From positions 124,001 to 188,000 of the forward strand of contig JAJHOH010000001.1 in assembly GCA_021651055.1 (NCBI GenBank): a stretch of 64,000 bases of DNA, in the 5' to 3' direction. Under the pieces are notes generated by a model. It was not told the origin of the DNA. It saw only the letters and a program-made list of their open reading frames with translations, and did not search any database. Below, piece after piece: positions 1 through 64,000 of the stretch. The position numbers and the translations under genes were made by a program. Source of the stretch: Candidatus Manganitrophus morganii. Lineage in GTDB: Bacteria; Nitrospirota; Nitrospiria; SBBL01; Manganitrophaceae. The first letter of the stretch is position 1; each line of letters starts with the position of its first letter.

Positions 1-196
1 ACGAGTGACCCTCTGAAGCTCCCCGTCTTTAAACGTAAAACACCTTTCTTTAATCCGCTCCCGGCGCACTGTGATTCAAGTTACAGACGGGGAAAAACCA
101 AACCGATTATTCTCATCCTCAACACCAGGGACCGATCGCTCTTTTTCTCGAGTGCTCGGCTCCTCTCTTCACACCCTTAAAGAAAGGAGAACCCCG

Positions 197-1339
197 ATGA
201 TGAAACGCGCCTGTTCGTACGGAATGGTGATGCTGATGACGATCCTCCTCTTCTTCGGACAAAACGCCGAAGCAAAAAAGGTTCCCGGAGGCTTTCAAAA
301 AGGGAAACCGGTCAAAGACAAAACCGCAACCGATCTCGACTGCAATGCCTGCGTCTCCGAGGACGAACTTGATTTCGACCTTACGAAAAAACCGGCCCAC
401 GTCGTGATCGTGGCAAAAAAAGGGGGAGACTACACCAGCGTGAGCGAGGCGCTGGCCGACATCGATCCTTCTGCCGACTATCCCTACTTGATTAAGGTGA
501 TGCCGGGAACCTACATCGACAATATTATGATGAAGAGCCACGTCCACCTGAAAGGGGCGGGCCGGGAGGTGACGACGATCCAATCGGCCGCTCCGGACCA
601 GAGCGTGATCGTCCTGAATACCCTGACCAATGTGGCGATCTCCGGCCTGACGGTCACCGACGGTTTTTTCGGAATCTCCATTCTTGCCTCCTCGCCGACG
701 ATCTTGCACAATGCGATGACCGGAAATCAATTCGGCATGACCAGCCAAAACAACGCGTCGCCCATCATCGCCGGAAACATTATTGCGGACAATACGAACG
801 AAGGAATCGACAATTTCAACAACGCCTCCCCGATGATTCAGGGAAATATCATCACCGGCAACGGCCGCGGGATTCTCAACTCCGTCGATACCGCCCCGAC
901 GATCGTCGGCAACATCATTCGCAACAATAACGGCGCCGGCGTTCGAAATGTTTCCTCCTCTCCCAACTTGAACGGCAACCTGATCACCGGGAACACCACC
1001 GAAGGGATCTCCAGCCAGGGAGGGTCCCCCACGATCATCGGCAACACCGTCTCGGGAAACGGCGGAAAAGGGATTACCAATGAAATCGGGGCGTCGGTGA
1101 ATATCATCGGAAACACCGTCACCGACAATGGGGAGGAGGGGGTTTTCAACCTCTCGTCGTCGCCGATCATGATCACGCACAATCGGATCACCGGAAACGG
1201 CGCGGCCGAAGCGGACATCTTCGTTCATCCGATCAGCACACCGAACATCAGCTTCAATATTTACGACGACATCGACGGGAATACCGGCGTCGGGTCATTC
1301 AACGTCCAATCGGACGGGACGCCGGCGCCTGCGCCGTAG
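197..1339 (+). CDS. Secreted right-handed parallel beta-helix protein
   Basis: The 380-residue product starts with a signal peptide (MMKRA, a hydrophobic run, cleavage near AEA-KK). A DUF1565-like opening follows at residues 65-125, then repeats of about 22 residues of the form N-x-I-x-G-N from residue 140 to the end. This is the pattern of NosD/pectate-lyase-like parallel beta-helices. I chose ATG 197 because AGAAAGGAG lies 7-15 bases upstream; the frame stays open 126 bases further up but without a signal peptide. Family knowledge suggests carbohydrate binding or cleavage, or a surface structural role. No catalytic residues can be assigned. The gene stands alone and converges on the histidine kinase gene. 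The 196 bases before it hold only its leader. Confidence 0.82.
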   Translation: MMKRACSYGMVMLMTILLFFGQNAEAKKVPGGFQKGKPVKDKTATDLDCNACVSEDELDFDLTKKPAHVVIVAKKGGDYTSVSEALADIDPSADYPYLIKVMPGTYIDNIMMKSHVHLKGAGREVTTIQSAAPDQSVIVLNTLTNVAISGLTVTDGFFGISILASSPTILHNAMTGNQFGMTSQNNASPIIAGNIIADNTNEGIDNFNNASPMIQGNIITGNGRGILNSVDTAPTIVGNIIRNNNGAGVRNVSSSPNLNGNLITGNTTEGISSQGGSPTIIGNTVSGNGGKGITNEIGASVNIIGNTVTDNGEEGVFNLSSSPIMITHNRITGNGAAEADIFVHPISTPNISFNIYDDIDGNTGVGSFNVQSDGTPAPAP

Positions 1340-1348
1340 GAAGGATGA

Positions 1349-1380
1349 TTGCCGGGGCGTATTGCAATACGCCCCGGCAA
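1349..1380. repeat. Perfect 32-bp palindrome of the GGGGCG...CGCCCC type
   Basis: Each half is TTGCCGGGGCGTATTG followed by its exact reverse complement. It lies in the 68 bases between two convergent genes, so it may act as a bidirectional terminator. However, no T-run follows the stem on either strand (AAAA follows on the + strand). The GGGGCG core flanking an AT-rich centre resembles the element at 24367-24446. Confidence 0.8.
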
Positions 1381-1407
1381 AAAACAACACGAATTTCTTG
1401 GACCTGT

Positions 1408-4407
1408 TCAACGCCCCCTCGGAATGACCCGTTTGAGAACCTTCCCCAGATTTTCAAGCTTGAACGGCTTGGCGATAAATTCGCTGAATCCGTATTTCAT
1501 GAAAACGGCCGCCATCGGATCATTCGAATAGCCGCTGGAAACGATCGCCCTGACTTTCGGATCGATCTCGCGCAATGCAAGAATCGCCTCTTTTCCGCCC
1601 ATCCCTCCCGGCACCGTCAAATCCATGATGACGGCATCGATCGGCGTCTCCGATTCGATCGCTTGCCGATAAAGCCGAATCGCTTCCGCTCCATCCTCGG
1701 CAAGGAGCGCCTCATAGCCGAGCCGGCGCAACATTTTGCCGAGAACGTCGCGGATGTTCTCCTCATCATCCATCACCAAAATCCTTCCCCGGCCGGTCAA
1801 GGATTCGACTTCAGCCGTCTCTTTTCCCTTTGGAAGAGCGGCCTTCGGGAATGCGGGGAGGTAGAGGGAGAAGGTGGCCCCTTTTCCCGGTTCGGAGTCG
1901 ACGGTCATGTAGCCGTCATGTTTTTTGACAATCGAATAAGAGATCGACAACCCCAAGCCGCTTCCCTTCTGTTTGGTCGTAAAGTACGGATCGAATATCT
2001 TCGCAAGGTGACTCTTCGGAATGCCGATCCCGAAATCCCGGACGGAGATATGAACGTAGTTTCCTTCGTGGAGGGGAAGCCCCTTCACCTCGCCGGCCGT
2101 CTTGTTTGCGGCGCGGATTTCAAGGGTGCCTCCTTCCGGCATCGCCTGCTGCGCATTGAGAACCAGATTATGGATCACCTGGCCGATCTGCCCTTCGTCG
2201 ATCTCGACCGGCCAAAGCCCCTCCTGGATTGAAAACGCACATCGAACATTGGACCCTCTCGTCACAAAATTGGATGCATCTCGGAGAAGATCGACGAGGG
2301 ACGCGGTCTTTTTGACCGGGACGCCTCCCTTTGCGAAGGTCAATAACTGCTGGGCGAGATCTCTCGCCCGCATCGACGCTTTCTCCGCCTGCGCCAGCCG
2401 CTCGTAGGCCTCCGACCGTTCGTCGAGCGAGAGCATCGCGAGAGAAACATTCCCGAGGATGGCGGTCAGGATGTTGTTGAAATCATGCGCCACCCCCCCT
2501 GCAAGGAGGCCGACCGACTCCAGCGTGCTGGCCCGAAGGAGCTCTTCCTCCATCCTCTGGTTCTCCGTGACATCTCGAAAAACAAGGACCACTCCGATCA
2601 CTTCCCCTTCCCGGTTTCGGATCGGCGCCCCGCTGTCGGCGATGGCATGCTCCTTCCCATCTTTTGCGATCAAAACGGTATGATTTGCAAGGGCGACGAC
2701 ATTCCCCGTGGCAAGGACTTTTTCCACCGGATTTTCGCAATGGGTCCGGCTTTTTTCATGAACGATTCGAAAGACCTCCGGCAACGGCCGGCCGATCGCC
2801 TCCGCTCGAAACCAGCCGCTGAGCTCCTCCGCGGTCCGGTTGATGAAGATCACGCGGCCCGTCACATCGGTGGCAATCACCCCGTCTCCGATGGAGCCAA
2901 GGGTCACCGCCAGACGCTCTTTCTCAGCCGCAAGGGCTTCTTCCGCCTGTTTTCGCTCGGTGATATCGCGAAGAAAGCCTTGAAACACGGCGGGACCTTC
3001 CAGCGGAATCCGCATGATCGTCAGCTCGACCGGAAACTCGCTTCCGTCGGCCCGCATGCCGGTCGTCTCGATCCGCTGATTTAAAACAGGCCCCGCTCCC
3101 GTCTCCAAATACCTCGCAAAAGCGTCCCGGTGGCGTTTTCTCAAATGCGGCGGGATGATCCGCTCGGCCAAGTTCTGCCCAAGAAGCTCCCCTCTTGAAT
3201 AGCCGAACGTCCGCTCGGCGGCCGGGTTGAATTCGAGGATTCTCCCTTCGTGGTCGATGGTGATCATGCAATCGAGCGCCGACTCCATGATCGCCCGTTT
3301 TCTCGTCTCGCTTTCCCGAAGGGCCTTTTCCGATTCTTTCCGATCGATGAATTGCCCGATCTGGCTCCCGATGCTCGATAACATTTCCAAAAGCTCATCA
3401 TCGGACCGTCTGACCCCGCAGCCGAAGAACTCCATGACCCCCGAGACCCCGTCGCCGCTTCGAATCGGAAAGGCCAGCGCCGAATGGAACCCCTCCTCTG
3501 CCGCCTGGACCATCCGGACGAAACCGGCTGCGGCGGTCACATCGGTCAACCAGATCGGCTCCTCCTCGGACCAAACACGCCCCGGGAGCCCTTCATCCGG
3601 CCAAAAAATCTTTTTACGACTGATCGCTTCAAATTCGGAAATACCGGCGGAGGGGGGACGCCAGGTCTCAATACAGGTCAAGACACGGACCTGATCATTC
3701 GTCTTCCAGAAAAAACCAAGATCCCAAGCGAGGCTTTCGCAAATGACCTGGAGAATTCTGGGAGCGGCCTCGGACAGCGTTCCGGATTCGGCCAGGATGC
3801 GGGTGATCGCATGTTCGGCGGAAAGATGGCTCTCCACCCGCTTCCGCTGGTTGATTTCAATCTGAAGATCGAGATTCATCGCATGCAACTGCGCCATGCG
3901 ATCGATGACCCGTCGCTCCAAAGTTTCGTTCAGACGCTGGATATCGGACTCTGATTCCGACCGGGGAGGAAGGTCCCGAATGAGCGCAACGATCCGGCTC
4001 AGGGAGCGGCCGCCTTCCGGGACGGACGAGAAACGCGTCTCTCCTAAAAAAGTCTCCCCGCTCTTCGTCCGGTAGCGGATCACCTTTAAAGGGCCCGCCT
4101 TGCGGAAATCGGCCTCCGACGCACCGGTCTCCCCCTCCGAATAAAGAAAACGGAGGTGCTTGTTATTTAACTCATCGGGGGTATAGCCGAAAAGGGCCGT
4201 GAAGGCGGGATTGCAATCGAGAATCATCCATTCCGCATCGGCGACGATGACGGCGTCGTTGATGTGATCGAGGAGGGTCTTATCGCTCTGTTCCAAGGGC
4301 TCTCTACCCGATTGCCGCGGAGCGGCCTGATTCTTTCGATAGAGAAAAACAAAAAAAGGTGCAAATAGAAGAAGTAAAACCCCTGACAAAAAAATCATTG
4401 GGATCAT
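1408..4407 (-). CDS. Hybrid sensor histidine kinase (PAS-GAF-PAS-PAS-HisKA-HATPase-REC)
   Basis: This 999-residue inner-membrane signalling protein has one N-terminal membrane segment (residues 4-23) and a PAS domain (about 40-145). A coiled coil, a GAF domain (about 205-360) and two more PAS domains (370-485, 495-610) follow. The HisKA motif GVAHDFNN places the phospho-accepting His at 641. The ATPase domain has N and G boxes (VLNAQQA, DFGIGIP, GSGLGLS). The C-terminal receiver has Asp929 in VIMDLTVPG. The start is supported by TAGGAG 6-11 bases upstream. No DNA-binding regulator lies next to it, so it is an orphan whose phosphate would pass from the receiver to an unlinked partner. The ligand is unknown; PAS and GAF domains suggest redox, light or small-molecule sensing. 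Confidence 0.93.
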   Translation of the reverse strand: MIPMIFLSGVLLLLFAPFFVFLYRKNQAAPRQSGREPLEQSDKTLLDHINDAVIVADAEWMILDCNPAFTALFGYTPDELNNKHLRFLYSEGETGASEADFRKAGPLKVIRYRTKSGETFLGETRFSSVPEGGRSLSRIVALIRDLPPRSESESDIQRLNETLERRVIDRMAQLHAMNLDLQIEINQRKRVESHLSAEHAITRILAESGTLSEAAPRILQVICESLAWDLGFFWKTNDQVRVLTCIETWRPPSAGISEFEAISRKKIFWPDEGLPGRVWSEEEPIWLTDVTAAAGFVRMVQAAEEGFHSALAFPIRSGDGVSGVMEFFGCGVRRSDDELLEMLSSIGSQIGQFIDRKESEKALRESETRKRAIMESALDCMITIDHEGRILEFNPAAERTFGYSRGELLGQNLAERIIPPHLRKRHRDAFARYLETGAGPVLNQRIETTGMRADGSEFPVELTIMRIPLEGPAVFQGFLRDITERKQAEEALAAEKERLAVTLGSIGDGVIATDVTGRVIFINRTAEELSGWFRAEAIGRPLPEVFRIVHEKSRTHCENPVEKVLATGNVVALANHTVLIAKDGKEHAIADSGAPIRNREGEVIGVVLVFRDVTENQRMEEELLRASTLESVGLLAGGVAHDFNNILTAILGNVSLAMLSLDERSEAYERLAQAEKASMRARDLAQQLLTFAKGGVPVKKTASLVDLLRDASNFVTRGSNVRCAFSIQEGLWPVEIDEGQIGQVIHNLVLNAQQAMPEGGTLEIRAANKTAGEVKGLPLHEGNYVHISVRDFGIGIPKSHLAKIFDPYFTTKQKGSGLGLSISYSIVKKHDGYMTVDSEPGKGATFSLYLPAFPKAALPKGKETAEVESLTGRGRILVMDDEENIRDVLGKMLRRLGYEALLAEDGAEAIRLYRQAIESETPIDAVIMDLTVPGGMGGKEAILALREIDPKVRAIVSSGYSNDPMAAVFMKYGFSEFIAKPFKLENLGKVLKRVIPRGR

Positions 4408-4580
4408 CTCTGCTCCTACTAAACCGCTAAACGGCTGAGATCGATCAAATCCGCTGGAGCAAAATCTCTTTCAGGGCCGGTAAATACCGGTTTGGGGGTG
4501 ACAATATGCGAATCCGCTTGGAAATCCAGCGGGTAACTCATTTTGTATAAAAACGGAAGACAAATCAACCGAAAAATCTC

Positions 4581-4631
4581 TGTCGGAAAAATTCCGACAC
4601 GCATCGGCCCAATAACGTCCCTCCGGACGTT
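4581..4631 (-). terminator. Two small hairpins after oppC
   Basis: Just past the oppC stop, on the minus strand, are the inverted repeats AACGTCC/GGACGTT (4614-4631) and TGTCGGAA/TTCCGACA (4581-4599). They may end the oppBC transcript, but neither is followed by a good T-run, so the terminator role is only inferred. The rest of the 221-base gap up to the kinase start shows nothing recognisable. Confidence 0.35.
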
Positions 4632-5511
4632 AGGCCCCGACCCGTTTGACCTCTGTCCGCCGGATCGGACCCGGCGCGTCGGAACGGCTTGGATCGAGCG
4701 CGTCCCGCAGCCCGTCTCCCAGAAAATTAAACGCCAGCATGGTAATAAAAATCGCAAGACTCGGAAATATAATGAGGTGGGGATAAAACTTAAGCGCCTT
4801 CCACCCCTCGTTCGCCAGCGTTCCCCAACTCGCCGCGGGCGGGGTCAGTCCCAGGCCGATGAAGCTGAGGGTCGATTCGGCCAGAATGGCCGAGGGAATT
4901 CGAAAGGTCAGCGTGACGATCAACACCCCCACCGTGTTCGGGAGAATGTGTCGGAGGAGAATCCGCGTATGGGTCGCCCCCATCGACCGGGCCGCTTCGA
5001 TGTAGCTCAACTCCTTCAAGCGAAGGACCTCCCCGCGGATCAGGCGCGCCACGGTGATCCATCCGACTAGGCTCAGGGCCAAAAAGACGCCGACGATCCC
5101 CCGGCCGATCACCACGGTGATCAGGATAATCAGCAGCAGATCGGGAAGGGCATAAACGACATCGACCCCCCGCATCATTAAATTATCGATCTTTCCTCCG
5201 ACATACCCGGAGATCGCGCCGTACAGCGTCCCGAGGACCAACGCCGAGAGGGCGGTGAGGAGGCTGACCGACATCGACACGCGGGTGCCGTAAATCAATC
5301 TTGAGAAAAGATCCCGTCCCAGCTCGTCGGTTCCCATCCAATGGGCGCGGCTCGGCGGGGAGAGACTCTCCGCCGTGTTCTGCAAATCGAACGGATAAGG
5401 GGCCACCGCATTTCCGAAGAGGGCGACGAAGAAGAGCAAGACGATCATCCCCAAGCTCGCCATCGCGAGCCGATCATGCTTGAATCGTTTCCAAAACGGA
5501 TTCTCTTCCAA
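4630..5511 (-). CDS. oppC: Peptide/nickel-type ABC transporter permease, OppC/DppC family
   Basis: The 293-residue inner-membrane permease has an N-terminal membrane segment (LAMASLGMIVLLFFVALFG) and the OppC-type APYPFDLQ and MGTDELGRDLFSR motifs. The core is a BPD_transp_1 domain with an EAA loop (EAARSMGATHTRILLRHILPN). The start is probably TTG at 5511: the frame runs further upstream but only as a shadow of oppB, and the oppB stop codon supplies an AGGA ribosome site (TAGGATTTCAT) just before it, which suggests translational coupling. It would pair with OppB to import oligopeptides or another small solute. No OppD/OppF ATPase genes are in the window; an OppA-like binding protein lies 17 kb away at 22754-24325. 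Confidence 0.88.
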   Translation of the reverse strand: MEENPFWKRFKHDRLAMASLGMIVLLFFVALFGNAVAPYPFDLQNTAESLSPPSRAHWMGTDELGRDLFSRLIYGTRVSMSVSLLTALSALVLGTLYGAISGYVGGKIDNLMMRGVDVVYALPDLLLIILITVVIGRGIVGVFLALSLVGWITVARLIRGEVLRLKELSYIEAARSMGATHTRILLRHILPNTVGVLIVTLTFRIPSAILAESTLSFIGLGLTPPAASWGTLANEGWKALKFYPHLIIFPSLAIFITMLAFNFLGDGLRDALDPSRSDAPGPIRRTEVKRVGA

Positions 5512-5519
5512 ATGAAATC

Positions 5520-6440
5520 CTACGATAATTTCACGCGCGGGTCGATGAACGTATAAAAAATATCGACCAGAAGGTTCGCGACGACGATTAAGACGGCGTA
5601 GATGAGGGTCACCCCCATGATCAGCGGGTAATCCCGATTGGTCACGGCGGTGATGAAAAATTTTCCCATCCCCGGAACGGAGAAGATAAACTCGACGACA
5701 AACGACCCGGTCACCAGGGCCGCCGTCAGCGGACCTAAGATCGTCACCACCGGGGAGAGGGCGTTTTTCAAAATGTGCCGAAAGAGGATCACCCCCTCGG
5801 AGAGACCCTTCGACCGGGCGGTCCGAACGTAATCCTGTCGATTGGTTTCGAGGATGCTCGACCGGCTCAGCCGCGCGATGTAGGCCGCCGGCGCCAGTCC
5901 CAACGTGACGGCGGGAAGAACCGCATGGCGAAAGCCTTCCCAGAGGGCCGGAGGGAAAAGCTGATAACGGTGGGAGAGAAGATAAATCAGCAGCGCTCCC
6001 AGGACGAAGTTCGGCGTCGATATCCCCGCCGTGGCGAGAAACATGCTGAAGCGGTCCCAAAAGGAATGGGCGGTCACCGAGGAGATCATCCCGGCGATCA
6101 AGCCGAACAGAACGGCGATGCCGAGCGCCAGCAGACCCAACTGGATCGAAACGGGAAGGGTGTCGCCGATGACGTCGTTGACCGTCCGTCCAAGATATTT
6201 GTACGATGGACCGAGATCTCCCTGGATCAACCCCTTCATATAGAGAAGATATTGACGGAGGAGCGGCTGATCGAGATGGTACTTCGCCTCGACGTTCGCC
6301 TTGATCTCCGGTGGAAGCTTCTTCTCCCGGTCGAACGGCCCCCCCGGCACGACATGCATGATAAAAAAGGTGAGGGTCGCGACCACCCAGAGAACCGGGA
6401 TCGCCCAGAGGATGCGGCGAAGAATGAAAGTCAGGATCAT
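5520..6440 (-). CDS. oppB: Peptide/nickel-type ABC transporter permease, OppB/DppB family
   Basis: The 306-residue inner-membrane permease begins with the usual OppB segment (ILTFILRRILWAIPVLWVVATLTFFIMHVVPGGPF, residues 2-37). A periplasmic loop follows, then five further membrane helices with the EAA-type loop TARSKGLSEGVILFRHILKNA and the C-terminal FIDPRVKLS tail typical of the family. It is the first gene of an oppB-oppC pair; the oppC start lies 8 bases below its stop. AAAGG about 10 bases upstream serves as the ribosome site. It is divergent from the pentose-phosphate operon across a 325-base gap. Confidence 0.9.
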   Translation of the reverse strand: MILTFILRRILWAIPVLWVVATLTFFIMHVVPGGPFDREKKLPPEIKANVEAKYHLDQPLLRQYLLYMKGLIQGDLGPSYKYLGRTVNDVIGDTLPVSIQLGLLALGIAVLFGLIAGMISSVTAHSFWDRFSMFLATAGISTPNFVLGALLIYLLSHRYQLFPPALWEGFRHAVLPAVTLGLAPAAYIARLSRSSILETNRQDYVRTARSKGLSEGVILFRHILKNALSPVVTILGPLTAALVTGSFVVEFIFSVPGMGKFFITAVTNRDYPLIMGVTLIYAVLIVVANLLVDIFYTFIDPRVKLS

Positions 6441-6568
6441 TCAGGTACCTTTGAAACGGATGATGCGGTGCATCTGAGTCTCAAGGCGACAGTGTATCCT
6501 TTCCGCCGACCGAAGTCTAGATTTGATGTAATCGGAGATCGATCTTTCCCAAGAGCGGCCTCGTCCGA

Positions 6569-6597
6569 TTGAATATTTTTATTCCACCCGCTATGAT
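6569..6597 (+). promoter_or_regulatory. Sigma70-type promoter of the pentose-phosphate operon
   Basis: TTGAAT (6569-6574) and TATGAT (6592-6597) are separated by exactly 17 bases and point at tkt, giving a leader of about 160 bases. This is the best promoter-like match in the 325-base oppB-tkt gap (6441-6765), which otherwise holds no gene or repeat that I can see. Confidence 0.55.
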
Positions 6598-6765
6598 GGA
6601 TCGGGTCTATTCTACGTTCTGCTCTCCCCATCTGGAATTTGGAGGATGGGGGTAGACGTTGTCGAGCCGAATGGTGCAGACTAAAAGAAGCGATCAAGCC
6701 CGGCTTATTCTGTTCTGAGGAGCGGGGGCGGAGAGGACGGGAGAATCGACGTTGGAGGAGGATAA

Positions 6766-8820
6766 ATGGATCTGAAAGAGCACGATCTCGATCAACTCTG
6801 CATCAATACGATCCGAATGTTGTCCGCCGATGCGGTGCAAAAGGCCAACTCCGGCCATCCCGGAGCCCCGATGGGGTTGGCCCCGTTAGGTTATCTCCTC
6901 TGGACGCAGTTTTTAAAACACAACCCGAAGAATCCGCATTGGCCCGATCGGGACCGTTTTGTTCTCTCGGCGGGACATGCCTCGATGCTCCTCTACAGCT
7001 TGCTTTACCTGACCGGCTACGATCTGTCGCTGGAGGAGATCAAGCGGTTTCGGCAGTGGGAGAGCAAGACCCCCGGCCATCCGGAGCAGGGCCATGTCCC
7101 TTCCGGCGTCGAAACCACAACCGGCCCGCTGGGGCAGGGATTTTCCAACGGGGTCGGGATGGCGATCGCCGAGCGCTTTCTGGCGGCGCACTTTAACCGT
7201 CCCGGCCATTCCATCGTCGATCATCACACCTATGTTATTGCCAGCGACGGCGACATGATGGAAGGGATCGCCTCGGAGGCGGCCTCGCTCGCCGGACATC
7301 TTCAACTCGGAAAGTTAATCTGCTTCTACGACGCCAATCAGATCACGATCGAAGGGAGCACCGACCTCGCCTTCCGTGAAGATGTCAAAAAGCGCTTCGA
7401 GGCGTACGGCTGGAACGTGATCGGCCCCCTGCCCGACGGGAACGATCTTGCGGCGATGTCGAAGGCGATTCAAGCGGCCCAGGCCGAGACCGAGCGTCCG
7501 TCTCTCATTATCGTCCGGACCCATATCGGTTACGGAAGTCCGAACAAACAAGACCGCGCCCAAGCACACGGCGAGCCGCTGGGGAAAGAAGAGGTCCGGC
7601 TGACGAAAGAACATCTCGGCTGGCCGACGGAGCCCGACTTCTATGTTCCCGAGCCCGCGCTCGCACATTATCGAAAAACAGCCGAGAAAGGAGCGCGGCT
7701 GGAATCCGAGTGGCAGCGCCGATTCGACGCCTACGCCGCCGCCGAGCCCGATCTGGCAAAGGAGTGGCAGCGCATGGTGAAAAGCGAGCGACCGGAGGGG
7801 TGGGACGCCGAGATCAAAAAATACCAGCCGAAGGGGGCGACGGCGACCCGGCGCGCCTTCGGAGACGTGCTCAACCTCACCGCCCCCCAGCTCTCAAACC
7901 TGATCGGCGGATCGGCCGACCTCGCCCCTTCGAATGATACCACCCAGAAAGGCTTGGGCGATTTTCTCGCGGGGCATTATGAGGGGCGCACCCTCCACTT
8001 CGGCGTCCGCGAGCATGCGATGGGAGGGGCCCTCAACGGAATGGCGCTCCATGGCGGCGTGATCCCGTATGGGGGAACCTTTCTGATCTTCTCCGATTAC
8101 ATGAAAGCCTCGATCCGTCTCGCGGCGCTGATGGAGCTGCCGGTAATCTATATCTTCACCCACGACAGCATCGGCCTGGGAGAAGACGGGCCGACCCATC
8201 AACCGATCGAGCAGTTGGCCGGCTTGAGGGCAATCCCGAATATGACCGTCATCCGTCCCGCCGACGCGGCGGAGACCGCCGCGGCATGGCGCTTGGCCGT
8301 CGCGCGGCGCAAAGGACCGGTCGCGTTGATCCTCACACGGCAGAAAATTCCCCTCATCGATCGAAGCCGGTCCGCCCCGGCCGATCAACTGGAGAAGGGG
8401 GGGTATGTCCTGAGCGAGACGGAAGGGCGCGCGCCGGAGATGATTTTGATCGCGACCGGCTCGGAGGTCCATCTGGCGGTGGAAGCGGCGCAGGCATTGG
8501 AGAAGGAGGGGGCCGCCGTCCGGGTGGTCAGCATGCCGAGTTGGGAACTCTTCGAGCGGCAACCGGTCGCCTATCGCACGGCGGTCCTCCCCCCGGAGGT
8601 CACGGTGCGGATCTCGATCGAGGCCGCTTCGACCTTCGGCTGGGAGCGTTACGTCGGAGGAAGCGGGGCCATGATCGGCTTGAACCGATTTGGCGCATCG
8701 GCTCCCGGCGAGGTGGTGATGCGGGAGCTGGGGTTTACCGTAGAAAATGTGCTGGCCCACGCCCGGCCGCTTCTCAACACCCCTTCCGGGGCCGGCGCGG
8801 GAAGGAGGAAAGGGTCATGA
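6766..8820 (+). CDS. tkt: Transketolase
   Basis: The 684-residue cytosolic enzyme is full length. It has the thiamine-diphosphate motif GDGDMMEG...NQI in its N-terminal half (seen as [17 protein letters not shown] and [10 protein letters not shown]), the substrate His region ([12 protein letters not shown]) and the central pyrimidine-binding domain ([37 protein letters not shown]). It transfers two-carbon units between sugar phosphates. GGAGGAGG lies just before the ATG. It opens a pentose-phosphate operon, and its stop overlaps the transaldolase start (ATGA), so translation is probably coupled. The last 12 residues are low-complexity ([10 protein letters not shown]) and look like a short tail beyond the usual end. 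Confidence 0.97.
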
Positions 8821-9959
8821 AGAAAAATCCGATGAAGGAATTACAGAAGCAGGGCCAGAGCCTCTGGCTCGACAATGTAAATCGCGCCTTGATCACCTCC
8901 GGAGCGCTGCAACGGCTGATCGATGAGGGGTTGACCGGGCTGACCTCCAACCCGACGATCTTCGAGAAGGCGATCGGAGAGAGCGCAGACTATGACGGGG
9001 ACATCCGGCGGCTCGTCTCGGAAAGAAAGGAGGTCTCGGAAATCATCGATGCGCTGACGATCAAAGATATCCAGATGGCGGCCGATCTCTTTCGGCCGAT
9101 TTATGAGAGAACGAACGGCGCGGACGGATTTGTTTCGATCGAGCTGAACCCGGCGCTCGCCCATCAGACCGAAGCAACGATCGCAGCGGCCAAAGCGCTC
9201 CACCCCCGGCTGGACCGGCCGAATGTGATGATCAAAGTCCCGGCCACCGAGGCTGGAATTCCGGCGATTGAAGCCCTGACGGCGGAGGGGATCTCGATCA
9301 ACATCACCCTTCTCTTTTCGCTCGAGCGATACGTGCAGGTCGCAAGCGCCTACATCGCGGGGATCAAAAGCCGGCTCCAACAAGGCCGGCCGGTGGCATC
9401 GATCCGGTCGGTCGCCTCTGTTTTCGTCAGCCGGATCGATACCGCCGTCGATCGGCTTCTGGAAGCGCACATTCAGGAGGCCGGGATCGAGGCCGAGCGG
9501 ACGGCGTTCAAGGCCCTCCTCGGCAAAGCCGGCATTGCCAACTCCAAGATGATCTATCAAAAGTTCAAAGAGATCTTTCAAGGTCCAGACTTTCTCGAAC
9601 TCCAAAAGCAGGGTGTCTCTCTCCAACGCGTTTTGTGGGGCAGCACCGGAACCAAAAACCCAAATTACCCGGATCTGCTCTATGTTGAAGCGTTGATCGG
9701 ACCGGAAACGATCAATACCGTTCCGCCCGCCACCCTGACCGCTTTTAAAGACCATGGAAAGGTTCGACCGAGTTTGGAAGAAAACCTCGGCGAAGCGCGC
9801 GAGACACTCCAGAAACTATCCACGATCGGGATTCATCTCCGACGAGTGACCCATGACATTCAGGAAGAAGGGGTGAAGTCGTTCTCGGAGTCATTTGAGA
9901 AATTGTTTGCCCGCCTTGCGGAGAAGCGGCGGAACATGCTCGCTAAAAAGATCGCCTGA
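8817..9959 (+). CDS. tal: Transaldolase (TalAB/TAL-PGI long form)
   Basis: The 380-residue enzyme opens with [18 protein letters not shown] and [13 protein letters not shown], the signature of the longer transaldolases found in cyanobacteria, actinobacteria and Nitrospirota. The Schiff-base Lys is probably Lys140 in [12 protein letters not shown]. It moves a dihydroxyacetone unit in the non-oxidative pentose-phosphate branch. I chose ATG 8817, which overlaps the tkt stop by four bases (ATGA) and is preceded by AAGGAGGAAAGG; the frame runs open further upstream only as a shadow of tkt. A hairpin repeat begins right after its stop codon, separating it from gnd by 102 bases. Confidence 0.95.
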
Positions 9960-9963
9960 AGGG

Positions 9964-10029
9964 TGTGGGGCATGGCGCACCTGGTGTGAGGATCTGAAAT
10001 CAAAGAATTCCTCCAGCGCCGGCCCCACA
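9964..10029 (+). repeat. Hairpin repeat, single copy between tal and gnd
   Basis: This 66-bp imperfect palindrome starts TGTGGGGCATGGCGCACC and ends ACCAGCGCC-like then GGCCCCACA (here CCAGCGCCGGCCCCACA). The arms TGTGGGGC/GCCCCACA pair perfectly, with inner pairing of GGCG/CGCC. The middle (TCTGAAATCAAAGA) is conserved with the copies in the kdp operon. It begins four bases after the tal stop. It is read in the same sense as the genes and is not coding. Confidence 0.9.
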
Positions 10030-10061
10030 TACAACCCGCATACAAATAGAAGGAGCAACCG

Positions 10062-10961
10062 ATGCAAATCGGATTTATCGGACTGGGACGCATGGGGGCC
10101 AACATGGTGCAACGACTCGCGGAGGGGGGACACGCCGTCGTCGGTTATGATCGAAGCCCGGACACCGTGCAGCAGATCACCCGCCACGGCGCGGTCGGGG
10201 CGACCTCCCTCGCCGATCTGACCGGAAAGCTGGAGCGGCCCCGCGCCGTTTGGATCATGGTGCCGGCGGGAGAGCCGGTGGCGGAGACGATCAACACCCT
10301 CCTTCCCCACCTCTCTCCGGGGGACATTCTCATCGACGGCGGAAACTCCTATTATAAGGATGCGATTCAACGGGCGGAGACCCTACAGAAAAAAGAAATT
10401 TCTTTTCTTGATGTCGGAACCAGCGGAGGAATCTGGGGACTTTCAGTTGGTTATTGCTTGATGATCGGCGGGGAACAAGAGCACTTCAAGAAACTTGAAC
10501 CGATTTTCGAGACGCTCGCCCCACCCGACGGTTATCTCTACTGCGGCAAAAACGGAGCGGGACATTTCGCGAAGATGGTTCACAATGGAATCGAATATGC
10601 GATGCTGGAAGCGTATGGAGAGGGATTCGAGCTTCTGAAGGCCTCCCCCTTCGGATTCGACTTCAAAAAGGTGGCGCACCTTTGGAACCAGGGAAGCGTC
10701 GTCCGCTCCTGGCTTCTGGAGCTGGCGGAGGAGGCCTTTGAAAAAGATCCCACCCTCTCCAGCGTCAAAGGTTACGTAGAAGATTCCGGCGAGGGACGCT
10801 GGACGATTTTGGAGGCGGTCGAGCGAGGAGTCCCCGTCCCGGCGATTGCAACCTCTCTCTTCCGCCGTTTTCAGTCGCGCCAAGAAGACCGATTCTCCGA
10901 TCAGTTTATCGCCGCGCTTCGAAAGGAGTTTGGAGGCCATGGAACAAAATCAAAAAAATGA
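10062..10961 (+). CDS. gnd: 6-phosphogluconate dehydrogenase, decarboxylating, short (about 300-residue) form
   Basis: The 299-residue product starts with a Rossmann fold ([14 protein letters not shown], residues 2-15). It has the family's [25 protein letters not shown] and [18 protein letters not shown] motifs, the last carrying the catalytic Lys and Asn. The length matches the short, usually NAD-preferring GndA/YqeC-like group rather than the 470-residue E. coli enzyme; cofactor choice is inferred from the group only. It oxidises 6-phosphogluconate to ribulose 5-phosphate. An AAGGAG site precedes the ATG. zwf starts inside its last 23 bases. The upstream hairpin repeat sits in its 5' leader. 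Confidence 0.95.
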
Positions 10962-12510
10962 AGCGCCGCCGCCGGCCGTGGTCTCCGGGGGGATCACCCG
11001 GCAGAGCGACTGTGCGGAATCGATTCCGGAACCGTGCGGCATCATTATCTTCGGCGCTTCCGGCGATTTGACCCACCGTAAGCTGATCCCGGCCCTCTTC
11101 CACTTGGACCAAGGAAACCTTCTTCCCGATCAATGGTACGTGGTCGGCATTGGAAGGACCGCGATGGACGACGAAGGCTTTCGTAAAACCGTTGCCCAAT
11201 CCCTTGAGGCCCTTCCAGCCGCCCGGTCTGCAAGCCCTTCTCTCCGAAACGCCTTCATGAGCCGGTTTTATTATTTGGCCGGCGACTCACATGACCCGGA
11301 GTATTATCCCTCACTGAAAGAACGGCTGATCCAACTCGAACAGAACAACCGAACCGGCGGGAACCGGCTGATTTACCTCGCCACCCCCCCTTCTCTTTAT
11401 TCTGAAATTATCGGCCAGCTTGGGACGGCGGGGCTCAACCGATCCTCCGGGAAGGGATGGACTCGGATCATCATCGAGAAACCGTTCGGCGCGGACCTCG
11501 AATCGGCCCGGGCGCTGAACCGCCAGGTCCGGGCGGCTTTTCGGGAGGAGCAGGTTTACCGGATCGATCACTTCCTGGGGAAAGAAGCGGTCCAAAACAT
11601 TCTTTTCTTTCGCTTCGCCAATACGATCTTCGAGCCGATCTGGAATCGGCGCTACATCGACCATGTGCAAGTGACCGCCGCGGAGCGTCTCGGGGTCGAG
11701 CGCCGCGCCGGCTATTACGAGAGCGCGGGCGCACTCCGCGATATGTTTCAGAACCACCTGCTTCAACTTCTTTGCGTGGTCGGCATGGAGCCGCCGGCGA
11801 GCTTCGAAGCGGAAGCGATCCGGGATGAGAAGACCAAGGTCTTACGATCGGTCCGGCCCATCTCTGCCGAGGAGGTCGACCGGTTTGCGGTTCGAGGACA
11901 ATACCAAGCCGGCCTGATCGAAGATCGTCCGGTTGTCGGATATCGGAGCGAGCCGGGGGTCGCCCCGCAATCTCAAACCGAGACCTTCGCTGCACTCAAG
12001 CTTTATGTCGACAATTGGCGGTGGCAGGGGGTCCCTTTCTATCTGCGATCCGGGAAGCGGCTTGCCAAAAAAGCAACCGAGATCGCCATCGAATTCAAGC
12101 AGGTCCCGCATCTTCTCTTCAAGCCGCTCCTCTCGGAGAAGATCGAGCCGAACACGCTGGTGCTGAGCGTCCAACCAAGCGAGGGGATCTCTCTCACCTT
12201 CCAGGCGAAACGCCCGGGGGCGAAACTCTGCATGGGGTCGGTGACGATGGACTTTAATTACCACGGCGCCTTTCAGGTCCCCTCCCCCGATGCCTATGAG
12301 CGGCTGTTGTTGGATTGTCTGGCGGGAGATCCGATGCTCTTTTCGCGGGAGGAGTGGATCGATTGGTCCTGGTCGATTCTCGCTCCGGTTCTGAACCGAT
12401 GGAAGGAAAGCGCTGCCTCTTCTCTTCCAAGTTATGAAGCCGGAAGCTGGGGGCCGAAGGAGGCGGATGAGCTTATCGAACGAGATGGGCGCCACTGGCG
12501 GTCCCCCTGA
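10939..12510 (+). CDS. zwf: Glucose-6-phosphate 1-dehydrogenase
   Basis: The 523-residue product has a family-typical NADP-binding start ([22 protein letters not shown], residues 36-57), the active-site motif [13 protein letters not shown] (about 218-230) and the substrate motif EKPFG. It catalyses the first step of the oxidative pentose-phosphate path. The ATG at 10939 lies inside the end of gnd and has AAAGGAG ten bases upstream. The first 33 residues are extra, rich in polar residues and Pro, and precede the Rossmann strand; a later start cannot be excluded. Its last 44 bases overlap pgl. Confidence 0.96.
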
Positions 12511-13255
12511 AGAGATCGTGATCTGCCGCGACCGGGACGACCTCGGAGACCAGGCCGCCCGCTCCTTCGTCCGACTTGCCCAAGAGGCTGTCTCGCTTCG
12601 CGGCCGCTTTTCGGCGGCGCTGGCCGGCGGCGCGACTCCCCGGACGATTTACCGGTCGTTGGCGAGCGCCGCGTTTGCAGAGAAGATTTTATGGAAGTCG
12701 GTCCACCTTTTTTGGGGAGACGAACGCGCCGTCCCCCCCGATCATCCCGATTCAAACTACCATCTGGCGAATGAGGCGTTAATTTCTCACGTCCCGATCC
12801 CGCCTCAAAACGTCCATCGGATGCCGGGCGAGAGGAGCGATCTTCAAGCGGCGGCCGATGAATATGAAAAAACCCTCCGCGATTTCTTCGGTCCGTCGGA
12901 TCCGGGATGGCCTTCGTTCGACCTCGTCTTGCTTGGCATCGGATCGGACGGGCATACCGCGTCATTGTTCCCCGGATCGCCGGTTTTGAAGGAAACGGTT
13001 CGGTGGGTCGCCGCACCTTACGTCGAGAAACTCAACGCCGTGCGTTTGACCCTCACCCTGCCGGCGCTCAATCATGCGCGGCGGGTGATCTTCCTCGCGG
13101 CAGGGAAAGAGAAGAGGTCGATTATCAGAGATGTTCTTTCGGACGATTCTCCATCAACCAATCTCCCCGCCCGCATGGTTCAACCCCGGAAGGGGGAGCG
13201 TTTCTTTTTTTTAGATCGAGACGCCGCCGCGCTCCTCGGGAAGAATCTCCGATGA
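12467..13255 (+). CDS. pgl: 6-phosphogluconolactonase (DevB type)
   Basis: The 262-residue enzyme has the SugarP_isomerase fold and DevB signatures: [15 protein letters not shown] near residue 45, [19 protein letters not shown] near 80, and [18 protein letters not shown] near 155. It hydrolyses 6-phosphogluconolactone to 6-phosphogluconate, linking zwf and gnd. I chose ATG 12467, which follows AAGGAGG closely (three-base spacing); ATG 12485 is the alternative. It overlaps the end of zwf by 44 bases, and its stop overlaps the rpiB start in an ATGA. Confidence 0.94.
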
Positions 13256-13728
13256 AGACGATTGTGGTCGGAAGCGATCATGCGGGATTTAAGGTAAAAG
13301 AACGGATTAAAAATCTCCTGGAGAGGTGGGGCTATCGGGTCGAAGATGTCGGCGCGTACGAGATGATCCCGTCGGATGATTATCCGGAGTATGCGGAGAA
13401 GGTTGCCTTGAAGGTCGTTGCGAAGCGGGGCGGCAGAGGCATTCTGGCCTGCGGGACCGGAATCGGCGCTTCCATCGCAGCCAATAAAATTCCGGGCATC
13501 CGGGCCGCGCTGGTCGGAAGCGTGAAAGATGCAAGGCTCAGCCGCGAACACAACGACGCGAACCTCCTGGTCTTGGGCGGTTGGGAAAACAACAAGGATC
13601 AGATTTCAAAAATCGTTCAGGCTTGGCTGGATGGAAAATTCCAAGGAGGCCGGCACCGGCGCCGGGTCAATCAGATCATCCGGATCGAAAAGAAATATCA
13701 AACACAACGCCTCATGAGGAAAAGATGA
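13252..13728 (+). CDS. rpiB: Ribose-5-phosphate isomerase B
   Basis: The 158-residue cytosolic enzyme has the RpiB signatures GSDHAGFKVKERI (residues 7-19) and ILACGTGIGASIAANK (64-79) with catalytic Cys67. It interconverts ribulose 5-phosphate and ribose 5-phosphate, supplying tkt. It starts in an ATGA overlap with pgl and ends in an ATGA overlap with the truncated glucokinase. The last 15 residues (RIEKKYQTQRLMRKR) are basic and extend past the usual end. Confidence 0.95.
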   Translation: MKTIVVGSDHAGFKVKERIKNLLERWGYRVEDVGAYEMIPSDDYPEYAEKVALKVVAKRGGRGILACGTGIGASIAANKIPGIRAALVGSVKDARLSREHNDANLLVLGGWENNKDQISKIVQAWLDGKFQGGRHRRRVNQIIRIEKKYQTQRLMRKR

Positions 13729-13865
13729 CGGCCTTGGCCGGAGATATCGGGGGAACAAAAACCATTCTGGCGCTGTTCACCGGTGAAAAAGAAGGGATGC
13801 GCCTGATCAGGGAAGCGGTCTATCCAAGCCGTCTTTGTCCAGATCTCGAAGGGGGAAAGAGATGA
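13725..13865 (+). pseudogene. glk: Truncated glucokinase, N-terminal 46 residues only
   Basis: The ORF begins in an ATGA overlap with rpiB and encodes ALAGDIGGTKTILALF, the phosphate-1 motif of ROK/Glk-type glucokinases. It then runs through a YPSR segment that is normal for bacterial Glk and stops at residue 46, where the family needs about 320-350 residues. Its stop codon lies four bases from the kdpE stop on the other strand. No continuation is present in any frame nearby, nor upstream of the kdp operon. The simplest reading is that a rearrangement placed the kdp operon here and removed the rest of glk. Confidence 0.82.
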
Positions 13866-13869
13866 CCGG

Positions 13870-14562
13870 TCAATCCACTCGGAGGCGATATCCCACCCCG
13901 ATCTCCGTCAGCAGATAGCGTGGACGCGACGGATTCTCCTCCAGCTTCCCCCTCAGTTGCCGCATATAGACCCTCAGATATTGCGCTTCCTCCGCGTGCA
14001 GCGGTCCCCACACCTCCTTGAGCAGCTGGCGATGCGTGATGACCTTTCCGGCATGGCGCACCAGAACACCCAGCAACTTGTATTCCGTCGGACTGAGATG
14101 GACCTCTTTGCCGGCGATAAAGACCCGGCGCTTTTCAAGATCGACTCGGAGATCGCCGATCTGGAAAAGCGGCTCCCCCGCCTCTGTCCGGGCGGTGCGG
14201 CGGAGGGCGACCCGCATGCGGGCCAAAAGCTCCTCGATCCCGAACGGTTTCGTCAGATAGTCGTCCGCGCCCAAGTCAAGCGCCGTCACCTTATCATGCT
14301 CCTGAGACCTCGCGGTGAGAACGATGATCGGCTTGGACGTCCATTCACGCAGCCGTCGGATCACCTCCAAGCCGTCGATATCGGGAAGTCCCAGATCGAG
14401 GAGCACAACGTCCGGATTCCAGGCCATGGCTTGCGTCAGCCCCTCCTTTCCGGTCTCGGCATCGACCACCCGATAGCCGGCGCCCGAAAGGGTCGTCTGA
14501 ATGAAATGCCCAATCGGAGTTTCATCTTCAATGACCAATATCGTCGGTTGAGAAGTGGTCAT
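13870..14562 (-). CDS. kdpE: Response regulator KdpE (OmpR family)
   Basis: The 230-residue product has a receiver domain (residues 8-120, phospho-acceptor Asp56 in VVLLDLGLPD, Lys in DDYLTKPFG) and a C-terminal winged helix (130-228, LSPTEYKLLGVLVRHAGKVITHRQLL). It is last in the kdp operon, and its ATG overlaps the kdpD stop (ATGA). It should activate kdp transcription when potassium is low; candidate binding boxes lie at 22641-22693. Confidence 0.96.
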   Translation of the reverse strand: MTTSQPTILVIEDETPIGHFIQTTLSGAGYRVVDAETGKEGLTQAMAWNPDVVLLDLGLPDIDGLEVIRRLREWTSKPIIVLTARSQEHDKVTALDLGADDYLTKPFGIEELLARMRVALRRTARTEAGEPLFQIGDLRVDLEKRRVFIAGKEVHLSPTEYKLLGVLVRHAGKVITHRQLLKEVWGPLHAEEAQYLRVYMRQLRGKLEENPSRPRYLLTEIGVGYRLRVD

Positions 14563-17267
14563 GGTTGGGTCGCCTGCTTCTGCACTTCTTCAGGCTCGAG
14601 ATGCGGCGGCTCTCCGCTGACAGGAAGGGTAAACCGGAAGGAGGCCCCTCCCTCCGGACGGTTCTCAACCCAGATGCGGCCTCCGTGCACCTCCACGACC
14701 CCCCGACAGATCGCCAGCCCCAAGCCGACGCCGCGGGTCCGCTTCGGACCGGTCCGGTAGAACTTATCGAAGATCCGCTGCTCCTCCCCCGGTGGAATGC
14801 CCGGCCCCCGATCCGCCACCGAAATCGTCACCTGACCCTCCTCAAATTCCGCCGACACTTCAATCGGGCCGCCGGCCGGGGTATACTTCGTCGCATTTTC
14901 CAGAAGGTTGATCAACACCTCTTCGATCAAGACGCCGTCCATCGGGACCAGCGGCGCATCGGTCGGCACCTGCGTCGTCACGGTCCGGTCGCTCAGTTTT
15001 TTCTCAAGCCGCACGAGGGCCGCTCCGACCACCTCCTCCAGCGGAAGGGGCTCTTTGTGCATCTGGATGGCGCCCGCCTCCAATCGGGTCATGTAGAGAA
15101 GGTTGTTGACGAGACGATCCATCCACATCACCTCGTCATGAATCGATTGGATCAGTTGCTTCCGCGTTTGCGGATCGAAATCGACCTTTCCTTCAAAGAG
15201 GCTGCTCACCGCGCCGGCGATCGCCGCCAGCGGTGTTCGAAGGTCATGAGAGACGGCGCTCAGCAGAGCGTTGCGCATCCGCTCCGCCTCGATCATCACC
15301 TGGGCTTCTTGTCCCTCCTCGGCCAGCCGCGCCCGCTCGATCGCGCCGGCCATGAGATTGGCGAAGGTCTCCAGCAAATGAATCTGGTCGGGCGCCAACA
15401 GCTCTCGGGGCTGCTCCGGCCGAACCGCCAGCACCCCCAACGGACCGCGCGACGCCGTCAACGGCAAAAAGAGGGCATCGGCTCCCGGGAGGTTGTCGGT
15501 CCCCATTCCGGCCATCTGCGCGTGGTCGAAAACCCATTGCGCGACACCGATATTCTTGGCATCCGAAAACGACGACGCCTGCTCTCCGATCCCCGGTCCC
15601 AGATGTTTCATCGGATCGGCCAGAAACACCGCCGCCTGGCACTTGAAGATCTCGCTGATATGCCTGAGCGCGACTTTGGAGAGGCGCTCCACCAATCGGG
15701 TCTCGGTCAGCTCGCGGCTCAACGCGTAAAGCGCCCCGGTGCGCCGCTCCCGCCCGCGCGCCAGCTCGGCCTGTTCCCGATTTCGTATGGTCAAATTGCT
15801 GATGATCAGCGCAGTCAACAACATCACCAAAAAGGTGATCACGTATTCGGTATCGGAGACCGCAAAGGTCAGGTACGGGGGAACAAAAAAGAAATCGAAC
15901 GCGGCGACCGATAAGATGGAGGCCAAAATGGAAGGTCCGCGTCCCCACCGCGACGCGACGAAGACGACCCCCAACAGATAAATCATCACGATGTTCGTTC
16001 GGGCAAAGGCCGGCTGCATCCACCAGGCAACCAGGGTGGAGAGCGCCACAACCAGCCCCGCCTTCGCGTAGGCCGGCCAGGCGCTCGAACGGCGCAGAAT
16101 ACGCTCCGTCATCGGACGGCTTTTGCCCGCCTCTCCGGTGATGACATAAATGTCGATCTCGCCGCTCTGGCGGACGAGATCGGCCACCACGGAGCCGAAG
16201 AGAAGCTCCTTCCAACGCGACCGGACCGGTTTTCCGACGAGGATCTTGCTGACGTTTTTCGCGCGCGCATAGCTGAGGATCTCTTGGCTGACGCGGTGGC
16301 CGGTGAGGGTCACCGTCTCGGCCCCCAGCTGCTCGGCCAGGCGCAGCGCCCGGACCACCTGGTCCCGCTCCGATTCCGGCCGGCGCGCATGCTCCGGCGT
16401 CTGCACGTAGGCGGCGATCCATTTTCCGTGTAATCCCGCGGCCATGCGGCGCGCGGTCCGAATCAGCTTCCGCGCGCGGGGGGTCGGGTTCACGCAGACC
16501 ATGATCGTCTCCCCCGCCGGCCAGACTCGGGGAACCGCATGATCCCGACGATAGACCTGCATCTCCGCATCGACCCGGTCGGCCGTGCGGCGCAACGCCA
16601 ACTCTCGAAGCGCCGTCAAGTTCCCTTTTCGAAAGAAGTTTTGGATCGCCTGCTCGGCCTGCTCCGGAACATAGACTTTTCCCTCTTTGAGGCGGCGGAT
16701 GAGATCCTCCGGAGGAATATCGATCAGTTCCAGCTCATCGGCCTGCTCCAGGACGGAGTCGGGAACCGTTTCGTGCACCGGAATGCCGGTGATCTGCGTG
16801 ACCACGTCGTTCAGACTCTCGAGGTGCTGAACATTTATTGCGGTATAGACATCGATTCCCGCATCAAGCAGCTCTACGACATCCTGCCATCGTTTGGCAT
16901 GCCGCGATCCCGGCGCATTGGTGTGCGCGAGCTCATCCATCAGAATCAAGGTGGGGCGGCGTTTTAGGGCCGCGTCGAGGTCGAACTCCTTCAGGACGGT
17001 CTCCTGATACTCGACCGGGCGGGGAAGCAGCCTCTCCAGCCCTTCCACCAACGCCTCGGTCTCCCGCCGTCCATGAGTTTCCACCCAGCCGATGACGACA
17101 TCGACCCCCGCTTCAAGCTGTTCGTGGGCCGCCTCCAGCATGGCAAAGGTCTTTCCCACGCCGGCCGCCGCGCCGAAAAAAACGCGCAGCTTGCCGCGCG
17201 CCTGTTTTTTCTCCTCCTCACGGAAGCGCTTTAAAAGCGCATCCGGATCTGGCCGGTGTTCGTCCAT
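14559..17267 (-). CDS. kdpD: Osmosensitive potassium-channel sensor kinase KdpD
   Basis: The 902-residue product has the N-terminal KdpD domain with Walker A GAAAGVGKT (32-40), a Usp-like domain (about 240-370) and four membrane helices (about 395-490). A GAF domain, HisKA (His674 in AVSHDLRTPL) and HATPase (DRGPGIPPGE, GVGLGLAIC) follow. It senses potassium and turgor and phosphorylates KdpE. I prefer ATG 17267 because GGAG lies eight bases upstream of it; an in-frame ATG at 17285 lacks a good site. The two starts sit in a near-perfect 15-base tandem duplication (CCATACYCCATTGGC on the + strand), which may be how the second start arose. Confidence 0.95.
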   Translation of the reverse strand: MDEHRPDPDALLKRFREEEKKQARGKLRVFFGAAAGVGKTFAMLEAAHEQLEAGVDVVIGWVETHGRRETEALVEGLERLLPRPVEYQETVLKEFDLDAALKRRPTLILMDELAHTNAPGSRHAKRWQDVVELLDAGIDVYTAINVQHLESLNDVVTQITGIPVHETVPDSVLEQADELELIDIPPEDLIRRLKEGKVYVPEQAEQAIQNFFRKGNLTALRELALRRTADRVDAEMQVYRRDHAVPRVWPAGETIMVCVNPTPRARKLIRTARRMAAGLHGKWIAAYVQTPEHARRPESERDQVVRALRLAEQLGAETVTLTGHRVSQEILSYARAKNVSKILVGKPVRSRWKELLFGSVVADLVRQSGEIDIYVITGEAGKSRPMTERILRRSSAWPAYAKAGLVVALSTLVAWWMQPAFARTNIVMIYLLGVVFVASRWGRGPSILASILSVAAFDFFFVPPYLTFAVSDTEYVITFLVMLLTALIISNLTIRNREQAELARGRERRTGALYALSRELTETRLVERLSKVALRHISEIFKCQAAVFLADPMKHLGPGIGEQASSFSDAKNIGVAQWVFDHAQMAGMGTDNLPGADALFLPLTASRGPLGVLAVRPEQPRELLAPDQIHLLETFANLMAGAIERARLAEEGQEAQVMIEAERMRNALLSAVSHDLRTPLAAIAGAVSSLFEGKVDFDPQTRKQLIQSIHDEVMWMDRLVNNLLYMTRLEAGAIQMHKEPLPLEEVVGAALVRLEKKLSDRTVTTQVPTDAPLVPMDGVLIEEVLINLLENATKYTPAGGPIEVSAEFEEGQVTISVADRGPGIPPGEEQRIFDKFYRTGPKRTRGVGLGLAICRGVVEVHGGRIWVENRPEGGASFRFTLPVSGEPPHLEPEEVQKQATQP

Positions 17268-17385
17268 CCATACTCCATTGGCCATACCCCATTGGCCGAT
17301 GCCAACCGTTTGGGTGATCAGCTTAAGTCTATTTTTACCATAAACGTATTCTGAAAGCTTGGTCTACTTGGCGCATCGGATCTTT

Positions 17386-17973
17386 TCATTGACTCTTCTT
17401 CGTCAGGTCGTCGAGCGCCAGATTCAATCCGAGAAGATGGACCCGTTGCTCTCCCAACACCCCGAACTGGCGCCCCTCGGTCTGCCTGGCGATCAACCCT
17501 CTGACCACCTCTTCCTCCAACCCCCGTCTCTTCGCGACGCGTCCGACCTGATATTCCGCCGATGCCGGGGTGATGTGCGGGTCGAGCCCGCTGCCGGAGG
17601 CGGTGACGAGGTCTACCGGCACCGGATCGGTATTCTCCGGATCGGCCGATTTGAGCGCCGCCACGCGGTCTGCGACCGCTTTCTTCAACACGTCATTGGC
17701 GGGTCCGAGGTTCGATCCCGACGACGCCGACGCGTTGTACGGAAACGGTCCGGTCGCAGAGGGCCGGCCCCAAAAATATTTCGGATCGTCAAACGGCTGG
17801 CCGACAAGCCGGGACCCCACCACCTCGCCTTCTTTGCGGATCAGACTCCCATCGACTTGATTTGGAAAGAGCAGGCCCGCGATTCCCGTCACGCCGAGGG
17901 GATAAAGCGCCCCTGTAATGACGGTGAGAACCAAAAACATCAACACCGCCGGTCGTAATTCTCGTTTCCACAT
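17386..17973 (-). CDS. kdpC: Potassium-transporting ATPase subunit KdpC
   Basis: The 195-residue product has one N-terminal membrane helix ([32 protein letters not shown]) and the usual soluble part with [22 protein letters not shown] and SGSNLGPAN, ending in [20 protein letters not shown]. It is the chaperone-like subunit that stabilises KdpFABC. I chose ATG 17973, which has AGGAGG five bases before it; a GTG six bases upstream is less likely. Four hairpin repeats fill the 315-base gap to kdpB, an unusually long gap for this operon. Confidence 0.96.
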
Positions 17974-17992
17974 AAACACCTCCTATTTTATA

Positions 17993-18286
17993 TGCGGGGC
18001 CGGCGATGGAAGAAGCTTTTGGTTTCGGATCTTCTCACTCGGCGCGCCCATCCCCTAGATCGATTGTATGTGGGGCCGGCGCTAGTAGAACTCTTTGATT
18101 TCAGACCTTCTCACCAGGTGCGCCATGCCCCAGATCGGTTGTATGTGGGGGCCGGCGCTGGTAGAACTCTTTGATTTCAGACCTTCTCACCAGGTGCGCC
18201 ATGCCCCAGATCGGTTGTATGTGGGGGCCGGCGCTGGTAGAACTCTTTGATTTCAGACCTTCTCACCAGGTGCGCCATGCCCCACA
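17993..18286 (-). repeat. Array of four hairpin repeats between kdpB and kdpC
   Basis: Four head-to-tail copies lie at 18220-18286, 18144-18208, 18069-18132 and 17993-18056, with a period of 75-76 bp. The three nearest kdpB are almost identical; the fourth is diverged. In the sense of transcription each copy reads TGTGGGGCATGGCGCACC, then a conserved AT-richer middle, then ACCAGCGCC and GGCCCC(C)ACA. The outer arms pair with each other and each unit can fold into one long stem-loop. The array begins directly at the kdpB stop: the TAG flows into GGTGTGGGG. Confidence 0.95.
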
Positions 18287-18288
18287 CC

Positions 18289-20361
18289 CTACGCCCAACC
18301 CAGCGCAACTAAGATCAGATCGATCATTTTAATCCCGATAAAAGGAACAACCATCCCCCCCAATCCATAGACCAAGAGATTGCGCCGGAACAAGGACGCC
18401 GCGCCGACCGGCCGGTAGCGAATCCCTCGAAGACAGAGCGGGATCAACGCCACAATCACCAACGCATTGAAGATCACCGCCGAGAGGACCGCGCTTTGCG
18501 GTGTCTCCAATCCCATGACGTTCAACGCTCCGAGCCCAGGATAAATTCCGACAAAGGCCGCCGGAAGGATGGCAAAGTACTTCGCAATGTCGTTGGAGAT
18601 GCTGAAGGTCGTCAAAGCCCCTCGTGTCATCAGAAGCTGCTTTCCGACCTCAACAATCTCGATGAGCTTCGTCGGATTGGAGTCGAGATCGACCAGGTTT
18701 CCCGCCTCTTTGGCCGCTTGCGTTCCGGTGTTCATCGCCACCGCCACGTCGGCTTGGGCCAACGCCGGCGCATCGTTCGTCCCGTCGCCGGTCATCGCCA
18801 CCAATCGCCCGCCGATCTGCAGATCACGAATCAGCTTCAGTTTGGTTTCCGGTGTCGCCTCGGCAAGGAAATCATCGACCCCCGCCTCCGCGGCGACGGC
18901 CGCCGCCGTCAGCGGATTGTCTCCGGTGATCATCACTGTTTTGATTCCCGCCTTGCGAAGCTCTAAGAAACGTTCTTTGATCCCTCCCTTGACGATATCC
19001 TTCAGATGAATCACCCCGAGCGCCTTTCCCCCATCGGCGACGACCAGCGGCGTCCCCCCCTGTTTCGCAATGTGTTCTACGACGGCTCGGACATCAGACG
19101 GGATTTCGCTCCCCTGGCTTTTGACCCAGCTCTCGATGGCGTCGCCGGAGCCTTTCCGGATCTGCTCTCCCGCCGGAAGGTTTACGCCGCTCATCCGTGT
19201 CTGCGCGGAGAAGGGGACAAACGTTGCGCCGATCTCATGGATCTGCCGCTCTCGTATCTTGTAGCGCTGCTTGGCCAGCACGACGATGCTCCGGCCTTCC
19301 GGCGTTTCATCGGCCAGCGAGGCGAGCTGCGCCGCGTCGGCCAGGCGCTCCGGGGTCACCCCCCGCGCCGGTGTAAATTCGGTCGCCTGACGGTTTCCCA
19401 ACGTGATGGTCCCTGTTTTATCGAGAAGGAGCACGTCGACATCCCCCGCCGCCTCGACTGCTTGCCCCGACATGGCAATCACATTTGCTTGGACCATCCG
19501 GTCCATCCCGGCGATCCGGATCGCCGAGAGGAGACCGCCGATCGTCGTCGGGATCAGGCAAACCAGTAAAGCGACCAGGACGGTGACCGTCACCGGCGTT
19601 CCACTCCCTGCGGCGGTCACGCTGTACAAGGAAAAGGGCAAGAGGGTCACGCAAACCAAGAGGAAGAGGATCGTGAGAGACGCGAGCAAAATATTCAGGG
19701 CGATCTCATTCGGGGTCTTCTGGCGCTTCGCCCCTTCCACCATGGCGATCATCCGGTCGATGAACATCTCCCCCGGATTCGTGGTGATGCGGACCACGAG
19801 CCAATCGGAGAGGACCCGCGTTCCCCCCGTCACGGCGCTCCGGTCCCCCGACTCTCGGATCACCGGGGCGCTTTCTCCCGTGATGGCGCTTTCATTCACA
19901 GAGGCGACCCCGACGATCACCTCCCCGTCCGCGGGGATATCGTCGCCCGCCTCGACCAGCACAACATCTCCTTTACGTAAGGAGCTGGCAGAAACGGCTT
20001 GATACCGGCCACGATCCTCCGGATCGGCCAATTTCTTTGCGGAAAGCTCCCGGCGGGATTGCTTCAACGCCGCCGCCTGCGCCTTCCCCCGCCCCTCCGC
20101 CACCGCCTCGGCAAAGTTGGCGAAAATCACCGTAAACCAAAGCCAGACGGAGATCGCCAAGATATATCCGGTCTGCATTTCACCCCTGCCGAACAACGCC
20201 TGTACAAACAACAGGGTCGTCAGGATACTTCCGATCTCGACCACAAACATGACCGGGTTTCGGATCTGCTCTCTTGGATCGAGCCTCCGAAACGCCTCCA
20301 CAACCGCCTGATGAAGGATCGCCCGATCAAACAACGGCCGGCTCTTTTTTGAGTCGCTCAT
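18289..20361 (-). CDS. kdpB: Potassium-transporting ATPase ATP-binding subunit KdpB
   Basis: The 690-residue P-type ATPase has the phosphorylation motif DKTGTIT, the actuator loop ITGESAPV, the hinge [20 protein letters not shown], and the membrane helices expected of the family. It hydrolyses ATP to drive potassium uptake through KdpA. I chose ATG 20361 ([11 protein letters not shown]), preceded by AGAGAGGAAG. The frame stays open further upstream only because it reads through a hairpin repeat; an ATG at 20379 is possible but has a worse site. Hairpin repeat arrays lie on both sides. Confidence 0.97.
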
Positions 20362-20380
20362 TTTCTTCCTCTCTATCATA

Positions 20381-20611
20381 TGTGGGGCCGGCGCTGGAAG
20401 AACTATTTGATTTCGGATCTTCACACCAGATGCGCCATGCCCCACGCCCTGTCTTACTATAATTTCATGTGGGACCGGTGCTAGGCTCTTCCTTGTTACT
20501 TTTAGGCCTTCACATTAGGTGCGCCTTGCCCCACGCCCTATTTATATGTGGGGCCGGCGCTGGGAGAAGACTTCGATTTTAGATCTTCACCTTCGGTGCG
20601 CCTTGCCCCAC
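20381..20611 (-). repeat. Array of three hairpin repeats between kdpA and kdpB
   Basis: Three diverged copies lie at 20547-20611, 20468-20534 and 20381-20445, with the same orientation relative to transcription as the kdpB-kdpC array. The outer arms GTGGGGC/GCCCCAC are kept, and the centre varies. The first copy starts right at the kdpA stop (TAG then GGCGTGGGG). The middle copy is the most degenerate (TGTGGGACCGG arm). Confidence 0.93.
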
Positions 20612-20614
20612 GCC

Positions 20615-22408
20615 CTATTGAAAATGCTCTGCAATCGGGCCCAGGGCCAGGGCGGGGAAAAAGGTCAACGCCCCGACGATCACGATCACGCCGATCAGCC
20701 ACGCGATGAAAAGCGGCGTATGGGTTGGAAGGGTCCCGGCGCCGATCGGCAATCGCTTCTTTTTTGCCAGTGACCCGGCCAGGGCCAACGTCGGCACCGC
20801 CAGCCAGAACCGCCCGACCAACATCGCAAAGGAACCGGTCAGGTTATAAAACGGCGTGTTCGCTCCCAACCCGGCAAAGGCGCTGCCGTTGTTGTTCCCC
20901 ATCGAGGTAAACGCATAGAGCACTTCGCTGAAGCCGTGCGCGCCGGGATTGAAGATCGACGCTTTGCCGATGTCGGTCGCCATCGCGACCGCCGTCAAGA
21001 CCAATACCGTGATCGGCATGATCAGGATCAGCAGCGACGCCATCTTCATCTCATATGCCTCGATCTTCTTGCCGAGGTACTCCGGTGTCCGCCCGACCAT
21101 GAGGCCGGCGACGAAGACGGCGATGATCGCAAAGACAAGCATGCCGTAAAGTCCGGAGCCGACCCCGCCGAAAATCACCTCGCCGAACTGCATCAGTAAG
21201 AGGGGGACCAACCCGCCCAAGGGGGTATAAGAATCATGCATGGAGTTGACCGAGCCGTTGGAGGCGGCGGTGGTCGCCGCGGCCCAAATGACCGAATTGG
21301 CAATGCCGAAGCGGACCTCTTTCCCTTCCATGTTTCCGCCCGGCTGGAGATTCCCCGCCGCCTGGTCGACGCCGGCGCCGGCCGCCATCGGATTCCCGGC
21401 CGACTCCGCCCAATATCCTCCGGCAGTAAACAAGACCAGGACGATGGTCATGGCGGCCAGAATGGCCCATCCTTGCCTCGTATCTCCGACCATCATACCG
21501 AAGGTGTAGCAAAGCGCCGCCGGGATGAGGAGAATGGCCAGCATCTCCAGGAAATTCGAGAGCGGCGTCGGATTCTCCAATGGATGGGCGGCGTTGGCGT
21601 TGAAAAACCCGCCGCCGTTCGTGCCGAGCTGTTTGATGGCGATTTGAGAGGCCGCCGGCCCCACCGCGATCGACTGTTCGGTCACGATCACCGTCTCTGT
21701 TTTCGTCTGGCCTCGTTCATCCAGAACCGGGTTCCCGCTTTGGTCGGTGACCGCTTGGTCGTAGCTTGTCGGCTGGAGCAACTTCGCGGTTTTGTAAACG
21801 CCGAAGGTCTGCGGAACCCCCTGAGCCACCAGGATCAGGGCAAGAATAAACGAGAATGGAAGGAGGACATAGAGGGTCGATCGGGTCAGATCGACCCAGA
21901 AGTTGCCGAGCCCCTCGACCGACCGGCGTGTGAAGCCCCGGATCAGCGCGAGCAGGATGGCGATGCCGGTGGCCGCCGACACGAAATTGTGGACCGCCAG
22001 CCCGAGCATCTGGGTGAGGTAGCTCATCGTCGTCTCGCCGCCGTACCCCTGCCAATTGGTATTCGTCGTAAAGCTGACCGCCGTGTTGAGGGAGGAGTCG
22101 GGCGACACCGCGCCCAATTCCTGCGGGTTGAGCGGCAAAAAACCTTGGAGCCGCTGCTGTAGATAAAGGACGATCAACCCGACGACGCTGAACAGCAGCA
22201 GCGCCGCCGTATAGCGCTGCCAGTCCATCTCTTCCTCTTCCCGAACACCGCAGAGCCGATAGATCAGCCGTTCGACCGGCGCCAAAAGACGATTCAGTCC
22301 GGCCGGCTTTCCCTCGAAAACCCGGGCCATGTACCATCCCAGCGGCTTGACCAGGGCCACCAACACCACGAAAAAAAGTGTGATTTGTAGAACGCCATGG
22401 GTTGTCAT
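20615..22408 (-). CDS. kdpA: Potassium-transporting ATPase potassium-binding subunit KdpA
   Basis: The 597-residue product has about ten membrane helices and the channel-like selectivity loops, including [22 protein letters not shown] and [14 protein letters not shown]. It binds and translocates potassium in KdpFABC. It is about 40 residues longer than E. coli KdpA. The extra length lies mainly in the loop around residues 215-255 ([17 protein letters not shown]...), before the second filter. Its start overlaps the kdpF stop (TAATG). Confidence 0.97.
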
Positions 22409-22497
22409 TAGAATCTCTCCGGTTTCAAGAGCGCATACAATAAATAAAAGAGCAGACCGACCGCGAGGAGTCCACCGATGAGATACATTAGATTCAT
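22408..22497 (-). CDS. kdpF: Potassium-transporting ATPase small subunit KdpF
   Basis: The 29-residue single-helix protein reads [20 protein letters not shown] and continues to a basic/polar end (KPERF), the normal shape of KdpF, which stabilises the complex lipid-side. AAGGAGG lies six bases before the ATG, and the stop overlaps the kdpA ATG (TAATG). Confidence 0.93.
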
Positions 22498-22507
22498 GGC
22501 TGCCTCC

Positions 22508-22600
22508 TTATAGTTTCGCTAGGGCCTTCACCAAAACTCCGGTGAGCCCGAAAAACAAAATCGTGCTTGCAAGGTAAATCACATCCCAGATGATCTCCAT
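22508..22600 (-). CDS. 30-residue single-helix protein at the head of the kdp operon
   Basis: The ORF is preceded by AGGAGGGTCCT and encodes MEIIWDVIYLASTILFFGLT followed by a short amphipathic, Lys-containing tail. One transmembrane helix is expected. It stops ten bases before the kdpF start and shares the operon leader, so it is almost surely co-expressed with Kdp. Its sequence differs from KdpF. Small membrane ORFs in this position exist in other kdp operons as I recall, but I know of no assigned function. Confidence 0.7.
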   Translation of the reverse strand: MEIIWDVIYLASTILFFGLTGVLVKALAKL

Positions 22601-22640
22601 AGGACCCTCCTGTTAATTACGAATGATCGTATCAATTTGG

Positions 22641-22693
22641 GTATAAAAACAGTATAAAAGGTGAGCCATGCTGCATAAAAATTTCATAAAAAT
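22641..22693 (-). promoter_or_regulatory. Four phased AT boxes, candidate KdpE operator
   Basis: Boxes GTATAAAAAC (22641), GTATAAAAGG (22652), GCATAAAAAT (22673) and TCATAAAAAT (22684) start at offsets 0, 11, 32 and 43, that is, on one face of the helix. On the transcribed sense they read TTTTTATG / TTTTATAC, close to the T-rich direct repeats bound by KdpE in E. coli. They lie 41-93 bases upstream of the first kdp ORF. GATACG-like -10 sequence follows at about 22630. Confidence 0.6.
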
Positions 22694-22753
22694 GAATGGA
22701 GGCCGTTAAAGAGGGGACGTTGCGGCGGGAATATTTGGGAAATCGGTTTTTAC

Positions 22754-24325
22754 TTAATTCGCCTTCTTCACCTTTTTAAGGTAAAGCAGATCCATCGCAT
22801 TCACTTCCAATCCTTGAATAGATGGCTTGATGAGGAGATTCTGCGCCGCAAAGAAGAGCGGCATGATCGGCGACTCTTTCTCGGTCAAGATCCGCTGGGC
22901 CTCATCGTAAAGACCGATCCGTCGGGTTTCATCCGGCTCGCTGGCCGCCTCCGAAATGAGACGGTCGTATTCGGGACTCTTCCAGCGGGTATGGTTATTT
23001 CCGCTGGTGCCGGTGAAGAGGTTCATGAAGTTGTCGGGATCGGGGTAGTCGGCCCCCCATCCCAGGCGAAAGATCGACGGGGGATCTTCCCGCAACCGCT
23101 TCAGATAAACCTTCCATTCCATATTATCCAACGCAACCGTCACCCCCAAATTCCGCTTCCACTGCGCCTGGATATTCTCGGCAATCAGCCGATTGGTCTG
23201 AGTGGTGTCGAAGCCAAGGGTTACCGGGGGAAGTCCTGCCCCACCGGGAAAACCCGCCTCCGCCAGAAGGGCTTTGGCCCGTTCCGGATTGAAGCCAAGC
23301 CCGATCTTCGGATTGTGCCCGAACATCCCCGCCGGAATCCAGGAGGTCGCCGGGATCTCCCCCCCCTTCAAGATCTGCGGGATCTCGTTCCGATCGACCG
23401 CCATCGAGAAAGCCTGTCGCACGCGGGGATCATTGAAGGGGGCTTTCTGAACATTGAAGCCGTAATAATAACCTCTTAAAAAAGGGGCCCGAAGATAGTC
23501 GGGGTGGTTTTTGTATCGGGGGATCGCCACCGGGGGAAGGGCGACCCGGTCGAGGTGATCGGTCTCATAGAGTGTCAGCGCGGTCGTATCTTCCTCGACG
23601 ACATAAAACATCACCCGGTCGAGCGCCGGACGGCCGCCGTGGTAGCGATCATTCGCCTCCAGAATGAGACGGTACTCGTGCCGCCATTCCTTGAGGCGAA
23701 AGGGGCCGCAGGTGATGATGTTTTCCGGTTCGGTCCAGCGGTCTCCATATCGCTCGATCACGTCGCGCCGCAGTGGGAAGGTCGCCGTGAAGGTGGTGAT
23801 CGACGGGAAATAGACCGCCGGCTTTTTCAGATCGACTTGAAGGGTCTTTTCATCGATCGCCTTCACCCCCACCTGATCGGGATCTTTCAGCTCCCCGCTG
23901 TTATATTCGACCGCGTTCCGAATGTCGTACAGGAAATAGGCGTATTCCGATGCGGTTTTCGGATCGAGCAGCCGCTTCCAGGAATATTCGAAGTCATGCG
24001 CCGTCACCCGCTTCCCATCGGTCCAGAAGACATCATCTCTCAAGATAAAGACATAACGAAGTCCGTCGGGCGAAACCGCCCAGCCCTTTGCAATGGCCGG
24101 CTGGGGTCGAAGCGCCTCGTCATATTCGGCCAGACCTTCCATCAGGTTTTCGAGGACCCGGATCGAAACATTGTCGGTCGCCAGCGACCAATCGAGCGTC
24201 GGAGGCTCCGAGGCGATGTTCATTCTGAATGTCGACCCGCCGTCGGTCTCTTGATCGGGACGATTCCAAGCGAAAAAGAGAAGGGAGAAAAGAATGAGGG
24301 AGGCAAAAAAAGTCAGCTTTTTCAT
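22754..24325 (-). CDS. oppA: Peptide ABC transporter substrate-binding protein, OppA family
   Basis: The 523-residue SBP_bac_5 protein has an N-terminal hydrophobic segment (residues 3-19) and the family opening FRMNIASEPPTLDWSLATD. Internal motifs include GLRYVFILRDDVFWTDGKRVTAHDFEYSWKRLLDP and WGADYPDPDNFMNLFTGTSGNNHTRW. It should bind oligopeptides in the periplasm for an Opp permease. There is no Cys after the hydrophobic stretch, so it is not a typical lipoprotein; it is either cleaved or held by an uncleaved anchor. It is monocistronic here, 16 kb from oppBC, and no ATPase gene is near. Confidence 0.92.
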   Translation of the reverse strand: MKKLTFFASLILFSLLFFAWNRPDQETDGGSTFRMNIASEPPTLDWSLATDNVSIRVLENLMEGLAEYDEALRPQPAIAKGWAVSPDGLRYVFILRDDVFWTDGKRVTAHDFEYSWKRLLDPKTASEYAYFLYDIRNAVEYNSGELKDPDQVGVKAIDEKTLQVDLKKPAVYFPSITTFTATFPLRRDVIERYGDRWTEPENIITCGPFRLKEWRHEYRLILEANDRYHGGRPALDRVMFYVVEEDTTALTLYETDHLDRVALPPVAIPRYKNHPDYLRAPFLRGYYYGFNVQKAPFNDPRVRQAFSMAVDRNEIPQILKGGEIPATSWIPAGMFGHNPKIGLGFNPERAKALLAEAGFPGGAGLPPVTLGFDTTQTNRLIAENIQAQWKRNLGVTVALDNMEWKVYLKRLREDPPSIFRLGWGADYPDPDNFMNLFTGTSGNNHTRWKSPEYDRLISEAASEPDETRRIGLYDEAQRILTEKESPIMPLFFAAQNLLIKPSIQGLEVNAMDLLYLKKVKKAN

Positions 24326-24333
24326 GTCGCCTT

Positions 24334-24362
24334 ATGATAGGACATTTTTATTGGGACGTCAA
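24334..24362 (-). promoter_or_regulatory. Promoter-like sequence before oppA
   Basis: On the minus strand TTGACG and TATCAT are 17 bases apart. The expected start of transcription falls only one to three bases before the oppA ATG. If real, the mRNA would be nearly leaderless and the AAGG just upstream of the ATG would not be used. Matches are good but the geometry is odd. Confidence 0.4.
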
Positions 24363-24366
24363 AGTG

Positions 24367-24446
24367 GTAGGGGCGTGATTTATCACGTCCCGGTCTGTGG
24401 ATCACGAAAGCAAGGGCGCCAAGGGCGCAATAAATTGCGCCCCTAC
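24367..24446. mobile_element. 80-bp MITE-like element with GTAGGGGCG ends
   Basis: The element has perfect 9-bp terminal inverted repeats (GTAGGGGCG ... CGCCCCTAC). Next to each end is a further small palindrome, GTGATTTATCAC on the left and GCAATAAATTGC on the right. It has no coding capacity. The form matches the GGGGC(A/T-rich)GCCCC palindromic repeats scattered through many bacterial genomes. It lies between the divergent oppA and hydroxyacid dehydrogenase genes. Confidence 0.75.
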
Positions 24447-24483
24447 TTGTCAAAACAAACCAACTCCGCTATCATCGCCGGTC

Positions 24484-25443
24484 ATGACGCCGACCGTTTT
24501 CTTAACCCGCGCCCTCCCCGATCCGGTGATGAAAGAGATCCGACGGCACTTCCGTCTCCGGTACAACCGTGAAGATCGCCCCCTTTCTAAGCAGGAGATC
24601 CTTCGCGGCCTCCGCAACGCAGAAGGACTCATTTCGATGTTGAACGATCCGATCGACCGGGAGATCATCCACGCCGCATCCCGTCTTCGGATCATCGCCA
24701 ACTACGCGGTCGGTTATAACAATATCGATTTGATCGCCGCGCGGGAGAGGGGCATTTTCGTCACCAACACACCGGGCGTTCTGACCGAAACAACCGCCGA
24801 TCTCACCTGGGCTTTAATCCTGGCCGCCGCCCGGCGCCTCCCCGAGGGGGAGCGGCTCGCCCGGTCCGGAAAGTGGACCGGCTGGGCCCCCACCCAGCTC
24901 CTCGGGGGCGATGTTTTTGGAAAAACACTCGGCATCATCGGAATGGGGCGGATCGGACAGGCGGTCGCCAGGCGAGCGATCGGGTTTGAGATGCGGGTCG
25001 TTTACCACAGCCGACACCGCTTACCCGTTCGAGATGAGAAGCGGCTTCGGCTCTCTTTTCTTCCGTTGCCGGACCTCCTGAAGGAATCGGACTTTGTCTC
25101 CCTTCACCTTCCGTTGACGAAGGAGTCTCGCCATCTGATCGACCGGAAAGCTTTCCGTCTCATGAAATCGACGGCATTCCTGATCAACACGGCGCGCGGC
25201 CCGATCGTCGATGAGAAGGCGCTCATTAACGTGCTCCATCAGAAAAAGATTGCGGGAGCCGGTCTCGATGTCTTCGAAGAAGAACCAAGCCTTCCCCGGG
25301 CATTGCGCGAGAGAAAAGAAACCGTACTTCTCCCCCACCTCGGCTCCGCCTCCCTGGAAACCCGCATCCGAATGGGGCGGATCGTCCTGGGAAATTTGGT
25401 CGCCGCCCTAACCGGGAAGAAACCGCCAAATATGGTAAACTAG
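24484..25443 (+). CDS. D-2-hydroxyacid dehydrogenase (glyoxylate/hydroxypyruvate reductase type)
   Basis: The 319-residue cytosolic enzyme has the NAD-binding motif GIIGMGRIGQAVARRA (about 150-165), the substrate region NYAVGYNNID, the catalytic Arg in NTARGPIVDEKAL, the Glu region (DVFEEEP) and the catalytic His in LPHLGSAS. It probably reduces glyoxylate or hydroxypyruvate, as in the GyaR/GhrB group; the exact substrate is inferred. I chose ATG 24484, where similarity to the family begins; there is no strong ribosome site, and the open frame upstream runs into the MITE-like element. Confidence 0.88.
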   Translation: MTPTVFLTRALPDPVMKEIRRHFRLRYNREDRPLSKQEILRGLRNAEGLISMLNDPIDREIIHAASRLRIIANYAVGYNNIDLIAARERGIFVTNTPGVLTETTADLTWALILAAARRLPEGERLARSGKWTGWAPTQLLGGDVFGKTLGIIGMGRIGQAVARRAIGFEMRVVYHSRHRLPVRDEKRLRLSFLPLPDLLKESDFVSLHLPLTKESRHLIDRKAFRLMKSTAFLINTARGPIVDEKALINVLHQKKIAGAGLDVFEEEPSLPRALRERKETVLLPHLGSASLETRIRMGRIVLGNLVAALTGKKPPNMVN

Positions 25444-25467
25444 AAACTAAATTTGGAAGGGTGAACC

Positions 25468-25944
25468 ATGTTTTATCACAAGATTGTCCTTTGGATCTTC
25501 GCTGCTTTCCTTTTTGTGATAGCGATCACTCCCCCCGCCTGGGCGATTAAACCCCGCCCGCCGTTGCAGCTCTCCCTTCAGCAGATCCCCCTTTCCGGAG
25601 GGCAGAGCCAGCTGATGATGATTGCGAGGGCCAATGTCGATATCAGCCATGTCGATCTTTCGCTTGAGCTCCCGCTCGGCCTTTCACTGGTTGAAGGAGA
25701 GGAGGAATGGGAGGGTCCGTTGAAAAGGGGGGAGACGAAACAGATCGAGTTAATTGTTCAAAGCCCGAATAAGGCGCCCCATCAAGTGACCGGCAAGGCC
25801 GTCATCGAATTAACCGCAGGAGAAAAGTTTGTGGAACAAGCGACCCTGACCCTCAATGAAGCAAAAAGCGACTCGCCGCGCCGCGCCCCCTCCGTCAAGC
25901 GGAAAGAAGGGGGAGAGACCATCCTCCAATTCAAAGGGAAATGA
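25468..25944 (+). CDS. Exported protein of unknown function
   Basis: The 158-residue protein has a clear signal peptide (MFYHKIVLWIFAAFLFVIAI..., cleavage near AWA-IK). The mature part alternates hydrophobic and polar residues in a way that suggests one Ig-like or other beta-sandwich domain (residues 30-125, LQLSLQQIPLSGGQSQLMMIA through AVIELTAGEKF). A charged, probably disordered tail follows. I do not recognise a family. It lies four bases before the metallopeptidase-like lipoprotein gene and should be co-transcribed with it. A GGAAGGGTG site precedes the ATG. Confidence 0.72.
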   Translation: MFYHKIVLWIFAAFLFVIAITPPAWAIKPRPPLQLSLQQIPLSGGQSQLMMIARANVDISHVDLSLELPLGLSLVEGEEEWEGPLKRGETKQIELIVQSPNKAPHQVTGKAVIELTAGEKFVEQATLTLNEAKSDSPRRAPSVKRKEGGETILQFKGK

Positions 25945-25948
25945 GATC

Positions 25949-27919
25949 ATGCTCAATCGAACCCGCCTTCAGGCTGCCCTAGGATTCTGCCTTTTTCTTT
26001 TATCCGCCTGCGGCGGCGGAGGCGGCAGCAGTGGATCCGGAACCGCCACCCAAATCGTGATTACCCCTGAACAAGGAAACCTGATCGTTGGCCAGACGAT
26101 CTCTTTCTCAGCGGTCGCACTCACCTCCTCCGGAAAAGAAGTAGACAATGTCTCTTTTAGCTGGCAGTCACTCGATCCGACCATCGCCGGCATCGATTCA
26201 AACGGCGTAGCCACCGGGAACGAGGTCGGCGTTGCGATCATTGCAGTCACCGGAACGTACAAATCCGGAAATTTCACCCGAACCGTCAGCGGAAGCGCAA
26301 TGGTCGGCGTGCTCAGCCCCAACTCCGGTCAAAGCAACCTCACCTTCTCCGGAACAGTCCAATATGAAGATAGACCCTACGATATGGAAGGGTTCACCGG
26401 CGACACCGAGTTTCTGCCGGTCCGGGGAACCGTCGTCAATCTCGTGGCGATCGACGGCTTCGCCACAATCGCCACCGGTGAAACCGATAACAATGGTGAT
26501 TTTAGTTTCAGCGGCATTGACAACTCCGGCCGGCAGGGAGGTATCTATATCGAGGTTGTTTCCAAAACGGAGCCGGACAATCCAACCCGAATTGAGATCC
26601 GAAACAATCCGGACGAAGAAGCCCTTCTCTCTTTAATCTCTCCCGGATATGATGACAGCAGCGGAACCGACTTTACCAATCTTCCGGTCACCGCCACCGT
26701 CGATTCCGGCGTCGGCGGCCTCTTCAATATCCTCGATGTCTTCTCGATGTCGAGCGAATTCATCCAGCAGGAAGGAGGCCTTTGCAAGCCGCCGGCGACC
26801 GACGCCTGCGTCCCTCCCCTTCTGGTGGCTTACTGGGAACCCGGGAGTTCGGAGGGAAGTTTCTATGAAGATCAACTCGACGCCATTTTTATCCTGGGAG
26901 GGGGAAATGCGGACGGAGATCACGACGAATATGACGATTCCGTCATCGCTCATGAATACGGCCACTTCGCCGTTCGTCATTTTTCCATCGATGATTCTCC
27001 CGGCGGAGCGCATTTCATCACCGACAACAAACAAGACATCCGGTTGAGCTGGTCGGAGGGCTGGGGAAATTTCTTCTCCAGCGCCGTTCGGAACAACCCC
27101 ATCTACGTAGACACTTCGACAGGGGGCTCTTTTTCGTTCAATCTCGAGGACTACTCCTCCGCACCCACGCCGTCAACCCTCAACAGCGTTGCGATTTATA
27201 CCACCAGCGAAATCGCCGTGACCGGCGTTCTCTGGGACCTATTTGACGATTCGGCCACGCTGGTCTCTCCCGTAATTGAGCCCCATGACCAAATCGCCCT
27301 CGGATTTGAGCCGATCTGGCAGACGCTCCTCCAATTTACCGATGCCGTACCAGCAACGATGGAAACATTCTGGCTACAATTCGAATCGAGCTATCCCGGC
27401 TCGGCCGCCGGCCTCCAATCGATCATGGTGGAGCGAAAGATGGAGCTCTTCGCCGACGCTTCCGAGACGAGCGGTCAAACCCCCGAAGCAACCGCATTGA
27501 CCGAAAATGGCGCCGCACAGGAACATACCCTTTATCAAACCTCCCCGGCTGCCGCAGCAGGTGACGAAGATGTCATCCCCTTCTCCGTGACAGCGGGAGA
27601 GAGGTACACGCTGGAAACCGTGAACCTCGCGAACGGAGCCGATACTTATCTCTTCATTACCGATTCGCCAAATTCCAGCACGCCGCTATCCGGCTTGCAA
27701 AACGATAACCGAAGCGGCCGGAATCATCAGAACTGCGGCGCCAATCCCTTCACAGGAAACAGCACCTGCCCTAACAATGACCAGACCACCCTCTCTTCAT
27801 CGATTAACTGGACGGCCAGCAACACAACTACGCTTTATGCGCATGTCGAGCGCTCTCCGAATGCTCCTCCGTCAGCAGGAATTCTCGGATCGTATGACAT
27901 TCAATTAAAGAAAGAGTAG
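25949..27919 (+). CDS. Lipoprotein with Ig-like domain and predicted zinc-metallopeptidase domain
   Basis: The 656-residue protein starts with a lipobox (LLSAC, Cys21) followed by a Gly/Ser linker. A bacterial Ig-like domain comes next (about 35-120, ITPEQGNLIVGQTISFSAVA), then a carboxypeptidase-regulatory-like domain (about 150-225). The central domain carries HEYGH (His335, Glu336, His339) and, 31 residues on, SWSEGWGNFF (Glu370). HExxH plus a downstream Glu is the layout of gluzincin peptidases. The C-terminal 120 residues resemble a pre-peptidase beta domain (YTLETVNLANGADTYLFITD). It should sit on the outer membrane or surface. Substrate unknown. The gene converges on the metal permease gene. 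Confidence 0.78.
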   Translation: MLNRTRLQAALGFCLFLLSACGGGGGSSGSGTATQIVITPEQGNLIVGQTISFSAVALTSSGKEVDNVSFSWQSLDPTIAGIDSNGVATGNEVGVAIIAVTGTYKSGNFTRTVSGSAMVGVLSPNSGQSNLTFSGTVQYEDRPYDMEGFTGDTEFLPVRGTVVNLVAIDGFATIATGETDNNGDFSFSGIDNSGRQGGIYIEVVSKTEPDNPTRIEIRNNPDEEALLSLISPGYDDSSGTDFTNLPVTATVDSGVGGLFNILDVFSMSSEFIQQEGGLCKPPATDACVPPLLVAYWEPGSSEGSFYEDQLDAIFILGGGNADGDHDEYDDSVIAHEYGHFAVRHFSIDDSPGGAHFITDNKQDIRLSWSEGWGNFFSSAVRNNPIYVDTSTGGSFSFNLEDYSSAPTPSTLNSVAIYTTSEIAVTGVLWDLFDDSATLVSPVIEPHDQIALGFEPIWQTLLQFTDAVPATMETFWLQFESSYPGSAAGLQSIMVERKMELFADASETSGQTPEATALTENGAAQEHTLYQTSPAAAAGDEDVIPFSVTAGERYTLETVNLANGADTYLFITDSPNSSTPLSGLQNDNRSGRNHQNCGANPFTGNSTCPNNDQTTLSSSINWTASNTTTLYAHVERSPNAPPSAGILGSYDIQLKKE

Positions 27920-27940
27920 TCGATCGTCTGACCGTTCGAT

Positions 27941-28906
27941 TCAGCGCGACTCGGGGGGTTCCCCCTTGTGGTGGGCGGATGTTTTTTGGTGGGAATGTTC
28001 GTGGACGTGTTGAAGACCGGCATGGTCGTGCGGATGGTCGTGCCCCGGGGGGGTCTCGATCGGCGCGCCGGCTTCCTTCCGTGCGGAAAAACCGCTCTCC
28101 TTGATCAAATGATAAGCGTAGGCGATCATGAAAAAGAGCGCGGCGACCAGAACGATCGTCGCTCCCGATGAGACATTGAAATAGAAGCTCGAATACATTC
28201 CGACGACGCCGCAGAGAAAACCGATCAACGTCGAAAGAAAGACCATCTTGTTGAAGCTGTCGGTGACAAGCCGGGAAGCCACCGCCGGAAAGACGATCGC
28301 CGCGGCGATCATCGTGACTCCCATCACCTGCATCGAGACGATAATCGTCGCCGCCAGCATCAGCGAGAAAAGCGATTCGACCCACCCCGTCGGAACCCCG
28401 TAAATCCGCGCCACCTCCGCATCGAACGTCGTGAAGAGAAACTGCCGGTAGAAAATAAAAATCAGCAAGCCGGAAACCGCGGTGACGGCGGCGATCGCCC
28501 AGAGATCCTGCGTTGTCACGCCGAGAATGTTTCCAAAAAGCGCGGCTTCGAAGTTTTTCGTAAAGCGGCGGTATTGGCTGATGATCGCCACGCCGATCGC
28601 GAAGCTCGCGGTCGTCACGACGCCGATGGCGGCGTCGGCGCCGATCTTTTTCCGGCGGGTCACCATGTTGATCAAAAGGGCCGAGAGAAATCCCCACAAC
28701 CCGGCCCCGAGATAAAAATTCCAGTTCATCACGTAACTCACCACGGCGCCGCCGAAGACCGCGTGGGAAAGCCCGTGCCCAATGTAGCTCATCCTTCTTA
28801 GAACGATGTAAACGCCGATCAATCCGCAGATCGAGCCGACCAGCGAGGCGGCAATCAATCCATGCACAAAAAATTCATATTGAAGGGGGGCCGTTACGAA
28901 ATTCAA
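27941..28906 (-). CDS. Metal ABC transporter permease (ZnuB/MntB family) with His-rich tail
   Basis: The 321-residue product is an ABC-3 permease with eight or nine helices (LRRMSYIGHGLSHAVFGGAVV, VGVVTTASFAIGVAII and VSMQVMGVTMIAAAIVFPAVASRL are recognisable). After the last helix comes a cytoplasmic tail of about 40 residues holding many histidines (GHDHPHDHAGLQHVHEHSH), probably a metal-binding sensor or storage patch. It starts in an ATGA-type overlap with the ATPase gene. It is the last gene of the znuA1-nikR-ATPase-permease set. Metal specificity cannot be read from the permease. Confidence 0.92.
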   Translation of the reverse strand: MNFVTAPLQYEFFVHGLIAASLVGSICGLIGVYIVLRRMSYIGHGLSHAVFGGAVVSYVMNWNFYLGAGLWGFLSALLINMVTRRKKIGADAAIGVVTTASFAIGVAIISQYRRFTKNFEAALFGNILGVTTQDLWAIAAVTAVSGLLIFIFYRQFLFTTFDAEVARIYGVPTGWVESLFSLMLAATIIVSMQVMGVTMIAAAIVFPAVASRLVTDSFNKMVFLSTLIGFLCGVVGMYSSFYFNVSSGATIVLVAALFFMIAYAYHLIKESGFSARKEAGAPIETPPGHDHPHDHAGLQHVHEHSHQKTSAHHKGEPPESR

Positions 28907-29739
28907 TGGAATCCTTGGGCTGAAGAATGACTCTGTTTCTTGAAGTGCAATCCGGCCTTCGGGCTGTCGTCCACCAGGATCACATCCCCCTGGCGGACCA
29001 CCGACATCTCCGAATCGTAGGTTCTGGAGAGGATGGCCGAGGTAAAAATCTCTTCGGGATACCCCTGCGCGATAATAGTTTGATTGAAGCAGATGACCCA
29101 GGGAAGATGCCGTGCGACGGCATTCAGGTCGTGTGTCGTCAAGAGGATGGTGACTCCGCCTCGGTTCAACTCTCCGAGCAGATGAAGGATGGCATGTTGG
29201 GTTTTCAGATCGACTCCGGAGGTCGGTTCATCCAGAATCAAGAGTTTCGGATTTCCGATCAACGCCCGCGCCAGGAAAACCCGCTGCTGCTCGCCCCCCG
29301 ACAACGCCTTGATATGCCGCTGCACGTAGGCGCCGATGCCGAGCTGTTCGAGCAACGTCTGAATCCGGGCGCGCTCCGGCCGTGTCAGCCAGGGGAGCCG
29401 CGACGACTCCCGGTAGAGCCCCATCGCCACCACCTGCTCCACCGTCACCGGAAAATCCCAATCGACCGTCTCGATCTGAGGGACATAACCGACGTGGGGA
29501 AGTGATTGCTGAGAAACCCGCGTTCCCGATACGGAGACCGAACCGGAAAGAATCGGAACGATCCCTAAGATGGCCTTGAGAAGGGTCGATTTTCCGGTCC
29601 CGCTCGGACCGACCAAGCCGGCGAATTGTCCGGGGTAAAGCTGAAGGGTGAGATTTTGAAAAACCGTTTTTTTGGGGTAACCGCAGGTCACTTCCTGGAG
29701 CGAAACCAGTGCTTTCTCTCCGTCTGAATAAGCGGACAT
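28903..29739 (-). CDS. Metal ABC transporter ATP-binding protein (ZnuC/MntA family)
   Basis: The 278-residue ATPase has Walker A GPSGTGKST, the family motif VGYVPQIETVDWDFPVTVEQVV, the signature LSGGEQQR and Walker B LLILDEPTSGVD. It powers the permease encoded next to it. I chose ATG 29739 (MSAYSDGEKALVSLQEV), two bases past the nikR stop; the longer open frame is a shadow of nikR. The C-terminus is mildly His-containing (LHFKKQSHSSAQGFH). Confidence 0.92.
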   Translation of the reverse strand: MSAYSDGEKALVSLQEVTCGYPKKTVFQNLTLQLYPGQFAGLVGPSGTGKSTLLKAILGIVPILSGSVSVSGTRVSQQSLPHVGYVPQIETVDWDFPVTVEQVVAMGLYRESSRLPWLTRPERARIQTLLEQLGIGAYVQRHIKALSGGEQQRVFLARALIGNPKLLILDEPTSGVDLKTQHAILHLLGELNRGGVTILLTTHDLNAVARHLPWVICFNQTIIAQGYPEEIFTSAILSRTYDSEMSVVRQGDVILVDDSPKAGLHFKKQSHSSAQGFH

Positions 29740-29741
29740 TT

Positions 29742-30158
29742 CTAGCTGAGGTCCTTCCCGGTCGTTGTGGCGGTCAGCTTTCCATGTTTGACCCCTTTGG
29801 TGGAGATCAACGAATCGGCAATCTTCCTGATCTCTCCGGCCCGTCCCCTCACCACCAGCACCTCCAGGCAACGATGTTCGTCGAGATGGATATGAAGCGT
29901 CGACCGGATCAACTTCGAATAGAGGTGCTGGAGATCGGTCAATTTCTCCATCAACTCATGGACGCCGTGATCGTAGACGATGGTGATCGTCCCGATCGTC
30001 TCCTTGTTTTCGTCCCACTCCTGCTCGACCAGATGGTCTCGGATCAAATCTCGCAACGCTTCGGAACGGTTGGTGTACTTCTTCTCTTCGATCATTTTAT
30101 CGAATAGTTTTAACAGACCGGCATCCATCGAGACGCCAAATCGAACCAAATTTGCCAC
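29742..30158 (-). CDS. nikR: Nickel-responsive regulator NikR family
   Basis: The 138-residue protein has an N-terminal ribbon-helix-helix (residues 1-45, VRFGVSMDAGLLKLFDKMI) and a C-terminal ACT-like metal domain. His78, His89, His91 and Cys97 (LHIHLDEHRCLEV) match the four high-affinity nickel ligands of E. coli NikR (76, 87, 89, 95) with the same spacing. It starts with GTG. It sits between the binding-protein gene and the ATPase gene of a metal ABC transporter, so it probably represses this cluster when nickel is plentiful. No clear GTATGA-N16-TCATAC site was found in the 82 bases before it; a TTGACA hexamer there (30219-30224, minus sense) has no good -10. Confidence 0.93.
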   Translation of the reverse strand: MANLVRFGVSMDAGLLKLFDKMIEEKKYTNRSEALRDLIRDHLVEQEWDENKETIGTITIVYDHGVHELMEKLTDLQHLYSKLIRSTLHIHLDEHRCLEVLVVRGRAGEIRKIADSLISTKGVKHGKLTATTTGKDLS

Positions 30159-30240
30159 GGAAAACCCCCATCAGAAAGATAACACTTTTTCTGAGAGTGT
30201 GCTATAAAACATCTGAAATGTCAAGGGATTTGGTGTGCCG

Positions 30241-31290
30241 CTACGGAAGGTTTCGCACGTCGATTCCGTTTAGTGCGTCCGCTTTCCCGCCGAGCACCGA
30301 GGCCATCGTCTGAACGTTTTCCACCATCATCCCGATATAAGTATGCTCGGGGGCCTCTAATGGTCCGGGAAGATCATCGTCCCGGAGGGTCGAGACAAAC
30401 TTTACCCCCGCCTCCTTCCCGATCTGATCGAGAATCTTGCTTGGAAAAACCTCGGAGCCGAAGATCGCCGGGACTTTTTCCGCCTTCAGCTGATCGATCA
30501 GCCGCGCCATCTCTCTCGGGGAAGGCTCCGAAAAAGAAGAGGGCTGAACGGCGCCGATCACCGTGCAGCCGTAACGGGGGCAGAAATAGGCCCAGGAGTC
30601 ATGATAGGTCAATAGTTTTCGATTTTTGGCGGGAATCGTTTCCATCACTTTAAAAATCGCCTCGTCCAGCTTCTTCAATCGGGCCAGATATTCCGCCGCC
30701 CGCTTCTCATAGGAGGCTTTTCCCTCCGGATCAAGCGAGGTCAGCGCATCGCGGACCAGTTCGGTGTAGCGCATCGTATGGGCCACGCTCAGCCAGAGAT
30801 GAGGGTTCGGATTTCCCTCCGATTCCGGGAAACTGAAATCAAACACCCATTCTTTCTTGCCGATCGTGTTGTCTCCAAGCTTGAGGACCTTCGCCGTCTT
30901 TTTCTTGTTCGCATTCGCCAAGGCCTCCGTCGGGACTTCCAGCGTCAGGCCGTTGAAGATCAAGAGGTCGGCCTGCGTTAGGTATTTGATGTCGGAAGGG
31001 GCCGGCTCAAAGGTATGCGAATCGGTCCCTTCCGGGACGATTCCGTGCAGATCGATCCGATCCCCGCCGATATTCTTCACGATATTGGTGATCGGAGCGA
31101 CGGTGGTCACGACTTTCAACTTGCCCGCCGACTCCACATCAGGAACGATCAGGCTGAAAACCAGGATCAACGCGATAAGGACGCTCCCGACCACGACCGC
31201 TCGGCCCTGATATCTCGCGCATCGGCGATTTTTTCCGCCTCTCAAATGATTGAGCGGAACGTTTTCAAAAGGGGTTGATCTTTCCAGCAT
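30241..31290 (-). CDS. Metal ABC transporter substrate-binding protein (ZnuA/TroA, cluster A-I)
   Basis: The 349-residue protein has a 30-residue hydrophilic start and then a signal segment (31-54, cleavage near ESA-GK). Candidate metal ligands are His92 (DSHTFEPAPSD), His164 (NPHLWLS), His230 (TYHDSWAYF) and Asp304-306 (RDDDLPG). A His in third position is more typical of zinc binders than of manganese binders, which use Glu there. The His loop common in ZnuA is absent. GGAGG lies five bases before the ATG. The 82-base gap to nikR suggests one operon or a second internal promoter. Confidence 0.92.
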   Translation of the reverse strand: MLERSTPFENVPLNHLRGGKNRRCARYQGRAVVVGSVLIALILVFSLIVPDVESAGKLKVVTTVAPITNIVKNIGGDRIDLHGIVPEGTDSHTFEPAPSDIKYLTQADLLIFNGLTLEVPTEALANANKKKTAKVLKLGDNTIGKKEWVFDFSFPESEGNPNPHLWLSVAHTMRYTELVRDALTSLDPEGKASYEKRAAEYLARLKKLDEAIFKVMETIPAKNRKLLTYHDSWAYFCPRYGCTVIGAVQPSSFSEPSPREMARLIDQLKAEKVPAIFGSEVFPSKILDQIGKEAGVKFVSTLRDDDLPGPLEAPEHTYIGMMVENVQTMASVLGGKADALNGIDVRNLP

Positions 31291-31421
31291 GATTCCTCCA
31301 TCATTAAAAATCGGCTTTGAGTGAGGTACCCCATCGCCGATCGTCTCATGACCCTGATCAATTTTACCCTATCCTGGCCTTTTGCGTCTTGCCGTATTTG
31401 CCGGACCGCGCCAGCATCTGC

Positions 31422-31450
31422 CTTCTAACACACCCACAATTGAATGTCAA
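31422..31450 (-). promoter_or_regulatory. Sigma70-type promoter of the first metal ABC cluster
   Basis: On the minus strand TTGACA (31445-31450) and TAGAAG (31422-31427) are separated by exactly 17 bases, about 130 bases before the binding-protein start. The inverted repeat at 31493-31511 lies upstream of it. The rest of the 283-base gap (31291-31573) shows no gene. Confidence 0.6.
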
Positions 31451-31492
31451 CGTAGACAGACCTTCATCTGAAAAACCCCTCTTTTGCCTGCT

Positions 31493-31511
31493 TGCACTGT
31501 TTCACAGTGCA
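31493..31511. promoter_or_regulatory. Inverted repeat TGCACTGT-TTC-ACAGTGCA
   Basis: A perfect 8-bp inverted repeat with a 3-base centre lies 43 bases upstream of the TTGACA hexamer and 62 bases after the stop of the zinc-ribbon gene. It could be a repressor or activator site for the metal ABC cluster. It could also be a weak hairpin after the zinc-ribbon gene, though no T-run follows directly. Confidence 0.4.
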
Positions 31512-31573
31512 CCCGGAGGATAAAAGGAGATGCGAGAATCGGTCGGAAACGTATTTTAAATATCAGCAGAGAA

Positions 31574-31813
31574 TCACGAGCCGGTCTCCCCTTCCACCTC
31601 TCTTTCAGAGAGATACTGCAGCGGGACGAGGAGCCAGTTCTTGCACTTCGGACACTTGGCGCAGACCCTCCCTTCCTTCAGGAAAGCCTTAATGATGGCC
31701 GCCTTGATCACAACGGCCCCTCCCTCCTCTTCGATATAGATCCGATATTTACAGGAGGGACATCGTCCCTGCGGGGAGAGGTCTTTCGGATCTTCGGGAT
31801 TGGGATCACTCAT
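31574..31813 (-). CDS. Small four-cysteine zinc-ribbon protein, paralogue 1
   Basis: The 79-residue cytosolic protein has the pattern CPSCK-x25-30-CPKCK (residues about 17-20 and 50-53), with IKAAIIKAF between and WLLVPLQY after. Two CxxC knuckles suggest a single zinc ribbon. It is clearly paralogous to the product of 40340-40624: both share QGRCPxCKY, VIKAA(I/V)IK, AKCPKCKxWL(L/I)VPLQY. I chose ATG 31813 because both paralogues align from there. It lies upstream of and in line with a metal ABC cluster. Function unknown; a zinc-dependent sensor or metallochaperone is inferred from context. Confidence 0.78.
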   Translation of the reverse strand: MSDPNPEDPKDLSPQGRCPSCKYRIYIEEEGGAVVIKAAIIKAFLKEGRVCAKCPKCKNWLLVPLQYLSEREVEGETGS

Positions 31814-31834
31814 GACCAGCCCTTTCCGCACCTC

Positions 31835-31864
31835 TTGGCTCCAATCGCAATAAGATGCTACAAT
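31835..31864 (+). promoter_or_regulatory. Promoter of the 56-residue His-rich gene
   Basis: TTGGCT (31835-31840) and TACAAT (31859-31864) are 18 bases apart in the gap between the divergent zinc-ribbon and His-rich genes and point at the latter, leaving a leader of about 78 bases. Confidence 0.5.
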
Positions 31865-31948
31865 CTCACAGAGGCAAAAAAGTCGCTTTACGACAAAAAA
31901 GCCGGTTCGACAGAAACGATCTTTCACACTTCATATAAGGAGGATCAC

Positions 31949-32119
31949 ATGCAGGATCAATCCCATCAGCATGCCGCGTTGAAGCACAATCACCCGCATC
32001 GTCCCGACGAACATCACAAGCATGATCAAGAGAAGGGTGAGCATTCTCACGATCACGAACACCAGCCGATGGCGCACAGCCATGCGCATGACCATAACGA
32101 GCCGCACCATCAACACTAA
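31949..32119 (+). CDS. Small histidine-rich protein (19 His of 56 residues)
   Basis: A strong AAGGAGG site precedes the ATG, and a strong intrinsic terminator follows the stop, so this short ORF is well supported as a gene. The product has no Cys, no signal peptide and 34% His, arranged as HxH and HH pairs. It resembles Hpn-like or other His-rich storage proteins in composition only. It should bind nickel, zinc or similar ions in the cytosol. It is divergent from the zinc-ribbon gene of the first metal cluster. Confidence 0.82.
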   Translation: MQDQSHQHAALKHNHPHRPDEHHKHDQEKGEHSHDHEHQPMAHSHAHDHNEPHHQH

Positions 32120-32130
32120 GATCCGATCCT

Positions 32131-32165
32131 GGGAGACCCGGCGGCAACCGGGTCTCCCTTTTTTT
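32131..32165 (+). terminator. Intrinsic terminator after the His-rich gene
   Basis: The 11-bp perfect stem GGGAGACCCGG / CCGGGTCTCCC with a 6-base loop is followed by seven T residues, 11 bases after the stop codon. Confidence 0.93.
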
Positions 32166-32220
32166 CGATCCCTCGTCACCCCCATCAAACGACAAGAGAA
32201 CGACCCCACCCCATTTTTTC

Positions 32221-34578
32221 TCAGAAGTGAACGATCAGCTCACCAAACCAGGTCCGTCCGGGAAACCGGCCGAAGCTCTGAAAATACTCCTTATCGAGAA
32301 TATTGTTGACCGCCAAGGAGGTCGACACCTTCTCCCAACCGCTGTAAATTACCTTAGCGTCGAGGACCTTATAAGGATCGTGCCCTCCGCGGACCCCGTT
32401 GACCACATCGGTATTGTCGTCTCGGGCGAATGCATTCCCTACCGCCTGGTAAACAAGCGAGCCGATGAACGATCCGGCAGTGAGGTCCAAACCGATGTTG
32501 TAGATGTACTCCGGAACCAGCGGAATGGCATTCCCTTCCAGTGCCGCATTGGCGGGGTAACTTGTGATCTCAGCATCCATCCGGGTGTAATTCGCAAAAA
32601 GACCGAGGTAGGAGGTGATCCGCTGCGCCAGATCGACTTCGATTCCCTTGGTTTCGGCCTCATCGGCATTTTCAAGCTGCCGAACCTGTATCGCAGGATC
32701 AATCGGATCCACCCCGATGGTGCGGCGGAAGATCATATCTTCTATCTCGTTCACAAAATAGGTCGCGCCGATCCGGGTCCCTGTCGGAAGGTCCTGAACA
32801 AATCCGACCTCCCATGCGAAAACCTCCTCCGGTTCAAGCTCGGGATTCCCGATCGTTCGCGATGTTCCGTGAACCGAATTGACGTAGAGATCATCGAGCG
32901 TCGGCGGTCGGAAAGCGGTTCCAACCGATGCCCTGAGGTTCGTTGAAGTAAACGGAGAATAGACGACCGAGACTTTCGGATTGAAAGAGTTTTGGCTTCT
33001 ATCTTCGAACCGCGTACTGCTGAAGCCGATTGTTTCCACCACCTCCTGGAAACCATCGGTATTCTCCCACCGGTCGTAACGGCCTCCCAGGTACAACGTC
33101 AGGTTGTCCAGGACTCTGAGTTGGTCCTGCAAGTAGATCGCTTGGGTTTGCTGCTCTCCGCCGCTCTTGCTGGCAATCCCGAGGGCTTCGGGAACCCGAC
33201 GATCACGCAGGACCGGAATCCGCTGATCCCCCTTCGCCGTCTGATAGAGCACGCCGATCGTCAGCAAATTGCGCTGTCCTACCTGCATGTTGCTCAGCAA
33301 CTCGGCATGGATGGCATTAGAATCTCGATCGCGCGTTGTCCAAGCCGCAGTCGTTCCTGTCGGAAAACCGAGTCCCACGAGAAAATTCGTTGGAACGTCC
33401 CGAAACTCGGTTTCTCGGTTGAACTGCGATTGATACCCGAGGTTGGCTTTGACCAAAATCGCCGGGGTAACTTCGAGACTGTATTGTAGAGCGTAGAGGC
33501 TGGCCTCATCTTCTCGGGTAATCGGAAAAAAATTCCGCTCGGAAAGGGTCACTCGATTCCCCTCGATATTCAAGGTCCCGCTGACGACCGGAAAGCCGTT
33601 CTGATCGCGCAGGTAGGTGTTGAAAGTTGGCTGGTCGAGCGTCCACTCGCCATAAAGCGCAGTTAAAGAAAGATTTGAATGCGATGTTAAATCGAAGCTC
33701 AGCTTCCCGGTATAATAATCCCGATTAAATACCTGTTTTCCGCCGTCTCCCACGGTGTACAAGGGCGCTCCGGTCACATCGGTGGTTCGGCTAAACCCGG
33801 TCACGACTGTTTCAGTTCCGTTCGCCGGCGTGTTTCCTCGGGGGCGCTCGATGGTCGAGACGACGTAGCCGTCGGTCCACCACCGGTCCAGCCCGATAAT
33901 AAAGCTCAGCCGATCGTTAAAGACCCGGTTTCCATATTGAAGGTGAGCGTTGCCGGTGCCATACGATCCATAACCCACCCGGGCCACGATGGTCTCTTCA
34001 TCCGGCGTCTTCATGATGCTGTTGATCACGCCGCCAAGGGCGTACCCTCCATAAAGCGCGGAGTAAGGGCCGCGGACCACCTCAATCCGTTCAATCTCAT
34101 CGACCGGCATTTCGCTCCAGGGGATTCCTCCCGTGATCGCGCTGTTTAAGGGAATTCCGTCGAGCATCAACAGGACCCGCTGCTGTCCCTGAAAGCCGCG
34201 CATAATCGTCATCGTATGGTTGTCGACCGGTCCGCGGAACTTCAAAACAGAGACGCCGACCTCGCGCCGAAGCGCCTCATCCAACGTCGGCGCATGCATT
34301 TTTTCAATCTCTTTGTCGGTCACGATGGACGTGCTCGCCGGCGCTTTTTCAACTTTTTCTTCGGTCCTCGTTGCCGTGACCGTCATCTCTTCATCGAATT
34401 CGATCCGACTGGTCTCTTCTTCCACCCCCTTACTTTCTTCCGCCCCTGCCGTTGTCTCTTCCGTCTCTGTTGCGATCGGTTCTTCTTCCTGGGCCAACCC
34501 CGGTGATGCAATCAGCCAGAATAATAGCGACAGAATTCGAACGGACGTATTCCAACCTTTAATTGGTTCCTGTTGCAT
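32221..34578 (-). CDS. TonB-dependent outer-membrane receptor
   Basis: The 785-residue receptor has a signal peptide (cleavage near GLA-QE), an acidic Glu/Thr-rich linker and a TonB box-like EEMTVTATR. A plug domain follows (about 65-185, IVTDKEIEKMHAPTLDEAL, IMRGFQGQQRVLLMLDGIPL, EVVRGPYSALYGGYALGGVIN), then a 22-strand-type barrel ending in the OM signature IVHF. Its form is that of the CirA/BtuB/colicin-receptor group. I chose ATG 34578, preceded by AAAAGGAGG. It is last in an operon that also encodes its own ExbB-ExbD-TonB and an ABC-2 transporter. The ligand is unknown; a metal chelate is inferred from the two flanking metal ABC clusters. Confidence 0.92.
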   Translation of the reverse strand: MQQEPIKGWNTSVRILSLLFWLIASPGLAQEEEPIATETEETTAGAEESKGVEEETSRIEFDEEMTVTATRTEEKVEKAPASTSIVTDKEIEKMHAPTLDEALRREVGVSVLKFRGPVDNHTMTIMRGFQGQQRVLLMLDGIPLNSAITGGIPWSEMPVDEIERIEVVRGPYSALYGGYALGGVINSIMKTPDEETIVARVGYGSYGTGNAHLQYGNRVFNDRLSFIIGLDRWWTDGYVVSTIERPRGNTPANGTETVVTGFSRTTDVTGAPLYTVGDGGKQVFNRDYYTGKLSFDLTSHSNLSLTALYGEWTLDQPTFNTYLRDQNGFPVVSGTLNIEGNRVTLSERNFFPITREDEASLYALQYSLEVTPAILVKANLGYQSQFNRETEFRDVPTNFLVGLGFPTGTTAAWTTRDRDSNAIHAELLSNMQVGQRNLLTIGVLYQTAKGDQRIPVLRDRRVPEALGIASKSGGEQQTQAIYLQDQLRVLDNLTLYLGGRYDRWENTDGFQEVVETIGFSSTRFEDRSQNSFNPKVSVVYSPFTSTNLRASVGTAFRPPTLDDLYVNSVHGTSRTIGNPELEPEEVFAWEVGFVQDLPTGTRIGATYFVNEIEDMIFRRTIGVDPIDPAIQVRQLENADEAETKGIEVDLAQRITSYLGLFANYTRMDAEITSYPANAALEGNAIPLVPEYIYNIGLDLTAGSFIGSLVYQAVGNAFARDDNTDVVNGVRGGHDPYKVLDAKVIYSGWEKVSTSLAVNNILDKEYFQSFGRFPGRTWFGELIVHF

Positions 34579-35329
34579 TACCGGATACCTCCTTTTGTAA
34601 TTGTTGCCTGTGGTCTTCATCCGCTTCTCTTTCCATGTAGCTTAAATAGACCTGTTCGAGGTCGAGCTGATCGAGCTCCCCGCGGGTCAATTCGGTCACC
34701 CGTTTTCCCGACTTCATGATCCCCACCCGATCGGCCAATTGATGCATCCGAAGCAGATCGTGCGTCGCCATCAGAATCGCTCTCCCCTCTGCGCGAAGCT
34801 GGGAGAGGAGCCGGAAGAACTCCGACGCCGCGCGGGGATCGAGGCCGCTCGTCGGCTCGTCCAACAAAAGGAGCTTCGCCCCCTTCATCTTGATCGCCGC
34901 GATCGCCACCTTCTGCCGCATCCCCTTGCTTAAATAGCGCGCTTTCCGGGAGAGCGCCTCTCTCGGGAAACCGACCTCTTCCAACATGCGGTCGCACGCT
35001 TCGAGCGAAGGATTCTGCCCGGCCAGCCGGCCGAAGTAACGGAGGTTGGTTCGGGCATCCAGATCGCCATAAAGAGCAACCTGCTCCGGGATGTAACCGA
35101 TATGTCGTTTGGTCTCCACCGGCTGCGCCACCACGTCGAGGCCGTTGATCTTCGCCGTTCCCCGCGATGGCTGAATGAAGCCGAGCAGAAGATTGATCGT
35201 GGTGCTCTTTCCGGCCCCGTTGGCCCCCAGAAGGGCATAGAGCTCTCCCGGCTGCACTTGAATATTCAGGTCATGAAGTCCGATGTTGCCGTCTTCATAA
35301 ATTTTCGCTAAACCGTGCGTCTCTAACAT
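34559..35329 (-). CDS. ABC-2 type transporter ATP-binding protein (NosF/CcmA-like)
   Basis: The 256-residue ATPase has Walker A GANGAGKST, the signature YLSKGMRQK, Walker B LLLLDEPTSGLD and the H-loop MATHD. It should energise the two permeases encoded just upstream. I chose ATG 35329, preceded by GGAGGACGGA; the longer open frame has no support. Its last 20 bases overlap the receptor gene start. Confidence 0.92.
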   Translation of the reverse strand: MLETHGLAKIYEDGNIGLHDLNIQVQPGELYALLGANGAGKSTTINLLLGFIQPSRGTAKINGLDVVAQPVETKRHIGYIPEQVALYGDLDARTNLRYFGRLAGQNPSLEACDRMLEEVGFPREALSRKARYLSKGMRQKVAIAAIKMKGAKLLLLDEPTSGLDPRAASEFFRLLSQLRAEGRAILMATHDLLRMHQLADRVGIMKSGKRVTELTRGELDQLDLEQVYLSYMEREADEDHRQQLQKEVSGNATGTN

Positions 35330-35378
35330 TCCGTCCTCCTGATCGTCATCGTCCTCACGTTCCAACGAAGGCAAAAAA

Positions 35379-36752
35379 TTAACGCATATCGTACCGGCGG
35401 ATCCCTCGGACGGCGGCCGCATAAGCCACCCCTGACAGAAGCGCCAGCCAGAACATCTTGGGCCAGGTCCGACCCACCACCTCCGCCAGAGACTCCTCCC
35501 GATATTGAAAACCGGGGATGCCTGCGAAGATCGCCTTCACTTCTTTCGGCTCCTGACGGGCGACCGAAGCGTAATATCTTGAAAGCTCATATCGGAATGT
35601 CTCGACCTGCTCGATAAAGTCCCGGTAACGGCGCTCCCCGGTCCCGGCCAGATCCATCAATGCGAAGCTGGCCATCGCCATCGGAGAGAGACTTGCCAAA
35701 CCGGTCTTCGTTCGAAGCGCGGCCTCCCGCTCCATGGCAAAGGCCCGGTCGATTTCGGCCTCTTTCGGAAGGGCTTTTCCTGCAACGAGAACCCGCTCCT
35801 CCATCCAGGAGGCGGGGGGATTGCCGTGATGGTCCTGATCGAGAATACGCCGCGCCTCGACCAGAAGCGCCCGTTTGGCGATATCGATCTCCATCTTCGT
35901 CGCCCGAGGGTGAAGCTGATCGCCGACGATCATCGCGATCCGAGGAATAAAAAATGTGAAAACCACCCAAATCAGGAGGAGGAGCATCAAGCTTCGCCGG
36001 GAATCGATGCTCCGCGCGGAGGCCCAGAGACCGGCCATCCCCCAAAACGCGAGATAGAGAAAAGCGGTTACCGCGAACAACGCCAATCGTGAAGGCGCGA
36101 TAAAGCCGTTCTGGAAATGCCCGCCGACGGCGCTGGTCGCAATCCCGATCAAAAGAGCAATCGAGATCGGCGCGGCCATCCAGATTAGAAATCCGACCGC
36201 CTTTGCATTCAAGAAGCTTCTCCGGGAGACCGGATAGCTGAAAAGCAATCTCAGGGTTCCCCTCTCCTTTTCTCCCGAGACGGCGTCAAAGGTCAGCAAG
36301 ATCGCCCAAAGGGGGGCCAGGACGGTCAAAACAAAGCCGAGATCGAGCGATCCGAATCGGCTGACCTGTGGATTCCAGGCCTGTTGGCCATCGGTCAGCT
36401 CGGTCCGATGGGCCGGCGCCAATCCGACCCGGACACGCAATCCCGCCGTTTGATTTCGAGAAATGCCATCCATCAATATGCTCGATGGAAGCGGTTGCTG
36501 GTAAATCCATTTTCCCGAGCCGACCCCCGCCGACAGCCATTGCTCCGGTTTAAATTTAGCCCACTCTGCGCGGGCCGCCTCTTCCGCCTCCCGGATGCTC
36601 TCCGACCGGTGATGAAAGATCTCCCCGCCCCGGTAGATCGCCAGAACGATGATCGCCATCATCAGACCGGTAATGAGGCGATGGGCCGGATTGGAGCGAT
36701 GCATGTCCAACTCATGGCTGAGCAGAGACCCAAATGTCGATTTCTTTTCCAT
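35379..36752 (-). CDS. ABC-2 type permease, DUF3526-like, copy B
   Basis: The 457-residue membrane protein has an N-terminal helix (about 23-42) and a large periplasmic loop of about 100 residues. Five further helices follow, starting at LGFVLTVLAPLWAILLTFDAV; the motif SGEKERGTLRLLFSYPVSRRSFLNAK is typical of ABC-2 permeases. A second soluble segment precedes the last helix. It is a paralogue of the neighbouring gene: both share FDA/YDAV(S/C)GEKERGTLR and a C-terminal RRYDMR/NRYDVR tail. The two presumably form a heterodimer. ABC-2 proteins usually export; the substrate here is unknown. Confidence 0.88.
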   Translation of the reverse strand: MEKKSTFGSLLSHELDMHRSNPAHRLITGLMMAIIVLAIYRGGEIFHHRSESIREAEEAARAEWAKFKPEQWLSAGVGSGKWIYQQPLPSSILMDGISRNQTAGLRVRVGLAPAHRTELTDGQQAWNPQVSRFGSLDLGFVLTVLAPLWAILLTFDAVSGEKERGTLRLLFSYPVSRRSFLNAKAVGFLIWMAAPISIALLIGIATSAVGGHFQNGFIAPSRLALFAVTAFLYLAFWGMAGLWASARSIDSRRSLMLLLLIWVVFTFFIPRIAMIVGDQLHPRATKMEIDIAKRALLVEARRILDQDHHGNPPASWMEERVLVAGKALPKEAEIDRAFAMEREAALRTKTGLASLSPMAMASFALMDLAGTGERRYRDFIEQVETFRYELSRYYASVARQEPKEVKAIFAGIPGFQYREESLAEVVGRTWPKMFWLALLSGVAYAAAVRGIRRYDMR

Positions 36753-36761
36753 CCCATTCTC

Positions 36762-38198
36762 CTATCGGACATCGTAGCGGTTGAGCTGCAAGATCGATCC
36801 GACCGCCGCAACGACACAGAAGATCGTCAAGATGAAGAACCATCCGATAAACCGGCTCCATACCGCCGTGGGCGGCTCTTCCCGGTATTGAAAACTCGGA
36901 ACCCCCTCCCAGTCGTTGAACGTCTGGACATTCTTGCCCCAGAGGTCGTTGAAAAAAGACCCCAGCGTGATAAAAAATTCATCGACCTGTTCCTTGAAAT
37001 GCCGATGACGCGCCGGATCGGTTCCGGCGAGGGCCATCGAGACGTTCAAAAACGAAGTGGTGGGAGAAACCAGCGCCGTCCGCATGGCCAAACGCTCCTG
37101 CCGCTCGTATTGTCCTTTGACCTTGTCGATCGCTTTCCGCCGCAGCGCATTCAACTGGGCATTGGACTCCATCGCCATGACGCCGGTCGGGTCGACCCGC
37201 CAGTCGGCCGGCGCCCGTTCGCTCTGCGTCATCGCGGTAAACGCGAAGTCTTCCGGGATCTCGGGGAATTTCTTCCGAAGCTCCTGCACGACCTCATTGA
37301 ACCGGACATTCCGCCACTCCTGCCGGGCCTCCCGGATCTCCGCCTGTTCCCGGTGTAGGAGAACCGGATCGGGCAAGGCATGGACCTGCTCCGCGATGAA
37401 TACCGACATCTTCGGGAGAAAAAAGACCGCCGTGACCCAGATGACAAACAGGTATCCCAAAGCGGTTGCGGGCCGGGGGGTGATCGATGAAACCCACATC
37501 GCGCAAAAAGCGAAAAAGAGAAGATATGCCAACGAGGCGCCGAGAAGAGCGAGAAGACGGAGAAGCTCGTCGGCGTGAAAATCGATACTGAAGATGATCG
37601 GCGCGATGAGTATGCCGGCAGCGAGGGGGATCCCGAACGCGATGAGAATGATCAGGCCGTTCGCGCTCCACTTACCGAGAAGAAACGATTTTCTGGAGAT
37701 CGGATGAGAAAGGACCATCCGGAGGGTCCCCCGTTCCTTCTCCCCGCAGACGGCGTCATAGGTTAAAAAGATCACCATGAGCGGGAGAAGAAAGGCGGTG
37801 ACGAAGGCGAGATCGAACGCGCCGATCTGGGCCAGAAGCGGATCTTCCTCGGCGTTGCTCCCGACCGGGTCGCTGCTGTTGTGCGCGTCGAGGACGATCT
37901 GCTGTCCCAAGTAGTCTTCCACCCCTCGGTCAAAGATCGAGAGGGGCGAGAGCGGCTTGACGACCCACTTGCCGAAGTGATGCGCCACATGGGGACGCTT
38001 CGCTTCTTGAGAAACCCACTCCGCCTGGGCCGATTGCTCCAACTTCACTCGTTCGGCAGTCTGTCGCTGATAGAGAAGGCTTCCCTGCGCCACCGCTAGA
38101 AAAATGAGGAGGGTCGCGGTCATCAAGAGAAGCCAGAAACGGCGGCTGGCCCGCGCCTGCGCCAGCTCGTGTTGAATGACCGTGAAATAGGGATTCAT
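36762..38198 (-). CDS. ABC-2 type permease, DUF3526-like, copy A
   Basis: The 478-residue membrane protein has the same layout as its downstream paralogue: N-terminal helix (about 24-43), a periplasmic loop with GKWVVKPLSPLSIFDRGVEDYLG, then LAFVTAFLLPLMVIFLTYDAVCGEKERGTLRMVLSHPISRKSFLLGK and further helices. It lies nine bases before copy B and 12 bases after tonB, so the set reads as one operon. The pair with one ATPase suggests a complete ABC-2 transporter serving, or served by, the TonB-dependent receptor at the end of the operon. Confidence 0.88.
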   Translation of the reverse strand: MNPYFTVIQHELAQARASRRFWLLLMTATLLIFLAVAQGSLLYQRQTAERVKLEQSAQAEWVSQEAKRPHVAHHFGKWVVKPLSPLSIFDRGVEDYLGQQIVLDAHNSSDPVGSNAEEDPLLAQIGAFDLAFVTAFLLPLMVIFLTYDAVCGEKERGTLRMVLSHPISRKSFLLGKWSANGLIILIAFGIPLAAGILIAPIIFSIDFHADELLRLLALLGASLAYLLFFAFCAMWVSSITPRPATALGYLFVIWVTAVFFLPKMSVFIAEQVHALPDPVLLHREQAEIREARQEWRNVRFNEVVQELRKKFPEIPEDFAFTAMTQSERAPADWRVDPTGVMAMESNAQLNALRRKAIDKVKGQYERQERLAMRTALVSPTTSFLNVSMALAGTDPARHRHFKEQVDEFFITLGSFFNDLWGKNVQTFNDWEGVPSFQYREEPPTAVWSRFIGWFFILTIFCVVAAVGSILQLNRYDVR

Positions 38199-38210
38199 CG
38201 TTACACCTCT

Positions 38211-38972
38211 TTATTTCAATTCGAACCGCATGCCGAGAATGATGACGATCCGGTCCTGCCCCTTCAGAAAATCCGGGACGGGAGGGAGGGGCGATGCCTT
38301 GCGGATTGTCTCCATCGCCGCCTGTACCAGTAAGGGATGCGCCTCCGCGGGAGGAAGGATCTCCACCTCGTGCACACGGCCTTTCGGGTCGATCGTAAAC
38401 TGAACATAAACCATTCCTTCAATCCCACGATCTCGCGCCCGCTTTGGATAGAGCCGGTGGCCCGCGATCTGTTTTAACAATGCTTTCCTAAAAGGACCGA
38501 GGCCATCATCGGGCATTCCTGGCGATGGGGTAAGGTGAATCGGTTGCATCGGGAGCGGTTCGATTTCGGAGACCGGCTCCACATCCACCACAGTCGGCTC
38601 CTCCGAAACCGGCAGCGCTTCCGCCACTTCCACCGCCGGGACCTCAGGCGTTATGGCAACAGGGGGTTCCTGGAGAGCCGGCATCTCCTCTGGAGGCGCG
38701 TCGGGCTCAACTTCCTTAACCGGAATCGGCTCTGGAAGAGGGGGGTTCCGTTTTGGTTTTTCTTTTGGAGGAATTGCTTTTTTTTCGACCCGGCTTAGAG
38801 GCGCCTCAACCCTTTTCTTCGGAGGGGTAGAGGCCGTGGCAGCGGCGATCTGAATCCGAATAGTCTGAGCCGGCGGCGTGGCGATCTTTTCTGGCGCAGA
38901 CGGACGAATCCAAAAGAACGCCGCATGGAGCAAGATCGAAACCAAAGTGGCCGCGACGGTCGATGGACTCAC
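38211..38972 (-). CDS. tonB: TonB energy-transducing protein
   Basis: The 253-residue protein has an N-terminal helix (VAATLVSILLHAAFFWI), a long Pro/Glu/Lys-rich periplasm-spanning region (about 30-150) and a C-terminal TonB domain (about 165-253, LYPKRARDRGIEGMVYVQFTIDPKGRV, VQAAMETIRKASPLPP). It couples the ExbBD proton flow to the outer-membrane receptor. It starts with GTG in a GTGA overlap with the exbD stop. Confidence 0.94.
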   Translation of the reverse strand: MSPSTVAATLVSILLHAAFFWIRPSAPEKIATPPAQTIRIQIAAATASTPPKKRVEAPLSRVEKKAIPPKEKPKRNPPLPEPIPVKEVEPDAPPEEMPALQEPPVAITPEVPAVEVAEALPVSEEPTVVDVEPVSEIEPLPMQPIHLTPSPGMPDDGLGPFRKALLKQIAGHRLYPKRARDRGIEGMVYVQFTIDPKGRVHEVEILPPAEAHPLLVQAAMETIRKASPLPPVPDFLKGQDRIVIILGMRFELK

Positions 38973-39394
38973 TCCGATTCTCCATCCGCCGAACGGGTGA
39001 CGATCGCCAAATCGGGCACCCCCAACCCCTTGGCTAAATCCAACAGATCGACGAAATGATGAAATTGAACTTGCCGATCCGCCGAGAGGAAAAGGGTCTT
39101 CGTCTTCCCCGCTTCGATCCGATCCTTCAAAACCTCCGGCAAATCTTGCCGGGTGACCGGCGCCTCGTCGATGAAGATCTCCCCTCCTTTACGGAGGAGG
39201 AGATGGATCTCTTCCTTCTCCTCTTTCGGTTTCGCCTGATCGGCCTGAGGGAGAACCAGGTCGAGGACCGGTCGAGCAGCGATGATGGATGTGAGCATGA
39301 AGAAGATAAGAAGTTGAAAAACCATATCGATCATCGGCGTCATGTCGATTCCCGTCGCCGCTTCCTCCTCTCCGGATCTCTTGAGACGAAACAT
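38969..39394 (-). CDS. exbD: Biopolymer transport protein ExbD
   Basis: The 141-residue protein has one N-terminal helix with the essential membrane Asp (DMTPMIDMVFQLLIFFMLTS) and a periplasmic domain typical of ExbD/TolR. It lies between exbB and tonB and overlaps tonB at the stop codon. It forms the proton channel with ExbB. Confidence 0.94.
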   Translation of the reverse strand: MFRLKRSGEEEAATGIDMTPMIDMVFQLLIFFMLTSIIAARPVLDLVLPQADQAKPKEEKEEIHLLLRKGGEIFIDEAPVTRQDLPEVLKDRIEAGKTKTLFLSADRQVQFHHFVDLLDLAKGLGVPDLAIVTRSADGESE

Positions 39395-39403
39395 GCCCCC
39401 TCC

Positions 39404-40081
39404 TTATCTGCCGTTCGGTGTTGTTAAGCCGATCACGGCCTCTCTCACCCTCTCCTTCTCCTTAATTTCCTGGAAGCGGTATTTCTTCAGGAGGAGAAGG
39501 AGCTCGCTTCCATAATGTTCCAACTGGAAACGAAGATGAGACACCCTCGATTTAAGATAGTGATGGGCGATGAGGGTCGGAATGGCCACCAGAAGCCCCC
39601 CCACGGTGGTGATGAGCGCGGTCCAGATCCCCGACGCGAGGAGGGCCGGGGAGACGCTTTCCTTCATCTCCGCCACCTGTTGAAACGTCTCGACCATCCC
39701 CACAACCGTGCCGAGCAATCCGAGCATGGTGGAGATGGATGCGATTAGGGCCAGCGCCGGAATTCCCCGGTTGGCGCTTTGCAACATCTCCTCGCCCCGA
39801 ATCGACATCGACTCCTGGATGATCTCGATCTCCTCTTCCGGAGCGGAGAGGCCCTCCTTCAAAACGGCACCGATCGGCCCGCGAATCTGCTCGGCCGCGC
39901 TCCGCGCTCCCTTGATATCGCCTCGTGAGAGGTGATCTTTCAGGTGGTCGAACAAAGAATAAGGGGATGCGGAGATCCTCAAAAAAAACCATCCCCGCTC
40001 CAGGATGAGGGTGACCGCCACGATCGAAGCGAGAAGGATCGGGTGCATCCAGATCCCGCCTTTAAGATAGAGATCAAACAT
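39404..40081 (-). CDS. exbB: Biopolymer transport protein ExbB (MotA/TolQ/ExbB family)
   Basis: The 225-residue protein has three helices and the family core STMLGLLGTVVGMVETFQQVA and SPALLASGIWTALITTVGGLLVAIPTLIAHHYL. An AAAGGAG site precedes the ATG. It heads the seven-gene operon running to the TonB-dependent receptor. The 258-base gap upstream (40082-40339) contains a strong bidirectional terminator; I could not recognise a Fur-type box or riboswitch in it. Confidence 0.94.
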   Translation of the reverse strand: MFDLYLKGGIWMHPILLASIVAVTLILERGWFFLRISASPYSLFDHLKDHLSRGDIKGARSAAEQIRGPIGAVLKEGLSAPEEEIEIIQESMSIRGEEMLQSANRGIPALALIASISTMLGLLGTVVGMVETFQQVAEMKESVSPALLASGIWTALITTVGGLLVAIPTLIAHHYLKSRVSHLRFQLEHYGSELLLLLKKYRFQEIKEKERVREAVIGLTTPNGR

Positions 40082-40240
40082 GGTAAGCTCCTTTCAACGC
40101 CCCGGTGATGCTGGCCAGGGGGGGCCTTCCGCCGAAACTTCTTCGTGAGACGGCTTCTTATTTTCTGATTGGAAAACAGTATCGAACTTATTCTGAAGAC
40201 ACCGCTCGAAATACTGATCACACGACATAGCAAAAGAAAA

Positions 40241-40284
40241 AGCCGCAACGGGAGAACACTCATTCTCCTCGTTGCGGCTTTTTT
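40241..40284. terminator. Bidirectional intrinsic terminator
   Basis: The 10-bp stem AGCCGCAACG / CGTTGCGGCT continues with GGAGAA / TTCTCC around a 6-base loop. Six T follow on the + strand, and on the minus strand the stem is followed by TTTTTCTTTT. In the minus sense it ends the transcript of the second metal ABC operon and separates it from the exbB operon. Confidence 0.92.
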
Positions 40285-40339
40285 GTCTTAAACGACTTCT
40301 TTGCCTGGCTCGATTTAACTAACGCAAATCAAATTTACT

Positions 40340-40624
40340 TCATGTTCCGACCGCGCGGTCCGGATGATATTGCAACGGCACAATTAACCAATGTTTACAC
40401 TTGGGACACTTTGCAAAGGTTCTCTTCGCCTGGAGGTCGGTCTTAATGACCGCCGCCTTGATCACCGCAGAGGTCCCTTCCTCCAGGACATGGATCTGAT
40501 ATTTACAAAAAGGGCATCGGCCTTGAGAGCAGAGCGCCGTACCTTCTATTTTCGAGTCAGAACTTATCGAAGCTTTTCGTTGGTCAGTCGACATCGATTG
40601 TTCATCCTTCCACACAAACATCAT
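40340..40624 (-). CDS. Small four-cysteine zinc-ribbon protein, paralogue 2
   Basis: The 94-residue protein carries CPFCKYQIHV and AKCPKCKHWLIVPLQY, the same two CxxC knuckles and framework as the product of 31574-31813, with a longer polar N-terminus. Its ATG overlaps the stop of the permease gene (ATGA), so it is firmly part of the second metal ABC operon and precedes the terminator. A start at the internal Met11 is possible. Function unknown; the conserved link with metal ABC genes suggests a zinc-responsive or metal-delivery role. Confidence 0.8.
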   Translation of the reverse strand: MMFVWKDEQSMSTDQRKASISSDSKIEGTALCSQGRCPFCKYQIHVLEEGTSAVIKAAVIKTDLQAKRTFAKCPKCKHWLIVPLQYHPDRAVGT

Positions 40625-41538
40625 CGTCCCAATACCCTCTTGATGATCCCAGGGATCAAAAAGAATCCAGCCGCTCCAAGCATTGCCGGGCCGGTCGGCA
40701 ACGAGTAAACAAATGAGAGATAAAATCCAATCGCCGCCGAAAGAACGCCGAAGATCATCGACAGCGAAAATGCGATCTTCAAACGATCAGTCAGCATCAA
40801 CGCCGAGGCAGCCGGCATGACCAGGAACGAGAAAACCGGAAGGGCGCCGATCGCCGCGATCGAGACCGAGATCGTAAATGCCAAGGTAACGAAAAGAACC
40901 TGGTTCAGCAAGCGGACATTCGACCCGGTCGCCTGCGCCGTCTCCGGGTCAAAAGAGATATAAACAAAACGCTTATAGAGCAGAAAGTGAATCGAAAAGA
41001 CTCCGACGAGTGTCCCGGCAAGCAGCCAGAGATGACGCTCCGGGACGAAGATGACATTTCCGAAGAGAATATTCTCAATATCGTGGGTCTCGGCCGCCAG
41101 CTTATCGAGGATCAGAAAAACGAGTCCCGCCGGTAAGGCATATCCGATGCCGAGGATGCTCTCCCGCGTCAGCTTCTTCTCCCCGACCTGTACCGCCAGA
41201 ATTGAGGCGGTTACACAACCGAAGAAGAGCGAGGAGAGAAGCGGCCCGTTCACGATCCCCTCTTCCGCCGGAAGCAACCCGGCGGAAGCAGCCCCGCTCC
41301 CCAGAAGAGCACTTCCGAGAAAGAAGAAGGCAATCCCAAGTGAGGAGATCTGGGAGAGCGCTGCCGAGACGAAGACGATCCGTTTTAAGATCACATAGAT
41401 GCCGAGATATCCGGCCAACAGGGCGACCATGATCGAGGCGACGACTCCGCTCTGAAGGATGGGGAGGGCCTCCCAAAAGGTCATTCCGCCGTTTTCCGCC
41501 AGAAGAAGTCTGCCGATGATCGGGATTGACTCAAGCAT
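40621..41538 (-). CDS. Metal ABC transporter permease (ZnuB/MntB family)
   Basis: The 305-residue ABC-3 permease has eight or nine helices (LPILQSGVVASIMVALLAGYLGIYVILKRIVFVSAALSQISSLGIAFF and VTLAFTISVSIAAIGALPVFSFLVMPAASALML are typical). I chose ATG 41538, which overlaps the end of the ATPase gene by eight bases and has AGGGGAT upstream; an in-frame ATG at 41562 falls in the His-rich tail repeat of the ATPase gene. It lacks the His-rich tail of the first cluster's permease. Confidence 0.9.
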   Translation of the reverse strand: MLESIPIIGRLLLAENGGMTFWEALPILQSGVVASIMVALLAGYLGIYVILKRIVFVSAALSQISSLGIAFFFLGSALLGSGAASAGLLPAEEGIVNGPLLSSLFFGCVTASILAVQVGEKKLTRESILGIGYALPAGLVFLILDKLAAETHDIENILFGNVIFVPERHLWLLAGTLVGVFSIHFLLYKRFVYISFDPETAQATGSNVRLLNQVLFVTLAFTISVSIAAIGALPVFSFLVMPAASALMLTDRLKIAFSLSMIFGVLSAAIGFYLSFVYSLPTGPAMLGAAGFFLIPGIIKRVLGR

Positions 41539-42346
41539 GTTCGTGATCCCCCTGCCCGCCATGTTCGTGATCCCCCTTCCGATCGGGATGGTCGTGATCG
41601 CTGTGGCGATGGACGAAGAAATACTTATGTCCGTGGAGGAGATGCGCGTCGATATCGAGCTGATAGATCTCTTTGAGCGTGGCGTTCGTCAGCAACGTCT
41701 CCGTGTCGCCGATTTTCACCGTCTGATTCTCACGGTGGATGATAATCAGCTTATGCGCATAATTCGAGATCAGATTAAGCATATGGGTGATCATCACCAA
41801 CGATAACCTCGCCTCTTTGTGAAGGTCGAGGAGGAGCTGCATAATGGTGCTCTCCCCGGCAATGTCCATCCCATCGGTCGGCTCATCCAACACCAAAATA
41901 TCAGGCTCGCCTGCAAGCGCACGGGCGATGAGTGTTCGTTGCTTCTGTCCTCCTGAGAGCGCCCGATACGGTTTGTTTACCTGAGACGTCATCCCGACCT
42001 TTTCGATGAAATGTGCAGCAAGATCGTGATCTTTCTTCTCCAGCCGTCCCGGCAATCCAAGAAATGGATATCGCCCCATTAGAACCACATCACGGACAGT
42101 CACCGGGAAGATATCATCGATGACGCCTCGCTGGGGAACATAACCGAACCGAACCCCCGGCGCCCGCTCCACCACCCCGCTCAAGGGAGGAATAATCCCC
42201 AAAAGCGTCTTAACCAGGGTGGTCTTACCGGCCCCGTTCGGCCCGACGATCCCCCAGAAATCCCCCCGATCAATTGAGACGTTAATTTCCGAGAGAATCG
42301 GGGTGCGTCGATAGCCGATTGTTAAATCTTTCGCTGAAACCTGCAT
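41531..42346 (-). CDS. Metal ABC transporter ATP-binding protein with His-rich tail
   Basis: The 271-residue ATPase has Walker A GPNGAGKTT, FGYVPQRGVIDDIFPVTVRDVV, the signature LSGGQKQR and Walker B ILVLDEPTDGMD. After residue 235 it adds a tail rich in His and Asp (HRHSDHDHPDRKGDHEHGG). Here the His tail is on the ATPase, in the first cluster on the permease. The tail is encoded by a short tandem duplication at about 41536-41581. Confidence 0.92.
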   Translation of the reverse strand: MQVSAKDLTIGYRRTPILSEINVSIDRGDFWGIVGPNGAGKTTLVKTLLGIIPPLSGVVERAPGVRFGYVPQRGVIDDIFPVTVRDVVLMGRYPFLGLPGRLEKKDHDLAAHFIEKVGMTSQVNKPYRALSGGQKQRTLIARALAGEPDILVLDEPTDGMDIAGESTIMQLLLDLHKEARLSLVMITHMLNLISNYAHKLIIIHRENQTVKIGDTETLLTNATLKEIYQLDIDAHLLHGHKYFFVHRHSDHDHPDRKGDHEHGGQGDHEHA

Positions 42347-42366
42347 TCATTTTATCCGGTTTGAAC

Positions 42367-43329
42367 TCATTGAATACCCTTCAACGTGTCCGTGAGTTTA
42401 CCATAGACCACCTCAAAGAGGTCGAAGTAGTCTTTCACGCCGACATCCTCCCCCACAGACGAGGGAAGAACGAGATGGGTTGCGCCGGTTTGCTTTGCGA
42501 CTTCTTTCGGAATACGAAGATTCTGCCACGGGGAGGTGACGATCAAAGGAATTTTTTGAGCTTTCATCTTCTGAATCAGGGAAGCCATCTCCGCGGCACT
42601 GGGCGGAATGGTCTCACGCGGCTCAATGTAGCCGGCGTGTTTTAAGCCATGACGTTTGATCAGGTAAATCCAATCCCGATGGTAACTCACCAGGGGGGTC
42701 CCTTTGAACGGCTCCATCATCGCATCCCACTTTGCGATCCGCTCTTTCAGGGCACTCTGAAATTGGGTTAAATTCGTTTGGTAGAAGTCCGCATTGCTCG
42801 GATCAATTTCGGCCAATTTATTGGCAATGTTCTGGGCCACAATCAGACCGTTCGCAGGATCGAGCCAATAGTGGTGATTCCCCCGAACGACCGATACCTG
42901 CCCTCCCCCCGCCGACTGCGTTCCGGCGATAATATTGGTTGTGAAAAAGGGGGTGCTCAACAATTCTTCCGGGGAGTAAGGAATGAGCTCGACCCCCTCC
43001 GACGGATTCAGATAGCCCGGCGCTCCTTCCAGTATTTCAGAATTTCTGGCATTTGTCAGCGCGGTCGGAAGCCAGGCGAGCTCCATATCTTGACCATTGA
43101 CGATTAGAAGATCCGCCCGATTGAGCATCACCGCGAGATTCGGCTTCAGCTGGATGGCGTGGGGGTCCTGGGACGCCAGCGTGAGACTCTTGACGTCGGC
43201 TTTATCCTGTGCAATCGCTTTCACAATCGCGGCATCCTGGGGAAAGCTGGTCACGATATTCAGCTTTGCCCAAGACGGAGCGGCTCCCAAAAAGATTAAA
43301 GCGAAGATTCCCAAAATGGTCTTTTTCAT
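42367..43329 (-). CDS. Metal ABC transporter substrate-binding protein (ZnuA-like)
   Basis: The 320-residue periplasmic protein has a signal peptide (cleavage near SWA-KL). Candidate metal ligands are His57 (DPHAIQLKP), His152/153 (GNHHYWLDP), His217 (SYHRDWIYL) and an acidic residue near the C-terminus. As in the first cluster, the third ligand is His, which favours zinc or a similar ion over manganese. It lies between the outer-membrane protein gene and the ATPase gene in a six-gene operon. Confidence 0.92.
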   Translation of the reverse strand: MKKTILGIFALIFLGAAPSWAKLNIVTSFPQDAAIVKAIAQDKADVKSLTLASQDPHAIQLKPNLAVMLNRADLLIVNGQDMELAWLPTALTNARNSEILEGAPGYLNPSEGVELIPYSPEELLSTPFFTTNIIAGTQSAGGGQVSVVRGNHHYWLDPANGLIVAQNIANKLAEIDPSNADFYQTNLTQFQSALKERIAKWDAMMEPFKGTPLVSYHRDWIYLIKRHGLKHAGYIEPRETIPPSAAEMASLIQKMKAQKIPLIVTSPWQNLRIPKEVAKQTGATHLVLPSSVGEDVGVKDYFDLFEVVYGKLTDTLKGIQ

Positions 43330-43344
43330 GCCGATACTCCTTTA

Positions 43345-44655
43345 CTAGAATAGATTGTAAAACTTGCCCAACCCCGGCGTAACCGTTCCGCCGCCGATAT
43401 TGAATTGGACATAAAAAACGTCATAGTCTTCATCCGCGCCGGATTGATCGGTATGATTATATTGGAAGCTGATCCGGCTGACAGGGTTGATGTAATACCG
43501 GAGACTGGCGGTATAACGGGCCTGTCGGTCTTCGTGCCCCCTCGGAATACCGACATAATCAAAGCGGCCATCGACCTCCCAATAGTAAGAGAATCGATAA
43601 GCTAGTTCCGTATACATACCGCCGATTGTATCATCCTCCATGACCGTACTTACAACCTGGCTTTCAAGATCGACCCCAGGGGCGCGGGTGGAACGGTCGA
43701 GCGCCAATACGACCGGATTTTCCCGTTTCCCTGCCAAATACTCGGTTGTCCATCGAACATACGGGCTGTATGGAGCCGGCTTCCATTGATACGTAAAATC
43801 GGCGCCGTAGAGGATGGTTCGGTCGCCCAAACCTGCGTCGATTGCGAGCGGATTAAAGCCAGGATCAGCAAAGTCCATTGTGTTGCTCTTATTCTTTCCC
43901 GTCGCAAAAGAGGCTCCGAACTCCAGGTTGGAATTGAGGGTCAGATCAAAGAAGGTCGTTGCCCGGCTAAAGAAAATAAACTCATTGGCGCTAACATCCC
44001 CCGCCACCTCATCCCATTCACCAGGGAAGGTGCGGTCGAAGTTTCCGACCGGACCTCGCATGAGAGCAGCCGATAGCTCCATGAAGACCGGCGTTGGCGG
44101 TTGCCAATTGAACTCAAGTCCGACATTATGAACCCCATCGACGCCAAGGAAGAAGGTCGAGATCAAAGGAGGATCGGCAAAGGCCCATTCATGGTCGTGA
44201 TACTGGTTTAACTTCATAAAATTGACTCGAAAGATTCCAGTTTTCGCCTGAAGGGAAAAAGGCAATTTATGAAAAAGGATAAATGCCTCTTCAATTGCAG
44301 CCTCATCCTGTGCAAATGCCGTAAAGAGCGCCCACTTACACGGAAGGTTGGCATAGAGAATAAAACAATCCTGAGAGAAGGCCAGATCGAAGCTGGTCAC
44401 GGACAAGCCCTCAAATTGCCGGTCGCCCAGCTTGACTGGATTCACCCCCTCGTCATAATTGGTAAAGGCCCCATAGACGATGTTTGCCGTCCAGGAGACA
44501 TCGACCAATCCATAACGGCTTAAGCTGACCCCTTTGGTGTGGGCTTCTGCAGAGGGCGCCTTAGAAATAAAAACGCCGAGCATCAGAACAACCAAGAAGA
44601 TCTTCCACACAGACAGAGAGCGACACATCCTCTCTTTTTTTGGAAATTGGGACAT
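43345..44655 (-). CDS. Outer-membrane beta-barrel protein of a metal ABC operon
   Basis: The 436-residue product has a signal peptide (helix at about 17-33, cleavage near AEA-HT), about 14-16 amphipathic beta strands and a terminal Phe (GLGKFYNLF). It lacks a plug domain and TonB box, so it is porin-like. Its ATG abuts the stop of the His-rich gene, whose last codons (Glu-Glu-Glu, GAGGAGGAA) double as the ribosome site. Being in the same operon as a ZnuABC-type transporter, it may let metal ions cross the outer membrane under starvation. I do not recognise a named family. Confidence 0.82.
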   Translation of the reverse strand: MSQFPKKERMCRSLSVWKIFLVVLMLGVFISKAPSAEAHTKGVSLSRYGLVDVSWTANIVYGAFTNYDEGVNPVKLGDRQFEGLSVTSFDLAFSQDCFILYANLPCKWALFTAFAQDEAAIEEAFILFHKLPFSLQAKTGIFRVNFMKLNQYHDHEWAFADPPLISTFFLGVDGVHNVGLEFNWQPPTPVFMELSAALMRGPVGNFDRTFPGEWDEVAGDVSANEFIFFSRATTFFDLTLNSNLEFGASFATGKNKSNTMDFADPGFNPLAIDAGLGDRTILYGADFTYQWKPAPYSPYVRWTTEYLAGKRENPVVLALDRSTRAPGVDLESQVVSTVMEDDTIGGMYTELAYRFSYYWEVDGRFDYVGIPRGHEDRQARYTASLRYYINPVSRISFQYNHTDQSGADEDYDVFYVQFNIGGGTVTPGLGKFYNLF

Positions 44656-44964
44656 TTATTCCTCCTCTGTTTGTATTGGTTCTCTATCATGCATTGCATG
44701 CCTTTTTTTTCCATTCAACGGATTCTTTTCTTCTAAAGAATCGCATGAATGAAGCAAATCGTGTTCTGAAGAATGTTGGTGCTCTGCTGCCTCATGGGTA
44801 TGTTCATGGAGATGGTTAGGATCACCAGAGGATGCCGCTTCATGATGATCATGGCCATTGAACCCTTCAGGGTGGGTGTGGTGATGATGCGTATCGTCTG
44901 AATGAGCATGCGTGTGAGTGACCTTTTTATGGTAATGGCGATGATAGAACTCGTCACAAGACAT
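44656..44964 (-). CDS. Histidine-rich protein heading the second metal ABC operon
   Basis: The 102-residue product has 24 His and two Cys and no signal peptide (MSCDEFYHRHYHKK, THTHAHSDDTHHHHTH, NHLHEHTHEAAEHQHSSEH). I chose ATG 44964, which has GGAGG five bases upstream; an in-frame ATG at 44982 lacks one. It resembles the His-rich 56-residue protein of the first cluster in composition but not in length. It may buffer or deliver zinc/nickel. A palindrome (45002-45019) lies in its promoter region. Confidence 0.82.
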   Translation of the reverse strand: MSCDEFYHRHYHKKVTHTHAHSDDTHHHHTHPEGFNGHDHHEAASSGDPNHLHEHTHEAAEHQHSSEHDLLHSCDSLEEKNPLNGKKRHAMHDREPIQTEEE

Positions 44965-45001
44965 CAATTCCTCCGATTTCATCTGTCGATCTAGGTGATA
45001 C

Positions 45002-45019
45002 GATAAGTATAACCTTATC
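45002..45019. promoter_or_regulatory. Palindrome GATAAG-TATAAC-CTTATC, candidate metalloregulator site
   Basis: A perfect 6-bp inverted repeat with a 6-base AT-rich centre sits 38-55 bases upstream of the His-rich gene start. In the minus sense it contains TATACT, a possible -10. Position, size and base content fit an operator for a Fur/Zur/DtxR-type repressor, but it does not match a consensus that I can name. Confidence 0.5.
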
Positions 45020-45137
45020 TATACCATGCTACTTTTAAAAATATAATAGCACTAAGAGGAGAAATGTCAAGAAGAAATTAAGCTAAAACGGTCGACAAAT
45101 ATAAGGGAGTTTTATAATGAAAGGAGGCAATAAGCCC

Positions 45138-48100
45138 TTATTGGCAGGGTTGACCGGGAAGGTCCCAACACAATCTTACGATATATTCTCCGTTTGCATC
45201 GATATCGAATGAATAACTCCCGGAGTTCGCATCCGATTTTGTTTGCACATCCATTCCCAACACCTGGATATTGACCGCTCCGACGGGAACACCGGCGGGC
45301 GGCGGTCCCACAGGATCATAGGTAACCCCGTTAATCGACACCACAGAGGGCAACAATGAAAGCGCCCGAAGCTTCGTATAAGAAACTGCATCCGGAATCG
45401 AATCGAGGATGTTATTCCCCACTCCCCCATTAATCGCACGGACAACAACCAATCCGGGCGGAACGTTAAAGATAATAAATCCACCGTTAAATCCAACCCC
45501 GGCCGAGGTCGCGCTCAGACTCTCATCAATTTGCCCCGCACTATCCAGGTAGCGAACCTCTCCGACCCTTGCCCCATTCATATCCCTTGCTTCAAGCGAA
45601 ATACCGCCGACCGGATTCTCACGTCCCAATAAGGTCGCAATATGAGAGCCAACAACGACAAGATCAAAAAGACCGTCCCTGTCCTGATCCGATAGTAAGA
45701 TTTTCTCTGGCGTTGTCAACGGCGCCCCGAGTGCAATCGGGTCGGAAAGAGTGAATGTCCCGTCCCCGTTCCCAAATAGGACCAAAACAGAATTATCCGC
45801 TTGACGCGTGATGGCCAAATCCGCCCGCCCATCCCCGTTGAACTCCCCGACGCTGATAGAGGAAGGATTATTTCCTATTGCGATGGACGGTACGAAGTTC
45901 TGATTTGCGTCGGCTAATCGATCGAACCCTCCGCTGGTATTCCCGATGAAGATTGTTAGGACATCTGTGTTTTTGTCGATAACAGCCAAATCCAAACGGG
46001 CGTCGGAGTTAAGATCCACTAACGCCATCGACTCGGGTTGACTGCCGCTTCCGACCGAGACGGAGATCGGTGAACCGCTGTTTGGGTCGCTCAATGGTTG
46101 GAAAGTGCCATCGGTGCTTCCCAGCAAAACGGTGATCGTTCCGCTTCCTGAATTAGAAATGGCCATATCCATCCGCTGGTCCTGGTTGAAATCGCCGGCG
46201 ATAATCGCCTTCGGTGCGTTTTCGACCCCATTTTGAACGATGCTGGTATTCTGGACAATGGGGTGGAAAGTGCCGTTCCCGTTGCCCAACAAGACAATCA
46301 CGGAGTTATCTCCTTCATTCACAACAGCGATATCGGCAAAAGTGTCTGAATCAAAAAAACCTGCAACCACCGCAATAGGGGCACTCAGCGGGTGGGGGTT
46401 TATTTCCTGCTGCTCGGCGTCAACGATGGGTTCGTCTACAGCAACGAAGTTCCCGTTCTTATCTCCCCTGAGGACAGTGATCGAATCGTCGTCCCGATTT
46501 GTAATGACCAAATCCGCGCTTCCATTTCCATCAAAATCCGCCACTGCGATCGCCGACGGATTATCTTCAATTCCATCGGTAACGACGCTAGGATTACCGA
46601 AGCCGCCGTCCACACTTTCCGATCCAAAAAGCACGGTCACTGTTCCAGGCGTTCCCGGATTTGTAATTGCGATGTCCAGAATGGCATCTTGATTAAAAAA
46701 CCCAAGCGCGGCGGCGTGAGGGCCCGCTCCAAGCGCTGTCGAAGAAATCTCTTGGGAAAAACTGCTACGAATCGTCGTCCCGACAATCAACCCGTTGGCG
46801 CCGCTCTGTGCGATTCCTGCTTGGGTTGCCGTGTCACCGATCTGTGCACGAGAGATGGAGAAAAGATCGAGATTCTTTGAGTTGAGTACCCCGGTGCGAG
46901 GGAAAAAATTATAGGTGTCGTAGGAACCATCTTTTTCCGTCTCGATGATAAACCGGCCAAAAGATTCCAAGGTTCCCTGATAATCGCCATTACCATCCGC
47001 CGAGATGACATCACTCCTGCCAACGGCCCTCAATTGAGACCCGACGACGGAGGCGCCTGCTAAATCCTTTATTGTCCCTGAGACAGTTACCCGTGACGGG
47101 ATGACTTTTGTCATGACGAATTCGAAATAGGTCACCCCGTTTGGATAGACATAAAGAGTCGCATTACCGGAGTCTTCCCCAGAGATGACAGAGAGATTCA
47201 CCATCCCGGGAGGCACATTGGGAATACGGAAAATGCCGTCGGATGAGGTGATTTCCCCTCCTGCGACTGGACTTCCATTGAGATCAGTAATCCTCAGGGT
47301 CACATTCTCAGCCGTCTGACCCGTTCCCTGATCGATTAAGAGTGTGTAGATTTCTCCCAGAGCAGGATTCGTCGTGGTGGAAGGCGGGCTAATGATAAAA
47401 TTTTGTTTTGTCTCTGTATCGGTCATGGTGAAGATTTCATAGGTGTCGGCATGCCCGGCCTCTGATATTTTGGCCCGGTATGCTCTTCCGCCGATGAGCG
47501 TATCATCTAGAACTTCATAGTCGCCCGCCGAATCACTTGAGTATATTTGGGAGGTTATCCCCAAGAAGGTCAATTGTGCCCCGGATACCGAGGCTGAGCT
47601 CGCTCCATCGATGATGCTTCCGGAGAGGTCTTGAGCGGTATTTGTTCCCGAGTTCGTGATGTTTTGTACAAATACCACCCCCGGAAAAGAGGGAACGATC
47701 ATTCCGCCGCTGGAGCTGCTGGTGGCCCCTCCCGATCCAAGGGTCACTTTTGTGAAATAGCTTACAAATATTTCTCCGGGCGGAACGTTATAAATAAAGA
47801 AAAGTCCATTCGTAGAGGTTTGATTCGTATCGGTTGTAACCTCACAACTGCCGCGAGACCCATCGACATAAACAATCACTGCGCCGGATGCAGAAAGGTC
47901 ATTTCCAGCCGCGTCCCTAACAGAGAGTTTGGCACAATGTTGCGGCGTTCCATCCCCTCCGGTCACTCGTCCGGTGATAATCCCTTTACCAGGATCGACC
48001 GGAACTCCTCCCTCAGAGGCAATCTCGGCAATGTAGCTGTTCGAATAAGTTGATACGGTTTTTGTAACATCTTGAATATTAGTCGCTGCTTGGAAAGGAG

Positions 48101-48977
48101 TTGTGTTCAGAGAGTGGTATGAATCCCAATAACCCGATTTACTTACATTTAAGAGGTAATTACCATTGGTCCCGATGGAGATAAATGAATAAAGGCCGTT
48201 TGCATCGCTGGTGGTCGTTAATCCCGAATCCGTAGTCCCCAAGACAGAAACGGTTGCCTCAGGGACGGCTGTCGATTCATCCTTCGCCTCAATCACGCTT
48301 CCGGTGACGCCGACGGTCGAAATGGCGATCGGAATAACTTGAAGCTTTCCGACGGAGATTTTATTGGCAAAGACTTTGATACGGGCATTGCCTCTTCCTC
48401 CCCGCGATGCCCACAAATAGACTTCTCCCGGAGGAAGGTTGAAAATTGTGTATGTCCCGGCGACGGAAGTCCCCCTGTTATTCGAGAAATCGGGAACCCC
48501 TCCCGGACTGTTGTAGTAAACGCTTCCCTTGATGCAGATATTATCAAACGAAATATTCTCTGCGGGGCAGATGAACCCATCCGGAAGCACAAGATTATTC
48601 CCCACCTTTTTCCCTTCCATCCGAATCGCCAGAAGATTCCCATCTGCATCAGTCACTTTTAACGCAATGTCTTGAACAGGGCTTCCATTGAAAAGCACGA
48701 GTCCGCTCACTGTTCCGAGACCGAGTAACTGCTGGTCCTGAGCCGCTGCAAGGAGGGTTAAGAGATCGGCGGCAGAGATAATTTGAAGATTGCCGTCGGG
48801 ATTGCCTCGGGAAATCGGACCGGCGCCCGTTTTGAAGTCGAAAAGATAGGTCTCTGAGAAGGGAACATCACGAATACCGGTCGATCCGGGCCCGCCGGGG
48901 AAGGTTTGCGAATTACAACCGACAAAAGCAAGGGCTATAAAAATGATAAACCATGTAACGAGCGTACGCATAAGCAT
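45138..48977 (-). CDS. Giant lipoprotein with carboxypeptidase-regulatory domains and FG-GAP repeats
   Basis: The 1279-residue protein starts with a signal segment and a lipobox-like VGC (Cys21). Residues 30-720 hold several carboxypeptidase-regulatory-like beta domains, each with a variant of (F)xIxNVPPGxVxL. About 755-1115 carry seven FG-GAP/VCBS repeats of the type D-x-D-LAVxN...NSVxVLxGNxxGTF, which form a seven-bladed propeller in integrin-like proteins. One more regulatory domain ends the chain. The ATG overlaps the stop of the DUF1302-like gene (TAATG). It should be exposed on the outer membrane or surface and may bind a polymer or cells. Function unknown. Confidence 0.82.
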   Translation of the reverse strand: MLMRTLVTWFIIFIALAFVGCNSQTFPGGPGSTGIRDVPFSETYLFDFKTGAGPISRGNPDGNLQIISAADLLTLLAAAQDQQLLGLGTVSGLVLFNGSPVQDIALKVTDADGNLLAIRMEGKKVGNNLVLPDGFICPAENISFDNICIKGSVYYNSPGGVPDFSNNRGTSVAGTYTIFNLPPGEVYLWASRGGRGNARIKVFANKISVGKLQVIPIAISTVGVTGSVIEAKDESTAVPEATVSVLGTTDSGLTTTSDANGLYSFISIGTNGNYLLNVSKSGYWDSYHSLNTTPFQAATNIQDVTKTVSTYSNSYIAEIASEGGVPVDPGKGIITGRVTGGDGTPQHCAKLSVRDAAGNDLSASGAVIVYVDGSRGSCEVTTDTNQTSTNGLFFIYNVPPGEIFVSYFTKVTLGSGGATSSSSGGMIVPSFPGVVFVQNITNSGTNTAQDLSGSIIDGASSASVSGAQLTFLGITSQIYSSDSAGDYEVLDDTLIGGRAYRAKISEAGHADTYEIFTMTDTETKQNFIISPPSTTTNPALGEIYTLLIDQGTGQTAENVTLRITDLNGSPVAGGEITSSDGIFRIPNVPPGMVNLSVISGEDSGNATLYVYPNGVTYFEFVMTKVIPSRVTVSGTIKDLAGASVVGSQLRAVGRSDVISADGNGDYQGTLESFGRFIIETEKDGSYDTYNFFPRTGVLNSKNLDLFSISRAQIGDTATQAGIAQSGANGLIVGTTIRSSFSQEISSTALGAGPHAAALGFFNQDAILDIAITNPGTPGTVTVLFGSESVDGGFGNPSVVTDGIEDNPSAIAVADFDGNGSADLVITNRDDDSITVLRGDKNGNFVAVDEPIVDAEQQEINPHPLSAPIAVVAGFFDSDTFADIAVVNEGDNSVIVLLGNGNGTFHPIVQNTSIVQNGVENAPKAIIAGDFNQDQRMDMAISNSGSGTITVLLGSTDGTFQPLSDPNSGSPISVSVGSGSQPESMALVDLNSDARLDLAVIDKNTDVLTIFIGNTSGGFDRLADANQNFVPSIAIGNNPSSISVGEFNGDGRADLAITRQADNSVLVLFGNGDGTFTLSDPIALGAPLTTPEKILLSDQDRDGLFDLVVVGSHIATLLGRENPVGGISLEARDMNGARVGEVRYLDSAGQIDESLSATSAGVGFNGGFIIFNVPPGLVVVRAINGGVGNNILDSIPDAVSYTKLRALSLLPSVVSINGVTYDPVGPPPAGVPVGAVNIQVLGMDVQTKSDANSGSYSFDIDANGEYIVRLCWDLPGQPCQ

Positions 48978-50596
48978 TAGAAGCTATAGGTGATATCCCA
49001 AAAAATTCGGTCGTTGTTATCGAAAAATCCAACAAAGTGGAATTCTCCCGGGAGACCGGTTCCGATTTTTCCTTCGAAGAGATCGACTCCGAAGGAGACA
49101 CGGAGACGATCGGTGATGTTATAAAATGTTCGGGGCCGAATCAGCCAGTCCTCGTCGTTAAAAAAGTAAAGAACGAGTAGATTACCCGTCCAAAGATTGT
49201 GAATAAATTCTTTGCGAATAAAAACGGCCCCGACCGTATCTACCTTGTCCTGAATAATGTTCTGATCATAGTCGATAATGTATTGTTGGATCGCGGCGGG
49301 AGAAACATCCATTCCTAAAATATAGAGGTCGAATCCGACCGCATATTTCACATAATTCTTTTGGATCTCCCCTTGCTGAACCGATAATCCATCTCCAAAC
49401 CGAGCGCCAAACACTTTTCCATCGACGTAGGCCGCCTCCGCATTAAATACAAAACCCGAAAAGGTTTTTGAATAGGTCGTCCCATAAATATGAAGACGGT
49501 TATATTTAGGGACAAAGTCCACAGTCGGGGCAAGGGCGAATTCCCCTGAACCGGCAATAGACCGGAAAGAGGAAGGAAAATCGTCCCAGGTGTAGAAGTA
49601 GCTTGCTGAGAGTTCGAAACCGGAGAAAACACGGGTGTATTTTAAGGCGATTTCCGTGTTGTCGATGTTATTTGGAAAATCTTCATAAGGTTGCCCCGGC
49701 TTTTCAAGGTTTGGGAGCAGTCTGAATTGCTCCCACTCTGTTCCCTTGGGAGCCGGACGGTGACCCCGAACCTCCGGGATAATAATCCCTTCAAATGTAT
49801 TGGATCCCAGGTAGAGATCCCCTTTGATCATAAAGAGAGGAATGTATCGATCATCAATATCTCTGAGGATCAACTCATAAAAATCGAGCGGATTAATCTC
49901 GTCTGTGACGCGAGCCCCTTCAACAACCCCCCAACGGACGATCTGTCGACCGATACGAAGATCGAAATTTTGAAAGTTGATGTCGAGATAAAGCTCTTTT
50001 AATTCAATACGAGACTTGACGATATGAACATCTCGAACATTATTCGGGTCTAGCCCGCTGACCTGATCGGGCTCTGTTACATTGTCGACGAGGATCGTGT
50101 CTGGGCCCTTTCTCGGGCTAATCACATCGATGCTTTCCACGTCGTAGACGGCGTCGTAAAATGCACGGAGTCGTCCAGCAAGTTGGACCTTGGGAGCCAG
50201 ACGGTAACGTCCCTCCAGATGAAGGATGTTGAGGATTTTGTCAAAACCGGTCGGGGAAACATACCGAAATGCGGTCTCATTTCGAAGATACCCCCCCCAG
50301 GTTAGATCATCGCTTATTTTCTCTAAAAGCCGATTCAAGAGAGGGGATGGCGGCGCGGCCGGTTTTTCTATGCGATCTTGTCCCCCTTTTTCAGGTGCGG
50401 GTGGAGGGGTAGTAGGCTTCTCATTTTGTTCCGGAGTTTTAATGCTGGGGAAGATGTCCTCGACATCTTGTCCGAATACAATTCCTCGAGATAGGATGAA
50501 AATAAACGCAAGCCATTGGAGGGAAACGCTCAGCACACGCAGGAAACGATATGCTGTTTTGTGGCTACTTATTATTTGTATATACAAACCTGGCAT
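48977..50596 (-). CDS. DUF1302-like outer-membrane beta-barrel protein
   Basis: The 539-residue protein has a long signal region (cleavage near FGQ-DV) and a Pro/Glu/Lys-rich linker (about 45-90). A barrel follows with DUF1302-type features (ISDDLTWGGYLRNETAFRY, DLRIGRQIVRWGVVEGARVTDEINPLDF) and a terminal Phe (WDITYSF). The RIGRQ-V-WG...TDxINPxD motif is the best marker. The ribosome site is weak (GGGAAAA). It lies between the TPR-barrel gene and the giant lipoprotein gene, with translational coupling to the latter. DUF1302 proteins are often found with lipid or hydrophobic-compound transport; the role here is not known. Confidence 0.82.
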   Translation of the reverse strand: MPGLYIQIISSHKTAYRFLRVLSVSLQWLAFIFILSRGIVFGQDVEDIFPSIKTPEQNEKPTTPPPAPEKGGQDRIEKPAAPPSPLLNRLLEKISDDLTWGGYLRNETAFRYVSPTGFDKILNILHLEGRYRLAPKVQLAGRLRAFYDAVYDVESIDVISPRKGPDTILVDNVTEPDQVSGLDPNNVRDVHIVKSRIELKELYLDINFQNFDLRIGRQIVRWGVVEGARVTDEINPLDFYELILRDIDDRYIPLFMIKGDLYLGSNTFEGIIIPEVRGHRPAPKGTEWEQFRLLPNLEKPGQPYEDFPNNIDNTEIALKYTRVFSGFELSASYFYTWDDFPSSFRSIAGSGEFALAPTVDFVPKYNRLHIYGTTYSKTFSGFVFNAEAAYVDGKVFGARFGDGLSVQQGEIQKNYVKYAVGFDLYILGMDVSPAAIQQYIIDYDQNIIQDKVDTVGAVFIRKEFIHNLWTGNLLVLYFFNDEDWLIRPRTFYNITDRLRVSFGVDLFEGKIGTGLPGEFHFVGFFDNNDRIFWDITYSF

Positions 50597-50674
50597 TTTT
50601 TTCCCAATACTATTTCAAAATTACCAGACGAGTGAATCACTGTCAATTACGCAAGTCATTGATTTATATTAGTT

Positions 50675-53600
50675 TTAAAAAGACCAGTTCATAAATAAAT
50701 TATATATCTTCTCCCTGAAGCTTCCTAAGGATTCTGCTTGTCCCGATAGTCTTTGTTCCGCAGTTACAAAAACGGCAGCTGGAAGGTTCGATTGATTCCT
50801 TAGGTCGGTATAACTGAGTCCGAGGGATAAGCTCTCCTGAAGGAAATAGAGAGCGGTTAGGGTAAATGAGTGGAGAAAATTTCTCCGAAAGGCAGAACTT
50901 CCTAGAAAAGAATCAGGGTTCTTGAATTCTTTCATCTCCAGGTTATAAGAAATACTTCCCCTCGCAGCATTTTCTAGAAATGGCCGGCTATACGAGACCC
51001 CGACTCCGTGAGACTGATAGGCTTGGTCACTCAGATTGGTATCATTATCAAAATAGCTATATGAGGCATTGAGGCTATTAAGCTTCCAGTTCTGAACAGC
51101 GCTTATTCTAATTCTATGACGGACAGCATCGTTGCTCTCCCGAGCATATGAATAAAAATCATCATAGCTGTAGACAAATCCCAATACCGAAGGTGTATGG
51201 CCCCTTCTGTAAATGCTCAGAATACTGGTTTGTCCTCTGCTGGTCGGTCCTCCCCTGGCGATACCCAAATAAAAGTTATATTCAAAAGATAAAGAATAAG
51301 GATCTTGAAACCTGGTTGCGGAAATTGAAAAGGTCTCGCTGCTAAAGACCGTATTCGTTCTAAAAAAAACAGTATTCTGGGTGCTGAATCCGATCGGTAT
51401 TTGTAAACGTCTGTCTTTTTTAAGGTAATAATTAAATGTGAGCCCAAGAGACGAAGAGATATCCCCCCCCTCATTTGATGCACCGCTTGGATTACTGTCA
51501 TAACCTAAAATAACCTGGCTTAGATTAATCGTATATCGCTTTTCAAGAGGAGAGAGCCGCCCTCTCGTCCAGAGCACATCCGGAGAGTCCCCCTCTCCTA
51601 AAAACTCCAATGTATTGCGGTATGTTTGAATGGCTTTCTCAATTCTCCCCTCTTTTTCGTAAAGGAAAGACAGTCTTTGATTCGCCTGGATGTTGATGGG
51701 ATTTATTTCCAAAACCTTTTTATAATATCTGCTTGCTTGATCATCCTCTCCAAGGCTTTCGTACGATGAACCGATAAAATATAAACCGGCGACATCCGAA
51801 GGATAAAAAAGAACCACCTTTTCAAACGATTCAATCGCACTGCGATAATCCTGCTCGTTCATATATCGATTCCCGCGATTGAAATACCGTCTTGCTTCAA
51901 TCTCATTTTTGATCTTTCGCTTCACCCGTTCCAACTCGGTTTGAATCTTCGGGCGGAGCTCTTCAGGCAATGCTTTTGCCTTTAATGCCAGATCATACGC
52001 TCGTTTGGCATCTTCCCATTGACCGGCCGAAAAATAGAGAAGGCCAAGATGATATTGTTCCTCCCCTGTTGACGGATCCTGTAACGATATGCTGTTCAAC
52101 TCTCTGTATGCTTCTGTTGTACTACCTAATTTTATATAAAGAAGGGCCAACTTTAGTCTTATCCGGATATCATCAGGCGCGATTGACAATGCCCGCTTCA
52201 GCGTTTCAGTTGCAGCTGTCCATTTTCCGCCCGCGGATTCTTCCTCCGCCTTTCTGACAAGAAGAACCGTTTCCGATTCGATTTTAGAAAGCTTTTCTGC
52301 AAGACTCTGAAGATGTAATCTTGTTTCGTCTGAGACGAGGAGCGCACCGACGTCTTTTAACATTTTTAAAGCTTGATAAAGATATCCTTTTTCATGATAC
52401 ATCGCCCCAAGTTGTTGACGAGCTTGTACATGCCCCGGATTGAACTCGAGAACCCCTAACATCTCATTAATCGCCAAATCTATTTTTCCATTTTGCCGAT
52501 AGAGATGACCGAGTTTATAGTGCAGATCTGAATCTTCGGGACGAATGGAGATTGCTTGTTCTAATTTTGTAATCGCCTCTTCAGCTTTTCCTTCTTGGAG
52601 CAGCTTTTGACTTTCTTCATAAAGTTCACGGGCGGATTCATCCGCAAACTTTATCTGTTGCTCAACCCTTGCAACGAAGTGATCCAATTCCGTTCGGTGC
52701 CGATCGTTCCTCTGCAAGGGCGTCTGGGCTTTTTGATATTCCGTTTTTGCACGATTGAAATATCCGACCATTTCATAAATTTGGCCGAGGCGCTGATGGG
52801 CCTCCGAATAGTTCGGCTGTATCTCAATTGCCCTCTTAAAAGACGTTTCTGCAAGATCAATCCGATTCTTTCGAGCCCATAGATTTCCAAGATTGAAATA
52901 AGCTAATGCCTGATTGGGATTAATCTTAAACAACGATTGCAATGTTGAAATAGCGCCATCAATATTATTGTTATCGGCTTGTATAAGGGCCTGGTCGATG
53001 TATGTTTTTACCTCAAGCTGATCTTCAATCGCATTTAATTTTTCCTCAAGAGACTGCACTTCAGGACCATCCCGGTCTTCTATAAAGAAGAGAGCCCTTT
53101 CCACTTCCACTCTCGCTTCTAAAAGATCTCCCTTCAATTCGTGAAGTTCTGCGAGCCGAATTCTGGAGTCGGTCATGTTCGGTCTTAGCCGCAGTGATGC
53201 CTTGAAACTTTCAATTGCCTCATCGAAACGATTTTGTACGCCTAATACAGTTCCAAGCCAATAGTGTGCGAGAGCATTGTTGGCCTGAACTGTAAGAACG
53301 GTTCGAAAAGCATTCTCCGCCGCTTGATAGTTTCCGTTCCGAAAAAAGTTTATTCCACGGTCCCAATTTTCCCTGAAGTGAATCGTCTTCTCTATATTTT
53401 CAAGACGAGCTAAGATAGTCGTTTCTTGAAGAGGAGAACTGTCCGTGAGATAAAGATATGCCTCTTCATACTCTCTCAGAGCTTCTTCAAGATTTCCCTG
53501 ACTCTCATAAATTTCAGCGAGACGAATATGGGCAGCAACGAGGTCCGGCTTTAATTCAACAGCTCGATTCAGTACCGTCAAAGCCAGGTCTATTCGTCGT

Positions 53601-53839
53601 GTCGCAGCGAAAATACTCCCTAAATTAAAATAAACGAATGGATTTTCAGGATCACCTTTCAAAACTGCACGAAAAATCTCTTCCGCTGCTTTAAGGTCCC
53701 CTTTTTGAAGCGCTTCAACTCCTTTTTCAAAAGTATGGAGAGGTAATTCTTCGGAATAACACTTGTTTCTTAATATTGGAGATAAAACGAACAGGATAGA
53801 AATAATATATGGCAGGTAGTGGGATATTCGTCTACTCAA
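50675..53839 (-). CDS. TPR-repeat protein with C-terminal outer-membrane barrel
   Basis: The 1054-residue protein has a signal segment (residues 8-28). About 17-20 tetratricopeptide repeats follow up to residue 740 (for example NPFVYFNLGSIFAATRRIDLA, NALAHYWLGTVLGVQNRFDEA), then a beta-barrel of about 280 residues ending in NWSF. TPR plus barrel is the plan of BcsC, PgaA and AlgK/AlgE-type exporters of polysaccharides. I chose TTG 53839, the only available start. It overlaps the stop of a nine-codon ORF (MMLTPGKNT at 53840-53870) that may couple translation. Base composition is lower in GC than the first 30 kb. Confidence 0.83.
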   Translation of the reverse strand: MSRRISHYLPYIISILFVLSPILRNKCYSEELPLHTFEKGVEALQKGDLKAAEEIFRAVLKGDPENPFVYFNLGSIFAATRRIDLALTVLNRAVELKPDLVAAHIRLAEIYESQGNLEEALREYEEAYLYLTDSSPLQETTILARLENIEKTIHFRENWDRGINFFRNGNYQAAENAFRTVLTVQANNALAHYWLGTVLGVQNRFDEAIESFKASLRLRPNMTDSRIRLAELHELKGDLLEARVEVERALFFIEDRDGPEVQSLEEKLNAIEDQLEVKTYIDQALIQADNNNIDGAISTLQSLFKINPNQALAYFNLGNLWARKNRIDLAETSFKRAIEIQPNYSEAHQRLGQIYEMVGYFNRAKTEYQKAQTPLQRNDRHRTELDHFVARVEQQIKFADESARELYEESQKLLQEGKAEEAITKLEQAISIRPEDSDLHYKLGHLYRQNGKIDLAINEMLGVLEFNPGHVQARQQLGAMYHEKGYLYQALKMLKDVGALLVSDETRLHLQSLAEKLSKIESETVLLVRKAEEESAGGKWTAATETLKRALSIAPDDIRIRLKLALLYIKLGSTTEAYRELNSISLQDPSTGEEQYHLGLLYFSAGQWEDAKRAYDLALKAKALPEELRPKIQTELERVKRKIKNEIEARRYFNRGNRYMNEQDYRSAIESFEKVVLFYPSDVAGLYFIGSSYESLGEDDQASRYYKKVLEINPINIQANQRLSFLYEKEGRIEKAIQTYRNTLEFLGEGDSPDVLWTRGRLSPLEKRYTINLSQVILGYDSNPSGASNEGGDISSSLGLTFNYYLKKDRRLQIPIGFSTQNTVFFRTNTVFSSETFSISATRFQDPYSLSFEYNFYLGIARGGPTSRGQTSILSIYRRGHTPSVLGFVYSYDDFYSYARESNDAVRHRIRISAVQNWKLNSLNASYSYFDNDTNLSDQAYQSHGVGVSYSRPFLENAARGSISYNLEMKEFKNPDSFLGSSAFRRNFLHSFTLTALYFLQESLSLGLSYTDLRNQSNLPAAVFVTAEQRLSGQAESLGSFREKIYNLFMNWSF

Positions 53840-54290
53840 GTGTTTTTCCCAGGAGTAAGCATCATGCCTCTGTTTGGTAGTTATTTTTTGGTCAGAAATA
53901 ACTTTCTGCCAATATGCAATAAACTTCGCTGAAGATCTTGTTTATATTAAATTATTTTTGTTAATTCCGATCATCATTTGACTTTGGTGGGCATATAATT
54001 CAAGACCAAATCGGTATTATACCACCCCGATAACTAGCCTATCATATGTCTTAAAATTGTCAAATAAAGTGGAAATTTTATAGATTAAAATATGAATAAA
54101 ATAGATGGGTTATAACAACATTGTTAAATGATTCATGAAAAATTCTAATAACTGAGGCAGGAGAGTAAACGTGACATGATATTGCTTATGTCGGAAGCCC
54201 CCTAGAGCGCTCAAACGGCAACGTCAGTTCATTAAATATGGAGGTTGTGTGATGTAAGATTACAAAGGGGAAAATGTTTTCAGGAAGGAT
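53840..54290 (-). promoter_or_regulatory. 450-base intergenic region before the TPR-barrel gene
   Basis: The region is AT-rich. On the minus strand TTGACA (54058-54063) and a weak TAGGCT (54036-54041) are 16 bases apart and would give a leader of about 190 bases. The leader contains the short palindrome GGTATTATACC (54013-54023). I see no gene, tRNA or known riboswitch. tsaD ends at its upper edge. Confidence 0.4.
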
Positions 54291-55304
54291 TTAACTCATT
54301 AATTCCAAGTTTGGACTCGGATTTAAATCCAGAGATGAAAAATGACGTTCTTCAAGATGAGACATGCCAGCCATGGCAATCATTGCACCATTATCCGTGC
54401 ACAACCGGGATGAAGGGATATACACTGCAATCCCGAGGCGCTCCCCAGCCGAAAGGAATTTCTTTCTTAAAAGGCTATTTGCGGCCACTCCCCCCACCAG
54501 CATGACACTCTTTGCATCCTCCCGTTGAACGGCTGAAAATGTTTTCTCGACCAAAGTGTCCACAATCGCCGATTGATAGCCTGCAGCAATATCAGGATGA
54601 GAGGACATATAATCCTCAGGGGCTTTTCCCATCTTGAACAGGGTATGCATGAGTGATGTTTTGAGTCCGCTAAAACTAAAATCTAAATTGGAAGATGACC
54701 GATAAGGACGAGGAAAGGGAATTCGTTCCGGATCTCCCTTCTGAGCCAAACGGTCGATGACAGGTCCTCCAGGATAAGAATAACCCAACATCCTCGCTCC
54801 TTTATCTAGAATTTCTCCCGCTGCATCGTCGATTGTTTTCCCGAGCAGCCGATATTTTCCTCTCTGTGGCATATAATAAAGATTAGTATGTCCCCCTGAG
54901 ACAACCAATGCAATAGACGGGAAAACGATGTCCTCATGCTCGATAAAAGCCGCTGAAATGTGTCCTTCCAGATGATGAATACCTAGAAGCGGAATCTTCA
55001 GAGAGTAGGCCAGGGACTTTGCAATTGAAACACCGACCAACAAGGCACCGACTAAACCAGGACCCATTGTAACCGCAATGGCATTCAATTGTTCATTCGA
55101 CCGGCCCGATTTCTCAATGGCTTCTTTAACAAGCAGACCAATCACCTCGATGTGCCTTCGGCAGGCCAGTTCCGGAACCACTCCTCCATACTTACGATGC
55201 AGATCGATTTGTGATGAAAGGAGATCAGAAAGAATAATCTTCCCATCTTGTGTGACAGCGACTGCGGTCTCATCACAAGAGGTCTCAATGCCGAGAATAA
55301 TCAT
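54291..55304 (-). CDS. tsaD: tRNA N6-adenosine threonylcarbamoyltransferase TsaD
   Basis: The 337-residue cytosolic protein has the Kae1/TsaD signatures ILGIETSCDETAVAV (3-17), the metal motif HLEGH (111-115), SGGHTNLY, and DAAGEILDKGARMLG. With TsaB, TsaE and TsaC it makes t6A at position 37 of ANN-decoding tRNAs. It starts in a four-base overlap with the upstream TPR gene. Confidence 0.97.
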   Translation of the reverse strand: MIILGIETSCDETAVAVTQDGKIILSDLLSSQIDLHRKYGGVVPELACRRHIEVIGLLVKEAIEKSGRSNEQLNAIAVTMGPGLVGALLVGVSIAKSLAYSLKIPLLGIHHLEGHISAAFIEHEDIVFPSIALVVSGGHTNLYYMPQRGKYRLLGKTIDDAAGEILDKGARMLGYSYPGGPVIDRLAQKGDPERIPFPRPYRSSSNLDFSFSGLKTSLMHTLFKMGKAPEDYMSSHPDIAAGYQSAIVDTLVEKTFSAVQREDAKSVMLVGGVAANSLLRKKFLSAGERLGIAVYIPSSRLCTDNGAMIAMAGMSHLEERHFSSLDLNPSPNLELMS

Positions 55305-56119
55305 TCAAAGCCTTTTAGCTTGTTAAGGTGAGAACGTACGAGAGGAATCATTTCGCTCTTCTGATCTGTTTCAAGTTCAAGGTAAGTTTTGTATTCCTTC
55401 CGAGCATTCAAAAAATCACCCTTTCGCTCCAATAAAGTCGCATAATTTAAATGAAATACGGGGACAGCAGGTTTGATATTAATTGCACGCTTATAATGAA
55501 TGGCCGCCTGATCGATCGATCCCGTTTTATCATAAATAAGACCGATATTATTTTCCGCTTCAGCATAATTGGGATCAAGCCGAATTGCTTCCTGGTAATG
55601 GATTAACGCTTCACCCGCCTTTTCTTGATACCGAAGCACTATTCCTAAATTGTTATGTGCTACTGCAGATTGAGGGAGCAACTCAACCGCTTCTGTGAAG
55701 GCGCTGTTTGCCTCTTCAATTTTCCCTTCATTGTAAAGTTTAATTCCTGTCATAAGCATACGCTCGCCGTCTTCTACTTGTGAATTCAGCAATGTCCCTG
55801 TACTTTCTGAGTCATCTATTTTCTTATCTTCAGCCAAGATGTGATCTAACGGAGGGACCGAAGACTCTATTTTTGACTCCAAGGAGGGCAATATGGAAGG
55901 AGTTGTCGATTTATCTAAATGACTTTGTAAAGAAAATGGATACCGCACGGAAAAGAAAAAACCGGACAGAACTAAAAACGATATACCGATAGCAATCCAC
56001 CGATATACTCGCCGCGTCTGTGTTGAAGCTCTGAATAAATGGCTATGAGAGATGGATCTTGTGGTCTCTGAAGCGCCTTCTGAAGCCGCTTTTTTTAAAG
56101 CTTCATGAATAATACTCAT
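55301..56119 (-). CDS. Membrane-anchored TPR protein
   Basis: The 272-residue protein opens with MSIIHEALKKAASEG, a start seen in GspB/MSHA-type general-secretion accessory proteins. It has one helix (about 41-61), a linker, and four or five TPR units (about 125-265, SAVAHNNLGIVLRYQEKAGEALIHYQEAIRLDPNYAEAENNIG). It probably acts as an inner-membrane scaffold facing the periplasm. Its stop overlaps the tsaD start, so the two are co-expressed, though no functional link to t6A is known. Confidence 0.8.
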   Translation of the reverse strand: MSIIHEALKKAASEGASETTRSISHSHLFRASTQTRRVYRWIAIGISFLVLSGFFFSVRYPFSLQSHLDKSTTPSILPSLESKIESSVPPLDHILAEDKKIDDSESTGTLLNSQVEDGERMLMTGIKLYNEGKIEEANSAFTEAVELLPQSAVAHNNLGIVLRYQEKAGEALIHYQEAIRLDPNYAEAENNIGLIYDKTGSIDQAAIHYKRAINIKPAVPVFHLNYATLLERKGDFLNARKEYKTYLELETDQKSEMIPLVRSHLNKLKGFE

Positions 56120-56177
56120 CTGAGAGAACTTCCAAGAATCGGTTTCTGCGTGGTTGAAAAAAGTACTTTATAATGAA

Positions 56178-56215
56178 AATACGGTATCGAGAGCTTTCAT
56201 TCTCGATACCGTATT
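56178..56215 (-). terminator. Intrinsic terminator of clpC
   Basis: A 15-bp perfect stem (AATACGGTATCGAGA and its complement) with an 8-base loop is followed on the minus strand by TTCATTATAAAG, a T-rich run. It lies between clpC and the TPR-tsaD pair. Confidence 0.8.
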
Positions 56216-56256
56216 CTAATTTCATTCACGAGGTCTGTCTCTTTTGATTCGAGGTT

Positions 56257-58686
56257 TTATACTCCTGCCATTGCCTCTTCTTCAACGAAAGCGGGGGCAT
56301 TATCCTTGAGGACAACTTTTATTCTCTTGGTATCCTTGAAGCGACCTTTAATAATTTCCTCGGAAAGAGAATCCTCGATATTTTTCTGAATGCAGCGCCG
56401 CATTGGTCGAGCGCCATAAGACGGCTCATATCCTTCTTGAATCAGCCAATGCTTCACTTCCTCTGTTAATTCGATATGGATTCCCTTCTCAGTGAGTTTC
56501 TGGTTCAATTCATTGACGAGAATATCGACAATCTTCTCAAGGTGCTTCTTCTCAAGCGGATGGAAAATGACAATGTCATCGATCCGATTCAAAAATTCCG
56601 GATTGAATGACCGCTTCAACTCGGCATGGATCGCATCTTTCATCTTTCCCAAGAGACTGGTATCCGATGTCTTCTGGAAGCCTAATGTTCCCGCTTTATC
56701 AACCATCCTTGTTCCCAAGTTGGAGGTCATAATGAGGACGGTATTTTTAAAGTCGACTTTTCGACCCAGACTATCGGTCAAGCAACCATCATCAAGCACC
56801 TGGAGCAAGATGTTGAACATATCGGGATGGGCTTTCTCAATCTCGTCGAATAGAACGACGGAATACGGTCTCCTTCGGACCTTTTCGGTCAACTGGCCGC
56901 CTTCCTCATAACCGACATAGCCCGGAGGTGCGCCGACAAGCCGTGAACTCGAAAATTTCTCCATGTACTCAGACATGTCGATCCGAATCAAAGCGTCATC
57001 GCTGTCAAAGAGAAATTCGGCAACGGCCCGGGCAAGCTCGGTCTTCCCGACCCCAGTGGGCCCCAAGAAAATAAAGGAGCCAATCGGCCGGCGATTTCCT
57101 TTAAGACCTGCGCGAGAGCGTCGAATGGCCCGTGCAATAACCGATATCGCTTCTTCTTGTCCAACGATTCTTTTGTGGAGCTCCTCTTCCATATGAAGGA
57201 GTTTTTTCGTTTCTTCTTCTTCCATGCGGAAGAGCGGAATCCCTGTCATTTTTGAAACGACATAAGCCACTTCTTCCCGATTAATACTCGGACGATTTTT
57301 TTCTTGGTTTTTCTTCCACTCTCTTTTGGTCTCTTCAACCAACTTTTTAAGACGTTCTTCTTCCTCTCGGAATTTAACCGCCTCTTCAAAGTTCTGAAGT
57401 CGAATAGCCAAATCCTTTTCTCGGGCAACTTTTTTCGCTTCCTGTTCGAGTGCCCGCAACTCTTCCGGTCTGGAGTAAGCCATTAACTTTGCTCTCGAGC
57501 CAGCCTCATCAATCACATCAATTGCCTTATCGGGCAGAAAACGATCCGAAATGTAGCGATCGGAAAGCCGAACCGCCTCTTCGACCGCATCGTCTGTAAT
57601 CGACACACCGTGATGCTCCTCATACCGATCTTTCAATCCTTTGATGATCTGGATGGTCTCATCCGGTGATGGAGGTTGAACAAAAATCGGCTGAAATCTT
57701 CGCTTTAGAGCGGAATCTTTCTCAATATGTTTCCGGTACTCATCCAGCGTAGTCGCGCCGATACATTGGATTTCTCCTCTGGAGAGCGCCGGCTTTAGCA
57801 TATTGGAAGCATCAATCGACCCTTCGGCCGCACCTGCACCAACTAAGGTATGAAGCTCATCGATAAAAATAATGATATTGCCGGCAGTGACAATTTCCTT
57901 CATGACTACCTTGAGTCGTTCTTCAAATTGCCCCCGATATTTGGTGCCGGCGACAAGAGAACCAAGATCGAGCGCAATTACCCGTCTGTTAAAAAGGCTG
58001 TCCGGAACATCCATCGAGATAATCTTTTGAGCAAGACCTTCGACAATGGCGGTCTTCCCGACACCGGACTCGCCGATCAGAACGGGATTGTTCTTCGTGC
58101 GACGGCTGAGGATCTGAAGGACCCGCTCAATCTCATCGTGACGGCCGATCACAGGATCAAGCGATCCTTCCGCAGCAAGCTGAGTTAAATCGCGACCGAA
58201 TTCATCAAGGGCAGGTGTATTGCTCTTTTTATCTTTCTCTCGCGGGGTCGTTTTACGGAGGAGATTAATCGTTAACTGCCGTGCGGTCAGTAGATTTCCG
58301 CCAAGGCTTCGGACGATCTTCCCTCCGATCCCTTCCTCTTCCCTCAACAATCCGAGCAGAAGATGTTCACTGCCGATGTAGTTATGGCCAAGAAGTTTTG
58401 CTTCTTCAACCGCATACTCGATCACTTTTTTAACTCGAGGGGTAAAAGGAATCTCTCCAAAGGTCATCGTATTACTACCACTTGGGAGGTTTCGCTCCAC
58501 CTCTAAACGGATTTGCTCAACCGAAAGACCCATTTTCTTAATGACTGCAAGCGCTATCCCATCTCCTTCCCGCAAAAGGGCTAAGACAAGATGCTCTGTT
58601 CCCAGGTAATCATTTTGATGTCGTTCGGCTTCTTCGCGGGCAAGAATAATAATTTTTCTGCCTCTATCCGTAAATTTCTCGAACAT
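56257..58686 (-). CDS. clpC: ATP-dependent Clp protease ATP-binding subunit ClpC
   Basis: The 809-residue AAA+ unfoldase has two N-terminal Clp repeats (residues 1-145), Walker A GESGVGKT (205-212), a UVR-type coiled segment ([17 protein letters not shown], near 430), a second Walker A GPTGVGKT (about 540) and a C-terminal D2-small domain. It feeds substrates to ClpP. GGAGGAGGG precedes the ATG. It is transcribed alone from a consensus-like promoter and is divergent from the biotin genes. Confidence 0.97.
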
Positions 58687-58769
58687 CCCTCCTCCTTTTC
58701 ACCTGAGCTTTTTTCGAGCTTTTTTCAAGGACTTATTAAAGGTTATGAAGACTCAAACCTTACGTTTTA

Positions 58770-58798
58770 ATTCTAACCCGCTAGTCATGGGTTGTCAA
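58770..58798 (-). promoter_or_regulatory. Sigma70-type promoter of clpC
   Basis: On the minus strand TTGACA (58793-58798) and TAGAAT (58770-58775) are exactly 17 bases apart, about 85 bases before the clpC start. No CtsR-type heptad repeat was recognised. Confidence 0.75.
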
Positions 58799-58816
58799 GG
58801 TATTTCTAGGAAAACA

Positions 58817-58855
58817 GATTGACAATGGCAGACAAATCGATTAACAATGGCGACA
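58817..58855 (+). promoter_or_regulatory. bioF promoter with a 23-bp direct repeat
   Basis: TTGACA (58819-58824) and TAACAA (58842-58847) are 17 bases apart, with transcription expected to start about 17 bases before the bioF ATG. The same stretch is an imperfect direct repeat: GATTGACAATGGCAGACAAA at 58817 and GATTAACAATGGCGACAAA at 58840. The repeat may be an operator or a local duplication of the promoter core. Confidence 0.5.
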
Positions 58856-58870
58856 AAAAGAGTCTCCTAA

Positions 58871-60037
58871 ATGGTTCACTTCCAAAAAGAAATCTCATTT
58901 CTTTCAAAACATCATCTCCTTCGAACTTTGGTCCCAATCGACTCGGGACAGGCAACCACTCTAGAACAAGAGGGAAAGACCTTTCTTCATTTCTCATCGA
59001 ATAATTATCTCGGTCTTGCAGGTCACCCCACCCTGAAATCGACAGCAATCAGAGCGATTCAAGATTGGGGAGTTGGTGGGGGCGCTTCCCGTTTAGTTTC
59101 AGGTAATTCCCGACTCTATTTCGAACTCGAAACAAGAATAGCCAAATTTAAAAACACCGAATCAGCTTTGGTTTTTCCGTCCGGATATGCCGCGAATATC
59201 GGCTCTATCGGAGCGTTGGTGCAGAAACATGATCTCATTTTCGCCGATCGCCTCTGCCACGCCAGTCTCATCGACGGGGCCCGGCTCTCCAAGGCAACGC
59301 TTCGAGTTTATCGTCACAAAGATACCGAACAACTCGCAAAACTTCTCCGACAGAAAAAAAAGAAAGAGCAAACGCTAATCATCACCGATGGGGTTTTCAG
59401 CATGGATGGAGACATTGCTCCCCTGGCTGAAATCTTGCGTCTTGCGGAAGAGTTTGATGCGCTCATTTATCTGGACGACGCCCACGCAATCGGAGTGCTC
59501 GGACCCAACGGGCGCGGAACATGCGACTACTTTGGCCTCTCGAGTCCAAGAATCATTCAAATGGGGACACTGAGCAAGGCATTGGGAAGCCTCGGCGGTT
59601 TCATCGCGACCGATCGAGTCTTCATTGAATATCTGATTAATAAAGCCAGGCCCTTTATTTATACGACCGCCCTCCCACCGGCACTCCTGGCAACCGCTCT
59701 CGCCGGATTCGATTTGATCGAAAACGATCCAGAAATTCGAAATCGCCTCTGGCGACTTACCAGCCATGTCCGCACGCAAATCAATCAGATGGGCTTCAAT
59801 ACCTGTGGAAGCGAAACTCCCATCATTCCGATCCTCATTGGCCCAACGGAAACGGCTCTGACCTTCTCTCAAAAATTGGTGGAAGAGGGTATCTACATAC
59901 CGGCCATTCGCCCACCCACCGTCCCGGATGGAACGAGCCGGCTTCGAATCAGCCTGATGGCGACACACACGGATGAGCAGATTCAATTTTTGTTAAACTC
60001 TCTCGAAAATATAGGCAAGAAACTCCGGCTCATCTAA
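58871..60037 (+). CDS. bioF: 8-amino-7-oxononanoate synthase
   Basis: The 388-residue PLP enzyme of the alpha-oxoamine synthase group has FSSNNYLGLAGHP (41-53), GGGASRLVSGNS, the PLP Asp/His set LDDAHAIGVLG (201-211) and the Schiff-base Lys236 in MGTLSKALGSLGG. It joins pimeloyl-ACP/CoA and alanine in biotin synthesis. The ATG follows an in-frame stop directly and has no strong ribosome site. It heads a bioF-SDR-bioD set; bioA, bioB and bioC are not in the window. Confidence 0.93.
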   Translation: MVHFQKEISFLSKHHLLRTLVPIDSGQATTLEQEGKTFLHFSSNNYLGLAGHPTLKSTAIRAIQDWGVGGGASRLVSGNSRLYFELETRIAKFKNTESALVFPSGYAANIGSIGALVQKHDLIFADRLCHASLIDGARLSKATLRVYRHKDTEQLAKLLRQKKKKEQTLIITDGVFSMDGDIAPLAEILRLAEEFDALIYLDDAHAIGVLGPNGRGTCDYFGLSSPRIIQMGTLSKALGSLGGFIATDRVFIEYLINKARPFIYTTALPPALLATALAGFDLIENDPEIRNRLWRLTSHVRTQINQMGFNTCGSETPIIPILIGPTETALTFSQKLVEEGIYIPAIRPPTVPDGTSRLRISLMATHTDEQIQFLLNSLENIGKKLRLI

Positions 60038-60044
60038 ATAAAGA

Positions 60045-60794
60045 ATGTCAAAACCAAAGAACAAATTCGAGAAAAGGATCGTCGTCATCACAGGCGCGTC
60101 GGGCGGACTAGGTCAAGCGCTCTGTAAATCCTTTTTGCAAGGGAATGATGTAATTGGGATCCATGTATATTCAGATGTCGAAAAAGGAGAAGCGCTCGTT
60201 CGCTCGTTTACCTCGGAGGGTCGAGAAGCGCTGCTCAACAGATCTGATTTGGGCGATTCCGGATCAACGCGGAAAATGTTTGATGATTTTCTGACAAAAT
60301 GGGGACGCATCCACATCCTGATCAACTGCGCGGGGGTCATTGATGACCATCTTTTTTCGAAACTAAGCGAGCCCGCATGGGATCATGTCATTCGAACAAA
60401 TCTGACCGGCATTTTTTACTCCATGCGCGAAGCGGGACGAATTATGCAGGACCAGGGCGGAGGACATATCATCAATATCGCTTCTTTAAGCGCATTCACG
60501 GGGAGAATCGGCCAAGCGGCGTATACAGCCTCAAAACGGGGCCTGATTGCACTCACGACCTCCGCCGCGCGGGAGTGGGGAGCCAGCGCGATACAGGTTA
60601 ATGCCGTATTACCGGGCTTCCTCGATACGGCGATGACCGCCTCATTGACACCCGAGCAAAAAAGAATCCTCATTGAAGAAAACGCATTAAACCGGCCTTC
60701 AACATTGGCAGAAGTTTCAGATTTCATCTTCCAGCTGTCAAAGATGAAATCTGTTTCCGGACAAATATTCAATCTAGACAGCAGGATTTATTAG
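60045..60794 (+). CDS. Short-chain dehydrogenase of the biotin cluster (FabG-like)
   Basis: The 249-residue classical SDR has the cofactor motif TGASGGLG (16-23), NCAGV (94-98), a catalytic Ser in the IASLSAF stretch, and YTASK with Tyr160 and Lys164. It most resembles 3-oxoacyl-ACP reductases. It starts seven bases after bioF and ends eight bases before bioD, so a role in building the pimeloyl chain is a fair inference: a reductase is needed twice per elongation cycle of the BioC-BioH route. Whether it replaces or duplicates the general FabG is unknown. Confidence 0.87.
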   Translation: MSKPKNKFEKRIVVITGASGGLGQALCKSFLQGNDVIGIHVYSDVEKGEALVRSFTSEGREALLNRSDLGDSGSTRKMFDDFLTKWGRIHILINCAGVIDDHLFSKLSEPAWDHVIRTNLTGIFYSMREAGRIMQDQGGGHIINIASLSAFTGRIGQAAYTASKRGLIALTTSAAREWGASAIQVNAVLPGFLDTAMTASLTPEQKRILIEENALNRPSTLAEVSDFIFQLSKMKSVSGQIFNLDSRIY

Positions 60795-60802
60795 TAGCCT
60801 CG

Positions 60803-61537
60803 ATGGGTAAAGGCCTTTTCATTACAGGAACAGATACCGGCGTCGGGAAAACCGTGGTCGCCGCGGCCATCGCACGCGCCCTCTCCTCCATGGGAATCGA
60901 CGTCGGAATCATGAAGCCGATTGAAACCGGATGTCGCAAAAGAAACGGCCGGCTGACGTTATCCGATGCGCCCTACCTTAGAACCGCGGCACGGGCAAAC
61001 GATCCATTCAAAATGATCACCCCCTATGTTTATCATGCCCCTCTCGCTCCAAGGGCAGCAGCCCATCTGGAAAAAAAAGAGATCGATTTAGAAACAATCC
61101 TTATCGCATATGACCGGCTTCGCCGACAGCACCCGTTCCTGATCGTTGAGGGAGTGGGCGGTTTGATGGTTCCTCTCACCGCCCACGCTGATGTTTCCGA
61201 TCTCATTCGTCTCTTCGATCTACCGGCTCTTTTGGTGGCCCGAAGCGGACTGGGAACGCTCAATCATACCCTTCTCACCCTTCATCATGGAGCAAGACTT
61301 GGAATTCGATTTCTAGGGGTTTTATTCAATCGAACGGTCCCGTCCATCTCTCTGGCCGACAAAACAAACCCGGCGATATTGGCTGAGCGAACGGACGTCC
61401 CGCTGTTAGGCACCCTTTCCTACTTCAAGAAAAGCGGGAATCGGGAGAAAGATATTCATCGGTCTGAAAAATTATTGATGGGAAATGAATTGATGAAAAG
61501 TGCGATCCTTCGCTGGATCGACACGGATAGAATGTGA
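60803..61537 (+). CDS. bioD: Dethiobiotin synthetase
   Basis: The 244-residue enzyme has the P-loop GTDTGVGKT (9-17), the substrate Lys/Thr region MKPIETGC, and VEGVGGLMVPL. It uses ATP and CO2 to close the ureido ring of dethiobiotin from DAPA. It is the last of the three biotin genes and converges on the HD-GYP gene with only six bases between stops. Confidence 0.94.
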   Translation: MGKGLFITGTDTGVGKTVVAAAIARALSSMGIDVGIMKPIETGCRKRNGRLTLSDAPYLRTAARANDPFKMITPYVYHAPLAPRAAAHLEKKEIDLETILIAYDRLRRQHPFLIVEGVGGLMVPLTAHADVSDLIRLFDLPALLVARSGLGTLNHTLLTLHHGARLGIRFLGVLFNRTVPSISLADKTNPAILAERTDVPLLGTLSYFKKSGNREKDIHRSEKLLMGNELMKSAILRWIDTDRM

Positions 61538-61543
61538 CGAAGA

Positions 61544-63007
61544 TCAGTGAGCGTGGGAAGAGTTCTGTGGGTCTTCTTGAATGATCTTAATGAGCGTCTC
61601 GACAATCGTCGGATCAAACTGGGTTCCCGTACACCGACGAAGTTCCGCAAATGCAACCTCCATCGGAAGAGCCTTTCGATAGGGGCGGTCCGAGGTCATC
61701 GCATCAAAAGTATCCAAGATTGCAATGATTCGGGCGCCGATCGGAATCTGCTCGCCCGAGAGCCCCTCCGGATATCCTTTTCCGTCATACCGCTCCTGAT
61801 GATAATAAATCATCGGAACAACAGGGCTTAAAAAATCCACCCCCTTTATGATCTCGGCGCCCAGCATCGGATGGGCCTTCATGATCTCATATTCTTTATC
61901 CGTCAGTTTTCCCGACTTATTGAGAATGAGTTCATGGATGCCGATCTTTCCAATATCATGAAGCGCTGCGCCGTAACCGAGATGTTTTTTTTCTTCGGCA
62001 GAAAGGCCCAATCGCTCCGCAATCGCCAGTGCATATTCGACCATCCTGTCGCAGTGGCCGCGGGTATAAAGATCTTTTGCCTCAATGGCTTGGGCCAATG
62101 CCTTCATCGATTCAAAATGGGATCTTTCCAGCTGGTCGAATAACTTGGCGTTTTCGATCGCGATGGCGGCCTGTCCGGAAAGAATAGAAATGAGTTCGAT
62201 ATCACTCTGGTTGTAAGAGATATTATCGGCTCTTTTAAATAAACTCAAAACCGCCGGCACCTTTCCTTGATAGGAAAGGGGGATCGAGACCAAAGAGGAG
62301 AAACCGCATCTCTCAAGAAGTTCGGAACACTCCCCATCCAGCTTGCCCCCTTCCACATGGATAATCGCTTCCATCCCTTCAATCGTCTTCTGTCCGATCT
62401 TCTTAAAAAGATCAATCCCGTCGCTGCCGAGATCCAACGGAGGAAAAGAGGCCTTTATCTCAAGCGCCCCGCTCACATCGTCCTTAAGAGATAAAATCGC
62501 TTGATCTGATTTTGTCTCCTTGGAGGCGACATTCACAATCTGTTCAAAAAGCGCGGTCGGATTGACTTCCAGAAGAAGATTCTGGCTGATCTCAAACAAA
62601 GGCATGAGCAACTTCAAGCGAAGATTTTCTTTCGTAAGACGATTCTTCTCCAACGTCTCCTGAATTGCCTGAAGGAGTTCTTGCTGGGTGAACGGCTTCA
62701 CAATGAACGCCTGTGCGCCGAGATGGAGGGAGTGGATCGCTTGATCAAGTCGGCCGTGGCCGGTGATGATAATCGCAGGAAGGTCTTGTTGAAATTCTCG
62801 GACCGATTGGAGAAGTTGAAGACCGTCCATTTCCGGCATTGAAATGTCGGTCATCAGGAGGTCAAAGTTCTCTTCTTCCACGGCCCGCAATGCCATGTGC
62901 GGGCTGTCCACACAGGTTGGAAGATACTCGTGGCGCGTTAAGATCTCGCTGCACAAAAGGCGGATATTCGCCTCGTCATCCACCACCAAGATCTTTTCAT
63001 GCGCCAT
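61544..63007 (-). CDS. Response regulator with REC, GAF and HD-GYP domains
   Basis: The 487-residue cytosolic protein has a receiver (residues 4-120, Asp54 in LLMTDISMPEMDG), a GAF domain (about 145-295) and an HD-GYP domain (about 305-480) with HCDRM, HDIGK, AHP, YHQERYDGKGYP and DTFDAMTSDRPYR. All metal and GYP residues seem intact, so it should degrade cyclic di-GMP (or another cyclic dinucleotide) when phosphorylated. The partner kinase is not adjacent; the hybrid kinase at 1408-4407 is another orphan. Confidence 0.93.
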   Translation of the reverse strand: MAHEKILVVDDEANIRLLCSEILTRHEYLPTCVDSPHMALRAVEEENFDLLMTDISMPEMDGLQLLQSVREFQQDLPAIIITGHGRLDQAIHSLHLGAQAFIVKPFTQQELLQAIQETLEKNRLTKENLRLKLLMPLFEISQNLLLEVNPTALFEQIVNVASKETKSDQAILSLKDDVSGALEIKASFPPLDLGSDGIDLFKKIGQKTIEGMEAIIHVEGGKLDGECSELLERCGFSSLVSIPLSYQGKVPAVLSLFKRADNISYNQSDIELISILSGQAAIAIENAKLFDQLERSHFESMKALAQAIEAKDLYTRGHCDRMVEYALAIAERLGLSAEEKKHLGYGAALHDIGKIGIHELILNKSGKLTDKEYEIMKAHPMLGAEIIKGVDFLSPVVPMIYYHQERYDGKGYPEGLSGEQIPIGARIIAILDTFDAMTSDRPYRKALPMEVAFAELRRCTGTQFDPTIVETLIKIIQEDPQNSSHAH

Positions 63008-63045
63008 ACCGGATCTCTATCTACCGCACGGGAAGGATGCGAAAC

Positions 63046-63261
63046 CTAGGAGAGACGGACACCCGCATAATAACAGCAGTTGTGGTCGTCCAAATTATTG
63101 ATGAAAGATCTCTCTTTTCCGTCTTTGAAGAGAACGCGAACCATGCAGAGGCCTCCCAGAACTTCAGAGTTCCGCTCCTCGACCACCATGCCCTCTCCCC
63201 ACTCCGGAAACTGACCATGGATTACCCAATCACCTACTTTTAGATAAAGTCTCCGTACCAT
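63046..63261 (-). CDS. DUF3553 family protein
   Basis: The 71-residue protein shows the DUF3553 plan: KVGDWVIHGQFPEWGEGMVV, then VRVLFKDGKERSFINN. It probably forms an SH3-like barrel, as in the CarD/UvrD-tail type domains that bind RNA polymerase or nucleic acid; that role is inferred from the fold. I chose ATG 63261; a TTG three bases upstream is possible. It lies between thiE and the HD-GYP gene, all on the same strand. Confidence 0.75.
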   Translation of the reverse strand: MVRRLYLKVGDWVIHGQFPEWGEGMVVEERNSEVLGGLCMVRVLFKDGKERSFINNLDDHNCCYYAGVRLS

Positions 63262-63266
63262 CAAAC

Positions 63267-63980
63267 CTAAAAACCTTTTGTAAAAGTAGGGTATCCCCTC
63301 TCCTCTGTTTTGTCAAGATCAAGCTTTCCGAATCGCTTAAAGATTCCAAGCCATTCCGCCACGTTCGCGCGCACGTCGCCGGCCAAGGCGGAGATTACCG
63401 CCACACCGTCAGTCCCTGCCGTGATCAAATCGGAAAGATGGGATCGTTGAATTCCCCCGATCGCGTAGATCGGAATGCGCACCTTCTGCTTGACCTTGGC
63501 AATCGCCTCCAGTCCAACAGTGGCCCTGGCGTCTTCCTTGGTTTGCGTCTGAAAAATCGGACCGAAACCGATGTAATCAGCCCCCTCCGATTCGGCGTGT
63601 ATCGCCTCTTCCAGTGTGTGCGTTGAAATGCCGACAATCGCTTCATTCCCCAACATCTTTCTGGCAATCCATAGGGGAAGATCGTCCTGACCGAGGTGGA
63701 CCCCATCGGCCTTCACCGCCAATGCGAGATCGATCTGATCATTGATGATCAAGACCGCCCCATGCTCCGCCGTCATTTTTCGAAGTTGCTTGGCGGTCTC
63801 ATACATCTCCCTTCTCCCGCCGGTCTTATCCCGATACTGAATGAGACGGCCCCCGCCCTCGATCGCTTGCCGCACCGCATCCAGGAGCAATTTGTGCGGA
63901 TCACGTTGTGTCGCGGGAGGATGTTTATTGTCTCTGACTGTAGAAAAAAAGGGGTCTGTAATGAAGTAGAGCGGAAACAT
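63267..63980 (-). CDS. thiE: Thiamine phosphate synthase
   Basis: The 237-residue TIM-barrel enzyme has IQYRDKTGGRREMY (about 45-58), LIINDQIDLALAVKADGVHLGQDDLP, GISTHTLEEA, YIGFGPIFQTQTK, and the C-terminal phosphate loop AIGGIQ...GVAVISAL. It joins HMP-PP and HET-P to thiamine phosphate. An insertion of about 15 residues after the first strand (FFSTVRDNKHPPATQRDP) is longer than in E. coli. I chose ATG 63980; GTG 63983 is adjacent, and no strong ribosome site is visible before the window ends. Confidence 0.94.
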   Translation of the reverse strand: MFPLYFITDPFFSTVRDNKHPPATQRDPHKLLLDAVRQAIEGGGRLIQYRDKTGGRREMYETAKQLRKMTAEHGAVLIINDQIDLALAVKADGVHLGQDDLPLWIARKMLGNEAIVGISTHTLEEAIHAESEGADYIGFGPIFQTQTKEDARATVGLEAIAKVKQKVRIPIYAIGGIQRSHLSDLITAGTDGVAVISALAGDVRANVAEWLGIFKRFGKLDLDKTEERGYPTFTKGF

Positions 63981-64000
63981 CACTGCAAAGGGAGAGAAAG

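Follow-up and report, generated by a model that had tools for sequence, protein, structure and literature searches.

Metals that enter the cell through TonB-dependent outer-membrane receptors usually pass on to ABC importers equipped with a binding protein, and bacterial ABC-2 proteins are mostly exporters. Where such a receptor is linked to an ABC-2 transporter, as in a widespread cassette, the direction and mechanism of transport come into question. We analysed a cassette of this kind in a 64,000-nucleotide stretch of the genome of Candidatus Manganitrophus morganii (the window), where the gene set probably brings scarce zinc or nickel into the cell across both membranes.

Structure of the operon and of the surrounding metal island

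Seven genes, all on the minus strand and each abutting or overlapping its neighbor, fill positions 32221-40081. Pfam matches were obtained for all of them, which confirms the single operon described in the initial annotation. They encode: (i) an ExbB protein of the MotA/TolQ/ExbB family (39404-40081; PF01618 MotA_ExbB, 4.8e-29), (ii) ExbD (38969-39394; PF02472, 3.2e-28), (iii) TonB (38211-38972; PF03544 TonB_C, 7.3e-14; TIGR01352 above cut-off), (iv) permease A (36762-38198; ABC2_membrane_2, 3.6e-35, and DUF3526, 8e-20), (v) permease B (35379-36752; ABC2_membrane_2, 5.9e-23, and DUF3526, 3.6e-10), (vi) an ABC ATPase of the NosF/ABCA type (34559-35422, with the true start probably near 35329; ABC_tran, 8.5e-31), and (vii) a TonB-dependent receptor (32221-34620; barrel, 1.3e-53, and plug, 8.4e-25), whose PDB matches include Cir, PhuR, BtuB and FhuA. 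The two permeases, which share 31% identity, are the only DUF3526 proteins encoded in this genome. The earlier label "NosF-like" was borne out for the ATPase, as it matches NosF chains in the PDB at 5e-39, though ABCA transporters score better (2.8e-58). The permease-A profile matches NosY (7o0y) at 2.5e-8. No relatives were found in viral contigs.

A terminator-like inverted repeat followed by a run of T's (40242-40278, minus strand) divides the operon from the genes upstream. The flanks, omitted from the initial annotation, carry nikR and two ZnuABC-type (PF01297/PF00950) importers on the operon's sides. On one side, the minus strand encodes a ZnuA1-like substrate-binding protein (30241-31290; PF01297, 2.1e-71), the nickel-responsive regulator NikR (29742-30158; NF003381, 206.9 bits against a cut-off of 105; NikR_C, 7.4e-33), a ZnuC1-like ATPase (28903-29871; assigned by synteny) and a ZnuB1-like ABC-3 permease (27941-28906; recognized by synteny and by a profile of the window's two ABC-3 proteins). 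This znuA1-nikR-znuC1-znuB1 core is syntenic in four genomes (G000, G002, G004 and G005). Between it and the operon lies a plus-strand gene for a His-rich peptide of 56 aa (31949-32119), which is preceded by AGGAGG, has a terminator-like site at 32131-32158, and is conserved at the DNA level in G002 and G005. On the other side, also on the minus strand, a His-rich protein of 108 aa (44656-44982; synteny) is the first product of the znuACB2 genes, and is accompanied by a 436-aa protein with no Pfam match (43345-44655; synteny in G002), a ZnuA2-like binding protein (42367-43329; PF01297, 1.9e-51), a ZnuC2-like ATPase (41531-42346) and a ZnuB2-like ABC-3 permease (40621-41562; PF00950, 2.4e-42).

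Comparison of the islands by blastn revealed that an 8.4-kb stretch containing the operon (32165-40573) is absent from the same island of the sister genome G002 (junction at L189 17809-17812). The island is variable in this genus, and the cassette there brings its own exbBD-tonB genes. We propose that modules for uptake across the outer membrane are exchanged next to the conserved znuA-nikR-znuC-znuB core, and that the cassette is one of several such modules.

Recurrence of the cassette and its Caulobacter counterpart

The initial annotation treated the pairing of a TonB receptor with ABC-2 proteins as an anomaly and proposed a survey of DUF3526 proteins with TonB receptors. This was performed on evenly sampled genomes of two large phyla. 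DUF3526 was found in 23 of 397 Pseudomonadota genomes (the centre included) and in 46 of 296 Bacteroidota genomes, and a TonB receptor adjoins the cassette in 21 of the 22 sampled pseudomonadotal carriers and in 13 of the 46 carriers from Bacteroidota. The receptor, ATPase and two DUF3526 permeases thus form a recurrent, widespread cassette rather than an anomaly, and a chance association was rejected because the set recurs in both phyla. The earlier contrast with conventional importers stands in so far as the ABC-2 transporter is really paired with the receptor; it fails in that two ZnuABC-type importers flank the same operon.

A described counterpart is the zinc-related gene set znuK (CC1517) and znuGHI (CC1518-CC1520) of Caulobacter, which Zur represses and, in vitro, binds, and which zinc depletion induces (Mazzon et al., 2014; PMC4176598). 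Under zinc starvation znuK and znuL are needed, as stated in passages of that study that concern receptor mutants, not a znuGHI deletion. Using the published znuK operator, we located the corresponding locus of C. vibrioides (L018), which comprises a receptor, an ATPase and two permeases that we identify here as DUF3526 proteins (1.4e-40 and 2.2e-38). Judged by its sequence, the operon core of the window is the same kind of system: in both, a TonB receptor lies beside an ABC-2 ATPase and two DUF3526 permeases, and both permeases A (28% identical) carry the same three histidines in a predicted periplasmic loop. The Caulobacter genes are tied to metal starvation and the window operon sits in a metal island. 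The arrangements differ, as the Caulobacter receptor is divergent from znuGHI, with one shared Zur box, and neither exbBD-tonB nor ZnuABC genes were recognized in the 19 kb examined. The initial annotation named a described system of the same gene order and known substrate as grounds for refutation; the Caulobacter genes largely supply one, and the earlier interpretation is partly supported overall.

To our knowledge, the only published account of the receptor-linked cassette treats it as belonging to a single Zur regulon. Literature searches, which left most subscription journals outside, retrieved nothing on DUF3526, alone or with TonB, nothing on TonB, NosY, ABC-2 and zinc combined, and only the Caulobacter paper on TonB receptors, ABC-2, Zur and zinc uptake. 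Directly ahead of the cassette, 8 of the 22 Pseudomonadota loci carry Zur-type boxes (11 sites in 4,236 bp of upstream sequence versus 6 in 400,806 bp), while 19 control versions with permuted arms gave an average of 0.16 loci. The box is counted here as a regulatory and not a structural feature, since it was not found at the threshold in the other 14 cassettes. At the same threshold, no enrichment was seen in Bacteroidota (1 of 46 loci) or among plasmid copies (0 of 11), and no enriched palindromes were found upstream of the Bacteroidota cassettes.

Proposed metal import and the histidine triad of permease A

The reading that we favor, and consider reasonably likely, is that the seven-gene cassette is a self-contained system that takes up a divalent metal (zinc or nickel, either free or as a small chelate) in a TonB-dependent manner. 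We infer both the direction of transport and the identity of the metal from the homology to znuK-znuGHI, the recurrence of the cassette, the Zur boxes found elsewhere and the metal-island setting (nikR, two ZnuABC sets and His-rich proteins). Locus L107 also speaks for this reading, as its cassette neighbors AztC (above cut-off), an AztD-like protein, a Fur-family protein closest to Zur and two CobW/ZigA-like GTPases. Of the roles considered in the initial annotation, the best supported is an alternative path across the inner membrane for a metal or chelate. ExbBD-TonB would power the receptor, through which the metal would reach the periplasm; the permease pair would then take it up, with two large periplasmic loops (one bearing a His triad, the other formed by DUF3526) replacing a separate binding protein, and the NosF-like ATPase would drive it into the cytoplasm. 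The ZnuABC and AztABC zinc importers, two sets of which flank the operon, differ from this arrangement in belonging to the ABC-3 class and in having a separate binding protein.

The His triad on the predicted first periplasmic loop of permease A (His70, His74 and His106) is a new observation. All three residues are present in 42 of 44 receptor-linked permease A proteins, and two of the three in the remaining 2. Among 33 receptor-unlinked proteins, the triad is complete in 17, which weighs against the import reading, and entirely lacking in 16; it is missing from a receptor-less subgroup of Bacteroidota. An AlphaFold2 model of permease A from four sequences (mean pLDDT of 54.4) was judged too poor for assessing clustering of the histidines. 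The triad, its lack in that receptor-less Bacteroidota subgroup and the naturally cassette-minus sister genome make the question of direction and mechanism directly testable.

As a tentative extension, the DUF3526 pair might import metal by way of an ABC-2 fold and dispense with a separate binding protein, the triad of permease A accepting metal delivered by the dedicated receptor. With the in-operon ExbBD-TonB, the seven genes would then make up the whole of a metal pump spanning both membranes, which here would have switched to nickel.

Metal identity and alternative readings

Within the import reading, and compatible with it, the cassette may serve for nickel in this genus and for zinc in other carriers, a possibility to which we give less than an even chance. 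NikR and two ZnuABC-type importers lie beside the cassette, which lacks a Zur box and has its own exbBD-tonB, and the metal may therefore be nickel rather than zinc. A search for GTTAT-type boxes upstream of exbB yielded nothing above chance level (best match with 3 mismatches), and no clear Zur was found among the Fur-family proteins of this genome, so Zur control of the operon was rejected. The presence of nikR in the conserved core of all four genomes agrees with nickel, as does the Nik/Opp-type ABC set located between cassette and core in G004; against this, the Nik-like proteins of G004 fall below every NCBIfam cut-off shown, and the window's binding proteins are closest to AztC/MntC models, also below cut-off. 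NikR-repressed, TonB-dependent nickel uptake is known in Helicobacter (FrpB4/NikH; PMC3856676), which shares receptor-based uptake with the window, where nikR lies in the same island, but the passages on nickel uptake in that source describe no DUF3526 transporter. No NikR operator was identified upstream of exbB, where the search showed no operator-like palindrome apart from the terminator. A palindrome preceding the His-rich/znuACB2 genes (45002-45019) was considered as a shared operator and rejected; its exact sequence occurs nowhere else in the genome, and hence it is no regulon marker.

NosDFY is an ABC-2 transporter involved in maturation of nitrous-oxide reductase. By analogy, the ABC unit of the cassette could use ATP to pass a metal on to a periplasmic partner, or to remove it from one, without translocating it, which we regard as unlikely; such a partner might be the receptor, ZnuA or a metallochaperone. 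The closest permease of known structure is NosY (PDB 7o0y series), the closest ATPases include NosF, and large periplasmic loops are predicted. In locus L107 the cassette adjoins AztC and the AztD-like protein, and no second ABC set was recognized. The window differs from NosDFY, however, in having two different permeases (NosY is single), large extra periplasmic loops and an attached TonB receptor; no NosD homolog is encoded in the cassette, and a binding protein is missing beside most of the cassettes sampled, the ZnuA type being found only in L107 and the window.

Slightly less probable still is the exporter of a chelator suggested in the initial annotation, in which the ABC-2 pair would secrete a metallophore, the receptor would recapture its loaded form and ZnuABC or another importer would pass the metal on: ABC-2 members are usually exporters, and the ZnuABC-type importers adjoining the operon mean that an inner-membrane importer is already present, but the proposal gains no support and import is favored over it because no biosynthesis gene lies within the operon and the recurrent families shown for the flanks of 27 cassettes (91 ORFs scanned, 106 listed) include none for metallophore synthesis, while the conserved periplasmic His triad would be better suited to a surface that handles metal than to the exit of a chelator.

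The operon and its Caulobacter counterpart

The operon (32221-40081, minus strand) is composed of seven genes encoding ExbB, ExbD, TonB, two DUF3526/ABC-2 permeases (A, 36762-38198; B, 35379-36752), an ABC ATPase and a TonB-dependent receptor. Each family call exceeds its Pfam cut-off, which confirms the gene content given in the initial annotation. The two permease genes are the only DUF3526 genes of the 4.29-Mb genome, and the operon is set off from the upstream genes by an inverted repeat with a run of T's behind it (40242-40278).

The pairing of a receptor with an ABC-2 transporter had been considered unusual, which was a misjudgement: the operon core is of a described kind. In Caulobacter, the "ABC-2 type" set znuGHI (CC1518-1520), adjoining the receptor gene znuK, is reported to be Zur-repressed and induced by zinc depletion (PMC4176598). 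The znuK operator printed there was used to locate the locus and matched 17 stretches, including one of C. vibrioides DSM 9893, in which the site lies between the receptor and ATPase genes, the latter followed by two permease genes. Both permeases are DUF3526 proteins (1.4e-40 and 2.2e-38), the only ones encoded in that genome. A zinc-linked system made up of these four components (receptor, ATPase and two DUF3526 permeases) has therefore already been described. It largely amounts to the known counterpart that the annotation had named as a refutation; its gene order differs, the Caulobacter receptor gene being divergent, and exbBD-tonB was not recognised there. The operon studied here has a core of this kind and, as variant features, its own energiser (exbBD-tonB) and a NikR island.

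Distribution and substrate of the cassette

DUF3526 proteins were found in 23 of 397 evenly drawn Pseudomonadota genomes (the centre, Caulobacter, counted in), 46 of 296 Bacteroidota genomes (45 above the cut-off) and two of 58 genomes of relatives, i.e., the window's own and G004, a sister genome of the same genus. Using profiles built from window, plasmid and Caulobacter seeds, genes were mapped in all 22 other Pseudomonadota and all 46 Bacteroidota carriers. The module neighbours a receptor gene in 21 of the former and 13 of the latter (several stretches stop at contig ends, and one, L166, holds no recognised gene), and by the same rule in 9 of 11 plasmid records (the Aureibacter receptor is one gene off; Methylocystis has none). 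The survey proposed in the annotation thus revealed a recurrent pairing. Single-sequence searches, less sensitive than profiles, recognised exbB, exbD or tonB in none of these 79 stretches (22 Pseudomonadota, 46 Bacteroidota and 11 plasmid); in G004, tonB directly precedes permease A, with an exbB-like gene farther away.

At 8 of 22 Pseudomonadota loci, leading cassette genes have a Zur-type GTTATNNNATAAC box, with no more than one mismatch, in their first 30 bp or the 120 bp upstream. There are 11 such sites in 4,236 bp, versus 6 in the other 400,806 bp; 19 control palindromes with permuted arms gave a mean of 0.16 loci (maximum 2). By the same test, 1 of 46 Bacteroidota loci and none of the 11 plasmids has a box. 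At one locus (L107), the cassette lies amid genes encoding AztC (353.3 bits, cut-off 350), an AztD-like protein (397.6, below the cut-off of 400), a Fur-family protein closest to Zur and two CobW/ZigA-like GTPases (the last three below cut-off). The other flanks look random (91 flanking ORFs, 27 cassettes). The 25 commonest of 103 flanking families include two Fur-family proteins, one of which belongs to L107; a family for chelator synthesis is not among them, which favours metal import over the live alternative that the ABC-2 pair exports a chelator. A NosDFY-like transfer role for the ABC unit is likewise a live rival. Import is the most likely reading: on balance, we favour a self-contained cassette for TonB-dependent uptake of a divalent metal (zinc or nickel) through both membranes, its direction and metal being predicted.

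A histidine triad in permease A

Permease A of the window carries His residues at positions 70, 74 and 106. Among the 77 of 79 permease A proteins aligned, the triad is complete in 42 of 44 linked to a receptor (the other two have two of three residues) and in 17 of 33 without one, counts that reflect conservation and not repeated events, because related sequences are not independent. The remaining 16 of the 77, all from Bacteroidota (L151-L165 and L168), form a receptor-less DUF3526 subgroup without any triad His, presumably of another function. From its hydropathy, the window's permease A is predicted to have six membrane segments; loop 45-118 holds the triad and loop 271-442 the DUF3526 domain. 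If the N-terminus is inside, as the ABC-2 fold implies, both loops would be periplasmic. The triad is a possible metal site; the structure model is poor (mean pLDDT 54.4).

The surrounding island, a probable metal-uptake locus

Two ZnuABC-type sets, absent from the initial annotation, flank the operon: znuA1-nikR-znuC1-znuB1 downstream (27941-31290; NikR, 206.9 bits, cut-off 105) and, upstream (40621-44982), genes for a His-rich protein, a 436-aa protein of no known family and znuA2-znuC2-znuB2. A search for operators tied neither a NikR operator nor a Zur box to exbB.

Comparison with three sister genomes (G002, G004 and G005) showed that znuA1-nikR-znuC1-znuB1 is constant, between genes for an FG-GAP-type and a protease-like protein (labelled by eye), while its neighbours vary. 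The His-rich/znuACB2 set is present in G002, from which window positions 32165-40573 are missing (junction at L189, 17809-17812). In G004 there are tonB-exbB, a further two receptors and the DUF3526 cassette, which a Nik/Opp-type ABC set (L179, 1-7642) separates from znuA1; the binding protein of that set is among some genes in broken frames. G005 has only tonB-exbB-exbD and another receptor. NikR_C occurs in 5 of 6 genomes of the genus. The island thus resembles a locus for metal uptake that gains and loses outer-membrane modules, which favours nickel, or several metals, as substrate.

Several smaller features were noted. A 56-aa His-rich peptide, possibly for metal storage, is encoded between the receptor gene and znuA1 (31949-32119, plus strand), on the strand opposite to that of the metal operons. 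The gene has AGGAGG as a good ribosome-binding site and a terminator-like site of its own; this DNA is kept in G002 and G005. Upstream of znuA1-nikR lies a 19-bp palindrome (31493-31511; arms 8, spacer 3), a candidate operator. In the stretch 44656-45080, the gene for the 108-aa His-rich protein leads the znuACB2 genes, together with a strong promoter-like site (45070-45043) and a perfect palindrome, GATAAG-N6-CTTATC (45002-45019), which has no other exact match in the genome. Two paralogous small CxxC-pair proteins are encoded one on each side of the cassette (31574-31927 and 40340-40624); genes resembling them come after other uptake modules in G004 and G005, and in G002 they are truncated. 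Elsewhere in the window, an Opp-type permease region (about 5529-6455, minus strand) contains one in-frame TGA.

Follow-up and report, generated by a model that had tools for sequence, protein, structure and literature searches.

Three consecutive genes of Candidatus Manganitrophus (Nitrospirota; genome of 4.29 Mb in one contig) raise the question of what a TPR protein joined to an outer-membrane barrel, a second outer-membrane barrel and a giant lipoprotein could accomplish together. All three lie as intact open reading frames, in line on the minus strand, within the window, i.e., the whole 64,000-nucleotide stretch of DNA that was analysed (Table 1), and the original prediction of a TPR-barrel gene, a second barrel gene and a 1279-residue lipoprotein gene was correct in this respect. 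We designate as T the TPR and barrel protein, as D the DUF1302 barrel and as L the giant lipoprotein, while o and S stand for a small barrel and for small secreted proteins. No study of the T-D-L set was found in the literature, in which papers on DUF1302 and on Manganitrophus were searched; the Manganitrophaceae genome paper covers Cyc2 and porin-cytochrome complexes but contains neither tetratricopeptide nor FG-GAP as a term.

The domain content of the three proteins was established from Pfam and from structural modelling. Many TPR families matched T (TPR_2, 2e-64), and its AlphaFold2 model (mean pLDDT 89.7) consists of a long TPR superhelix followed by a C-terminal 14-strand barrel, which bears out the plan expected for the first gene. 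D scored 50.6 bits against DUF1302 (PF06980), above the curated cut-off of 23.2. L starts with MLMRTLVTWFIIFIALAFVGC, a lipobox with Cys21, and matched FG-GAP_3 in six stretches (9e-31) and CarboxypepD_reg (2e-20), in agreement with the predicted lipoprotein carrying a propeller and repeated regulatory domains. Seven FG-GAP motifs were counted by eye between residues ~755 and 1105, of which a regular expression recovered 6, and the seven motifs would fit a seven-bladed propeller. The Cys followed by a conserved FP (C....FP start) is retained across nearly all L relatives, and position +2 of L is not an Asp. The close linkage announced for the last two genes was found as well, the D stop and the L start overlapping in TAATG. 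Promoter and terminator scans gave the same counts as shuffled sequence. The upstream neighbor of the set is tsaD.

Table 1. Coordinates of the T-D-L gene set and of its sequence features, numbered along the window
Feature	Position	Strand	Basis or remark
T: TPR and outer-membrane barrel protein, 1054 aa	50675..53839	-	TTG start; N-terminal signal segment
T periplasmic TPR superhelix, residues 35-766	51542..53737	-	AlphaFold2 model; Pfam TPR families
T C-terminal 14-strand barrel, residues 769-1054, Slam-like	50678..51535	-	Predicted from model strands; CymA/OmpG fold matches; SlipAM profile relation
D: DUF1302 outer-membrane barrel, 539 aa	48977..50596	-	PF06980; family alignment; the modelled ~18-strand barrel of a fused relative is homologous
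TAATG, D stop and L start, one-base overlap	48975..48979	-	Read at 48977
L: giant lipoprotein, 1279 aa, lipobox Cys21	45138..48977	-	ORF, Pfam and family alignment
L N-terminal signature domain, residues 21-220	48318..48917	-	Alignment; Cys, FP, VPF..TY.F.FKTG, then transthyretin-like domain
L FG-GAP propeller region, ~residues 740-1115	45633..46760	-	FG-GAP_3 in 6 stretches; motif count

On its 3' side, the set is followed by a probable zinc-acquisition cluster (window 38211-44982, minus strand) encoding a His-rich 108-aa protein, a 436-aa barrel-like protein without Pfam family, a ZnuA-like binding protein, an ABC ATPase with a His-rich tail, an ABC-3 permease, ExbB, ExbD and TonB, alongside which a TonB-dependent receptor was noted at 32221-34620. 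The His-rich protein, the 436-aa barrel and the zinc transporter were considered as possible parts of the unit and rejected, being absent after the set in two other loci (L092 and L024).

The same genome contains a second T-D-L set in the same order at 3.00 Mb (copy B, 2.8 Mb from the window), preceded by two S genes and o, and a third, rearranged set at 0.92 Mb (copy C, 0.75 Mb from the window) that reads S-S-S-D-o-T-L and is followed by the gene of a Kelch-propeller lipoprotein. The L protein of copy C is devoid of the FG-GAP propeller and, given the Kelch-propeller lipoprotein next to it, this indicates that the set brings a propeller along, built into L or encoded by the gene after it. In many other Nitrospiria genomes, the order and strand of T-D-L are kept, mostly with small gaps or overlaps, and tsaD is retained upstream in several relatives of the window copy. 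When a profile of the L N-terminal domain, which was built from loci of the T-D-L type and thus favors such hits, was run against 296 Nitrospirota genomes, it revealed 21 loci in 15 genomes; D directly adjoins L in all 21 of them and T is present in 17, the four others being D-L pairs without a neighboring T, and no L without D was found in this search. The four loci of another family, outside the source loci of the profile, also have D. These gene maps are mechanical longest-ORF calls in which some starts are wrong, and the relatives are mostly metagenome-assembled genomes. Moreover, the D tree and the T-barrel tree agree in recovering A, B, C and F as one group each, and the D distances correlate with those of the T barrel at 0.73, a value reached by none of 999 permutations. 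Group A includes the window copy and covers two families of the order. The recurrence of the same gene set elsewhere in its own genome and in many others, which had been set beforehand as the test of the prediction, rules out chance, and T-D-L is a conserved unit. In the nearest named relative, Candidatus Manganitrophus sp. GAC4 (D identity, 94%), frame breaks split T, D or L in all three copies (L024, L126, L049, and L056), perhaps as a result of sequencing or assembly errors; the genes of the window genome are intact.

In a sister family, the barrels are physically joined. Four genomes encode a single protein of 1574 to 1598 aa in which the TPRs are followed by the barrels of T, o and D, with L as the next gene, and in a fifth genome (L114) the fused gene is cut by the contig end. 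In the fused protein of L109, Pfam recognized N-terminal TPRs and a DUF1302 stretch spanning residues 1155 to 1426, and the strand list of an AlphaFold2 model of its barrel part gave barrels of ~14, then ~8, then ~18 strands (pLDDT, 71; pTM, 0.44), a model that is only moderately reliable since MAFFT misplaces the ends of incomplete rows in the underlying alignments A5 and A6. With the fused chain, the first Foldseek list was filled by general porins, and a second look at the D part named the OprD/Occ channels as closest (Z 22), followed by AlgE (Z 20.7). D is thus predicted from this model to be an 18-strand, porin-like barrel. The fusion of T, o and D in one chain indicates that these barrels belong together. 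Altogether, conserved synteny, co-inheritance and fusion give good support to the dedicated export or surface-display machine that had been predicted.

What such a machine moves depends largely on what T is. In fold, the T barrel matched CymA (Z 22.6) and OmpG (Z 21.3), both 14-strand porins, whereas the barrels of BcsC and PgaA have 16 strands. The resemblance to BcsC and PgaA that was first attributed to T was not supported: no BCSC_C domain (PF05420) was detected in the window genome, the Escherichia coli control being positive, and T scored 57.5 bits against the PgaA model TIGR03939, far below its equivalog cut-off of 366.65, with the best stretch confined to the TPR part. The Foldseek results for T were filled by TPR proteins, sequence searches of the PDB with the T barrels and D gave nothing meaningful, and the window T barrel alone had no Pfam match. 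In two relatives, SlipAM was the only family matched by the barrel, below its cut-off of 22 bits (19 bits, E 0.0011 in L025; 14.7 bits, E 0.022 in L018). Two other genes, recognized as T from contig positions and open-frame lengths, exceeded this cut-off over part of the model (28.7 bits in L046; 24.2 bits in L045). A T-profile search of the phylum retrieved many smaller TPR and barrel proteins, including a bridging 538-aa Nitrospirota protein (L151) that reached 33.3 bits over positions 79 to 288 of the 288 of SlipAM. Finally, profile-profile comparison of the T barrels with SlipAM proteins gave 96.1% (E 3e-9, 253 columns), versus 1.2% for D and 1.4% for o against SlipAM and 0.45% for T against D. 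A SlipAM search of the window genome, without a match, was uninformative in that no control genome gave a signal either; a 143-genome sample of the class of G321, searched at a strict cut-off, also yielded nothing.

The only specific relationship of the T barrel thus appears to be a distant one with the Slam/DUF560 (SlipAM) family. Based on the SlipAM scores of the relatives, the bridging protein and the contrast between the profile match and its controls, we take T to be probably related to the Slam group, either as a giant, distant member or as its sister. Nevertheless, PF04575 also gathered PgaA homologues in one cluster (PMC8406197), so that a SlipAM match alone is no proof of a protein cargo. 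Elsewhere in Nitrospirota (L145, L146, L147, and L151), we observed a small module made of a 380- to 540-aa protein with TPRs and a Slam-like barrel, a 236- to 313-aa protein and a lipoprotein; in L145, the second protein is a FecR (Pfam) and the lipoprotein has CarboxypepD_reg, the same domain as L. These modules could possibly be Slam-like display loci distributed throughout the phylum.

We lean, with modest confidence, towards a model of surface display similar to Slam and type 11 secretion, in which T would display L and D would be the partner of L. In known Slam loci, Slam tends to be encoded close to its cargo lipoprotein and to the receptor barrel that partners this cargo (PMC7857515 and PMC8406197), and TbpB is moved in vitro by Slam acting with a periplasmic chaperone (PMC9090332). 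By analogy, L would be synthesized with a lipoprotein signal, lipidated and taken to the outer membrane via the ordinary Lol route, as suggested by the lack of Asp at +2. The periplasmic TPR superhelix of T would then bind L, or a chaperone holding L, and pass it outward through or alongside the 14-strand barrel, so that L would be held at the outside of the cell by its lipid anchor. D would be the obligate membrane partner of L, the N-terminal domain of L probably docking on D in the way that the Slam cargoes TbpB and HpuA work with a partner receptor barrel. We infer that transport is directed outward, that L is located at the surface in contact with D, and that L, and not another molecule, is what T moves. 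The locus probably works like Slam and is probably related to it.

The role of L as cargo may not be exclusive. Against it speak the four D-L loci that have no T next to them, and D-o-T sets devoid of L were seen in Gammaproteobacteria and one family of Nitrospirota, where many of them include an MMPL pump and some a LolA_like gene. The latter sets indicate that L is not the only possible client of T; the machine may be modular, with L as one client among several. A broader hypothesis, which we consider tentative and rather unlikely, would be a distinct modular secretion system built on a three-barrel translocon (a giant Slam-like T, an 8-strand o and an 18-strand D, forming a single chain in one family) that, depending on the lineage, would receive its clients from the Lol path alone or from an MMPL pump working with a LolA-like carrier, and that would export S proteins and mount a giant propeller lipoprotein over the pore. 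Beside T or D-L, several loci (L141, L142, L143, and L028 to L031) contain runs of ~545- to 750-aa TPR membrane proteins, one of which (L028) has a weak protein-O-mannosyltransferase/TMTC match; a role in O-glycosylation of displayed proteins is possible.

The genes that accompany D in other lineages suggest another function, in which D, as part of the DUF1302/LolA-like/MMPL pump group (AmeABCD, monoterpene efflux), would let a lipid or hydrophobic compound leave through the outer membrane, T and L being an accessory scaffold and a surface cap. The wider family of D takes part in the efflux of apolar compounds in AmeABCD, where AmeA is a DUF1302 protein, AmeB a DUF1329/LolA-like protein and AmeD an RND pump (PMC6394551). 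MMPL pump and LolA_like genes adjoin D in L106 and L143, the fused variant has a LolA_like gene immediately upstream, and a separate LolA_like-MMPL-o locus at 4.14 Mb of the window genome could serve in trans. However, none of the copies A, B and C of this genome has an adjoining pump or LolA-like gene, and no MMPL gene lies directly beside an L-associated D, the partial match of L102 being farther off. We judge this function unlikely. Besides its LolA_like, MMPL pump and o-type barrel genes, the separate locus (L155, 4134001-4152000) has five nearby genes for secreted, partly interrelated proteins of 344 to 475 aa, and neither D nor T.

Less likely still would be a system whose main clients are the small S proteins, exported by T, o and D for a surface coat or fiber, with L as a fixed part of the machine and not its cargo. 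Genes for S proteins with signal peptides immediately precede copies B and C as well as the fused variant and the sets of many relatives, and type 11 systems secrete non-lipidated cargo too (PMC8406197), but no S gene adjoins the window copy or its relatives in group A. Furthermore, the S proteins belong to several families without detectable common origin, and the idea of a single S family was abandoned: S219 and S256 are related, but S246 showed no relation to S219. Upstream of T in four loci (L101, 2564-4504; L102, 14188-16122; L103, 5402-6874; L105, 15327-17000), secreted 490- to 646-aa proteins share PPSGDHHR(T/S)G and many Cys residues; the two tested, those of L101 and L105, matched no Pfam family.

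Very unlikely, finally, is a polysaccharide exporter of the BcsC/PgaA/AlgK-AlgE plan with its synthase elsewhere in the genome, for which speak the TPR plus barrel plan of T, the AlgE-like fold of D and the PgaA cluster taken in by PF04575 (PMC8406197), and against which stand the absence of BCSC_C from the genome, the 14 strands of the T barrel without a PgaA barrel match, the slightly greater proximity of D to the OprD/Occ channels than to AlgE, and a giant lipoprotein, not a synthase, as the constant partner of D.

A Slam relative in Nitrospirota, linked to a second barrel and to a cargo unlike those described for Slam, would extend the family beyond Proteobacteria. T-D-L would offer a natural test of what Slam-type translocons recognize, and the fused three-barrel chain a route to seeing how the parts pack. 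Candidatus Manganitrophus includes manganese-oxidizing chemolithoautotrophs (PMC9040806), in which surface proteins are of direct interest.

Among known systems, Slam and the type 11 systems (PF04575) are the closest in plan. Slam consists of TPRs and a predicted 14-strand DUF560 barrel, and about half of the Slam genes adjoin a lipoprotein gene (PMC5449769); T shares the periplasmic TPR domain and, in its AlphaFold2 model, the C-terminal 14-strand barrel, with a lipoprotein gene in the same row (L, after D) and a second barrel gene in the set. However, T has ~18 TPR helix pairs versus the two TPRs described for Slam (PMC7857515). The predicted Slam cargo has a TbpB-like 8-strand barrel (PMC5449769), for which no counterpart was found in L, where Pfam gave only CarboxypepD_reg, related Ig-like families and FG-GAP; L instead carries transthyretin-like domains and the propeller. 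The partner barrel is here a DUF1302 protein and not a TonB-dependent receptor, and the host belongs to Nitrospirota when surveys describe Proteobacteria (PMC5449769 and PMC12282271). Cargo, partner and phylum thus all differ from the described type 11 systems, and we do not claim membership for T-D-L, given that L is without the TbpB-like cargo feature and that the window T has no direct profile match. With AmeABCD, the locus shares the DUF1302 barrel, and some D relatives adjoin LolA_like and MMPL genes, but the flanks of the window locus have neither a LolA-like nor an RND gene, with T and L instead. The BcsC, PgaA and AlgK-AlgE systems similarly have TPRs that are fused to an outer-membrane barrel or cooperate with one, and D is AlgE-like in fold; the differences are the 14 strands, the lack of BCSC_C and the lipoprotein as constant partner, with no polymer synthase seen beside the set, as had been noted at first. 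Lastly, multi-barrel outer-membrane proteins are known in general, e.g., GfcD (Solan 2021, as cited in PMC11494523), and the fused T-o-D relatives resemble them in carrying more than one barrel per chain but differ in that their three predicted barrels, of ~14, 8 and 18 strands, are unlike one another and stand behind a TPR domain.
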